Shown in pieces: positions 1 through 38,876 of a DNA stretch of 38,876 bases (positions within the stretch are counted from its first letter, which is position 1; every line of letters starts with the position of its first letter). The notes under the pieces were generated by a model that worked only from the letters and a program-made list of their open reading frames with translations, was not told the DNA's origin and searched no databases. Source of the DNA: Phycisphaerales bacterium (GTDB lineage Bacteria > Planctomycetota > Phycisphaerae > UBA1845); the NCBI GenBank assembly GCA_020344555.1, contig CP070827.1, forward strand, positions 1 to 38,876, written 5' to 3'. Made by a program: the position numbers and the translations under genes.

Positions 1-1
1 C

Positions 2-658
2 GAGCTTGGGATGGCCGTCAATGGGAAAGCCCCGGGCCACATTGCCCAGGTGTGCGCTCAAATCAGTGCCGTGCTGGTGCATTTTGGCACGGATTTCATC
101 TTCGACGGGAGAAGCGATCGGCCATATCGCCCGGATGATCCTGCAAATCCTCTGTCGGTCTACGGTCAATCGAAGTGGGAGGGCGAACAGGCCGTTCGGG
201 CCGCCGGTTGCCATCATCTGATCGTCCGCACCTCCTGGCTGTTCGGGCCCTTCGGGCACAATTTCGTGGAAGCGATCCTGGGGCAGGCCCAAAGGGGTGA
301 ATCGCTGAAGGTCGTGTCCGACGAGCTAGGCCGGCCGACGCTGGCCTCGGATCTCGCGGAGGCGGTCGTTCGACTACTGGACGCCGGAGCGCGCGAAACA
401 GTTCACTTTGCCAATGCCGGTCAATGTTCGTGGTTTGAGTTTGCCCGGGAGATCGTCGCCCAGTCCGGCCTTGATGTGCCCGTGACGCCTATCTCGTCAG
501 ATGCGCTTAACCGTGCAGCGCGCCGGCCAGCGTACTCGGCCCTCGATACGAGCCGTTATACCGAGCTGACCGGACATACTGCCGCGGAGTGGTCGGAAGC
601 GCTACGAAGATACCTGGCCTCGCGTTCCAAACCCTTTGGGACCGCGAGCACCGTTTGA
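2..658 (+). CDS. rmlD: dTDP-4-dehydrorhamnose reductase, 5'-truncated by window edge
   Basis: This is the C-terminal 218 residues of an RmlD/RfbD-type reductase, which uses NAD(P)H to reduce dTDP-4-dehydro-L-rhamnose to dTDP-L-rhamnose in the cytoplasm. The frame is open from base 2, so the gene begins upstream of the window and the N-terminal Rossmann GxxGxxG is missing. Visible family signs are the TDFIFDG strand, the catalytic YGQSK (YxxxK) motif, the RTSWLFGP segment, DELGRPT, and a C-terminal stretch like the substrate-binding end of RmlD. The full family length is about 290 residues. The ATG at 11 is probably internal. It is followed 25 bases later by the cytidylyltransferase gene, so the two are probably co-transcribed and supply activated sugars for the downstream glycosyltransferases. 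Confidence 0.9.
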   Translation, partial: ELGMAVNGKAPGHIAQVCAQISAVLVHFGTDFIFDGRSDRPYRPDDPANPLSVYGQSKWEGEQAVRAAGCHHLIVRTSWLFGPFGHNFVEAILGQAQRGESLKVVSDELGRPTLASDLAEAVVRLLDAGARETVHFANAGQCSWFEFAREIVAQSGLDVPVTPISSDALNRAARRPAYSALDTSRYTELTGHTAAEWSEALRRYLASRSKPFGTASTV

Positions 659-683
659 TTGTAGGAGGAGGGAACCGCAAGCC

Positions 684-1454
684 ATGAAGGTTGGCATACT
701 CGCGGGCGGTAAGGGATCCCGTCTTGCCGAAGAGACCGAGATCAAGCCCAAACCCATGGTGGAGATCGGTGGCCACCCGCTTCTGTGGCACATCATGGAG
801 CATTACGCTCACTACGGGTTCGACAATTTCGTCATAGCGTTGGGTTACAAGGGTGAGGTCATCAAGCGTTTCATGGTTGACTACTGCTCGGTTAGCAGCA
901 ATCTGACCGTGGATTTACGAAAGGGGCAGGTTGACGTTCACGATGGTCCGAGGCCCGACTGGAAGGTCGACCTCATTGACACCGGACAGGAAACGATGAC
1001 CGGTGGGCGCATCAAGCGGTTGGCGCCGTATGTAAACAACGAAACGTTCATGGTCACGTGGGGTGACGGGGTCTCGGATGTCGATCTTAGCCGCCTGCTC
1101 GAGTTTCATCGTTCGCACGGCAAACTGGCAACCCTGACGGCCGTGCGCCCACCCGCACGCTACGGTCGGCTGACACTCGACGGCGACCGTGTAAAGCTGT
1201 TTGAAGAAAAGCCACAGCTAGGCGAAGGGTGGATAAACGGCGCCTATTTCGTGTTGGAACCGGGCGTATTTGACTACATTGACGGAGACGACACCCAGTG
1301 GGAGAAACAACCCCTGGAACGCCTCGCCTCCGACGGACAACTGATGGCTTACAAGCATACGTCATTCTGGCAGTGCATGGACACGCTCCGCGAAAAGTAC
1401 ATACTTGAGTCGCTGTGGGCAAGCGGGAAAGCACCCTGGAAAGTGTGGAGTTGA
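684..1454 (+). CDS. rfbF: glucose-1-phosphate cytidylyltransferase
   Basis: It makes CDP-D-glucose from CTP and glucose 1-phosphate, the entry step to CDP-linked 3,6-dideoxy and branched deoxysugars. The 256-residue length matches the family (about 257). The N-terminus carries the nucleotidyltransferase signature LAGGKGSRL at residues 6-14, followed by KPKPMVEIGG at 21-30. WGDGVSDVD is the metal and sugar-binding loop, and a WQCMDT segment lies near the C-terminus, as in RfbF. An in-frame ATG at 636 would overlap rmlD. I choose 684 because it restores the conserved MKVGILAGG start and follows the purine-rich run AGGAGGAGGG at 663-672. The classical next enzyme, CDP-glucose 4,6-dehydratase (RfbG), is not in the window. 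Confidence 0.93.
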   Translation: MKVGILAGGKGSRLAEETEIKPKPMVEIGGHPLLWHIMEHYAHYGFDNFVIALGYKGEVIKRFMVDYCSVSSNLTVDLRKGQVDVHDGPRPDWKVDLIDTGQETMTGGRIKRLAPYVNNETFMVTWGDGVSDVDLSRLLEFHRSHGKLATLTAVRPPARYGRLTLDGDRVKLFEEKPQLGEGWINGAYFVLEPGVFDYIDGDDTQWEKQPLERLASDGQLMAYKHTSFWQCMDTLREKYILESLWASGKAPWKVWS

Positions 1455-1463
1455 TGCGACGCC

Positions 1464-2528
1464 ATGCGTGTCCTTGTCACAGGTCATGACGGATATATCG
1501 GGACGATGTTGGTTCCGATGTTCCAGGATGCCGGGCACGATGTCGTCGGCTTGGACAGCTTTCTCTTTGAAGATTGCGTTTTTGGAGACGATGTCCCGTC
1601 GATTCCCGCGCTTCGCAAAGATGTGCGCGACCTGAAGCCGGCCGATCTGGAATCGTTCGATGCAGTCGTACACCTGGCCGGTATCTCGAATGACCCACTG
1701 GGCGACCTGAATCCCGACTGCACGTATGATATTAATCATCTTGCGTCGGTACGGCTCGCCAGACTGGCTAAGGAGGCGGGCGTCGGACGCTTTCTCTTCT
1801 CCTCGTCGTGCAGCACTTACGGGGCCGGGGGGACGGATGAGATCCTTACCGAGGAGGCACCGTTTCGGCCGGTAACGCCGTATGGTGAGTCGAAAGTTCT
1901 TGTCGAGCGGGATCTGGCTGCAATGGCCGATGATATGTTCTGCCCGACATATCTGCGAAACGCGACGGCCTACGGGGTGTCGCCTAGGCTTCGCGGCGAT
2001 CTGGTGGTCAACAATCTAGTCGGCTTCGCGTATACGACCGGCAAGGTCTTTCTCAAGAGCGACGGAACGCCGTGGCGGCCTGTGGTTCACATCGTTGACA
2101 TCTCGTCGGCGTTTCTCGCGGTGCTCCACGCACCAGTCGAGAAGGTTCACAACCAGGCTTTCAACGTCGGCCGTGACGAGGACAACTTTCAAATCCGTGA
2201 GATAGCAGCAATGGTGAAAGAAGTCGTGCCCGGGAGCCGTGTCGAGTACGCTCCAGGCGCCGGGCCTGACAAGCGCTGCTACCGTGTCGACTTCGGGAAG
2301 ATCAAGCGGACCCTGCCCGAGTATAGACCCCGATTGTCGGTACTCTTTGGTATCGAGGAACTGTACCAGGCGTACAAATCAATAAACCTCAAGCTTGAAG
2401 ATCTCGAAGGTTCGCGCTACTTGCGGATCAAACATGTCAAGCATCTGCTGGCATCCGGCCGAATCGACGAACGCCTGCGATGGATAAACGGCTGTCGCCC
2501 CACCACCAGTGAGAGGACTGAGCCGTGA
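1464..2528 (+). CDS. NAD-dependent sugar epimerase/reductase (extended SDR)
   Basis: This 354-residue extended short-chain dehydrogenase/reductase acts on a nucleotide sugar. The cofactor motif TGHDGYIG is at residues 6-13, the Ser-rich strand SSSCSTYG at 113-120, and the catalytic YGESK at 140-144. In 4,6-dehydratases the strand reads Thr-Asp-Glu before a bulky residue and YG. Here those positions are Ser-Cys-Ser, as in GalE-like epimerases and reductases. It is therefore unlikely to be the missing CDP-glucose 4,6-dehydratase. Position between rfbF and three C-methyltransferases suggests 4-keto epimerisation or reduction in branched-sugar synthesis, which is inference. The stop overlaps the GTG start of the next gene, implying translational coupling. 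Exact substrate unknown. Confidence 0.85.
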
Positions 2529-3778
2529 GCGATTCCGCAGCCATCTGTCGCTCATGTGCAGGCTCCGATCTGAGGCTTGTACTCTCATTGGGGAAGGTTG
2601 CCCTGGCGGACAGGTTGCTGACCGACCAGACCCTGTCCGAGCCGGAGCCAACGTACTCTCTCACGGTATACTTCTGCTCTGACTGTGGGCTGATGCAGAT
2701 TGCGGAAACGGTTCCTCCGGAGGTCCTTTTCTGTAACGACTACCCCTACTACTCCTCATTCTCCCCTGCTCTCCTAGAGCACTCCCACCAGAATGCTGAG
2801 GAACTGATCCGGACGTGTTCTCTGGGGCCGGACAGTCTTGTGGTGGAGCTGGCAAGCAACGATGGCTACCTCCTCAAGAACTTCGTTGAGCACGGAATAC
2901 CTGTGCTCGGAATCGATCCGGCAGACGGGCCTACTCGTATCGCCCAGGAGAATGGTGTAGAGACTCTGTGCACCTTCTTTACGGAAGAGCTGGCACACCG
3001 GCTGCGGGGAGAGGGCCGGGCAGCGGATGTCGTCATTGCCAACAATGTCTTGGCGCACGTGGCTGGTCTGAACGATTTCGTAAGAGGGATCGGGGCGTTG
3101 CTCAAGAAGAATGGCACGGCCGTTATCGAGGTGCCTTATGTGAAGGATCTGGTTGACAACTGCGAATTCGACACGATCTATCATGAGCATCTATGTTATT
3201 TCTCAGTGACCGCGCTAATGGCACTTTTCGCAAGGCACTCCCTGTCGCTGAACGACATAAGACAGCTGACGATCCACGGCGGGTCCTTAAGGCTGTACGT
3301 CGGCCACGAGGTCGATGTGAGCCCGAGGGTAACATCGCTGATCGAGGAAGAAGTGACGGAAAAGATCGATCAATTTGCCTACTACCAGGATTTTTCCGGC
3401 CGGGTCACGAAGATCCGTGAGTCACTGCTTGATCTCCTTTCGGGTTTGAAGCGGGAGGGTAAGCGAATTGCCGCATATGGAGCGGCAGCCAAAGGAGCTA
3501 CGTTGATCAACTACGTCGGGATCGGGAAAGAGCTGATCGATTTCGTGGTCGACCGGAACATACACAAGCAGGGACGCTATATGCCCGGCAAGCACCTGCC
3601 GATTTTCGCCCCGGAACGACTCGTCGACGAGATGCCCGACTATTGCCTGATACTTGCGTGGAACTTCGCAGACGAGATTATGGAGCAACAGGCAGAATAC
3701 GTACGTAGGGGCGGGAAGTTCATAGTACCGGTGCCCCAGCCAAGGGTTCTCCACAACGAGACTGCCAGCGCGGGATGA
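2525..3778 (+). CDS. NDP-hexose C-methyltransferase (TylC3/NovU type), copy 1
   Basis: This 417-residue SAM-dependent enzyme has the three-part layout of sugar C-methyltransferases. First is an N-terminal zinc-binding domain with C8/C11 and C51/C54 (CxxC pairs). A Rossmann SAM-binding fold follows, with [10 protein letters not shown] at about 108-117. A C-terminal domain carries the diagnostic [10 protein letters not shown] at 218-227, where the Tyr-His-Glu-His cluster is the catalytic site in the family. Such enzymes add a methyl to C3 (or C5) next to a keto group of a 4-keto-6-deoxy NDP-sugar, giving a branched sugar. The start is GTG at 2525 in a GTGA overlap with the preceding SDR, and its stop overlaps the next methyltransferase start (ATGA). 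Of the three tandem copies this one keeps the canonical YHEH, so it is the best candidate for standard activity. Confidence 0.9.
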
Positions 3779-4959
3779 AACCTGTGGACACCAGGTGCCC
3801 CAACTGCAACGCATCCGGAATGGATGTGTTCTATGAGGTGAAGGATATTCCCGGGCACAGTTGCCTGATGCTGGACGATCGACGGGCCGCCTTAGAGTAC
3901 CCTAAACGGGACCTCTCGCTTGGATTCTGCCGTGTGTGCGGGTTCATATCCAACGTTATTTTTGACGCGCGGGTTCTGGAATACTCCGCACGCTACGAAG
4001 AACAGCAGTCGTTCTCGCCGCGGTTTCGAGCGTTTCAGACGGAACTAATTGCCCGACTTATTGAACAATATGACATGCGGGACAAGGATGTCGTCGAGAT
4101 CGGCTGTGGTAAAGGTGATTTCCTGCTCGAACTGTGTGAAATGGGTCGGAACCGGGGTGTTGGCATCGACCCGGCCTGTGAGCCCGAACGAATGCAGGGG
4201 CGCGGTGACGGGCGCGTGCACTTCATTCGGGATTTCTACTCGGACCGCTGTTCGGAATTACCGTGCGACTTTCTCTGCTGTCGCCATACGCTCGAGCACA
4301 TCCATTCGACTAACGAGTTCGTCGGTTTAACGCGCAAGGTTGTGGGCGATCGACGTGATATGATCGTGTTCTTTGAAGTCCCCGCAGTCGAGCGCGTGTT
4401 GGGCGAGGCGGCGTTCTGGGATATTTACTACGAACATTGCTCATACTTCAGTCTGGGCTCCCTGGCTCGAGTCTTTCGGGCGAACCGGTTCGAGATCAGC
4501 GAGCTTGCTACGGATTTTGACGACCAGTATCTGCTGATCGTCGCCCGGCCCGTGGACAAGCCGACCGCGCCACTATTGCCCGAAGAAGATGACCTGGAGC
4601 AGATTACACACGATGTCGCAGACTTCAGTGTTAAGGTGATGGATCTGATCAGCACTTGGCGATCACGGGTCATTGCGTTTCGGGAGGGGGGGAAGCGAAT
4701 CGCCGTCTGGGGTTCCGGTTCCAAATGTGTGGCGTTTCTGAGTACCGTGGGCGTCGCGAGCGAGATTGAGACCGTGGTGGACATCAATCCCTACCGTCAA
4801 GTTAAGTGGTTGCCAGGTTCGGGCAAGCAGGTTGCAGCGCCAGAGTCGCTGCGGGTCACCCCGGTGGACGTCATCCTGGTCATGAACCCGATCTACTGTG
4901 AGGAAATCCGGCGCGATCTGGACGCCATGGGCGTCTCTGCAAAACTGGTGCCGGTGTAA
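3775..4959 (+). CDS. NDP-hexose C-methyltransferase-like protein, copy 2
   Basis: A 394-residue paralogue of its neighbours. Zinc-ligand pairs are C8/C11 (CPNC) and C52/C55 (CRVCGF). The SAM motif is EIGCGKGDFL at about 108-117. A C-terminal segment IYYEHCSYFS (217-226) replaces the canonical [10 protein letters not shown] of copy 1, so the first catalytic His is Tyr while Glu-His is kept. It has a CCRHTLEH stretch before the active-site region that is shared with copy 3 and absent from copy 1. ATG at 3775 forms an ATGA overlap with the preceding stop. The family role is C-methylation of a keto NDP-sugar. The His-to-Tyr change may alter regiochemistry or substrate, which is inference. It ends 21 bases before copy 3. 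Confidence 0.85.
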   Translation: MKPVDTRCPNCNASGMDVFYEVKDIPGHSCLMLDDRRAALEYPKRDLSLGFCRVCGFISNVIFDARVLEYSARYEEQQSFSPRFRAFQTELIARLIEQYDMRDKDVVEIGCGKGDFLLELCEMGRNRGVGIDPACEPERMQGRGDGRVHFIRDFYSDRCSELPCDFLCCRHTLEHIHSTNEFVGLTRKVVGDRRDMIVFFEVPAVERVLGEAAFWDIYYEHCSYFSLGSLARVFRANRFEISELATDFDDQYLLIVARPVDKPTAPLLPEEDDLEQITHDVADFSVKVMDLISTWRSRVIAFREGGKRIAVWGSGSKCVAFLSTVGVASEIETVVDINPYRQVKWLPGSGKQVAAPESLRVTPVDVILVMNPIYCEEIRRDLDAMGVSAKLVPV

Positions 4960-4980
4960 GCCATAGTAGCTTGAAACAAC

Positions 4981-6204
4981 ATGTGCAGTAAAGTGGGAAC
5001 GAGGCCCAAATCCTACGAAAAGACAGCCGGTGGGTTATGCTGCCCCGTCTGTGCGACTGATGAGGTATCAGTGTTCTGGGAGATGCGCGATCTCCCTCTC
5101 AAGTGCAACGTGCTCTGTTCCACCAGAGAGGAGGCTCTGGCAGTCCCGCGCGGCGATATCCGTCTGGCCGTTTGTCATTCCTGCGGATTCATCTATAATA
5201 CGCTCTTCAATGCGAGCACTATGCAGTATGATGCGGGGTATGAGAACGCCCTGCATTTCTCGGCACGTTTCAGGGAGTATGCCGAGAGCCTAGCAAGGCG
5301 GCTCATCGACAAGTACAACTTGCGGCAGAAGGACATCCTGGAGATCGCGTGCGGCGACGGATACTTTCTGAGGTTGCTGTGCGAGCTGGGCAACAACCGT
5401 GGCATCGGCTTTGATCCTAGCTATGTGGAAGATACATCGAAGGGGAACACCTATTCCAACGTGGCCATCATTCCGGATTACTACGGTGAGCAGTACGCTG
5501 ACCGAAAGGCGGACCTGATCTGCTGCCGGCATGCCCTGGAGCACGTACCGGATCCGGTGGGGTTTCTGCGGATGGTCCGCCGGGCCATGGGCGAGTGTCG
5601 CGATACTGCTGTGTTCTTCGAAGTTCCCAACGCACTGTTCATCCTGCGCGATCTGAGTGTCTGGGACATTATCTACGAGCATTGTTCGTACTTCAGTGCA
5701 GCCGCCCTGGCCAAGTGCTTTTCGCGTTCTGGCTTCGCGGTGGAAGCGGTTACGGAGGAATATGACGGACAATTTCTCAGCCTCGAAGCGCAACCGGTCA
5801 CAGATCGGCCCGGCGGGTTGTCGGCAGAACTGGGCAATCCAGCCGAGGTAGTCCGTGAAGCGGCGTTGTTCGCCGGACGTTTCGGCGAGAAATCTCAGAA
5901 GTGGGCGGACCGGATGGAGGCTTTGCGCCGGGCCGCTGAGCGGGTTGTGGTCTGGGGGGCAGGATCAAAGGGCGTTACCTTTCTTAATATGATGAAAGGT
6001 GCGGATCTGGTGGAGTACGTCGTGGACATCAATCCGCGCAAGCAGGGCATGTTCGCTGCTGGCACGGGGCAGAGAATTGTCTCGCCCGAGTTTCTTCGTG
6101 ATCATCGCCCTGGTACTGTGGTTGTCACGAACGCCATCTACACCGACGAGATCCGCAACGCATTCGGCAGGATACAGTTGAGCCCCGAACTGGTAACGGT
6201 TTAG
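4981..6204 (+). CDS. NDP-hexose C-methyltransferase-like protein, copy 3
   Basis: A 407-residue enzyme, closest by eye to copy 2. CPVC is at residues 21-24 and CHSCGF at 65-70 (zinc pairs). EIACGDGYFL is at about 121-130 (SAM site), with CCRHALEHVP before the active-site region. IIYEHCSYFS at 230-239 has Tyr in place of the first His of the YHEH motif. Copies 2 and 3 also share FFEVP and the C-terminal VVDINP segment, consistent with tandem duplication. The ATG at 4981 has no good Shine-Dalgarno and 21 bases separate it from the previous stop, so translation may rely on readthrough from upstream. It probably works on a second sugar or position in the same branched-sugar pathway; the substrate cannot be read from sequence. 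Confidence 0.85.
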   Translation: MCSKVGTRPKSYEKTAGGLCCPVCATDEVSVFWEMRDLPLKCNVLCSTREEALAVPRGDIRLAVCHSCGFIYNTLFNASTMQYDAGYENALHFSARFREYAESLARRLIDKYNLRQKDILEIACGDGYFLRLLCELGNNRGIGFDPSYVEDTSKGNTYSNVAIIPDYYGEQYADRKADLICCRHALEHVPDPVGFLRMVRRAMGECRDTAVFFEVPNALFILRDLSVWDIIYEHCSYFSAAALAKCFSRSGFAVEAVTEEYDGQFLSLEAQPVTDRPGGLSAELGNPAEVVREAALFAGRFGEKSQKWADRMEALRRAAERVVVWGAGSKGVTFLNMMKGADLVEYVVDINPRKQGMFAAGTGQRIVSPEFLRDHRPGTVVVTNAIYTDEIRNAFGRIQLSPELVTV

Positions 6205-6216
6205 CTCCTCCCATTG

Positions 6217-6230
6217 GGTCTGCGCAGACC
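6217..6230. promoter_or_regulatory. Perfect 14-bp palindrome beside the Shine-Dalgarno of the SGNH gene
   Basis: GGTCTGCGCAGACC is a perfect inverted repeat (6-bp arms, CG centre) in the 38-bp gap between copy 3 of the methyltransferases and the next ATG. Two bases later comes a strong ribosome site, AGGAGAAAGG. No T-run follows, so it is not a classical terminator. It could be an mRNA hairpin that sets translation of the downstream gene, or a protein site. Confidence 0.35.
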
Positions 6231-6242
6231 ACAGGAGAAAGG

Positions 6243-7469
6243 ATGAAGGAAGAGACCACTCTTACGACGCGGAACGGGTTCGCACGAAAGGTCTGTGCAT
6301 TGGCAGGGGTGGGAGTCGCGGTGCTCGGCCTGTGTGCCGACGCGATTGGGCTGGGGAGCGGAGCCGGTCTCGGTCGGACGCAGCAACTGCTCGTGCTCGG
6401 CGGGCTGGTAATCCTGGCTACGGCACTGCTCGTGCCAGCGGCCCATGTGCGCACGCTTCTGCGCCTAATGGTCGCAGTTACCGCGGTGTACATGGCACTT
6501 TTGGGCTGTGACCTATTTGTATTTTGCCTTTCGCCACGAATGAAGGATCCCAACCTGGGATTACAAGGCCTTTATTGCCCCGATGGAGTCACCGGCTACC
6601 GACTCACACCGAACTGGGAGGGCTGGTACGATGACGGGATTGTCCGAGCCAGGTACCGCATCAACTCTCTCGGGCACCGGGACCGGGAGCCGACAGACCG
6701 CGAAGGCGTTAACGTCCTCCTGATCGGCGACTCCTTTACGTTCGGTCGAGGGCTGGATCAGTCCGAAACCATTGATCAGCAGTTGGAGGGCATGACCAGT
6801 CCGCCTGTGGATGCCTACAATCTCGGGGTGACCGGATATGGCCCGGCCGCCATTCTCGAATCGTTCCGGCGTTGTGATTGGTACAACCCGCAACACGTGG
6901 TCTACCTGTTTTGCTACAACGATGTGAGGGACGACGCCCTGCTGCCAGACCTTGGGGTGACCTCCTTCAATGGCTACCTTGTGCCCAAGTTCAAGAGCGA
7001 TGGCAGCCTCTACACAGTCGAGGAGTATGAGAAGGCCGTGCACCGCAAGGTGTCTGCCGCTCGTAGAGGGCACCTGAAGACACTGGGGGCGGTGATAAAA
7101 CTGACTCACCTGTATCGTTGCTTCGCGAGTAGCGAGATGCTGCAACAGCACCCTCGCTGGCGATACTCGGATGCAAACGTTGCGCGTGCGATGGAGTACA
7201 CACGGAGCATGCACTTGCTCGCTTCAGAGCGAGGTGCCACTTTTCACGTCGTCGTGATCCCATACCGGCATGAGACGCGTGTTCGACGCTATGCCGAGTA
7301 TTCCGCGAAGTACATTGAAGCCCTTAAAGACACTGACATCGCCGTGATCGGAGTGCTTGAGCGCCTATCGGAGACGGACTATCTCCGGGAAGGACATCTT
7401 AACGCGAGCGGAGCGCAGCGCGTTGCGGAGACGCTTCGTGAGGGTCTGCGCCTCGAGTGCCCACTGTAG
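6243..7469 (+). CDS. Membrane-anchored SGNH-hydrolase-like protein
   Basis: 408 residues. Three hydrophobic segments at about 16-38, 47-69 and 72-96 anchor the protein and should put the rest outside the membrane if the N-terminus is cytoplasmic. The soluble part has SGNH (GDSL) features: block I IGDSFTFGRG at 161-170 with Ser164 as probable nucleophile, a Gly-containing block YNLGVTGYGP at 192-201, an Asn-Asp in FCYNDVRDD (about 223-231) and a C-terminal GHLNASG with His385. The family includes esterases and O-acetyl transferases or esterases of polysaccharides (AlgX/AlgJ-like proteins share the fold). In this locus, acylation or deacylation of the exported glycan is plausible but inferred. 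The start has a clear AGGAGAAAGG site. It is the first non-sugar-nucleotide gene in the cluster. Confidence 0.75.
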   Translation: MKEETTLTTRNGFARKVCALAGVGVAVLGLCADAIGLGSGAGLGRTQQLLVLGGLVILATALLVPAAHVRTLLRLMVAVTAVYMALLGCDLFVFCLSPRMKDPNLGLQGLYCPDGVTGYRLTPNWEGWYDDGIVRARYRINSLGHRDREPTDREGVNVLLIGDSFTFGRGLDQSETIDQQLEGMTSPPVDAYNLGVTGYGPAAILESFRRCDWYNPQHVVYLFCYNDVRDDALLPDLGVTSFNGYLVPKFKSDGSLYTVEEYEKAVHRKVSAARRGHLKTLGAVIKLTHLYRCFASSEMLQQHPRWRYSDANVARAMEYTRSMHLLASERGATFHVVVIPYRHETRVRRYAEYSAKYIEALKDTDIAVIGVLERLSETDYLREGHLNASGAQRVAETLREGLRLECPL

Positions 7470-7528
7470 GGGGGCCCGAGCCGCCGTCCACAAGGCTCGG
7501 TGCCGGGTTTTGAAAGATTGCATGATCG

Positions 7529-9043
7529 ATGCAACATTTCATGGCTGATGAAAGCATAGCACCCGCGTGCCCATGCGTGAGCATCGGCCTGCCTGTCTAC
7601 AACGGAGAGCGCCACGTACGAGAGGCGATTGACTCGATTCTGTCTCAGACGTTTGAAGACTTCGAACTGATTATCTCCGACAATGCATCCACGGACCGAA
7701 CCACCGAAATCTGCCAGACCTACGCCGCAAGAGATCGTCGGATCAAGTATTTCCACAACAGAGAGAACATCGGAGGGATGCGCAATGCCAATCGGGTGTT
7801 CGAGTTATCGAGTGGAACGTACTTCAAATGGGCCGCACACGATGACGTCCTGGCACGGACGAACCTGGAACGGTGCGTCGAGGCGCTTGACCGAGACGCA
7901 TCGGCCGTCTTGTGCTTCTGTGATACGCGCTTCATCGATAAGGACAGCAAGACCGTGGGTCACTACGTCGTACCGCTCGACTGTACCGGGTTGAGCCGAA
8001 CCGCACGGTTTCGAAGAATCGTCAATCTGCCGGTCCCGTGCCACGGTATCATGACCTACGGCATGCATCGGTCGAGTGCGTTGAAGCAGACCCGGCTCTT
8101 CGGTTCGTACTTCGAGTGGGATCAAGTACTCATTGTGGAGATGGCTCTGCTCGGGAACTTCGTGCGCGTCCCGGAGGAACTCTACTGGGCGCGCAAACAC
8201 CGGGGCCAGGGGAGCCGGACACCCGGATGGCGGCAGCGTGCGGTGTGGATGGACCCGAGCTTTCGGGGCGGCGTCCTGCAGGCCCGATGTGGAATGATTT
8301 GGGAGCGCTTCGTCGCCGTCAGACGGTCGGAATGCAAGCCTCGTGAGAAGGCACTCTGCTATACTTATCTCACGGGCTTTGCCCAGCGACGGGTCCGGCG
8401 AGCGGTTGTACATGCCGGCTGGCGGGCGTGGACAGGGATTAAGCCGCGGATTCTGGCCACATCCAGGTACACCCACCTGCCACTTCGCGTATGGGCGCTG
8501 ATCCGCTATCTGCGCTCGGCGGGTTGGTCCAAGCTCTTTCAGGGCCTTCGCAAGGTAGCCTGCATGAGCAATACGGAATTGGCGTCGAGTATGGTGCAGG
8601 TCGTTTTGGAAAGCGGCGGGTCCAAAGGGCAACGTTTGGTTGCAGATTGGCTGGAGGGACCGTCGGAAGGACGGAGGCTGGCGGCCGCGCAAGCCGTCCG
8701 TGCCTATATCAACGAGAGCAGGAGTGACATACTCGACGAGGCGTATAACGGGCGTGCCGAGTGCGTGTCGCTGTTGAAGGAACAGCTCAGCCGTGAGCAA
8801 AGTGGACGTGTGCGACACGCTATCGTACATGCGTTGTTAGCGCATGCCGAGGCCAAACGTGATCTGGCCATCGCTGGCTTTGTCGCCTCAGGCGAAGAGC
8901 TCGATCAAGAAACCGTCGATCGCCTGGTAGCTCACTTCGCTGATGATGTCGCTTTAACGCATGAACCCGTATCGGGCGTGCGTACCGATTCTTCGGCCTC
9001 CGCCGAAGTCGCCTCGGGGCAGCAGCCCTCACGGCAAATCTGA
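7529..9043 (+). CDS. GT2 glycosyltransferase with helical C-terminal extension
   Basis: 504 residues. The first 220 or so form a GT-A family 2 glycosyltransferase: VSIGLPVYNGERHV at 17-30, ISDNASTDRT at 49-58, and the metal site HDD at 104-106, followed by a family-typical GSYFEWDQVL acceptor region. It would transfer a sugar from an NDP donor to a lipid-linked intermediate at the cytoplasmic membrane face. GT2 enzymes of this type usually stop near 300-330 residues. Here about 150 extra residues (350-475) are rich in Ala, Leu, Arg and Glu in alternating helices resembling HEAT/Armadillo-type repeats, and then a low-complexity Ser/Glu tail. An in-frame ATG at 7541 is an alternative start; neither has a strong Shine-Dalgarno. 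The next gene starts 2 bases after the stop. Confidence 0.85.
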   Translation: MQHFMADESIAPACPCVSIGLPVYNGERHVREAIDSILSQTFEDFELIISDNASTDRTTEICQTYAARDRRIKYFHNRENIGGMRNANRVFELSSGTYFKWAAHDDVLARTNLERCVEALDRDASAVLCFCDTRFIDKDSKTVGHYVVPLDCTGLSRTARFRRIVNLPVPCHGIMTYGMHRSSALKQTRLFGSYFEWDQVLIVEMALLGNFVRVPEELYWARKHRGQGSRTPGWRQRAVWMDPSFRGGVLQARCGMIWERFVAVRRSECKPREKALCYTYLTGFAQRRVRRAVVHAGWRAWTGIKPRILATSRYTHLPLRVWALIRYLRSAGWSKLFQGLRKVACMSNTELASSMVQVVLESGGSKGQRLVADWLEGPSEGRRLAAAQAVRAYINESRSDILDEAYNGRAECVSLLKEQLSREQSGRVRHAIVHALLAHAEAKRDLAIAGFVASGEELDQETVDRLVAHFADDVALTHEPVSGVRTDSSASAEVASGQQPSRQI

Positions 9044-9045
9044 AC

Positions 9046-10173
9046 ATGGCAGAGAAGCTGCGAATTACGTTCGTCTTGCCCTTTGCTGGTTTGGCTGGCG
9101 GCATTCGCGTCATCGCCATTTACGCCGACAGTCTGCAGAAGCGAGGCCATGATGTTCTTGTGGTCTCACTACCGCGACAAGTGCCGAGCGTCACGCGGCG
9201 GCTCCGCGGATGGGTCCGAGGAAGGCCGGTAAAGTGCGCGCCTAACGAATGTCCGTCGTACTTCGACGGGCTGACCGTCAAGCATCGAGTGCTCGAGAGG
9301 CACCGCCCTGTCACAAACGAGGATATCCCTGACGGTGACGTGGTAATTGCCACTTGGTGGCGAACGGCACCGTGGGTGGCGGAGTTCTCCCCGCTCAAGG
9401 GAGCGAAGGCATACTTCGTTCAGGACTATGGGGCCCATGAGGGGCAGCCATTGGATAAGGTGGCCGAGACCTGGCGATTGCCATTACACAAGATGACCAT
9501 ATCGAAGTGGCTGCTGTCTTTGGTCATCGAGCACTCCGGCGATGAAGACGTGGCATATGTCCCCAATGCTGTGGACTGCAATCAGTTTTACGCACCGTCG
9601 CGCGGTAAGCAGATACGACCAACAGTGGGTCTGATGTACTCCAGACGGCCGCAGAAGGGTCTGGGACTTATGCTCGAAGCGATTGAGCTAGCCAGGCGCA
9701 AAGTGGCGGATCTGCATGTGGTCGCCTACGGTCCAGACGATCCACGAGATGACTTACAGTTGCCGCCTAGTAGCGAATTCACGAAGCTCGCGGCGGAAGA
9801 CATGCTCAGAGGCATCTACGCTAAGTGCGATGCGTGGCTGTTCGGCAGCCGCTTGGAGGGCTTCGGCCTGCCGATTCTCGAGGCGATGGCCTGTCGCACG
9901 CCCGTCGTTGCAACTCCTGCCGGCGCCGCCCCGGAGTTGCTTGAAGGCGGCGGAGGCGTCATCGTAGGCCAGGGTGATCCACAGGACATGGCCCGCAGCA
10001 TCGAGACGGTTTGCGGTCTATCCGAGGCTCAGTGGCGTCGGATGTCGGATGCGGCTTACAAGACGGCAACCGGGTACACGTGGGAGGATGCCACGGACCA
10101 GTTCGAGGCTGGCCTACGTGCGGCCATCGAAAGGCATCATCGCACCTCCGCCGCTGGTGCGACTTATGCGTAA
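9046..10173 (+). CDS. GT4 family glycosyltransferase
   Basis: 375-residue GT-B glycosyltransferase. The N-terminal domain opens LRITFVLPFAGLAGGIRV, with the Gly-rich loop of retaining GT4 enzymes. The C-terminal donor domain has YSRRPQKGL (about 198-206) and the EX7E motif, Glu271 and Glu279, in the segment EGFGLPILEAMA, then TPVVATPAGAAPELL. It transfers a sugar from an NDP-sugar donor during repeat-unit assembly. The ATG at 9046 lies 2 bases after the preceding GT2 stop, so the pair is probably co-translated. A 242-bp gap with no gene follows. Donor and linkage cannot be predicted. Confidence 0.9.
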   Translation: MAEKLRITFVLPFAGLAGGIRVIAIYADSLQKRGHDVLVVSLPRQVPSVTRRLRGWVRGRPVKCAPNECPSYFDGLTVKHRVLERHRPVTNEDIPDGDVVIATWWRTAPWVAEFSPLKGAKAYFVQDYGAHEGQPLDKVAETWRLPLHKMTISKWLLSLVIEHSGDEDVAYVPNAVDCNQFYAPSRGKQIRPTVGLMYSRRPQKGLGLMLEAIELARRKVADLHVVAYGPDDPRDDLQLPPSSEFTKLAAEDMLRGIYAKCDAWLFGSRLEGFGLPILEAMACRTPVVATPAGAAPELLEGGGGVIVGQGDPQDMARSIETVCGLSEAQWRRMSDAAYKTATGYTWEDATDQFEAGLRAAIERHHRTSAAGATYA

Positions 10174-10227
10174 CTTGATGGTGTTTCCCCAGATTCGATC
10201 GGAGGGTATCCCAGATGGAGAATCAGA

Positions 10228-10236
10228 TGGTACAAT
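10228..10236 (+). promoter_or_regulatory. Possible extended -10 promoter before the flippase gene
   Basis: TGGTACAAT matches the extended -10 pattern TGnTATAAT with one mismatch. It lies in the 242-bp non-coding gap between the GT4 gene (stop 10173) and the flippase start at 10416, the longest break in the first half of the cluster. No good -35 lies upstream. A GC hairpin (GGGGCG/CGCCCC) sits about 50 bases downstream without a T-run. Confidence 0.25.
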
Positions 10237-10415
10237 CTCTCTGCATCGGAGCTGTTCACGTCTCGACGGCGAAGAGACTTCTCGCGGGGCGCTCCGCCCC
10301 TTGGAACCGGACCGATTGACGGCACATTGGCTCCGGAAGCGACGGCAGCGTCGAGAAACGCTGAGATCTTGGCGCGCCCTGTTGATGTGCCGTGTCAGCA
10401 AGGTCAGCGTCATCT

Positions 10416-12077
10416 ATGGCCAAGGTAACCGCCAAAGGCATAGGGCGTAATACACTGTATGGCGTGCTTGCGCAGGTTTGGCGCATCGGCTCGCGCATCG
10501 TCCTGACCCCACTGATCATCGCCAAGATTGGGCTGGAGGGATACGGTACCTGGACGCTGCTTTTTACACTTTGCGCCTACGCTGCCGTCGTCGACAGGAC
10601 GTTCAGCACGGCCTATGGCAAATTCACGGCGGAATTCGACGCCATGGGTGACTATCGGAGGCTGTCGCAGATTATCTCCTCGGGGGTCGCGTTTGTCACC
10701 GTGGTGGCGGTAGCCGCTCTGGTCGTCGTCTGGCTGTTTCGGTCGCCGGTCCTCAGGGGTCTGGGCGTGCCTAACAGGGTGTTGGCCCAGGCGAGCCGGG
10801 CGCTGCTAGTCGTCTGTGTAGCCGTTTCACTGAGGATGTCGTTGGGCTACGTGTTGCAGGTACTCGCCGGCCTTCAACGAATGGATCTCCAGTACAAACT
10901 GGGGATTCTCGCTTCAGCCGTCGAGTTCGTGACTGCGATCGCACTACTCTGTTTGGGTTGGGACCTGCTGGGGCTGGCGATGGGGCATTTGTGTGGGCAG
11001 GTGCTGGCGATCACTGCAGCTTGGTGGCTGTGTCGTCGCCTATGTCCGGAGCTACGAGTCTCTCCGCATTTCATCACACTGTGGGGCCTGCGTCGCATTG
11101 TGTCTCTAGGCGGTCGGTTTCAGCTTCTGGCGATTCTGCGCCTTCTAATGGACCAAGGGACCAAAATGCTAATCTCTGGCCTGCTGGGTGTGGCGACGCT
11201 CGCCCTATACGAACTGGCATTCAAACTGCTTTCGTTAGGCAGCACCGTCGGCGGTGCGCTGGTCGCACCGCTCATGCCTGCGTTTGCGAATCTCTATGCG
11301 AGGGATGATCGGCGGGCGTACCGTAGCTTTTTCACGCTTTCGTCCAAAGCAGTGGCCGCAGTTTCGTTCCCGTGCTTCGCGTTCATCGCCATTTTCGCGG
11401 ATCAACTCATTCTGCTGTGGACCGGCCAGGAGTACCCATTGGCGGCTTGGACGACGCGCTGCCTGGCGCTCGGCTTCTTCGCGCTCATGCTCACCAGTGT
11501 CGGGACCGCGAGCCTCCGCGGGCAAGGCACGATTCGTCTGGAAATGGGGCTGGCCCTTATCACTACGTCGCTTCTCGCTCTTCTACTCGCTCCCGGGTAC
11601 ATGCTGTGGGGTTATCGAGGAATCGTTGGCGCTATACTGGCAGGCATCGCCGTCGGGCCTGCCTGGTTCGTCGCTGCATACGCTCGCCGGGAACTGCTCG
11701 ACCTGCGAAGCTACCTTCATGCAACCGTGCTTCGCCCGGCAATCACGCTGGGTCCGCCGATCCTGGCGATCGCGGCTCTTGCCCACGCCACTCCGTTTAC
11801 GCTTTCTCTGGCCAACCCGCGGTGGAATGCGCTCGCCGAACTGACGCTTTGGGGGGTGCTGTTCAGTGTGCTCGTCGGCTGTTGCGGCTGGTTCTTCCTC
11901 CTGTCGTCCGCGGATCGGGCCCGGCTCGAAACAGTCTTTCGCCCGTCGGCTGCGGAGCGTCGCCGGCCGGCAACAGATAGTGTGACGCCGATGTCCCGCA
12001 GTCACGGTATCCGAGGGCACCAGAAAACTAGAATCCGAGAGACACCCGCGCGGCATCCTCCTCGTGAGCTTCGCTGA
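10416..12077 (+). CDS. Polysaccharide flippase (Wzx/MATE-like oligosaccharide transporter)
   Basis: 553 residues, highly hydrophobic, with around a dozen membrane segments. The N-terminal AKGIGRNTLYGVL, the RIGSRIVLTPLIIAKIGLE helix and YGTWTLLF are typical of the MOP/polysaccharide-biosynthesis transporter superfamily. It probably moves the undecaprenyl-linked glycan repeat unit from the inner to the outer leaflet of the cytoplasmic membrane. I use the ATG at 10416; a GTG at 10392 would add eight residues, and neither has a strong Shine-Dalgarno. The C-terminus overlaps the start of the polymerase gene by 14 bases, coupling flippase and polymerase as expected for a Wzx/Wzy pathway. The last 50 residues are hydrophilic and not family-conserved. 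Confidence 0.88.
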   Translation: MAKVTAKGIGRNTLYGVLAQVWRIGSRIVLTPLIIAKIGLEGYGTWTLLFTLCAYAAVVDRTFSTAYGKFTAEFDAMGDYRRLSQIISSGVAFVTVVAVAALVVVWLFRSPVLRGLGVPNRVLAQASRALLVVCVAVSLRMSLGYVLQVLAGLQRMDLQYKLGILASAVEFVTAIALLCLGWDLLGLAMGHLCGQVLAITAAWWLCRRLCPELRVSPHFITLWGLRRIVSLGGRFQLLAILRLLMDQGTKMLISGLLGVATLALYELAFKLLSLGSTVGGALVAPLMPAFANLYARDDRRAYRSFFTLSSKAVAAVSFPCFAFIAIFADQLILLWTGQEYPLAAWTTRCLALGFFALMLTSVGTASLRGQGTIRLEMGLALITTSLLALLLAPGYMLWGYRGIVGAILAGIAVGPAWFVAAYARRELLDLRSYLHATVLRPAITLGPPILAIAALAHATPFTLSLANPRWNALAELTLWGVLFSVLVGCCGWFFLLSSADRARLETVFRPSAAERRRPATDSVTPMSRSHGIRGHQKTRIRETPARHPPRELR

Positions 12078-13431
12078 ACTCGTACTCCTGGCGTGGATAC
12101 CGATCAGCGCCGCTCTGTTTGCGCTGTTCAGGCCGGCCCGTGCGCTCGTTCTTGCCTACCTAGTCGGTTGGCTTCTGCTGCCGATGGCCCGGCTCCAGAT
12201 CGAGGGTTTCTGGGACATTAACAAGACGCTAGCTACTAACATGGGCGTGGTGACCGGCCTTTTTCTCTTCTGTCCACGAACGCTCAAGGGCTACAGGGTT
12301 GGTCCGGCCGATGTCGGGATCCTCGTGTTTGCGGTGGTGACAGGCATTGCGTCGATGCTCAACGGCCTTGGCGCGTATGATGGCCTGTCCTCCGTTGTCC
12401 AACAGATATTCTACTATGCCATACCCTTTTGTCTCGGGCGTGCAGTCTTGCGCACCCCACGTCACCTCCTCGATGCTAGTCGGCTCATCATTACGGGAGC
12501 GGCTCTATACGCCGTACTCGCCGTTTGGGAGTGGCGCATGAGCCCCCGTATACACAGGACGCTATACGGGTACTTCCAGCACGGATTCTCCCAGCACATG
12601 CGCTGGGGGCGTTATCGACCCATTCTATGCTTCCCTCACGCCCTCGGCCTTGGTAGTTTCATGGCTTGGACCTCGTTGTTGGGTATTTGGCTGCACCGCG
12701 CTCGCCAACTTCCACCCCTATTCGGAGTCCCCTCAACCGCAATCGTGCTGCTGCCACTGCTCGGTCTGGCCGCCTCAATGTCTTTCGGTCCGTGGGGCCT
12801 GTTTCTCGCCGGCTTCAGCCTTCTCCTACTGTGGCGCTGGACGGGCCGACGTTGGCTGTTTCTACTGCCCGCCTTCTTCACACTTCTTTGGATGAGCGGA
12901 CGTTACACGACTCTCGTCGATGGCCAGTGGTTGACCTCGGCTGTCGCAAAGGTATCAACCGAACGTGCAAGCTCGCTTCAATATCGGATCGATGCTGAAG
13001 CCCGGCTGCTGGACCACGCGAGGGAGCGTCCGGTCTTCGGTTGGGGCACCCGGGCTAGGGACCCTTTTCGGAACGATGCTGGACGTTTCCTCTTTGCGAC
13101 CGACGGACTCTGGACGATTTTCCTTAGTTTCTACGGTCTCGCGGGCTTGCTTTCCTTCTATCTATGGTGGTGCTGGCCTTTGTTGGTGAGCACGAGGCCG
13201 AATAGGCGAACTGTGCTAGACGCCGCGGTTGAAGCCTCACTGGTGGCCATCGGCATGCAAGCGGTGAACTTCCTCTTTAACGGCTTCCTGAGCCCCGTGC
13301 TTACCCTGATCTGTGGGGCAGCAGTCAGCTCCTTGGAGACATCAAGAGGAGAGACAGACACTTGCCGTCCCACCTTGCCTGGGCTGCCGCCGTCGAGATC
13401 GCCAAGCGCGCTCCCTATACCAACGCCATGA
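12064..13431 (+). CDS. O-antigen polymerase/ligase-like membrane protein (Wzy/WaaL type)
   Basis: 455 residues with about ten hydrophobic segments. A large hydrophilic loop between later segments includes ERPVFGWGTRARDPF (about residues 320-334), matching the RPxxGxG loop of Wzy_C-type O-antigen polymerases and ligases. The expected role is to join flipped repeat units on the periplasmic side, or to ligate the finished chain. The two cannot be separated from sequence alone. The start is GTG 12064, inside the flippase C-terminus. The stop overlaps the next ATG (ATGA), continuing the coupled chain. The last 30 residues are Pro/Ser/Thr-rich and look like an unstructured tail. Confidence 0.82.
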   Translation: MSFAELVLLAWIPISAALFALFRPARALVLAYLVGWLLLPMARLQIEGFWDINKTLATNMGVVTGLFLFCPRTLKGYRVGPADVGILVFAVVTGIASMLNGLGAYDGLSSVVQQIFYYAIPFCLGRAVLRTPRHLLDASRLIITGAALYAVLAVWEWRMSPRIHRTLYGYFQHGFSQHMRWGRYRPILCFPHALGLGSFMAWTSLLGIWLHRARQLPPLFGVPSTAIVLLPLLGLAASMSFGPWGLFLAGFSLLLLWRWTGRRWLFLLPAFFTLLWMSGRYTTLVDGQWLTSAVAKVSTERASSLQYRIDAEARLLDHARERPVFGWGTRARDPFRNDAGRFLFATDGLWTIFLSFYGLAGLLSFYLWWCWPLLVSTRPNRRTVLDAAVEASLVAIGMQAVNFLFNGFLSPVLTLICGAAVSSLETSRGETDTCRPTLPGLPPSRSPSALPIPTP

Positions 13432-14378
13432 AGGACGTCACCATCGTTATTGTCAGCTATAACGTCAGGGATTTGCTACGTGATTGTCTTGCATCGATTC
13501 CATCCGGCTGCCAGGGCCTCATCACTGAGACGTTCGTTGTGGATAATGCAAGCTCCGACCGGTCCGCCGAAATGGTCAGCCGAGAATTCCCCTGGGCCCG
13601 CCTGCTTCACAACGAGAACAATGCTGGATTTGCAGCTGCAAACAACGTGGGCCTGTGTCAGGCTACCGGTCGCTACGTTCTTCTGCTAAACCCTGACACT
13701 CGGTTGCGCCCCTCTGCCGTGTTCGAACTGGTTCGCTTTATGGATGCGCGGCCATCTGCTGGCTATTGTGGCCCTCGCCTTCTCAATGGCGATACCAGTC
13801 ACCAGCCTTCGGCACGGCGCCTTCCAACGTTGTTCAGCACCGCTTATTCCCTGCTTGGACTCTCCAGCCGCTTCCCCAAGAGCCGTCACGCGCTTGATCT
13901 GCATCTATTGCACGGTCACACAAAGGACTTCCGCGCGGATTGGCTGACGGGAGCCTGCTTGCTCGTCCGAGCAAGCTGCGTGCGCCAGGTGGGGGCCCTG
14001 GACCCGGGGTTCTTCCTGTACTTCGAGGAGACTGACTGGTGCAGGCGTATGCTGGCGGCAGGCTGGACTGGCTGGTTTGTGCACCGTGCTGAAGTGGTTC
14101 ATTTGGGTGGCCGGAGCGTCTCCCACGCAGGCGCAACGGACCTTTTTTTCGGTAACCACCCCATTCACTGGATTCGGAGTAGCCGGCGCTACTTCCGCCG
14201 CCAATACGGGCTTCTGGGGATGTTGTGGTCCGAATTCGTCCAGCTGCTGCTGTACTCGTTGATCTGGTTGCGCCATCGCTGGCAAAGGAAAGCCGAAAGT
14301 CGGCTGAAAGCACGTCGCGCGGCCGGCACCATCCGTTATTTGTTGTTCTCAAGAAAGCCCAAGGATTCACCCACGTAA
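13428..14378 (+). CDS. GT2 glycosyltransferase, WbbL-like (rhamnosyltransferase family)
   Basis: 316 residues. This GT-A family 2 enzyme resembles WbbL-type rhamnosyltransferases: VTIVIVSYNVRDLL at 4-17, VDNASSDRS at 38-46, a NAGFAAANN loop at 65-73 and LLLNPDTRL at 85-93 (DxD-equivalent Asp90). It also has GACLLVRA (175-182) and the catalytic EETDW at 200-204. A C-terminal hydrophobic and basic stretch (about 265-310) may tether it to the membrane. Family members often transfer L-rhamnose from dTDP-rhamnose, which fits the rmlD gene at the left edge, but the donor is inferred. I reject the upstream in-frame start at 13362, because ATG 13428 restores the family N-terminus and gives an ATGA overlap with the polymerase. 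Confidence 0.9.
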   Translation: MKDVTIVIVSYNVRDLLRDCLASIPSGCQGLITETFVVDNASSDRSAEMVSREFPWARLLHNENNAGFAAANNVGLCQATGRYVLLLNPDTRLRPSAVFELVRFMDARPSAGYCGPRLLNGDTSHQPSARRLPTLFSTAYSLLGLSSRFPKSRHALDLHLLHGHTKDFRADWLTGACLLVRASCVRQVGALDPGFFLYFEETDWCRRMLAAGWTGWFVHRAEVVHLGGRSVSHAGATDLFFGNHPIHWIRSSRRYFRRQYGLLGMLWSEFVQLLLYSLIWLRHRWQRKAESRLKARRAAGTIRYLLFSRKPKDSPT

Positions 14379-14582
14379 AATGCGCATCCACCGCACAGGC
14401 CCAGGCAAACTAGAGCAACCGTACCCTGTTCTCCGAGTTTCTCCGCGCCGCACTCACTCGCGAGCAGCGCGGAATGGCCGTTGGCACTTTACCTCCCGCG
14501 CATGGGGTCTAGCGCTCCGTCCGGCCTGTGCGGCGCCGGTGGTATACCCCGCGCGTCGATTCCCGTTGCCAAAGCAAACTCG

Positions 14583-16013
14583 ATGACCTCCGACTACGGC
14601 AAACCTAACATCTTACTGATTTTTGTAGACTCAGCCCGCGCAGACCATCTGTCGTGCTACGGCTATGCGCGCCCAACGTCGCCCAACATTGACCGAGTCG
14701 CCTCGGAGGGCTGCCTCTTTGAAACATGTATCACAGCGGCGCCATTCAGTCCCGCCTCCTACGCTTCCATCATAAGCAATCAGTATCCCCATCAGCATGG
14801 CGTCAACGGCGACACCGTGCGGGCATGGCCGCAAGAAATGGTCCGCCTTCCTCAGAAGTTGCGCAGCCAGGGGTACTTCACATTCTGCGTTTCAAACAAC
14901 TCCTTCGTTAGCCGAGCGATGAATGGGCACCTCGGATTTGACGAGTTCGTGGACCCGCGCACCCCTTGGTTCCTTCGCGTTCAGAACCGCATCATGAGTC
15001 AATGTCGCAAACTTGGCGGCGCGGCCCTGGCGGACCGGTTGGAATCACGTCGCTTGCTCGCAAAAGACAAGGGTAATTCGCGCGACGCTGTGAGAACGTC
15101 GCAATCGATTCTGGCGCGAAACCACAGACCGTTCTTCGGTATGGTCATCTTGATGGATCCACATGCTCTTTACGACCCCTCCCGCCTTGACTTTGCGCGC
15201 GACCGGCGTGGTGCACGTCGTTTCCTACGAACGATCAACGGTCGTCAAATGTGGGCCCGGGTCATGGCCGGCAGAACCTCGCTAACCAGGGAGTACACAC
15301 GACTTGCCCTGGATATCTATGATGCCGAACTCCTTCACGCGGACCGATGTCTGGGCGAACTCGTGGACTTCCTCGATCGGACTCATCAGCTCGAGCACAC
15401 AATCGTTGCCGTGACGTCTGATCATGGCGAAGCCTTCGGCGAGCATGGAGTCTGGGGACACGGCTTCTCTCTCCATGAATGTCTGACTCGTGTGCCGCTC
15501 GTCCTGCGACACCCCGGTTTCTGGCCGTCAGGGAGTCGTTTCCCTGGCCTCGTCCAGTTGCACGACTTGCACGAGATGTGCCTGAGCGTAGCTGAATCGG
15601 GTGATCCGAGGCCTGACCAGTATCCACATTGCCTGACGCAAGCCGCGAATCCTGACTGGTCGGCTCGACATGTCACGTTCAGTGAGATGCCGGTGCAGTC
15701 TAAGACGATTCGCTTCATGCGCGAATTGAATCCGGCGTTTGAACCCGGAGTATGGAGTTACCATTCCTGGGCCGTCCGATCGGCAGATTGGCGCTACATC
15801 CAGCATGATAACGGGACCCAGGAGCTCTACGACCTTCGCGCGGATCCTGGGGAGGCTTGTTCTCTTCACAGTGAGAACCGGGACGTTGTCGCAACATATT
15901 CCGATATGCTTGCGCGGCACCGCATGTCGGGTGCAACCAAGGCTTACGAGGCTGACGAATCCCAGGAGCGACTAATCCTGGACCGTTTGCGCGCTCTTGG
16001 TTATGTTGAATGA
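14583..16013 (+). CDS. Sulfatase-fold hydrolase/transferase, Ser at nucleophile position
   Basis: 476 residues of the alkaline-phosphatase/sulfatase superfamily. NILLIFVDSARADHLSCYGY (9-28) is the first metal-binding strand. SDHGEAFGEHGVWGHG is the second metal site, and LYDLRADPGE the C-terminal family segment. Classical sulfatases have CxPxR, whose Cys becomes formylglycine. Here the aligned segment is APFSPASYAS, with Ser56 at the nucleophile position and Tyr60 where Arg is expected. The formylglycine signature is therefore absent, and the enzyme may instead be a phospho- or sulfo-ester hydrolase or a phosphotransferase acting on the glycan. The longer frame from 14481 would add 34 unconserved residues; ATG 14583 is preferred. 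No signal peptide is obvious. Its stop overlaps the next start (ATGA). Confidence 0.8.
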   Translation: MTSDYGKPNILLIFVDSARADHLSCYGYARPTSPNIDRVASEGCLFETCITAAPFSPASYASIISNQYPHQHGVNGDTVRAWPQEMVRLPQKLRSQGYFTFCVSNNSFVSRAMNGHLGFDEFVDPRTPWFLRVQNRIMSQCRKLGGAALADRLESRRLLAKDKGNSRDAVRTSQSILARNHRPFFGMVILMDPHALYDPSRLDFARDRRGARRFLRTINGRQMWARVMAGRTSLTREYTRLALDIYDAELLHADRCLGELVDFLDRTHQLEHTIVAVTSDHGEAFGEHGVWGHGFSLHECLTRVPLVLRHPGFWPSGSRFPGLVQLHDLHEMCLSVAESGDPRPDQYPHCLTQAANPDWSARHVTFSEMPVQSKTIRFMRELNPAFEPGVWSYHSWAVRSADWRYIQHDNGTQELYDLRADPGEACSLHSENRDVVATYSDMLARHRMSGATKAYEADESQERLILDRLRALGYVE

Positions 16014-17305
16014 CTGCTAGTACATCAGCATCCGGCTATGGGTATCTGGTAGTGATTCATATCCCGTATGCACTCGCCCAGGATGGTTCCGTGCTAACTG
16101 GTGCGATGTGGGTCAAGGACTTGCGTGGAATGGCGGCACACCTCGGACGGATAACTGTCGCTGCGCCAGTGCTGCCGCTATGGCAACTGACGCCTGCGAA
16201 AGCGGGTAGTTTTGATCTTGCGTGCGTTGCTCGTGGTGATCCAGAGCTGACGTTCGTTCCTCTTCCCTATTACAGCTCGGCTGCAACGTTCCTTAAGTCC
16301 AGCCCGCGTCTCGTTCGGGAACTGGCACGGCATGTCCGACGTGCGAGCATCGTACATATTGATACAGGCGGGTGGCCGCTCCCGCCGGGAGAACTGGCTT
16401 TCTTTTTCGCGAGGTGGATGGGTAAGCGGACGGTCCTTTTCGCGGGTGACGGGGCCGATCCCCTCAGTCGGTTCGACGAGAAGGCTTCCCGCGACCGTTC
16501 TCTGCCCAGAAAGCTCTGGACGCGCGCGCTGAAGACACAGTTTCGTTGTTTCTGCCAGTGCGCAGCCGGCGGAGCGGATCTCGTGTTCTTTCACAATCCC
16601 GTCACGGAAGCTCATTTTGCCAAGTATGCTCGACGGTACGAGACGATCGTTCGGACCTTCGTTGATGTCGCCCTGATCCTTTCCCCCGAACAGGTCCAGG
16701 CGAAGCTCAGCAGACTCACGGAGCACGAGTCGTTGCGCTGCATCATGGCGGGCCGCCTGATTCCCATGAAGGGCGTCGATCACGCGATTGCTGCTCTGGC
16801 ACATGCACGGAACAAGGGAATCCGCGCCACCTTGTCCGTCGTAGGCAACGGATCCGAAGAATCACGCCTGCGTGGACAAGCAAGACGGGCGGGACTCGAC
16901 AGTGCCATCCAATTCATTGGCTCGGTTCCGTACGGACCGGAGCTCTTTGGCCTTCTACAAGCCCACGATGTGGTCATCGTGTGCAACTTGACCGAGGAAC
17001 TGAGTCGAAACGTACTTTTGAGCATGGCTCTTGGCAGCATCGTCCTCGCCTATGACAACGGCCCGATGCGAACCGTGGTTCGCCATAATACAAACGGACT
17101 GCTAATCCCGCGGGGATCGGTCGAGGCCCTCGGCGATGCCCTCGCGAGGCTGGCCACGGATCGGCGCCTGCAAGGGAAGCTCCTCAAAGCTGGGATCCGT
17201 ACTGCCCAGGGCTACACGTTTGAAGCCTGCCACGCCCGGAGGGCCGAACTCATACGACATGTGACCGACGCGTCCCCACGGCATCGTCCTTCGCTCAATG
17301 ACTGA
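16010..17305 (+). CDS. GT4-like glycosyltransferase with altered EX7E motif
   Basis: 431 residues, GT-B fold. The donor domain has AGRLIPMKGVDHAI (247-260), SVVGNGSEESRL (276-287) and QFIGSVPYGPEL (301-312), all family-typical. The usual NVLLEAMA segment reads NVLLSMALG (334-342), so the second Glu of EX7E is replaced: Glu330 pairs with Ser338, and the segment is one residue short. In GT4 enzymes these Glu residues contact the donor, so activity or donor choice may differ. The N-terminal half is divergent. ATG 16010 overlaps the sulfatase stop, and the gene overlaps the next one by 8 bases. It probably adds one sugar to the repeat unit; specificity unknown. Confidence 0.82.
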   Translation: MTASTSASGYGYLVVIHIPYALAQDGSVLTGAMWVKDLRGMAAHLGRITVAAPVLPLWQLTPAKAGSFDLACVARGDPELTFVPLPYYSSAATFLKSSPRLVRELARHVRRASIVHIDTGGWPLPPGELAFFFARWMGKRTVLFAGDGADPLSRFDEKASRDRSLPRKLWTRALKTQFRCFCQCAAGGADLVFFHNPVTEAHFAKYARRYETIVRTFVDVALILSPEQVQAKLSRLTEHESLRCIMAGRLIPMKGVDHAIAALAHARNKGIRATLSVVGNGSEESRLRGQARRAGLDSAIQFIGSVPYGPELFGLLQAHDVVIVCNLTEELSRNVLLSMALGSIVLAYDNGPMRTVVRHNTNGLLIPRGSVEALGDALARLATDRRLQGKLLKAGIRTAQGYTFEACHARRAELIRHVTDASPRHRPSLND

Positions 17306-18224
17306 ATTCCAAGAACTGTGGGCGGCGTCAGCCAAGTCGGACCTTGAACACCTAGCTTCGAGCCGACGCGGCGACATTGTTTACCGCCCCCGAAACGTAC
17401 TGGGACACCTGCTACTGAAGTTGGCTCGGAGACACATCTTCACCTACGCCATAGAAGATCGACCGAAGGAGCGTTGGCTGCAACAAGCAATGACGCAAAC
17501 GGGCACCCACATCTTGGACATCGGTGTTCGTACTGGTTATCATGCCCATTTGTTCAAGAAACGTGGCAAGCGTGTATACGGACTCGATATTGCGTCCGTC
17601 TATATCGACCATTGCCTCAAGAGCGCCTCTATCGACTACGGCGCTGTCTGTGATGTGGAACGAGATCAAATACCCGTGCCTGCCGATTTTGCCTGTGGTT
17701 TACCCACATACTATGACGCGATTTTCGCCGGCGAGATTATCGAGCACCTGCTCGACGCTCGGCGTTTCTTCTACAAGCTCGCGCGCGTCTGCCGACCCGG
17801 CGGCTGCCTTATCGTAACAACGCCGAATCTCGCATATCTGGGAAACCGCTTCCGGCTTCTTCTCGGCAGGGACCTTCATCCACTCACGATGGATCGCGGA
17901 GTCACCGGCCATCAGCATATACGCGTATACACATGTAGACTGCTCGGTCGCCTTCTTGCCGAAGTGGGCTTTCGAATCACTCAAGTCGCAGGCGACGGGC
18001 TGCTTTTGGATCTCAGACGGGCCCTTGATACCGTCCGTATATCCTCGCAACGCTCCACTCTCCTGACCGATTCCCAACCACCCCTACTGACCGTTCCCTT
18101 CTCCGGGACGCTGTTGCCGCGGCTGGGCCTAGTCCTGTACGTCCAAGCTCACAAGGGCTCCGACCATGCGGATCCCCTACCACAAGCGGGCAATACCCGT
18201 TGTCCATCCCGAGGATGCTCTTGA
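17298..18224 (+). CDS. Class I SAM-dependent methyltransferase
   Basis: 308 residues. Motif I is ILDIGVRTGYHAH (72-84), followed by GLDIAS (95-100), the acidic loop that binds SAM ribose. IFAGEIIEHLLDARRFF and CRPGGCLIVTTPN are the standard motif II/III region of methyltransferase type 11/12 enzymes. It probably O-methylates a sugar of the exported glycan or its lipid-linked precursor; the locus context is the only pointer. The gene overlaps the preceding glycosyltransferase by 8 bases. About 98 non-coding bases follow. The final 50 residues are Ser/Pro-rich and not part of the catalytic fold. Confidence 0.85.
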   Translation: MTEFQELWAASAKSDLEHLASSRRGDIVYRPRNVLGHLLLKLARRHIFTYAIEDRPKERWLQQAMTQTGTHILDIGVRTGYHAHLFKKRGKRVYGLDIASVYIDHCLKSASIDYGAVCDVERDQIPVPADFACGLPTYYDAIFAGEIIEHLLDARRFFYKLARVCRPGGCLIVTTPNLAYLGNRFRLLLGRDLHPLTMDRGVTGHQHIRVYTCRLLGRLLAEVGFRITQVAGDGLLLDLRRALDTVRISSQRSTLLTDSQPPLLTVPFSGTLLPRLGLVLYVQAHKGSDHADPLPQAGNTRCPSRGCS

Positions 18225-18322
18225 TCGCCACAGCCAGCAGCCAGCAGCGGTCACCCACACGCCTAATCCAACAGCACCGCGTGCCGGAAAAGGCTCTTTT
18301 CACATGGAAACTGCAGTGACTC

Positions 18323-20269
18323 ATGCAAACACTAGATTCTTCCACGGTACAAGCTACAGAGACTCCTCCAATCAGTATTGTGGTCATCGGGCGCAATGAA
18401 GGCGCCCGTCTTCTTCGCTGCCTGAACTCGATCTGCGAAGCAGACTTTCCACGGCACCAGTTAGAGGTGATTTACGTGGATACCGCCTCGACAGACGGAA
18501 GCGCCAAACGCGCGGAGCCTCTTGCGGATCGCGTTGTTCAGATCCGTCCGGCGCGACCCTCGGCCGCCGCCGCTCGGAATGCAGGTTGGCAGGTAGCGCG
18601 CCACGAGTTGGTGCAATTTCTGGACGGCGATACCGTTCTTCACAGAGATTGGCTGCGAACTGCAGTCCGTGCCATCAGGATACCGCACGTCTTCTGTGTA
18701 AGCGGCCGGCGAGAGGAGGCAGATCCGCAGCGCAGCGTCGTCCGCTACTGGGTCCACCGAGACTGGTGTATCCCACCTGGACTGCAACGCGTGTGTGGAG
18801 GGGACGCGATGTTCCAGCGCATAACACTTATCGACTTGGGCGGATACGATGAAACGCTGATCGCTGGCGAGGAACCTGACCTGTGTCTTCGCGCGGTCCG
18901 GGCCCATAAGGGGAGAGTACTGTCACTTGATGTCCCAATGACCGTGCACGACATTGGTGAGCTGACGCTTCGACAATACTGCCGCCGTTGCGTGCGAACG
19001 GGGCACGCCTACGCAGAGGTGGCCTTGCGAGAGGTGACACGCGGTGGGCACGCATGGGTACGCGAGAATTTACGTATACCTTTCCCATTGATGCTCCTCG
19101 CAGCAGCGCTTTTCGCCAGCCTTTCGCTCCACACAGTCTGGCCTCTCGTTGCCTGGATTGCCATATTGCTTGGTCAATACTGTCGCTTTGTCATTTCAGA
19201 GTTGCGAGTGGTTAAGAGTATCAAGTGGTCCCTTCTCGGGGCGTTGCGTCGCTTTGTGTGCAAGCCGCCCCAGCTGGCCGGGCAGTTCTTGTTCCTGTTT
19301 CGGCGACTCACCGGGGTGGGGCGCGGTCATATCATCGAGTACGACACATGTAGTTCTGAGCTTGACCGACCCGGATATAAGGACCCCGAAGAATTGCCAC
19401 AAGGGCCACCCGCAGCACACGACGCTCGATCCGGTTTGGAAGTCCACCGAGGCAAAGTAGCTGTCGATAACCAGGTGTTCGAGTCTCGTAAGTTGTACGA
19501 AACTTGGAACGCACAGTACTACGACTCCAGACAAACGCAGTTTTACGATGAGACGCTTCGCCGGATTGTCCAGGGCCTGGGGCTGTCACGGGGGGACGAG
19601 GTACTAGACATCGGTTGTGGTCCTGGCGCGCACGCCTTGCGCCTGGCGGGGATGGGGCTACGGGTGGTAGCCGCTGATGTCTCCCGAACGGCCTTGGCTC
19701 TTGCTGAAGAGGCGGTGAAGGATGCGGGATTACAGGAGCAGTTCACAGTGTGCCAACAGGACATCACTCACTTGAACTTTCCCGACGGCCGGTTCCAGGC
19801 GGTGCTGTGCTGGGGTGTTCTCATGCATGTCTCCGACATTGCCCGCGCTGTTGCCGAGCTAAGTCGTGTCCTGCAGCTTGGCGGCAGACTCGCGCTCGGC
19901 GTGAATAATGGCTCGTCTCTGGACGCCTTGCTCGTCATGGCTTTCCGTACGTCGGTACGCCGGCGCGTCGAATCCCACTGGGAACTGTTCGGACGTTGCC
20001 GGTACTACGGGACGCCCTCCGGGCCATTGCTCGTCCGCGACATTCGCGTCCCGCATCTCATACACCACGCCAGTTCGGTTGGGCTTCGTTGCCTTGAGCG
20101 TCGCGCGGGCCAACTGACGGAATTACATAGCAGGGTACGGACACCCTGGTTGCGCGATATCTTCGCTCGTGTTAACACCATCTGGAGCCGCCATATCGCT
20201 TGGCCGAGCATAGCACAGAACAACATACTCATCTTCGAGAAATATGCTGCTGCAGGTCGAAATCATTAG
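18323..20269 (+). CDS. GT2 glycosyltransferase-SAM methyltransferase fusion
   Basis: 648 residues in one uninterrupted frame with two enzymes. Residues 16-240 are a GT2 domain: ISIVVIGRNEGARL at 17-30, VDTASTDGS at 52-60, the FLDGDT metal motif at 99-104 and GEEPDL at 182-187. Two hydrophobic segments at about 252-292 attach it to the membrane, and a hydrophilic linker covers roughly 335-385. Residues 385-648 are a class I methyltransferase with VLDIGCGPGAHAL (427-439), a GVLMHV stretch and LGGRLALGV. The layout suggests that one chain transfers a sugar and then methylates the product, giving an O-methylated residue or a methyl cap that ends chain growth. That is inference. The ATG at 18323 has no strong ribosome site. 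Confidence 0.85.
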   Translation: MQTLDSSTVQATETPPISIVVIGRNEGARLLRCLNSICEADFPRHQLEVIYVDTASTDGSAKRAEPLADRVVQIRPARPSAAAARNAGWQVARHELVQFLDGDTVLHRDWLRTAVRAIRIPHVFCVSGRREEADPQRSVVRYWVHRDWCIPPGLQRVCGGDAMFQRITLIDLGGYDETLIAGEEPDLCLRAVRAHKGRVLSLDVPMTVHDIGELTLRQYCRRCVRTGHAYAEVALREVTRGGHAWVRENLRIPFPLMLLAAALFASLSLHTVWPLVAWIAILLGQYCRFVISELRVVKSIKWSLLGALRRFVCKPPQLAGQFLFLFRRLTGVGRGHIIEYDTCSSELDRPGYKDPEELPQGPPAAHDARSGLEVHRGKVAVDNQVFESRKLYETWNAQYYDSRQTQFYDETLRRIVQGLGLSRGDEVLDIGCGPGAHALRLAGMGLRVVAADVSRTALALAEEAVKDAGLQEQFTVCQQDITHLNFPDGRFQAVLCWGVLMHVSDIARAVAELSRVLQLGGRLALGVNNGSSLDALLVMAFRTSVRRRVESHWELFGRCRYYGTPSGPLLVRDIRVPHLIHHASSVGLRCLERRAGQLTELHSRVRTPWLRDIFARVNTIWSRHIAWPSIAQNNILIFEKYAAAGRNH

Positions 20270-20333
20270 CCCAGCAATCCGAAGGAAGGGAAGGCCGCGC
20301 CCGCAGGAGGCCGGCCAACCCGCCAGCCCGACC

Positions 20334-20362
20334 TTGTCTAGTTGCAGTGACCCCCGTATATA
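20334..20362 (+). promoter_or_regulatory. Candidate sigma70 promoter before the WcaL-like GT4 gene
   Basis: TTGTCT (20334-20339) is separated by exactly 17 bases from TATATA (20357-20362), each matching four of six consensus positions. It lies in the 115-bp gap after the fusion gene and would place a transcript start about 15 bases before the ATG at 20385. It could make 20385-23904 a sub-operon. Confidence 0.35.
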
Positions 20363-20384
20363 CTTAGCAGTGTGCTGACCCACA

Positions 20385-21722
20385 ATGAAGAATATTCGCT
20401 TTATCACTGATCGCGCTGCACTACCGCGGTTCTCGCGCACGCGCCATCTGGAGCCTCGAACTAGCAAGGCACCCGCAGTGCGCATCGCTTATCTTACCAG
20501 CGTGTATCCCGCCGTGTCCCACACATTCATCATCCGTGAAGTGCAGGCTCTGCGTAAACAGGGAGTTGGGGTCGATACGTTCAGCATCCGGCGCCCCCCG
20601 GCTGAGCAGCCTATCTCGGCTCAGGATACCAAAGAACAGGACGCCACGTACTATATCCTGCCACCGCGTTGGCCTCGGCTGTTTGCCGCACACCTCTCAG
20701 CACTCAGCAGCCGACCGCTCCGATTTCTCGCTGCCTTCCACTTTGCACTGGCAACCCATCCGGGAGGAATGCACTCACTCCTGTGGCATTTCTTCTATTT
20801 CGTCGAGGGCGTGCTGCTATGGCACGAGCTGAACCGTCGTGGCATTGCCCACATTCACGTCCACTTCGGCATGGCCTGTGCCACGGTTGTAATGATTGCG
20901 TCACAGCTCGGGGATTTTTCGTACAGCATGACGCTTCATGGTCCCACCGTGTTCTACGATACCTCCCGATTCCTCCTGCGTGAGAAAGTACAGCGCGCAA
21001 TGCTGGTCTTCTGCATCAGCGCCTTCTGTCGCAGCCAGGTTATGGTCCACGTCCCGCCAGAACACTGGCAAAAGCTGCACATCGTCCACTGTGGCGTTGA
21101 CACCGGAGCTTATTCGTTTGCCGGCCCGCGCGCCGCAGCGTCTGGCGGGCCGCGCCTCCTTTGTATCGGCAGACTCGTTCCGGAGAAGGCTCAGGCGATT
21201 CTCCTACACATGATAGCGCGCCTTCGCGGAGACTACCCGACGATCAACTGTACGCTGGTTGGGGACGGACCCGATCGCACTAGGCTTGAGGCGCTCGCGC
21301 AGCGCCTGGGCATTCGCGACCGCTTGAGCTTTGTAGGCTCCGTTAGTCAAGAGGATATTCCGACCTACTTAGAGCAATCTGATGTGTTCGTACTGCCGAG
21401 CTTCGCAGAGGGCCTGCCTGTGGTCCTCATGGAAGCGATGGCCAAGGGACTTCCTGTAGTCACGACGTACATCGCCGGAATCCCGGAACTAGTCCGCGAT
21501 CACGAGACCGGCTTGTTGGCGCCCTCCGGGGATGTCGAGGCGCTGACCACTGCCGTTCGTGAGATCTTGGAAGACCCCAAGCTTCGAGACCGACTAGCGC
21601 TCAGCGCACGAGAGAAGGTACTGAAGGAGTTCGACATCAACCAGATCGGCGACCGTCTCGCGAGGATTTTCGGAACGCAATTGGCTTCGCAGGGCCGCGC
21701 AGACGGTAACGAGGCAGGCTGA
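20385..21722 (+). CDS. GT4 glycosyltransferase, WcaL/colanic-acid type
   Basis: 445 residues. Family signs are RIAYLTSVYPAVSHTFI (33-49), typical of WcaL-like enzymes whose substrate loop follows SHTF. HIHVHFG and LHGPTVFYD follow, then the donor domain LLCIGRLVPEKAQ, LVGDGPDR, and EX7E in EGLPVVLMEAMA. It transfers a sugar from an NDP donor to the growing lipid-linked chain. The first 31 residues look unlike the family. A GTG at 20478 with AAGG upstream would restore the usual short N-terminus and may be the true start; I keep the ATG for completeness. The next gene begins 7 bases after the stop. Confidence 0.88.
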   Translation: MKNIRFITDRAALPRFSRTRHLEPRTSKAPAVRIAYLTSVYPAVSHTFIIREVQALRKQGVGVDTFSIRRPPAEQPISAQDTKEQDATYYILPPRWPRLFAAHLSALSSRPLRFLAAFHFALATHPGGMHSLLWHFFYFVEGVLLWHELNRRGIAHIHVHFGMACATVVMIASQLGDFSYSMTLHGPTVFYDTSRFLLREKVQRAMLVFCISAFCRSQVMVHVPPEHWQKLHIVHCGVDTGAYSFAGPRAAASGGPRLLCIGRLVPEKAQAILLHMIARLRGDYPTINCTLVGDGPDRTRLEALAQRLGIRDRLSFVGSVSQEDIPTYLEQSDVFVLPSFAEGLPVVLMEAMAKGLPVVTTYIAGIPELVRDHETGLLAPSGDVEALTTAVREILEDPKLRDRLALSAREKVLKEFDINQIGDRLARIFGTQLASQGRADGNEAG

Positions 21723-21728
21723 ATTCAC

Positions 21729-22961
21729 GTGCGTTCAGAAAACAGCGAGGTGACGTCTGTGCAATGGCCTCCATGCGTTGTTTGTTTCGGCGGCGAGGAT
21801 TGGTGGTACCACAACCGTGGGCACTGTGACATGCAGTTTATGCGGTCTTTTTCGCGGCACGGGCGAGTGCTGTACATCAACTCCATTGTCATGCGCAAGT
21901 TCAACGTCTCCGAGGGAAAGGTGTTCTTGCACCGAATGATCCGTAAGACGCGGAGTATCTTCCGCGGCTTGGTGCGGGTCTCCGACGCCTTTTGGGTGTA
22001 TTCGCCGGTAGCGGCGCCGGTGCATCACCTGTCATGGGCGCGGGCGGCGAACGAGCGTCTTGTTCGCGAGCAGGTCCGGGGGGTTCTGCGCTGTCTGCGG
22101 ATGCACCGGCCACTCATTTGGGTCAACTGCCCCGCCGCGTGCGACACGGCTCTGGCCCTACCGCGCTGGAGGCTGGTCTATCAGCGGACAGACCGTTATG
22201 AGGAGCACCCGGGAGTCGATCGCGAACAGATCACGCGGTACGATCGAACATTGAGGCAGCGTGCAGACCTGACCTTCTATTCGAACCGGCAACTGTACTC
22301 CCATGAAGTGCGGGACTGTCGTCGGGCGGCGTACGTGGAACACGGGGTCGATTACGAGATGTTCGGGTACGCTGCCCGCGATCCGTGGGTGCCGGCGGAG
22401 GTGCGGAACCTCCGGCACCCTATTGCGGGTTTCTTCGGAGCGATCGACGAACACAAGTTCAATGTGCCCCTCATAACCGATGTCGCCACCAGACTCAGTT
22501 ACGTCACATTTGTCTTCGTGGGGAACGCGTCGATTGACTGTACGGCACTCGCCTCACTGCCCAATGTGGTCATGGTGGATCAGCGCCCCTATGAACAGAT
22601 TCCACACTACGGCAAGTGTTTTGACGTCTGCATTATGCCGTTTCAGCAAAACCGCTGGATTGACGCGTTTAATCCGATCAAACTGAAGGAGTATCTCGCT
22701 CTGGGAAAACCTGTTGTGACAACGGCGTTCGGAGAGTTGAAGGAGTATGGTAGTCTTGTGCATATCGCAGTTGACGCAGCGAGCTTTGCGCACGCGATAG
22801 GGTATGCACTGGCAAACGAATCGCCTGATGCCATCAAGCGACGACGTGACCGTGCCGTCCGCCATTCCTGGAGTAGCAAGGCACGCCAAGTGTTGTCCAT
22901 GCTCCAGCCGGACGACTCCAGAGGCCCATCCTGGGACAGGACCCACGCAGTAGGATGTTGA
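21729..22961 (+). CDS. Glycosyltransferase, TuaH-like GT-B
   Basis: 410 residues. The C-terminal domain carries FFGAIDEHKFNVPLI, PFQQNRWIDAFNPIKLKEYL and ALGKPVVTTAFGEL. This pattern is seen in TuaH-like and other family 1/4 GT-B enzymes, where Lys and Glu of the KLKEY segment bind the donor. The N-terminal half opens with the short segment CFGGEDWWYHN, so the acceptor side is divergent. It likely adds a late residue of the repeat unit. The start is GTG 21729. It overlaps the following pssD-like gene by 7 bases. Donor unknown. Confidence 0.82.
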   Translation: MRSENSEVTSVQWPPCVVCFGGEDWWYHNRGHCDMQFMRSFSRHGRVLYINSIVMRKFNVSEGKVFLHRMIRKTRSIFRGLVRVSDAFWVYSPVAAPVHHLSWARAANERLVREQVRGVLRCLRMHRPLIWVNCPAACDTALALPRWRLVYQRTDRYEEHPGVDREQITRYDRTLRQRADLTFYSNRQLYSHEVRDCRRAAYVEHGVDYEMFGYAARDPWVPAEVRNLRHPIAGFFGAIDEHKFNVPLITDVATRLSYVTFVFVGNASIDCTALASLPNVVMVDQRPYEQIPHYGKCFDVCIMPFQQNRWIDAFNPIKLKEYLALGKPVVTTAFGELKEYGSLVHIAVDAASFAHAIGYALANESPDAIKRRRDRAVRHSWSSKARQVLSMLQPDDSRGPSWDRTHAVGC

Positions 22962-23407
22962 AGATCTGTGTCGTAGCATCGGCCGGAGGACATCTTTCGC
23001 AGATCCTTCGACTGGCTGAGTCGTACCGACATCGTCCGCACTTCTTTGTCACGACCGGTCACATGGTCACGGGCGAACTCGGCGAGCGTGCCAAGGTCTA
23101 CGTTGTCCCCGAGGCTAATCGGCAAAATCCGCTCCGGTTGCTGAAGATCGTCTATACCGCGATTCGGCTGATGGTGAGCGAGCAGCCGAACGTGGTTATC
23201 AGCACCGGAGCCGCGCCCGGGTGCCTCTTCTGTCTTATCGGAAAGCTCCTTCGCGCCCGCGTGATCTGGATCGACAGCTTGGCGAACGTGGAGCGAATGT
23301 CGCTCTCCGGACGGATTGTCAGCCCGTTTGCGGATCTCCTCCTGGTGCAATGGCCGCATCTGGTTAAGCGCTATCGTCGCGTGGAGTTTGCGGGAAACGT
23401 GCTGTGA
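22955..23407 (+). CDS. Alg14/PssD-like glycosyltransferase subunit
   Basis: 150 residues. The N-terminus has ASAGGHLSQIL (8-18), the hallmark of Alg14/PssD/EpsE-type proteins, and the middle STGAAPGCLFCLIG (about 84-97) is a membrane-associated helix. In this split family the Alg14-type half anchors to the membrane and supplies the acceptor-binding domain. The Alg13-type half next door binds the NDP donor. Together they form one GT-B enzyme, GT28-like, that adds the second sugar to an undecaprenyl-linked primer in exopolysaccharide systems. The stop overlaps the partner start (GTGA), which helps equal production of the two subunits. Confidence 0.88.
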   Translation: MLKICVVASAGGHLSQILRLAESYRHRPHFFVTTGHMVTGELGERAKVYVVPEANRQNPLRLLKIVYTAIRLMVSEQPNVVISTGAAPGCLFCLIGKLLRARVIWIDSLANVERMSLSGRIVSPFADLLLVQWPHLVKRYRRVEFAGNVL

Positions 23408-23904
23408 TCTTCTTGACCGTAGGGACGCAATTCGGGTTCGACCGCCTCGTTCGTACGGTGGACCAATGGCTGGCGATCCGCCCACAGGTACAGGTGTTCG
23501 GACAGATTGGGCAAGCCCGCTTCCAACCTCGACATTTTCCTTCCGTGCCATGGCTGGAGCGTGGTGAGTTCTTGCAGCGGCTTCGCAGCGCGGAGGGCGT
23601 AGTAAGCCATGCTGGAATTGGGACTATTCTTCAATGTCTTGAAGAGAAGAAGCCTCTCCTGGTACTCCCGCGACGATCCGCCCTGGGCGAGTGCATAAAT
23701 GACCATCAACTGATCACAGCCCGGCAGCTCGATCGCCAAGCCCTGGTGCAGGTGGCGTACGACGAGAGGCAACTTGCCGAGAAGCTGGACGTCTTTCATC
23801 GCGACCGGCCAGCCCCCCTTGCGGGCGTTGGCAGCCGCGACTTGATAGCCCGCATCCGTGAGTACATCGCGTCCATCGAACGTGCGTGTCAACACTCCGA
23901 GTAG
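23404..23904 (+). CDS. Alg13/PssE-like glycosyltransferase subunit
   Basis: 166 residues, the donor-binding half of a split GT-B enzyme. IFLTVGTQFGFDRLV (2-16) is the N-terminal family signature, and SHAGIGTILQCLEEKKPLLV is the donor-binding segment shared with Alg13 and MurG. The start is GTG, four bases overlapping the Alg14/PssD partner. The protein should work only as a complex with that partner at the cytoplasmic membrane. About 140 non-coding bases separate it from the next gene, so this may close the tightly coupled part of the cluster. Confidence 0.88.
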   Translation: MIFLTVGTQFGFDRLVRTVDQWLAIRPQVQVFGQIGQARFQPRHFPSVPWLERGEFLQRLRSAEGVVSHAGIGTILQCLEEKKPLLVLPRRSALGECINDHQLITARQLDRQALVQVAYDERQLAEKLDVFHRDRPAPLAGVGSRDLIARIREYIASIERACQHSE

Positions 23905-24047
23905 CGCCTGGACACAGCACGTCCCCGGCTGAGGCTCACACAGGCACCAAAGCGTCCCGTCTGCTATCGAACCACGTGTAAAACGCGCCGCAGACATTCG
24001 CAAGTCCCCCACCACCTGGAGTCCGTGCCCACGCGCAAGGCTGCGTT

Positions 24048-25874
24048 ATGGTGCGAGCCAAGAAAATGAAAGGGCCACCATTTCCTGCTCATTTGGGCAA
24101 ACGTCGGTTGTCATCAACTCACCGTGATTCTCGCCCCGAGGAAACTCCTCGCGGCGCGAAACCACGCAGTCTCACTAAAGAGTTAGCCATCGAGTCCGTC
24201 AGCATGTTGCTGTCTGCTGTAGGAGTTGCCTGTGTCGTACTGCGCCTTGCCTGGGCCATAGCGGACCCTGTCGAGCCGCAGGATTTCAAAGGTTTGCTCT
24301 ACGTGCGCGACATTCTTACACTTCTCCCTGCATCACTATGCCTCTACATGGCGTATCTTCGCTGGCTTCGCAAAAGCAAGGCGTTCCGACCCCAACTCTT
24401 CAGTCGTCGGGTGTCCACTGTGTGCCGGCAGCATCCACGCCTGGTTGCCGCCATCCTGGCTCTCGGCATGATCGGCGCTTGTATCCTCATTTCTGTAACG
24501 ATATACGGCCGACGTGCCCATATCATCGACGAGGTGGTTTACCTCTTCCAGGCGCATACTTATTCCAAAGGACTGCTGTGGCGTCAGGTTCCACCCAACA
24601 TCGCAGAGTTCTTCGACCTGCCTTACTTTGTTCAAATATCCAACAAGTGGTACGGGTCTTTCTTTCCCGGCCACCCCCTGGTACTTGCGCTTGGCGTTCT
24701 CCTGAATGCGGCCTGGGTCGTTAATCCTGTATTGAGCGGCGTACTGGTAGCCTTGACAGTCTATGCAGGGGCCAAGCTGTTTGATTCGCAGACCGGCCTG
24801 CTGGCGGGTTTATTATGTCTATTGTCACCGTTCGCCCTGTTTCAGGGAGCCAGCTACTTTAGCCATACCACTACGGCCGTCTTGCTTACACTGGCAACGA
24901 TGTTGATGCTTCGTACGACAGAAGGAGGTATAGGACTCTGCTTTTCAGCCGGAGTAGCGCTCGGTTTGTTACTTCTTTTTCGGCCAATGACTAGCGCAAC
25001 CGCGGTCGTCTTCGCCACGGTAATCCTCGGGCAGGCTGCTTGGAGAATGCGTATGGCGCGTGCAACACTTCTCAAAAAGACCGCTGCCATAAGTGCCGGC
25101 TTTCTCCCTTTTGTGGCCATTTTGCTCTTCTACAACTGGATACTGACTGGTGATCCGCTCAGGACACCCCACCAGGTTGCCATCCCTGACGAATATATCG
25201 GCCCTGGGGTACACATGTTCACGAACACCACTATCAATCTGATTGGTCTTTCTGTAGACCTTGTGGGTGTTCCCATATTGGGCTTGGCTCCAATGGTGAT
25301 CTGCTTCCTGCGCGGTGTCGGTCCGTGGCGTTTTCCTCTTGCCGTACTCTTCTTGGCTAACGGGACACTCTATGCTCTGTATCCTTACCACGGTCTTTCT
25401 TACGGTCCCCGGTTCTATTTCGAATGCGTGCCTCTGATGCTGGTATTGTCTGCGCGCGGCCTGATAATTCTGTCGGCGTTGCTAGTTAAGCGGCGCGGCT
25501 GGGACACACGAAAAGCTCAGGCTGCTGTTGCCGGGCTTCTATTGTTTACGGGCGCCACCAGTTTCTGTGGAGTCTTTCCCGAGCGTGTCTACACCTTCTA
25601 CACACGGGCGGCGTATCTGGATATCGGGAACCTAGTTGCCAAGAGTGTGCAACAGCCGGCGTTGGTGCTGATTGAAGAACCGGTTGGACGTCCCGCGCGG
25701 GTGATTCCTTATATAGCGGGCTTTCAGCTCCACTTGGGTGATATCAACGGGAAGGTCGTATACGCGCGGGATCTGGGTATGAAAAACCGCGTCCTCTTGG
25801 CGCACTACCAAGGTTATAGTGTTTATCGGCTTTCGTTAGAGAAACGAGAGATAGCCAATTACAGCCTTCCATGA
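24048..25874 (+). CDS. GT39-like (GT-C) membrane glycosyltransferase
   Basis: 608 residues with about ten to twelve hydrophobic segments. It is similar in plan to ArnT/PMT-type (GT39) enzymes, which use polyprenyl-phosphate sugars outside the membrane. The Asp161-Glu162 pair in HIIDEVVYLFQAHTYSKG is the catalytic Asp-Glu of the first periplasmic loop. FFPGHPLVLALG and the C-terminal soluble domain are also family-like. The first 45 residues are basic and unconserved, and an in-frame ATG at 24066 is possible. The role is probably addition of a sugar to the exported glycan or to a surface lipid. Codon and base composition resemble the neighbours, but this gene is separated by 143 bases from the coupled cluster. 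Confidence 0.72.
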   Translation: MVRAKKMKGPPFPAHLGKRRLSSTHRDSRPEETPRGAKPRSLTKELAIESVSMLLSAVGVACVVLRLAWAIADPVEPQDFKGLLYVRDILTLLPASLCLYMAYLRWLRKSKAFRPQLFSRRVSTVCRQHPRLVAAILALGMIGACILISVTIYGRRAHIIDEVVYLFQAHTYSKGLLWRQVPPNIAEFFDLPYFVQISNKWYGSFFPGHPLVLALGVLLNAAWVVNPVLSGVLVALTVYAGAKLFDSQTGLLAGLLCLLSPFALFQGASYFSHTTTAVLLTLATMLMLRTTEGGIGLCFSAGVALGLLLLFRPMTSATAVVFATVILGQAAWRMRMARATLLKKTAAISAGFLPFVAILLFYNWILTGDPLRTPHQVAIPDEYIGPGVHMFTNTTINLIGLSVDLVGVPILGLAPMVICFLRGVGPWRFPLAVLFLANGTLYALYPYHGLSYGPRFYFECVPLMLVLSARGLIILSALLVKRRGWDTRKAQAAVAGLLLFTGATSFCGVFPERVYTFYTRAAYLDIGNLVAKSVQQPALVLIEEPVGRPARVIPYIAGFQLHLGDINGKVVYARDLGMKNRVLLAHYQGYSVYRLSLEKREIANYSLP

Positions 25875-26357
25875 CGTAGCCTCAATCCGGATTCTGCCGC
25901 TTTTTGGGTGGCGCGCCAGACTGAATCAAGTAGAGACTTCGTCACAGCATATGGGGTTCTGCGCCGAGCAGCCGAGCTGAACCCGAGTCCTCTTGCGTCA
26001 CCTGGACGCCGGGCTCTTGGCATGACTTCAAAGACAACTAATGTAGTGCGTGAATGACTCCGCGTCATATCGCGTGTTTCACGGGTCCGGGCGATTTTGT
26101 GCGGGAGCTGAGCCAGACTCACCGTTCAGGCGAATGCTTGGAGTGGTCTGTCACGTTTTATGTCGCTGGATGTTGTCGTAGATACGAGCTTTTGGGCTGA
26201 CATTGGACGGTCTGGCCAAACAGAGCGTGGATCAACTGATCATTGCAGCAATCCAAGCACACGGGTAGTATAGAGCGAAGTAGCTTTCCCCGGCGAGGTA
26301 ACCGGCCAGCGGGATCAAGTACCTCCCGAAACACGAGGTGTCCGCATTGAGGGCGAT
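25875..26357. other. 483-bp gap between two GT39 genes, no gene recognised
   Basis: No frame of useful length with family motifs or a ribosome site was found. A minus-strand 87-codon frame at 25859-26122 overlaps the end of the GT39 gene and lacks coding signs. One weak promoter-like pair, TTGCAG and TAGTAT with a 17-base spacer, lies about 90-120 bases before the second GT39 gene. The small inverted repeat ATGAC/GTCAT lies near 26055. The stretch may be a decayed gene. Confidence 0.4.
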
Positions 26358-27839
26358 ATGACAGTGGATCCCAAGAAACTGCTCTGGCTCGCGGTCGCGC
26401 TCTTTCTGATCGCTGCGCTCCTTCGCTTCTATAGGATTGCGAACCAGAGCTTGTGGATTGATGAGGTATGGTCACTTTCCCAGGCCCGCCTCGATTGGCA
26501 GGTGTTGCTGAGCCCGGGCGGCTACACGGACATCCATCCCCCGGTGTACTACCTTTGCCTGAAGTGCGTCGCACCGTTGGCCGATGTGGGCCCTGCGTTC
26601 TTCGAGGCGGCCCTACGAATGCTTTCAGTCGTGTCTTCGACATTGGCCGTACTCGCGCTAGTCTGGCTCGGCACCATCGTCTTCGACCGTCCGACCGGCG
26701 TTCTCGGCGGCCTGTTTCTTGCTGTGTCAGCCTTCTCCATTTGGTACGCCCAGGAAGTGCGCATGTACTCACTCGCCCTGCTCCTGGTGATACTTCAGCT
26801 CGCTCTGGCGGTTAGAATCAAAAAGGCAAAAGCCTCACTGGGCGCGTGGGTCTTGTTATATTGCGTCAGCGTGGCGGCTGGTCTGACCCATTGGTATTCC
26901 GTGTTCGTCTGGCCGTTCCTCGTCGGCTACCCACTATGGGGCGCCCCTGCGCGACGAATAGTCCTGCGTTGGCTGGGTTTCTTCCTTGCGGTTTCGATTC
27001 CACTTGCGCTGTATCTCATTCCAAAGATTGCACAGGGACGTGGCGGTGAAATGTCCGGCACGTCAGATCTTAAGAACCTGATGTTTACCTTGTGGTCATT
27101 TTGGACGGGATACAGTGCCGGCCCTAGCGTGCTCGAGTTGCATACCCCCGAACCCTTTGCTCTGATGCAGCGCTTCATTCCCAGTATCCTCCTAATGGGA
27201 TCTAGTGCCGCCCTCGTAACAGTACTGGCAGCCAGCCCTTTGCTGCGAACAGTTCCACGTTCGCAGGCGGTTTGGCTGGTTACGTGGTTTCTCCTAGCCC
27301 TTGTCGGCCCGTTCTTGCTTGCACGACTCACAGGTAGAGTCCACAATGCCCGTTACTCATTTGCCGCCTTCCCTGCTGCAGTACTTCTGATCGCGGCTGC
27401 GGCTCGTTATGCCCCGAAGACCTGGCAACGTGCTGGGATCTGCGCGGGCTACCTTCTCCCTCAAATTCTTTGCCTGGCCAACTACTATTGGAATCCGTAC
27501 TACTGGCGCGAGGATTTTCGTTCTGTCGCGGGCTACCTCGAGGAACATCCCGAGTCGCAAGGGGCATTGCTGTCATCGTCGGTGGCCCAGGATGCCCTGG
27601 CAGCGTATGGCGTGATCGATTGGGAGTGGGAAGACTATCCGCATTGGCGCCCATGGAGCGAGGAGCTGCGCGATCGCATGGCAGGACATTTGTCCGGAGG
27701 ACAGGAGTTGTGGCACTTGACTGCCGACCGCTGGAGAACGAAGGAGCAGGCCATTACCCGGTACCTGATCCAGAACTTCCTGTTGCTCCAACAGCGCCGT
27801 TGGCACGGTGTAGAGCTGAATATCTATGGCTCGCCGTAG
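26358..27839 (+). CDS. GT39 family membrane glycosyltransferase
   Basis: 493 residues, about eleven hydrophobic segments. Canonical dolichyl/polyprenyl-phosphate-sugar transferase signs: NQSLWIDEVWSL (29-40), with catalytic Asp35 and Glu36, DIHPPVYYL (58-66) in the first loop, and YAQEVRMYSL shortly after. Such enzymes transfer a sugar from a polyprenyl-phosphate carrier to a lipid, protein or glycan on the outer face of the membrane. Its start follows TTGAGGGCGAT, a fair ribosome site. It is the last plus-strand gene of the glycan locus and probably a late decorating enzyme. The acceptor is not predictable. Confidence 0.88.
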   Translation: MTVDPKKLLWLAVALFLIAALLRFYRIANQSLWIDEVWSLSQARLDWQVLLSPGGYTDIHPPVYYLCLKCVAPLADVGPAFFEAALRMLSVVSSTLAVLALVWLGTIVFDRPTGVLGGLFLAVSAFSIWYAQEVRMYSLALLLVILQLALAVRIKKAKASLGAWVLLYCVSVAAGLTHWYSVFVWPFLVGYPLWGAPARRIVLRWLGFFLAVSIPLALYLIPKIAQGRGGEMSGTSDLKNLMFTLWSFWTGYSAGPSVLELHTPEPFALMQRFIPSILLMGSSAALVTVLAASPLLRTVPRSQAVWLVTWFLLALVGPFLLARLTGRVHNARYSFAAFPAAVLLIAAAARYAPKTWQRAGICAGYLLPQILCLANYYWNPYYWREDFRSVAGYLEEHPESQGALLSSSVAQDALAAYGVIDWEWEDYPHWRPWSEELRDRMAGHLSGGQELWHLTADRWRTKEQAITRYLIQNFLLLQQRRWHGVELNIYGSP

Positions 27840-28043
27840 CGCCGCAGCGTCCCTCATAGTTCCTCCAGCCAACCACCGGCCGAAGACGCTCTGACGGCGA
27901 ATCGCCGCCTCCTCAAGATAGCAAGTCTTCCCCTGCCAATATCGGACCGCCTCTGCCCGCCCGCTGACAGTTCACCAGCCAATTGCCCGGACCGTCCCTA
28001 TACTGCTCGGTTGCCACACCCGCCGTAGCATCCCATGGCCGTG

Positions 28044-28065
28044 GTCGCCGCTCAAGCTCGGCGAC
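28044..28065 (-). terminator. Candidate hairpin after the lipoprotein gene
   Basis: GTCGCCG and CGGCGAC form a perfect 7-bp stem with an 8-base loop, 29 bases beyond the lipoprotein stop and about 200 bases beyond the convergent GT39 stop. No T-run follows on either strand, so a Rho-independent terminator is only a possibility. The rest of the 254-bp convergent gap shows no gene. Confidence 0.3.
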
Positions 28066-28093
28066 GCGATTGCCTCCGACGCGCTGCTGCATC

Positions 28094-31000
28094 TCAACGT
28101 TCATACGCACCGACGTCCCCCAATGAATCCCGCGGTTTTCCATCAGCGTCGGTCGGCGCGAGCAGCGGTCCCACCCTGTTGAGAAGTGGCGACATGCTCA
28201 GTGGGCGCCCGAACGTATCAAGCATCGGATCACCAGTCGTTATGTTGCTCCCCGGTGTTACTGTAAAGTACTTACCATCCGGCTCCGGTGGCACGCTTGT
28301 GTGGACATAGTGATTAGCATCCCAGGAAGAGGTATCTACACTTGCAGCTGAGATTTTGGCGCGACTAAACACGGTTCCCCTCACATCAAACTCCGTTATT
28401 ACTGTATCCTGTCCTACAGGATTGTCATCGTAGATGGCAAACGCGCCGGAGTCCGCAGAAGGACTCACGAACGCACAATGCCACAGAAGAACATGCTCTG
28501 CGGGTATCATCCACAGATTGGATCCGCCTCCGCCCCCACCCGCAGATCCTGGCCTAATTGGATCTCCGAATTCGATGTACACGTTGACAAAAGCCATATC
28601 TGCAGGCGGTGGGACGCCACTACAGGTCCGTACAGGCGAAACAGATGTCGTCCAGCGAAGCATGAGCCCTTGGTAATGCACATCCGCAGCACGCACATTA
28701 TAGAGTATGGTGTTCCTCGGAGCGCTACAGCCATGCCTCTGCCAGACGTCCGCGTGCCAGTACGTTGATCCAGGATCTATCCCTGTAGCATCGATGTTAA
28801 TTCCCAGTGGGTGGTTTTGGAAAATATCGTCGCCGATATGCTCAATTCTTACGTTGCGTGCGAGCCTACCGCCCCCAACAGCAAAGGCCGTATCATAAAT
28901 ATATACGTTGGTGAACCACTTATGCTTCAGGCCAGGATCCACAGGATTTGATCGCACTACCCAACGGCCTCCACCTATAATATCGCAATCGTGCACCCAG
29001 AGCATCTCGGGTCTAGGCGATTTGAATATATAGCCAAACTCACGGGTACTCTGGAGGGTAATCCCCTCGACCTTTGTCAATTTAGTATGTGGCGCGCTGC
29101 CACCGGTGGCGATCCGGGTGTTCCCCTTTGTGCCCCCGGCTGCCGTTGTGATGGTCACCCACTCGCCAACGGTTGGGATCTCCGACCAGATACCGCCAGC
29201 TGACATCAGATGGGTTCCCGTATTGAGGTGAACGAGACCCCCATCGGCCTTGTTTCCGTGACCGTTTGCGTTCATCCACTCTCTTATCTTGTCAACGGCC
29301 TTGCCAATTGTTAAGAAGGGCTGGGTCGGACTATTGACCCGGCCGGTGGAGTCATCACCATCCAAGTCCACCCATGCTTCCGGCCGTGGCAAGCCTCCGG
29401 TTGGATTGACTAGTAGACTAAGCGGATCGAGACCCAGGCCACCGCCGCCCGTATTCTTGTCCCGGATCCCCCCGTCGACGCCATGTACAGTAGCTTCAAC
29501 TGTGATTGGCCCATCGGAGGCGAAGGAGTCCGCGCTAATCGGAATCCAATACTCGTAGACATCGGTCTGATCGTTGTAGGTCATTTCCCTGACCTCTATC
29601 GGCGATGGGCCATCATAGCCTTGGCCCGCGATGGTAAACACTACCCGTTCAATGCCGTGCTTGGAGAACGCGACTACGCCGCAGTTGAGCGTATCGGCCT
29701 GGTCGATTCGTTGATAGGGCACGACATCCCAACGTGCGATCGGGGTCAAACCGCCTGAGGGATCCTGGACCATCACGGTTACCGTGTCGGACGCGGAAGT
29801 ACCGGTAGCATCGGTGACCGTGAGCGTATAGGTGGTCGTCGTACTCGGCGACGCTGCGGGTTGGGCGGCTGTGGGATCGTCAAGGTCAGTTGTGGGCAGC
29901 CAACGATATTGGTAAGGCGGTTCTCCACCTGACGCACTTCCTGCCAGCGTCGTGATGTTACCGCGTGCAATCGTTTTGTCCGGCCCGGCGTCAACGGAAA
30001 GCTGCGCCGCTTCGACCGTAACGGTCACGGAGTCACTGGCCGTCGTACCGTCGCTGTCCACAACGCTCAGGGTATACCTTGTGGTCGTAAGCGGTAAGGC
30101 CGTCGGCTGCGAAACGTTCGGGTCGCTCAGCCCGGTAGACGGCGTCCAGGTGTACGTGTACGGTGACGTTCCCCCGTAGGCGAATCCCGCAAGTGTAACG
30201 GAACTTCCGATCGTGACGGTCAGATCGGCGCCCGCCTCTGCGACCAAGGGACCCTCCGTGCTAATCGTGAAATTACACACGTCATGAGAACCGTTCGACG
30301 CCCACAGCCCACGGTTGTTGAGTTCGGCCACCGCGTTCTGCTCAGTGCGGAAGGCATAATCGGTCGCGAGTGCTACCTCCGGTTCGCTAGGGTCCGGCGG
30401 GGTGACGTAGACGCTGTAGGTGTGAGACGGCACGTTGACAACAACGCGCATGTGATAGAGCGATCCGGATGAGTAGCCCAGTAGCACATCAGCGCCATAG
30501 GCTCCGCCGTTTCGAGCATCGATGCGACCGTCCACATTGAATCGAATCAAGACGGCATAATCGGCGAAAGTGCTCCCCGGTCCGGACGAAAGGGTAACCA
30601 GCCCGTCGACGCTCTCGCCTCGCGGAGTCACATCGAACGCTGCGATGAAGACACCTCGCTGCGACCCAATAGCGAGGTTTTGCCAATCCGATGAGCTGGT
30701 ATTGCATCCAGTCGGCCCACTCTCGCAAGCGTCGCCTACACCGTCAAAGTCACCATCAGACTGGTCAGCATTGGCGACTTCTGGGCAGTTATCGACGTCA
30801 CCGCAAACGCCGTCACCGTCCACATCATTATTCGGATCGTTGGAGCAGGCATCGTTGCAGTCCGCGGTGCCGTCGTTGTCGCTGTCCGTGTCTGGATTCC
30901 CGCAACCGCACTGACCTGGTTCGGTTTTGTCGGGATCGTTCGGGCAGTTATCGACTATTTCGACGATGTCCAGTACGTCGACCGGGACAGTCACGTCCGT

Positions 31001-31735
31001 GCCCCGCAGCCCGTCACTTACGGTGAGGGTGAACGCCACACGCACGTCACCATCAACAGTTGGAGCTACAAAACTCGCCACCGCCGCAGAAGCATCGACC
31101 AGTTGCACCAAGTGGCTGGCGTCTCCGGTCACCTGGGCCCACGCGAAGGAAATGTCGTCCCCATCAGGGTCGTAACTCTCGGACCCATCCAGAAACAGCT
31201 GCTCGTTCTCGTACACCCCCCAAACCTGCTCGCCCTCAGCTCCGTCCCTCTCGACGATCCGACCGTCTTTGGAAACGGCTTGCGCCACGGCAACAGGCGC
31301 TTGATTCGGGGGAGGTGGCAATTCGATCTGGATGTCGAGCGTTAATACGAAGACCTCGTTTCCGTTTGGCTCCATAGCGCGGACCGATATTACGTACGCT
31401 CCAGCCTGGGTGAAGATATGGGACACGGTCAGGCCTTGATACGCTTGCCCGTCGATCTCCCACTCGAAGCGCAGATTACTGTCCTTTGGTGGTCGCTGGG
31501 GCTTCAGTGCGAAGGTCCACTCCCCTGCCGGGTCATCGCTCTTGGCAGCGACGATCTCGTAGCCGTAGTCCTCTCCAGCTACGGTCGAAAACAGGGTATC
31601 TGAGCTGCTCGTTGTGCCGGCCTGCGGACGTGCAATCGTGCCACAGCCACCTAGACCTGCAACCGCAAACGTGAAGCCGATAAGTGGAACCGCGGCGCAC
31701 CAACGCCAGAAGTCTGCGCAAGCTTCTCTCGACAT
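28094..31735 (-). CDS. Large multidomain surface lipoprotein (PKD, thrombospondin-3, beta-helix)
   Basis: 1213 residues. The N-terminal signal ends in lipobox LGGC, so Cys31 should be lipidated. Domains by eye: a PKD-like fold (about 75-140), a second PKD/REJ-like domain (145-255) with LFLDGSESYDPDGDD, Asp-rich thrombospondin type-3 calcium repeats (262-338) with Cys pairs, a lectin-like beta region (342-505), and two tandem PKD-like repeats (about 508-690). A long C-terminal right-handed beta-helix follows (about 850-1213), ending with the DVGAYER tail seen in choice-of-anchor-Q proteins. It is probably an outer-surface adhesin or carbohydrate-binding protein that may hold the exported glycan, which is inference. 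The start has a strong AGGGGGAG site. A TATGAT hexamer at 31783-31788 is a weak -10 candidate. Confidence 0.85.
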   Translation of the reverse strand: MSREACADFWRWCAAVPLIGFTFAVAGLGGCGTIARPQAGTTSSSDTLFSTVAGEDYGYEIVAAKSDDPAGEWTFALKPQRPPKDSNLRFEWEIDGQAYQGLTVSHIFTQAGAYVISVRAMEPNGNEVFVLTLDIQIELPPPPNQAPVAVAQAVSKDGRIVERDGAEGEQVWGVYENEQLFLDGSESYDPDGDDISFAWAQVTGDASHLVQLVDASAAVASFVAPTVDGDVRVAFTLTVSDGLRGTDVTVPVDVLDIVEIVDNCPNDPDKTEPGQCGCGNPDTDSDNDGTADCNDACSNDPNNDVDGDGVCGDVDNCPEVANADQSDGDFDGVGDACESGPTGCNTSSSDWQNLAIGSQRGVFIAAFDVTPRGESVDGLVTLSSGPGSTFADYAVLIRFNVDGRIDARNGGAYGADVLLGYSSGSLYHMRVVVNVPSHTYSVYVTPPDPSEPEVALATDYAFRTEQNAVAELNNRGLWASNGSHDVCNFTISTEGPLVAEAGADLTVTIGSSVTLAGFAYGGTSPYTYTWTPSTGLSDPNVSQPTALPLTTTRYTLSVVDSDGTTASDSVTVTVEAAQLSVDAGPDKTIARGNITTLAGSASGGEPPYQYRWLPTTDLDDPTAAQPAASPSTTTTYTLTVTDATGTSASDTVTVMVQDPSGGLTPIARWDVVPYQRIDQADTLNCGVVAFSKHGIERVVFTIAGQGYDGPSPIEVREMTYNDQTDVYEYWIPISADSFASDGPITVEATVHGVDGGIRDKNTGGGGLGLDPLSLLVNPTGGLPRPEAWVDLDGDDSTGRVNSPTQPFLTIGKAVDKIREWMNANGHGNKADGGLVHLNTGTHLMSAGGIWSEIPTVGEWVTITTAAGGTKGNTRIATGGSAPHTKLTKVEGITLQSTREFGYIFKSPRPEMLWVHDCDIIGGGRWVVRSNPVDPGLKHKWFTNVYIYDTAFAVGGGRLARNVRIEHIGDDIFQNHPLGINIDATGIDPGSTYWHADVWQRHGCSAPRNTILYNVRAADVHYQGLMLRWTTSVSPVRTCSGVPPPADMAFVNVYIEFGDPIRPGSAGGGGGGSNLWMIPAEHVLLWHCAFVSPSADSGAFAIYDDNPVGQDTVITEFDVRGTVFSRAKISAASVDTSSWDANHYVHTSVPPEPDGKYFTVTPGSNITTGDPMLDTFGRPLSMSPLLNRVGPLLAPTDADGKPRDSLGDVGAYER

Positions 31736-31759
31736 GACAACTCCCCCTCAGTTACCACA

Positions 31760-32465
31760 CTTGCCTAGACTACCTAGGGGGAATCATACAATTCACTGCA
31801 ACAGCTTCACGTTTTTTTTGGGAAAAAGTGTCTTGCCGTGGCACTCGCATTATCGGTCTCCCTGGGGTCCTTTGTGCTGGTGTCGACGTCTTGACACGAC
31901 GCGCGGCGTGTTTGTTGACACTTCCTTGTCACTTCTGCGGTTCTTATTGGACTTAGGTCTGATCAGGCAGGCCGCACCAAGTCGCTGCGCGCATCATACA
32001 GACTCCGTTACCGGCTTCAAGTAGGCTGGAAGAGAACTGTGTGGAGAACGTCCGGTAAGAACGGGCACCGCACGCCGTTCCTATGAAGGCGGACCACCAC
32101 GGGGCGAAGCGAGTAGGGGTCCGAGGTTCCTTCCCATCAACAAGCTTGCGTGCTGGAGTCCGGGTTTAACGGAGCGGTTTCGTCTCGGATAAGGGTCGAA
32201 ACGCAAGCAACACAGGCACGCTGTCCTATATCACACCTGGGATGGTGCCCAACGAACAGTGAGGGAATCGACGAGCTGCCTTCAAGGCGCTGCTACCAGA
32301 TCCGCATATGGTTTGCCAACGCGCGATAATCACGCCTCGAGTGGCCGCAGCCACCATCGGTTGCCAGCGGCGACAAGTCCCAAAGTTCGGTCGATCGCCG
32401 TGGCATGCACCTCAGTACGTTAAGCCGTGACAGCCATCTCGGACATGTCCTGCAAAACCTACAGA
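31760..32465. other. 730-bp ORF-less region with nested inverted repeats
   Basis: No convincing frame exists between the lipoprotein start and the HNH gene end. The segment 32034-32208 is rich in pairing. GAACTGTGTG (32034-32043) can pair with GCACGCCGTTC (32070-32080) with one mismatch and one G-U. GTCCG (32050-32054) pairs with CGGAC (32090-32094) around GAACGG/CCGTTC (32059-32064/32075-32080). GCTTGCGT (32144-32151) pairs perfectly with ACGCAAGC (32201-32208). Some of these pairings compete. TTGACAC occurs twice near 31893 and 31914. It may encode a structured RNA or be an intron or element remnant. I cannot name it. Confidence 0.4.
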
Positions 32466-33251
32466 TCAACCTGCCCCGTGTACCCGTTCGTGGCATCGCC
32501 AGCAGAGCGTCAGGAGGTTGTCCTCGACGTCGGGGCCACCACGTGACCGGCGGCGGATGTGATGGAGTTGCAGTGGCCCAGCACTGCCGCACTGTTGGCA
32601 CTTCCAGTCGTCACGTTCGAGCACCATCAGCTGTATAGATCCTTCAACGCCTGCTGTGATGCCGGCCGTTTCGTGTCGCACACCGGCCAGAAAATCAGCG
32701 CATATGAGTTCGAGAGCTCGGGTGTCACCGACAAGACCACCCCGCTGCACGTGCTGAATGGCTCGCTCGACGATGAGCCATTGATCAAGAGAAAACGCCC
32801 AGAGTTTCTTGACCACCTCGTCACTGGACACCGGGCGAATACCCAAGGCCCGCTGAACAATCTCATGGATTTCAGCAAGGGTCAGCTTGGCTACGCGAGC
32901 CTGCTCGAGCAGCTCGCGGATCATTTCGGCATCATTGAGCCGGAAGATCTCCAGAGACTTGGACACGTCCACGCGGATAAGATCGCTGCGGTCGATGTTA
33001 TAGTCATGCATCTTGCGAACCAACTTGATGAGATACATGCCCCACCGTGGGCTGATCTCGAGACGGTCCGCCAAATACGTCTGAAAGTTCTTGAAGCCGA
33101 GGGTCCGGTACGCCAGCGACTCCTGAATCTCCAGGAGCACTTCGCCAAGATCCAGCCACCGCTTCCGCATCGTCGTCCGGAGTGACGTGAGCCGACGATC
33201 CAGGCGCTCGGCCTCCACCTGTGACGGTACAATGCCAAACGCCTCGTCCAT
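32466..33251 (-). CDS. HNH endonuclease-domain protein
   Basis: 261 residues. The N-terminal 190 are mostly helical: a segment with RKRWLDLGEVLLEI and LGFKNFQTYLADRLEIS resembles small phage or plasmid DNA-binding domains, but I do not recognise it firmly. The C-terminal HNH domain is clear: DDWKCQQCG (zinc Cys218 and Cys221), LQLHHIRRRSRGGPDVEDN (His230-His231 and Asn245), and CWRCHERVH (Cys250, Cys253, His254, His258). It should be a metal-dependent DNA nuclease or nickase. The start at 33251 is preferred because it lies four bases after the preceding stop; a longer frame to 33374 would overlap that gene by 119 bases. It is the last gene of a minus-strand operon with a Cas4-like nuclease. 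Confidence 0.85.
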   Translation of the reverse strand: MDEAFGIVPSQVEAERLDRRLTSLRTTMRKRWLDLGEVLLEIQESLAYRTLGFKNFQTYLADRLEISPRWGMYLIKLVRKMHDYNIDRSDLIRVDVSKSLEIFRLNDAEMIRELLEQARVAKLTLAEIHEIVQRALGIRPVSSDEVVKKLWAFSLDQWLIVERAIQHVQRGGLVGDTRALELICADFLAGVRHETAGITAGVEGSIQLMVLERDDWKCQQCGSAGPLQLHHIRRRSRGGPDVEDNLLTLCWRCHERVHGAG

Positions 33252-33255
33252 GCCA

Positions 33256-34050
33256 CTACGCAGCTGTCGGCCCAGGACCCAGTGCGAGCTGAGATTCGTA
33301 TTCAAATGTACGTTCGACCCGATCGTCCGCCAGGATAGCGGCCATCTCTGCCAGGGCCGTGTACTGATGGTCATCCGGGCCGACCCATTCGGGTTGTCGG
33401 AATTGCGGCAGATGGAACTGCCCGTACTGGTTCTCGACCAGTGTAGATGTCAACGTGATAGCACACTGGAAGAGCTGGACCCCTTGCATGCGAATCCGCG
33501 CGTAGCACATCGACAGGAACTGACGCGTCGGCTTCAGGGCCGCTCCTTTGAGGCTAATCCAGAACGGCAGACCATCCGCGCTCGCGACTCCCAGCAAGTT
33601 CCAGGTTTCCCTACAGACTGGACTCCGCCTTTCACCGTCCTCGGTGTGCCAAAACGCCAAACGACATTGTGGCACGAACAAGCCGCGCTCGTCCCAGTCA
33701 CCACACCGCGGGTTCACTGGATCGACCACATCCGGCGAGGGGCCGATGCCGTCTGGACTCTTGCATCGAGGAAGCAAATCATCGAGATTCTCAAAATACA
33801 CCCGCCCCCGGGTCCAGAGCACGAAGTGTGCCCGGATTGCTTCGTACTCCTCGAACGATACCGTGTCACGGTACCAGCCTGGCTTGACGCCGTAGCGGCT
33901 GGACGGCTGATTGAGGACGAATCGCCGGATGACGTGCTCCGGCGGGTGCAGAGTTTGCACTTCTGGCATGTGCAAACTCTGCACTCTCTTCTTGCGCTGC
34001 GACGAGGTGTTCCGCGCCCCTTTTTTATTCTTCTTCTTCGCGCACGCCAT
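33256..34050 (-). CDS. Uncharacterised four-Cys protein in nuclease operon
   Basis: 264 residues, no firm family. The first 25 are Lys/Arg-rich. Four Cys at about 96, 116, 129 and 146 (spacing 19, 12, 16) could bind zinc. They sit in a segment with CKSPDGIGPSP and VPQCRLAFW, then LPFWISLKGAALKPTRQFL and ITLTSTLVENQYGQF. This pattern reminds me of phage or mobile-element proteins of the recombination and single-strand-binding type, but that is a memory, not a search. The start is chosen at 34050: the SD AAAAGGAG lies seven bases before this ATG, whereas the ATG at 34068 only forms the overlap with the upstream gene. The stop is four bases before the HNH gene. Function unknown. Confidence 0.75.
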   Translation of the reverse strand: MACAKKKNKKGARNTSSQRKKRVQSLHMPEVQTLHPPEHVIRRFVLNQPSSRYGVKPGWYRDTVSFEEYEAIRAHFVLWTRGRVYFENLDDLLPRCKSPDGIGPSPDVVDPVNPRCGDWDERGLFVPQCRLAFWHTEDGERRSPVCRETWNLLGVASADGLPFWISLKGAALKPTRQFLSMCYARIRMQGVQLFQCAITLTSTLVENQYGQFHLPQFRQPEWVGPDDHQYTALAEMAAILADDRVERTFEYESQLALGPGPTAA

Positions 34051-34064
34051 TTTGTCTCTCCTTT

Positions 34065-34979
34065 TCACGCTGCTTCAAAGTGAGCTGGCTGCAGAGGGCT
34101 GTTTGACAGCAATTCCTTGCCACAACCGTGTTTAACCGCGCAGGCGTCGCAGCCGCCGTACATTGCCGATGGGTTCCAAAAGAAGCCGCCTGCACGGATG
34201 GCTGCGATTATCCGGGCGACGGCACAAGCTCCCTGCTCCAACTGCTCCGGTGTTTTCGTTATGCGGTAACAAGGATCACCGCGTAACTCGCCGGCAGCAT
34301 ATGTCGACCCGTCCGGCCGGCGACCAGCACGGCGATAGGGGATTAGCTGCGCCAGCTGGTAACACACGATCCCATGCAGGTTCTCACCGAGGACCTTACT
34401 GACGGCCTGCCACTCGTTCTCAACGAAGACCTCTCCCGCATGCAGACACCACGCGTAGAGCGAAAGCTGAATGTTTCGCTCAAAGGTTGCCAGCGAAGGG
34501 TTCGCCGCACTCGTCTTGATTTCATACACATCGAAGCCGCCGTCAGCGCACGGCCGCACTTGATCGACGACGCCCTCCACAGCGTACGGCCGTCCGCCGC
34601 GGCTGCGGACAGTGCCACGCACGGGCAGCTCGCAGAACACTACCCGAGCCTCACGCTCCCGAAGAACGTACTGTCTCAACGCGTCGCGCCAGTCTTCGAA
34701 CTCCTTGGCAAGCTTTTTAGCGTTGGCGTTGATTGGTGGGCCGGGCAAAGCGAGCTGTTGCCCCCATTCCTCCTCAAATACCTCGTCCACCCGATCCCAG
34801 GCCTTCTCAACGTGAAGCCGGAAAACCGTGGCGTGGGCCACTGTGCCACGGACCCGGGCGTAGTGCCTGAAGGCCGGCTTTACCCTTGCCAGCAGCGTCA
34901 GGCGTAAGGCTTCTGGACACGCCAGGTAAGCGTTGAGCATCCATTGGTGGTATGGTGGTTGAATGGTTGCGCTTTGCAC
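34065..34979 (-). CDS. Cas4/RecB-like PD-(D/E)XK nuclease with Fe-S Cys cluster
   Basis: 304 residues. All PD-(D/E)XK motif positions are present: His49 in RGTVAHA, Asp139 in GVVDQV, Glu153 and Lys155 in YEIKTS, and Gln171 in NIQLSLYAW. Four Cys (21, 277, 280, 286) are placed like those that bind a 4Fe-4S cluster in Cas4 and AddB: one N-terminal, three C-terminal in CDACAVKHGC. It is therefore a likely 5'-3' exonuclease or DNA end-processing enzyme. No Cas1, Cas2 or CRISPR array is visible, so it is not part of a CRISPR locus here. The start is GTG with AGGAG at a suitable spacing. It is the first gene of a minus-strand operon below the palindromic promoter at 35040-35068. Confidence 0.88.
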   Translation of the reverse strand: MQSATIQPPYHQWMLNAYLACPEALRLTLLARVKPAFRHYARVRGTVAHATVFRLHVEKAWDRVDEVFEEEWGQQLALPGPPINANAKKLAKEFEDWRDALRQYVLREREARVVFCELPVRGTVRSRGGRPYAVEGVVDQVRPCADGGFDVYEIKTSAANPSLATFERNIQLSLYAWCLHAGEVFVENEWQAVSKVLGENLHGIVCYQLAQLIPYRRAGRRPDGSTYAAGELRGDPCYRITKTPEQLEQGACAVARIIAAIRAGGFFWNPSAMYGGCDACAVKHGCGKELLSNSPLQPAHFEAA

Positions 34980-35039
34980 GTCGGTTCTCCTATTCTCCGC
35001 GCGTTCCTCAGTTCAGGCCTCCACGCTCTTCCTATTGAG

Positions 35040-35068
35040 AATATATCTTATAAAGATATATCGGTCAA
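35040..35068 (-). promoter_or_regulatory. Sigma70-type promoter with overlapping palindromic operator
   Basis: On the minus strand TTGACC (35068-35063) is followed after exactly 17 bases by TATATT (35045-35040), five of six and four of six matches to consensus. A perfect 21-bp inverted repeat (9-bp arms, 3-bp centre) at 35041-35061 covers the spacer and most of the -10, a standard repressor position. The XRE gene ends 43 bases upstream of the -35 box, so its product is the obvious candidate repressor, by inference. The stretch is AT-rich compared with the GC-rich neighbours. It drives the nuclease operon starting at 34979. Confidence 0.7.
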
Positions 35069-35110
35069 GAGAAAAATCTGTCTTTTTTAGGGGGATCTGC
35101 TGATATCTGC

Positions 35111-35383
35111 TCAGTCTGTGCGTCGACGCGAACGACGGGTAGAAAGCCGCCGAGATACCCGCATTGGTCCGAATAACTCGTTGATTGTCTTACAGCCCAG
35201 GGCCGCGGCTAGCCTTGCCAGCGTGTCCCACGTGGGGGTGCGCGCCCGATTTTCAAATTTCGCTACTTGGACCTGTCCGCTCGGCCCGAGCTTGGCCTTC
35301 TCGGCCAACTCAGCCTGGGTCAAGCCTCTGGCCTTCCGCAGCTCGGCTATGCGAAGGTTGGGTTTGTATTGGCCTACGCGCAT
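35111..35383 (-). CDS. XRE-family HTH transcriptional regulator
   Basis: 90 residues. The Cro/C1-type helix-turn-helix is clear: RIAELRKARGLTQAELAEKA (11-30), then KFENRARTPTWDTLARLAAALG. Residues 70-90 are Arg-rich. It probably binds the palindrome at 35041-35061 and represses the downstream nuclease operon, as in phage and plasmid regulators. That link rests on position only. The ATG at 35383 has a weak ribosome site. It is transcribed on the same strand as the operon, with the promoter between them. Confidence 0.85.
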   Translation of the reverse strand: MRVGQYKPNLRIAELRKARGLTQAELAEKAKLGPSGQVQVAKFENRARTPTWDTLARLAAALGCKTINELFGPMRVSRRLSTRRSRRRTD

Positions 35384-35533
35384 TCGCTCTCAAGGATACG
35401 CGGGACGGCGGGCCGGCGCCAACACGTGGCAACCCCACACAGCCGTCAGTGAGCGACCTCTGTCAACCTAGGGCTTCGCGGCGCTACTTACGGTAGTCCC
35501 TGGTGCCCGGAACTCAATATCTGGGGCACTTGT

Positions 35534-35562
35534 TTGATTTGGCCGCATACCGTGCGTATCAT
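35534..35562 (+). promoter_or_regulatory. Candidate sigma70 promoter before the ANRRNALKST-family gene
   Basis: TTGATT (35534-35539), a 17-base spacer, then TATCAT (35557-35562). The match is four and five of six consensus bases. It sits 67 bases before the ATG at 35629 in the divergent gap with the XRE gene. Confidence 0.4.
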
Positions 35563-35607
35563 CGCCTGGAGGTGACGAAAGGGGCCTAAATCTAGCTGAT
35601 ATTGCGG

Positions 35608-35629
35608 TTGAAGTAAAGGAGTACTTCAA
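35608..35629 (+). promoter_or_regulatory. Hairpin that presents the Shine-Dalgarno in its loop
   Basis: TTGAAGTA and TACTTCAA are perfect 8-base inverted arms (35608-35615, 35622-35629). Between them is the six-base loop AAGGAG (35616-35621), a full Shine-Dalgarno. The last base of the right arm is the A of the ATG, so the start codon is part of the stem. In RNA the loop would stay open while the start codon is partly paired, a design that can tune or switch translation. Confidence 0.55.
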
Positions 35630-36591
35630 TGGGCAAGAAAGTCGTCTCTGAAAAGCAGTTGAAGGCCAACAGGCGAAACGCCCTCAAATCCACCGGTCCT
35701 CGAACACCAGAAGGCAAGGAGCGCTCTAGCCGCAACGCACTTAAACATGGCCTCTTGGCGCGCGAGGTTGTCATCCGCGACGGCGACGGGGCCGAGAATC
35801 CGGCGGAGTTCGATGCTCTGTATGAGCGGTTCGTCGACGAGCTTCAACCAGTTGGCGTTCTCGAAGAAGCCCTGGTAGAGCGAATCGCGGTGAGCCATTG
35901 GCGTCTTCGCCGCGCTCTACGCTTTGAGGTGGGGGCAGTCCGTCAACTGCTTGATGAAGCCGATCGTCCACAGTGGGTATTAGGGTTAGACGAACCAGCG
36001 GGCGCTGTCGAACTGAAATTGCGGGAAGCTAGGGCGCAGCTCGATTATGACAAGCGTGTCGAGTCCTGGGCAAAAGAGCAGAATTGGGAGACTCTTTCGG
36101 AGCGGGAGTACTGGGATGCCCTCGGGCGCGCTTGGAGCGGACTTGCTAGGCAGGTCGACTTTGCTGATGAAGAATACCTGGGTGTCGAGTATCGAGGAAA
36201 ACTGCTTAACCATCTTCGAGGATTGGACGCATCAAATGATCGTTTACGGAAGATGCTGCTGGAAGCTCAGCATGAGGTAGTAGAACGGCAGCGGGAGCGC
36301 GTGGAAGGACTTAAGGGTGCCCTTATGACAGCTCGTCGTTACGATAGGCTGCGCCAAGAGCGCGCGGCGCTGGTTTACGCACTTCCGCGTGAAGACTACG
36401 TGAACAAGCTCGTCCGGTACGAGACGATGATCGATCGCGAGCTTCACCGAGCCCTTAGCCGCCTAGAGAGGCTCCAACGGGCTCGCTCCGGCGAGAACGT
36501 ACCACCGCCTCTGGAAGTAGGCGTAAGTGTAGACGGATCAGTCGAGAGCCGTCGGGACGAGGAGGAGCCACGGACCGGCAGGGTAGCTTAA
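35629..36591 (+). CDS. Conserved protein of the ANRRNALKSTGPRTPEGK family, unknown function
   Basis: 320 residues, charged, Arg/Glu/Leu-rich and mostly helical with coiled-coil-like stretches at about 85-140 and 205-245. The N-terminal 40 residues (SEKQLKANRRNALKSTG, then RTPEGKERSS and NALKHGLLAR) form a motif I recognise as recurrent and often multi-copy in Planctomycetota and some other soil or metagenomic genomes. No function is established to my knowledge. The start has a clear AAAGGAG site inside a hairpin. The gene is followed by decayed transposase sequence, so it may travel with mobile elements, but it shows no nuclease or integrase motif. Confidence 0.8.
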   Translation: MGKKVVSEKQLKANRRNALKSTGPRTPEGKERSSRNALKHGLLAREVVIRDGDGAENPAEFDALYERFVDELQPVGVLEEALVERIAVSHWRLRRALRFEVGAVRQLLDEADRPQWVLGLDEPAGAVELKLREARAQLDYDKRVESWAKEQNWETLSEREYWDALGRAWSGLARQVDFADEEYLGVEYRGKLLNHLRGLDASNDRLRKMLLEAQHEVVERQRERVEGLKGALMTARRYDRLRQERAALVYALPREDYVNKLVRYETMIDRELHRALSRLERLQRARSGENVPPPLEVGVSVDGSVESRRDEEEPRTGRVA

Positions 36592-36989
36592 TGACAGCGG
36601 TAAGCCTTGAGCTGAGGCGGCGTGGAGATCCTACGGCGTGGCGAGGTGCTCAGCAGAGTGGGGGGCGCCGGAGCTCACCGATGGTGGAGGCTTGCAGGAC
36701 GGGCGGCACGCCGCTGGGATGTCGTGTGGCGAGACAGCTTTTTCGAAACGAACCCATTTGCCGCTTGGAGTGCAGTTATGCCAATGCTACTGGAGGGTGC
36801 CGCACGTGATGGCTCCGAATCGGCATTGCATGTGCGCTCCCCGCTTGGTCCGGGGCTACCGATGGTCGGAGAGACAGTCTGGCACCTTTCTAAACCGGGT
36901 ATGCAGCTGTGCAATCCACCGGTCAAGGTGCTAACAGGGTTGCAGTCGTATGGCACTTGCTTTGAGTGTCAATAGTGTGTCACTGCCGT
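36592..36989. other. About 400-bp region, no reliable gene
   Basis: Two overlapping frames exist (ATG 36591, overlapping the upstream stop by one base, and 36622-36975, 117 codons) but neither has a ribosome site, a conserved motif or a neighbour that explains it. It lies directly before a decayed IS3 transposase and is probably degraded. Confidence 0.35.
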
Positions 36990-37270
36990 CTACCAGCGCG
37001 GCGATACGGGATCAGCTGGGGCCAGATCGCCAGCGCGCAGTTAGCTGGGCTGGGCGTGAAGACGTTGTACATCGAGCCGAGTAGCCCGTGGGTGACGGCT
37101 CCAAACCAGCCTGCATCGGGAAGGTGTGTTATGGGCCTGTCGACCGTGAGATCTTCTACATGCTGTCCGAGGCGAAGGTGCTGGTTCGAGCGTTCGCCGT
37201 TGTACTTTAGGCAAGATCGACCGTCTAGCGCCTTGGGTTACAGACGGTCAACTCGAGAGCCGACAGTGAT
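36990..37270 (+). pseudogene. Decayed IS3-family transposase (OrfB C-terminal part)
   Basis: Pieces of an IS3-type OrfB survive in different frames. LAGLGVKTLYIEPSSPW is readable at about 37048-37098, DREIFYMLSEAKVLV at about 37143-37187, then RPSSALGYRRSTREP after a frameshift at about 37220-37264. In intact IS3 OrfB these are the end of the DDE catalytic region (xLGVKTLYIEPGSPWENGY), the DREIFYTLxEAKVLIE helix and the RPHSALGYR tail. The first conserved Asp strand upstream is only a trace. Stop codons and frameshifts make it inactive. No flanking inverted repeats or target duplications were found by eye. Confidence 0.75.
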
Positions 37271-37587
37271 CCCTAGACCCCGGTGCACTGCGTTAAGCTG
37301 CGCAGAATTTGCGCGTTGCCCGCCTCTTGAGCACGTATGCGGACCTTCGGACAAATACAGAATGTCCGATCATCCGTACCGGGAGGTGGCCCAGTGTTCT
37401 ATTCCGATGCGCCCGGCGATGTGAAACGCTCTTAATTTTTTCTTCCTGGACCGTTGACACCATGGTCGTGTTGGGGTACACTCCGTTTAAGTTGGCGTTT
37501 GCGCCAAGAATTGCTGCTACTTTCGGGATATCGTGGCTGGGCTGGTTAGCGACGGCGGCTGGGGCTGATTGACGCGGAGCAGCGAAG
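37271..37587. other. 317-bp region before the CTERM gene
   Basis: No gene recognised. It holds the promoter listed at 37454-37482 and a plus-strand 87-codon frame (37309-37572) without motifs. Confidence 0.35.
37454..37482 (+). promoter_or_regulatory. Candidate sigma70 promoter for the VPLPA-CTERM gene
   Basis: A perfect -35 TTGACA (37454-37459), exactly 17 bases, then TACACT (37477-37482), four of six matches to the -10. It leaves a leader of about 95 bases before the GTG at 37588. Confidence 0.5.
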
Positions 37588-38223
37588 GTGAAACAACTTA
37601 ACCATGTATGGGTGTTAGCCGTGCTCGGTGCGGCGGTGATAATTATGCCGTCGGCCGCGTCGGCGGACATCATGGCACTAACCAGCCCCGACCAGATCAA
37701 TGCGACACCGTTTACGTTCGACGGTTTCGGCGGGCCGGTAACGCCGGACACCAACACTGCCCTTATCGCTGCCGGTGCTGGGTTCATCTTCCCGAATGCC
37801 GGTGCAGGCGGCGGTGAGTTCATTGTCGACCGTGGGTCAGGCGATTTTGTATTGGATAGCCTCGGCGGCTTGTTCGGCTATGATGCGGTCGTCGAGTTCC
37901 AGTTCGATTCGCCGGTTGAAGCCTTCGGGATCGACTATGATACCAGCACACCGCTTTCGCTAGTGGCTTTCGATGTTGAGGACAATCCGATCAATGCTGA
38001 CTGGAGTATCGTGACTCCGCTCGATTCAACCATCGGGTTCTTCGGCATTGCGAGTACCGATGGTAATATTGCCAGCGTCCTGATCCACGATAGCCTTGGC
38101 AGTTTCACGCTTGACAACCTGAGGGCTGGGGAGCTGGCAACTATACCCCTTCCCGCTTCTTGGGCGCTGTGCATCGTCGGATTCGGGTTGGTGGGTTGGA
38201 TCAGGGCCAGGGGAAAGACCTGA
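37588..38223 (+). CDS. Secreted VPLPA/PEP-CTERM-type protein
   Basis: 211 residues. An N-terminal signal peptide ends with an AASA-D site (cut after about residue 26). The C-terminus (186-211) is a sorting tag of the PEP-CTERM/VPLPA type: IPLPASW, a hydrophobic segment and a short Arg/Lys tail. Such tags are cut by exosortase, a membrane enzyme usually linked to exopolysaccharide loci; no exosortase is in the window. The middle is Gly/Asp-rich beta structure with no named domain. Start GTG with GGAG eight bases upstream. The gene has its own promoter and terminator, so it is a single unit, and its product may be exported together with the glycan made by the left part of the window. Confidence 0.8.
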   Translation: MKQLNHVWVLAVLGAAVIIMPSAASADIMALTSPDQINATPFTFDGFGGPVTPDTNTALIAAGAGFIFPNAGAGGGEFIVDRGSGDFVLDSLGGLFGYDAVVEFQFDSPVEAFGIDYDTSTPLSLVAFDVEDNPINADWSIVTPLDSTIGFFGIASTDGNIASVLIHDSLGSFTLDNLRAGELATIPLPASWALCIVGFGLVGWIRARGKT

Positions 38224-38256
38224 CAGGCGCGGTTTTTGGTTCGCTGACGCACATAA

Positions 38257-38297
38257 CCCTAGCCACCGCGGGGGGCGGCTGGGGTCGTTTCTTTTCC
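38257..38297 (+). terminator. Candidate Rho-independent terminator of the CTERM gene
   Basis: CCCTAGCC (38257-38264) pairs with GGCTGGGG (38277-38284), eight pairs including one G-U, with a 12-base GC-rich loop. A T-rich run TCGTTTCTTTTCC follows at once. It lies 33 bases after the stop at 38223. Confidence 0.5.
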
Positions 38298-38724
38298 AGG
38301 ATCGATTAGAACGGGCTGGCGCCTGATCCGGCACGAGGGGATTCCTCCACTGCCAATGCTGTCGATGGGTGGAACGCCACGGAGGTCGTGCCACTTCTGG
38401 CCTGGGACACCTCGCAACGATGTCCCGGGCTCCTCTACTTAATGGCGCGGTCGACGCGGTGCCGCGGGCTTGACAGTCCGATAGCGCTCCGGCTGAGGGC
38501 AGCCGGAAAGCAGGCTGTCGAGGTTTATTCGGACTGACGCTGAGAATCGGGCTGCAGGATTGACTTTATCGCCGAGCCCTGGCAATGATTCACTGTCGCA
38601 CCGGGCGGCACCCAACCACCGATGCACCTTGTGCCGGCCCGGTCCGTTTGGGGTACCGGTCTGGAGAGGGCGGGGTGGTCGCCTGTACACTCTGTGGCTG
38701 GAAAGCCTTTGGGGGGGATTCTGC
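38298..38724. other. About 430-bp region with one further hairpin
   Basis: No gene recognised on either strand. CTGGGACA (38402-38409) pairs with TGTCCCGG (38421-38428), with one wobble and an 11-base loop. No T-run follows. Confidence 0.35.
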
Positions 38725-38876
38725 GTGTCACGTACGGCATGGCTGATGAAGGCGCTGGTGTTGACGTCTTGCGTTCACTCGGCCGCCGCTACACTTCAGG
38801 CTGGCACCATCCTTTACGTCGACGCCGACGCGTCGGGGGCGAATAACTGCTCCGATTGGCTCAATGCCTGTCATGA
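38725..38876 (+). CDS. Secreted protein, N-terminus only (cut by window end)
   Basis: A frame open to the last base starts at GTG 38725, after the run GGGGGGGAT (ribosome site). The product reads MSRTAWLMKALVLTS, then CVHSAAATLQAG, and ILYVDADASGANNCSDWLNA. Residues 1-23 look like a signal peptide with a SAAA cleavage area. The YVDADASGxN...W motif is the typical opening of right-handed beta-helix (choice-of-anchor-Q type) surface proteins of Planctomycetota, similar in kind to the C-terminal module of the lipoprotein at 28094. An ATG at 38746 is an alternative start. Only about 50 residues are visible. Confidence 0.65.
   Translation, partial: MSRTAWLMKALVLTSCVHSAAATLQAGTILYVDADASGANNCSDWLNACH

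Follow-up and report, generated by a model that had tools for sequence, protein, structure and literature searches.

A polysaccharide locus in the window (the whole stretch of DNA analyzed here, 38,876 nucleotides) contains an open reading frame joining a GT2 glycosyltransferase domain, a membrane part, and a SAM-dependent methyltransferase. This raises the question of whether the two enzymes are genuinely produced as one chain and, if so, whether the chain couples sugar transfer to O-methylation or, as also suggested in the first-pass annotation, caps a glycan and thereby sets its length.

Organization of the locus and of the fused reading frame

The window lies at the beginning of a single-contig genome of 5.25 Mb with a completeness of about 71%. 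The surroundings of the fused ORF form a polysaccharide locus comprising an RmlD-like gene, nucleotidyltransferase and epimerase genes, several GT2 and GT4 genes, a sulfatase-like gene, and a PssD/PssE pair. The features referred to below are the following.

10392-12077 (+): Wzx-like flippase
12064-13431 (+): Wzy-like polymerase/ligase
13362-14378 (+): second GT2 gene, of a kind located beside the standalone GT2 in many related loci
17298-18224 (+): separate methyltransferase gene, immediately preceding the fused ORF (Pfam)
18323-20269 (+): fused ORF, in the order GT2, membrane hairpin, linker, SAM methyltransferase (ORF translation, Pfam)
18365-19042 (+): GT2 catalytic domain, residues ~15-240 (PF00535, conserved columns, confident model)
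19079-19210 (+): two-helix membrane hairpin, residues ~253-296 (hydropathy peaks, predicted helices)
19232-19342 (+): interfacial helix and natural C-terminal end (I-I-E-Y) of the GT2 module, residues 304-340 (end motif of standalone relatives)
19343-19477 (+): linker, residues 341-385 (low-confidence model; initial portion weakly coding)
19394-19396 (+): in-frame TTG, residue 358, candidate internal start of the methyltransferase (AAGG/AGGA 10-11 nt upstream)
19478-20251 (+): class I SAM methyltransferase, residues ~386-643 (Pfam, full-length alignment with four standalone relatives, fold)
20385-21722 (+): EpsE-like GT4, next gene downstream of the fused ORF (Pfam)

The order Wzy, GT2, XssN-type GT2, variable gene, and EpsE-like GT4 recurs, with variations, in related loci. 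The variable slot is occupied by a polysaccharide deacetylase in L089, L090, L092, L095, and L097 (Pfam) and in L099 (sequence similarity). In L094, an asparagine-synthase-like and a hexapeptide-transferase gene fill it, and in L088 and L091 it is empty. Also in the polysaccharide locus of the window, three consecutive genes (2525-6204) match PF08484, the C-methyltransferase C-terminal domain, suggesting tandem branched-sugar methylation genes. The contig opens inside the RmlD-like gene (11-658), which lacks about 80 N-terminal residues. A circular contig with the missing start of this gene at its far end was considered and rejected, as neither an overlap nor a continuation was found. A PKD-domain protein of 1213 residues (28094-31735, minus strand) adjoins the locus, and homologous PKD proteins flank L084 and L093.

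The fused ORF extends from an ATG to a TAG codon without any internal stop and encodes 648 residues. Pfam assigned residues 18-134 to PF00535 (GT2; E 7.8e-19, 68.6 bits versus a cut-off of 23.3) and residues 428-524 to PF08241 (methyltransferase; E 3.9e-22, 79.1 bits versus a cut-off of 21.2), both matches being well above the cut-offs, which are curated gathering scores. With both domains in-frame in a 648-residue chain, the joining of GT2, membrane part, and methyltransferase in one frame, as initially reported, was confirmed. The core residues of the GT2 are intact with respect to conserved alignment columns (DGD, 101-103; GEEPD, 182-186), with D101, G102, and D103 forming the conserved DXD in the alignment of relatives. 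Between the two domains, adjoining hydropathy peaks at residues 254-272 (1.82) and 274-292 (1.54, weaker) coincide with model helices at residues 253-269 and 273-296, thereby bearing out the proposed pair of membrane segments; another helix was modeled at residues 304-330. The GT2 half is complete, since it reaches the end motif of standalone relatives (residue 340). Motif I of the methyltransferase is VLDIGCGPG (residues 427-435), and the description of this domain as complete holds, since it can be aligned over its full length with four standalone proteins.

Structure models were obtained with separate alignments for the GT2 part and for the methyltransferase, the latter from residue 358 on. 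Model confidence was high for the GT2 half up to about residue 340 and low for residues 343-406. The separately folded methyltransferase displayed a confident Rossmann core, with a mean pLDDT of 73.0 for the whole model. No domain arrangement was read from a full-length model since its methyltransferase half, modeled from an alignment devoid of methyltransferase rows, was not confident. The GT2 model matched hyaluronan synthase (Z 25.7, rmsd 3.2, 313 aligned residues), and the methyltransferase model matched TleD (Z 24.3, rmsd 5.2, 196 aligned) and AtmM (Z 21.3, rmsd 3.1, 204 aligned). The closest solved relatives of the methyltransferase, by sequence and fold, include the sugar O-methyltransferases AtmM and RebM; many non-sugar methyltransferases scored as high as or above the sugar enzymes in the fold comparison. 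The even number of modeled membrane helices would place the GT2 active site and the methyltransferase both in the cytoplasm.

Relatives of the two halves and searches for a second fusion

The best matches to residues ~1-345 in genomes of the same genus, family, and order were standalone proteins. The GT2 part is 42-47% identical to twelve relatives of its clade. Standalone GT2s of this clade comprise 329 to 346 residues, based on start codons chosen in this analysis, and most of them end directly after L-I-E-Y-R/K. The fused GT2 aligned over its full length with the XssN-type family (GT2, two membrane helices, interfacial helix, I/L/V-E-Y end). The end motif was recognizable in 122 of 131 distinct GT2 ORFs, in which the next residue was K (101 ORFs), R (11), H (5), or another residue (5). 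D, present at this position in the fused ORF, was found in none of the 122.

The fused GT2 deviates from the XssN-type family in 5 of 62 near-invariant columns, including W220C; the residue replaced by Cys220 is a near-invariant Trp in 36 of 37 broader relatives. It also departs from 15 of 85 clade-conserved positions, versus 0 to 2 for each of the 12 clade relatives. These 15 deviations led us to suspect fast decay, which was ruled out by a relative-rate comparison, as the mean identity to outgroups was 0.362 for the fused GT2 versus 0.345-0.392 for the clade relatives. The fused GT2 is therefore no farther from the outgroups than its relatives, pointing to an early branch rather than to decay. 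Most of the GT2 tree was left open (11 of 15 inner branches). As judged from the sequence, the deviating residues make altered or lost GT2 activity possible.

More than 100 extra C-terminal residues were present in 10 of 147 GT2 ORFs (131 distinct) from the fetched loci, the additional partners being hexapeptide-transferase repeats in six, a GT4 in three, and a Gfo/Idh/MocA domain in one. The hexapeptide-transferase fusions of the XssN-type GT2-membrane module (L136, L139, L156, L170, L178, and L180) originate from Burkholderiaceae, Burkholderiales, Rhodoferax, Mitsuaria, Laribacter, and an uncultured betaproteobacterium, and represent a recurrent chain of a GT2 and a decorating enzyme. In three genomes of the same phylum (L016, L033, and L100), the XssN-type module is joined to a complete GT4. 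None of the 147 GT2 ORFs (131 distinct) also matched the methyltransferase of the fused ORF.

The join present in the fused ORF was seen in one genome only. A second chain containing an XssN-type GT2 and a methyltransferase was not found in 294 genomes of the phylum or 397 genomes of the class (the best three to four candidates per genome being scored), in 60 relatives, in 157 plasmid records (none covering 80% of the query), or in 80 of 573 named relatives; the phylum, relative, and class genome sets overlap. A scan of genome contigs with a single query sequence also gave no match. Methyltransferases joined to a GT4 were detected in G206, G182, and Azospirillum; in viral contigs L289 and L279, the partner of the methyltransferase is a GT4 or a mannosyltransferase-like domain. 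Apart from one weak GT2 relative, the other matches in scans of viral contigs were generic methyltransferases. One viral-contig ORF of 1159 residues (L286:16-3492) combines matches to an intein/LAGLIDADG element, a phage portal protein, and a C-terminal methyltransferase, and an ORF of equal length and match is present in L288. In the sets covered, the search for the same domain order revealed methyltransferases fused to other types of glycosyltransferases and no second chain of an XssN-type GT2 and a methyltransferase.

The methyltransferase profile matched 5 of the 397 class genomes, namely that of the window and four encoding standalone proteins. The latter comprise about 276 to 352 residues and align end to end with the fused domain with 28-34% identity. 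In G351, a GT2 homologue is followed by a fused Gfo/Idh-epimerase gene, the standalone methyltransferase gene, and an EpsE-like GT4 gene, the GT2 and methyltransferase homologues being separated by 2.2 kb on one strand. In both G351 and the window, the EpsE-like GT4 is immediately preceded by the methyltransferase. This layout is the one expected of the parent genes of the fusion, although the GT2 of G351 belongs to a more distant branch. An ORF of 725 residues composed of a Gfo/Idh/MocA oxidoreductase and an NAD epimerase (L084:8927-11101) lies between GT2 and methyltransferase homologues. The neighbors of the standalone methyltransferase vary in G526, G651, and G383 (Wzy-like, CDP-alcohol transferase, Gfo/Idh, xylose-isomerase-like, and PIG-L). 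A methyltransferase ORF was recognizable in 8 of 97 related loci and adjacent to the XssN-type GT2 in none of the 97, some of these loci being one contig fetched twice.

Natural fusion or assembly frameshift

The linker was examined for traces of the origin of the fused frame. Residues ~341-370 are the least gene-like part of the fused ORF (codon log-ratio of -6.0); other windows of the ORF were also negative (down to -2.5), indicating that the codon measure is noisy. In a shifted frame, a stop codon is present three codons past the normal GT2 end, an occurrence with a chance of about 0.10 in the shuffled linker. About 0.33 of shuffles of a linker of equal length and composition lacked a stop, so that neither a natural one-base change nor an assembly error is far-fetched. 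Together, the weakly coding linker and the usual GT2 stop in a neighboring frame point to a recent fusion or, less likely, to an assembly frameshift.

According to the latter explanation, the halves would be separate genes, artificially joined because the assembly has one base too many or too few close to the GT2 stop, and the two enzymes would act separately in one pathway. The intergenic-like linker and the shifted-frame stop are consistent with this explanation, as is the arrest of the family after I/L-E-Y-K/R (K or R next in 112 of 122 distinct ORFs, D in none). The TTG at residue 358, preceded by a motif resembling a ribosome binding site, could provide an internal start for the methyltransferase, the evidence for this start being weak because most genes of the window lack an AAGG/AGGA-like motif. 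In addition, the genome consists of one 5.25-Mb contig and yet is only about 71% complete. However, the sequence would look the same after a one-base change of natural origin as after an assembly error, and it is not unusual for XssN-type GT2s to be fused to another partner (10 of 147). The quality of the assembly was compared, by ORF coverage and split alignments, to that of a control genome of the same genus in 110 contigs. Frameshift sites were similarly infrequent (2 in 74.7 kb aligned, versus 1 in 37.5 kb for the control), and the coverage by ORFs of at least 200 residues was 0.771 in both genomes. Heavy genome-wide frameshifting was therefore rejected as a general explanation. In light of these observations, we regard separate genes joined by an assembly error as a minority prospect that deserves some weight, and a real fusion as quite probable.

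Proposed function and comparison with known systems

In Wzx/Wzy pathways, undecaprenyl diphosphate carries the repeat unit during its assembly on the cytoplasmic side of the membrane; Wzx then flips the unit, and Wzy polymerizes it outside. Nucleotide sugars and SAM are cytoplasmic. We propose, with a probability of roughly 0.55, that the fused ORF is a recent lineage-specific fusion of an XssN-type GT2 to a methyltransferase, and that a sugar is added to a lipid-linked unit and O-methylated before export. The fusion would have joined two genes of one polysaccharide locus, one for a membrane-anchored XssN-type GT2 and the other for a class I SAM methyltransferase. On the cytoplasmic side of the membrane, the GT2 half would transfer a sugar to the lipid-linked repeat unit, the methyltransferase tethered to it would O-methylate the added sugar or a neighboring one, and the methylated unit would then be flipped by Wzx and polymerized by Wzy. 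We thus infer that both domains are active, lie on the same side of the membrane, and act in this order, that a sugar is the O-methylated substrate, and that the fusion is of recent origin. The completeness of both halves, their predicted same-side topology, and the AtmM and RebM relatives make a coupling of sugar transfer to O-methylation, as first suggested, plausible, and the G351 locus contains both homologues as separate genes. Against the proposal stand the occurrence of the fusion in a single genome, the weakly coding linker, the deviating residues of the GT2 half, the fold-level nature of the matches to sugar methyltransferases, and the 97 related loci with no methyltransferase adjacent to the GT2.

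Alternatively, the fusion may be real and expressed, and the methyltransferase may act on something other than the product of its GT2, such as another sugar of the unit, a lipid, or a small molecule, the fusion serving only to tether the enzyme to the membrane or to fix its dose. The varied neighbors of the standalone methyltransferase in G526, G651, and G383 would fit such a target, as would the many kinds of substrates methylated by the fold neighbors. In the window as in G351, the methyltransferase immediately precedes the EpsE-like GT4 within a polysaccharide locus, which argues against this alternative; we consider it rather improbable. A more specific form of the originally suggested cap has the fused methyltransferase act on the non-reducing end of the glycan during its growth and in this way set chain length, as proposed for WsaE. 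This enzyme provides a single-chain precedent proposed to cap S-layer glycan chains, and a Wzz domain was not found in the ~71%-complete genome, leaving chain-length control unaccounted for. However, the window contains a locus of the Wzx/Wzy type with Wzx-like and Wzy-like genes, the cap-reading domain of Wzt (PF14524, Wzt_C) was not found in the ~71%-complete genome either, and WsaE is described with an ABC transporter as its partner. Since the genome is incomplete, the absences of Wzt_C and Wzz are both weak evidence. The type of the locus and the failure to find Wzt_C leave the chain-length cap without support; a chain-ending cap is unlikely in a Wzx/Wzy pathway, and we give this function of the fused methyltransferase little credence. 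If methylation precedes flipping, as in the preferred reading of a coupled transfer and methylation, the methyl group would end up in or on the repeat unit and would not terminate the chain. A methyl checkpoint, in which the fused enzyme would gate Wzx and Wzy so that only methylated units are flipped or polymerized, with consequences for the amount or length of the polymer, is a long shot; if true, it would lie outside ABC-transporter systems.

If the fusion is real, one particular sugar addition would be tied to one methylation, which would predict the residue of a planctomycete polysaccharide that is methylated. The versions of the GT2 module fused to an acyltransferase, a GT4, an oxidoreductase, and here a methyltransferase suggest that it serves repeatedly to anchor decorating enzymes, and its fusion partners may help to assign glycan chemistry. 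The fused ORF leaves ideas on chain-length control unchanged.

The closest characterized relative of the GT2 half is XssN (Slr5054) of Synechocystis sp. PCC 6803; the alignment spans the entire GT2-membrane module (335 positions, 37% identity). Both proteins end in the same motif at the GT2 level and are encoded in a Wzx/Wzy locus; in contrast to the fused ORF, XssN comprises 329 residues and lacks a methyltransferase. Deletion of slr5054 is reported to remove most of the exopolysaccharide synechan, the locus of which includes Wzx and Wzy (PMC8205485). The fused GT2 also resembles PcManGT of Pyrobaculum (6yv7), which combines a GT2 with a membrane part (Z 24.8, rmsd 3.2, 288 aligned) and the matched chain of which is devoid of a methyltransferase. 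The substrate pathway of PcManGT is different. In Azospirillum lipoferum 4B, WP_014249802, annotated as 'glycosyltransferase', is a chain of 616 residues containing a glycosyltransferase followed by a class I methyltransferase and is encoded beside a flippase gene; unlike the fused ORF, it contains a GT4 rather than a GT2, and its glycosyltransferase half gave no significant match.

The first-pass annotation likened the fused ORF to known separate capping systems, which understates the precedent, since the literature describes the single-chain enzymes WsaE and A064R. WsaE, acting on the S-layer glycan of Geobacillus stearothermophilus, contains a methyltransferase and two glycosyltransferase domains in one chain, is proposed to methylate and terminate the glycan, and works with the ABC transporter Wzm/Wzt (PMC2943079). 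WsaE differs from the fused ORF by an N-terminal methyltransferase, the presence of two glycosyltransferase domains, its description as a soluble protein, and its ABC-transporter pathway. A064R of PBCV-1 combines, in one chain, glycosyltransferase domains and, following them, a C-terminal SAM methyltransferase acting on a terminal rhamnose; it differs by two glycosyltransferase domains of other families and by its role in a viral N-glycan. The fused ORF is thus probably a genuine, recent, and so far single variety of the already known single-chain glycosyltransferase-methyltransferases.

Follow-up and report, generated by a model that had tools for sequence, protein, structure and literature searches.

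In the SXT-Exo/Bet/Ssb system of an ICE, which is of the lambda Red type, both SXT-Bet and SXT-Ssb stimulate the nuclease, SXT-Exo (PMC3118119). Among the Cas4-like nucleases, a role in uncharacterised defence has been proposed for solo Cas4, and an inactivated member is a nucleocapsid component, i.e., a structural protein, of the virus TTV1 (PMC5704561). The window analyzed here, a stretch of 38,876 nucleotides from the genome of a Phycisphaerales bacterium (contig CP070827.1), carries on its minus strand (32466-35383) four genes encoding an XRE regulator, a PD-(D/E)XK nuclease, a protein designated C4 and an HNH protein. The nuclease retains the catalytic residues D139, E153 and K155 and four Fe-S-type Cys (C21, C277, C280 and C286) and, as read from its sequence, shares this site and this set of Cys with the Cas4 of CRISPR adaptation. 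It nevertheless falls far under the cut-off of the curated cas4 model (16.2 vs. 65 bits), and neither cas1 or cas2 nor a CRISPR array was seen near the operon, as judged from the ORFs of 30-48 kb and from the lack of any Rfam match in the window. In fold, catalytic residues and the placement of one N-terminal and three C-terminal Cys, it resembles the MGE-Cas4/RecB-like PD-(D/E)XK nucleases (PF12705; PMC5704561), unlike which it is paired with C4 and an HNH protein. We propose that the four genes form a phage-type or mobile-element-type operon for DNA-end processing and recombination, a kit for DNA repair and recombination that is stranded in the chromosome after separation from its element, and we put the probability of this reading at roughly 0.6.

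All four genes named by the first-pass annotation of this DNA are present, as judged from ORFs and Pfam matches, and the nuclease, C4 and HNH genes each occur once in the genome, which is rated 71% complete. The same annotation described gaps of four bases or a few, which fits the 4 nt between the C4 and HNH genes but not the 14 nt between the nuclease and C4 genes. The mechanically called HNH ORF begins at 33374, inside the C4 gene, and the ATG listed in the table is the better start, while AGGAGA, which resembles a ribosome site, is located upstream of the GTG start of the nuclease gene. The region contains two promoter-like sites of this quality against an expectation of 1.1; position, and not rarity, is therefore the basis of the promoter call. 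A perfect palindrome spans the spacer and the -10 box of this promoter-like site and exceeds chance (0.01 matches expected, allowing up to 3 mismatches), in keeping with the palindromic promoter beside a Cro-type regulator that had been claimed previously. An operator-like palindrome over the spacer and the -10 box is the usual arrangement for repression by an adjoining XRE protein. The XRE protein is predicted to repress the operon promoter, and the operon is probably repressor-switched. An inverted repeat in the C4 gene, with an RNA fold z-score of -3.27 and an exact pair found nowhere else in the genome, is possibly a site of translational control or of protein binding.

Table 1. Positions in the window of the operon genes and of the sequence elements associated with them.
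Feature	Position	Strand	Details
XRE/Cro-type regulator, P0004	35383-35111	-	90 aa; Pfam HTH_3 7.7e-11
Sigma-70-like promoter (candidate), TTGACC-17-TATATT	35068-35040	-	between XRE and nuclease genes; 10/12 consensus positions
Perfect 9+3+9 palindrome (21 bp), operator candidate	35041-35061	.	ATATATCTT-ATA-AAGATATAT
PD-(D/E)XK nuclease, P0003	GTG 34979-34065	-	304 aa; Pfam PDDEXK_1 3e-17
C4, P0002, Pam3 gp34-like	ATG 34050-33256	-	264 aa; homologues and profile link
Perfect 15-bp inverted repeat, 9-nt loop with in-frame ATG	33946-33984	-	inside C4 gene, 5' part
HNH protein, P0001, phage-type N-domain and HNH domain	ATG 33251-32466	-	261 aa; Pfam HNH 3.8e-11

C4, a zinc-finger-like protein, contains seven Cys, four of which (C96, C116, C129 and C146) are invariant together with W134 in six homologues, and its homologues are found in three planctomycete loci and two Tunturiibacter phages. 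It has no confident match in Pfam, PHROG, NCBIfam or PADLOC, no significant match to known SSB, RecT, Erf or Sak proteins and no match to an annealing-protein family in Pfam, PHROG or NCBIfam. Profile-profile comparison yields a collinear match to the Pam3 gp34 family over 180 columns (E=1.7e-5, probability 78.7%), while C4 (16.5 bits) and its closest homologue (24.5 bits) both score below the PF23977 gathering cut-off of 27 bits. By profile, C4 is distantly related to a large phage family that lacks annotation and includes the Pam3 gp34-like proteins, KPP25 ORF69 and TIN2_55. Pam3 gp34-like proteins (PF23977, phrog_2402) and those of phrog_5686 and phrog_27714, to none of which a function is assigned, resemble C4 in this profile and in their place in replication blocks, whereas Pam3 gp34 lacks the four Cys of C4.

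The AlphaFold model of C4 is poor overall (pLDDT 47.6), and a second run with Pam3-like sequences added gave a worse one. Its better part is, at low confidence, of the beta-beta-beta-helix-beta-beta order that is compatible with an OB fold, with the Cys region between the first two strands. A fold search of the PDB returned no significant match, although RPA, ThermoDBP-RP1 and PrgE recurred among the non-significant ones, and searching the PDB by sequence with C4, with Pam3 gp34 or with the nuclease gave nothing real. A viral fold search gave 17 matches at E<=1e-3, of which those with names are proteins of tailed phages or uncultured viruses. Two of them were checked, KPP25 ORF69 and TIN2_55, each recognized in its record by length. 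Both contain the CxxC...W...C motif and are matched by the C4 profile, with E-values that come from a two-sequence search. Pattern searches with P0002, P0006 and C4 alignments found no relatives in viral contigs, tblastn of C4 found none on plasmids, and the C4 profile did not bear out weak C4 matches in four genomes (G427, G290, G248 and G263). C4 possibly has an OB-like core with a Cys4, probably zinc-binding, insertion; family context and the weak model suggest a role on ssDNA.

In phages, genes of the C4 family are located in replication blocks with helicase, polymerase, clamp, ligase and exonuclease genes as neighbors, and phage AXL3 has a gene for a RecB/Cas4-type nuclease about 2.3 kb from its C4-family gene. 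Relatives of the window nuclease itself were found neither in phages by tblastn nor in genomes by P0003 pattern search. The Tunturiibacter phages Tunturi_3 and Tunturi_4 share with the window an exonuclease gene upstream of the C4 homologue and, some kb downstream, an ORF for the N-domain followed by an adjacent HNH ORF; unlike the window, their exonuclease belongs to another family (phrog_298), the HNH parts are split and the genes extend across several kb within a complete phage genome. The labels 'Cas4-domain exonuclease' (Tunturi_3, L033:9899-10741) and 'primase' (Tunturi_4, L010:9881-10750) on these C4 homologues have no supporting family match, and the HNH ORF of Tunturi_3 is unannotated (L033:13939-14211). 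The HNH protein of the window, which fuses ORFs that are separate in both phages and in the relative genome G032, has an intact HNH domain, including its Cys pairs and His residues, matches the NCBIfam IscB model only below threshold (51.3 vs. 175 bits) and has relatives of its N-domain in viral contigs. Two further genomes of this class have prophage-like loci with members of the C4/Pam3 family (L107:5321-6094 and L108:4995-5693), located in similar replication blocks beside SNF2-type helicase and primase-like genes named by sequence reading. One member has the Cys motif and the other lacks it, so that together they bridge the two forms. A match of C4 to a phage replication protein in a prophage had been named previously as counting against the first-pass reading; such a match is seen for the family but not for the window, where no prophage surrounds the operon.

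The nuclease gene followed by an adjacent, co-oriented C4 gene recurs in Candidatus Brocadiia MAG_51 (two loci) and Candidatus Uabimicrobium amorphum. Two of these three loci (L032 and L026) contain genes for a TrwB/TraD-type coupling ATPase and an integrase or recombinase and, by gene content, are conjugative/integrative and mobile-element-like. An ArdC-like, i.e., antirestriction-like, gene lies 3' of the C4 gene in both, recognized by Pfam in L032 and by sequence reading in L026, and in the third locus, L025, a set of transposition genes lies between the start of an ArdC-like gene and a zincin-like gene. This Tn7-like set (L025:2706-8719), downstream of the nuclease-C4 pair and before the zincin-like and methyltransferase genes, comprises a Mu-type transposase by Pfam and TnsA-like, AAA ATPase and TniQ-like proteins by reading. 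The gene order is found elsewhere for the pair but not for the exact four-gene set, which among the genomes sampled, from collections that are not exhaustive, is found only in the window and as one remnant; the term 'new system' in the first-pass annotation is too strong, although the exact combination, apart from the remnant, was seen only here.

The remnant is that of G032, the only one of 100 relatives with any such trace, in which the C-termini of the nuclease and of C4 precede an HNH N-domain with 73% identity to that of the window, a homology by which the operon genes are real. In G032 the HNH domain starts only shortly before the end of the contig and in another, overlapping reading frame, and the two parts are therefore separate ORFs. 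Around the operon, neither prophage nor ICE was recognized by reading of the flanks, which have no structural, integrase or conjugation genes and appear to encode polysaccharide, secreted-protein and housekeeping functions. Because no prophage or integrative element surrounds it, the operon is regarded as stranded. Genes at 1-28000 of the window form a run that reads as a polysaccharide biosynthesis region, and 37588-38223 encodes a small secreted protein whose tail is PEP-CTERM-like. The divergent gene at 35629-36591 encodes a 'KSTGPRTPEGK...NALKHG' protein without a family match and also adjoins the G032 remnant. It was rejected as an operon component: the family is dispersed, often multi-copy and present in 13 of the 100 relatives, whereas a nuclease or C4 match is confined to the window's genome and G032, besides a distant nuclease in G054. 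In the congener G002 the whole window region is absent beside speE, with no window match within 14 kb, a comparison that showed absence of the whole region and did not qualify as a clean empty site.

The lack of an element around the operon, its patchy occurrence, a G032 remnant from which half the nuclease and the greater part of C4 are gone and the region missing in G002 would all suit a decaying prophage or conjugative-element remnant, the genes of which are still open with nothing selected in the present host. This explanation is nonetheless unlikely, as the four genes, the promoter, the palindrome and the ribosome sites are all intact and the active-site residues are kept. In addition, dN/dS between the window's genome (G000) and G032 is about 0.14 in the N-domain of the HNH protein and about 0.09 in the C-terminal part of the nuclease, the synonymous sites being nearly saturated; by sequence comparison there is purifying selection between the two, dN/dS being a measure of past selection.

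An anti-phage or anti-plasmid defence operon, in which the XRE protein would sense, two nucleases would cut incoming DNA and C4 would recognize it, is less probable again. It would account for two nucleases under a single repressor-type switch and accord with the role suggested for solo Cas4, but PADLOC returned only weak generic nuclease and HTH matches and none for C4, and no defence neighbors were seen within the window. The relatives of its parts reside in phages and in mobile elements, where the ArdC-like gene beside them suggests service to the invader. The annotation had offered a phage-derived recombination module or a defence system as alternatives: the former is supported by the C4 family in replication blocks, by the exonuclease gene ahead of the C4 homologue in Tunturi_3 and Tunturi_4 and by the recurring pair, whereas defence has no positive support.

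In the nuclease genes of the three mobile-type loci (L035, L036 and L037), E153 and K155 are replaced but none of the four Fe-S-type Cys varies; D139, too, has been lost from the two Brocadiia copies. Cutting may be dispensable in these loci. Such copies and the TTV1 precedent would agree with a nuclease-C4 pair that is mainly a DNA-binding complex of an Fe-S protein and a zinc protein, with cutting secondary or lost, but this is the least probable of the alternatives, for the window copy keeps all three catalytic residues and the mobile-type copies represent only two other genomes.

The DNA-end processing reading must be set against the same catalytically dead copies, the poor model of C4 and its want of a known SSB or annealing match, the different family of the phage exonucleases beside C4 and the restriction of the full four-gene set to the window and one remnant. 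Under this reading, the XRE protein would silence the promoter until stress occurs or DNA enters, after which the nuclease would resect double-strand DNA ends, C4 would coat or anneal the exposed single strand and the HNH protein would nick or cut recombination or replication intermediates. More tentatively, we suggest that C4 and its phage relatives could be an unrecognized ssDNA-binding or annealing family, some members with a Cys4 zinc insertion, that partners Fe-S PD-(D/E)XK nucleases; the nuclease might be a non-cutting Fe-S subunit in mobile elements, with the window keeping the cutting form under a repressor. Such a tie to a nuclease partner proposes a function for a large set of phage proteins annotated as hypothetical. 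The planctomycete loci also show a phage-type nuclease-partner pair carried by mobile elements, and the known copies divide into those with a catalytic nuclease and those in which it is apparently dead.

The operon would thereby work like the pairs of an exonuclease and a single-strand partner exemplified by SXT-Exo/Bet/Ssb and lambda Red. C4 has no detectable homology to Bet, RecT, Erf or Ssb, and the window, unlike the SXT system (PMC3118119), has an Fe-S-type PD-(D/E)XK nuclease of another family, an added HNH protein and no surrounding element. In both cases, however, a nuclease gene lies beside the gene for a putative single-strand partner, on phages or integrative elements, and the adjacency of nuclease and partner genes that marks Red/RecET-type pairs is seen in the window and in three other loci.
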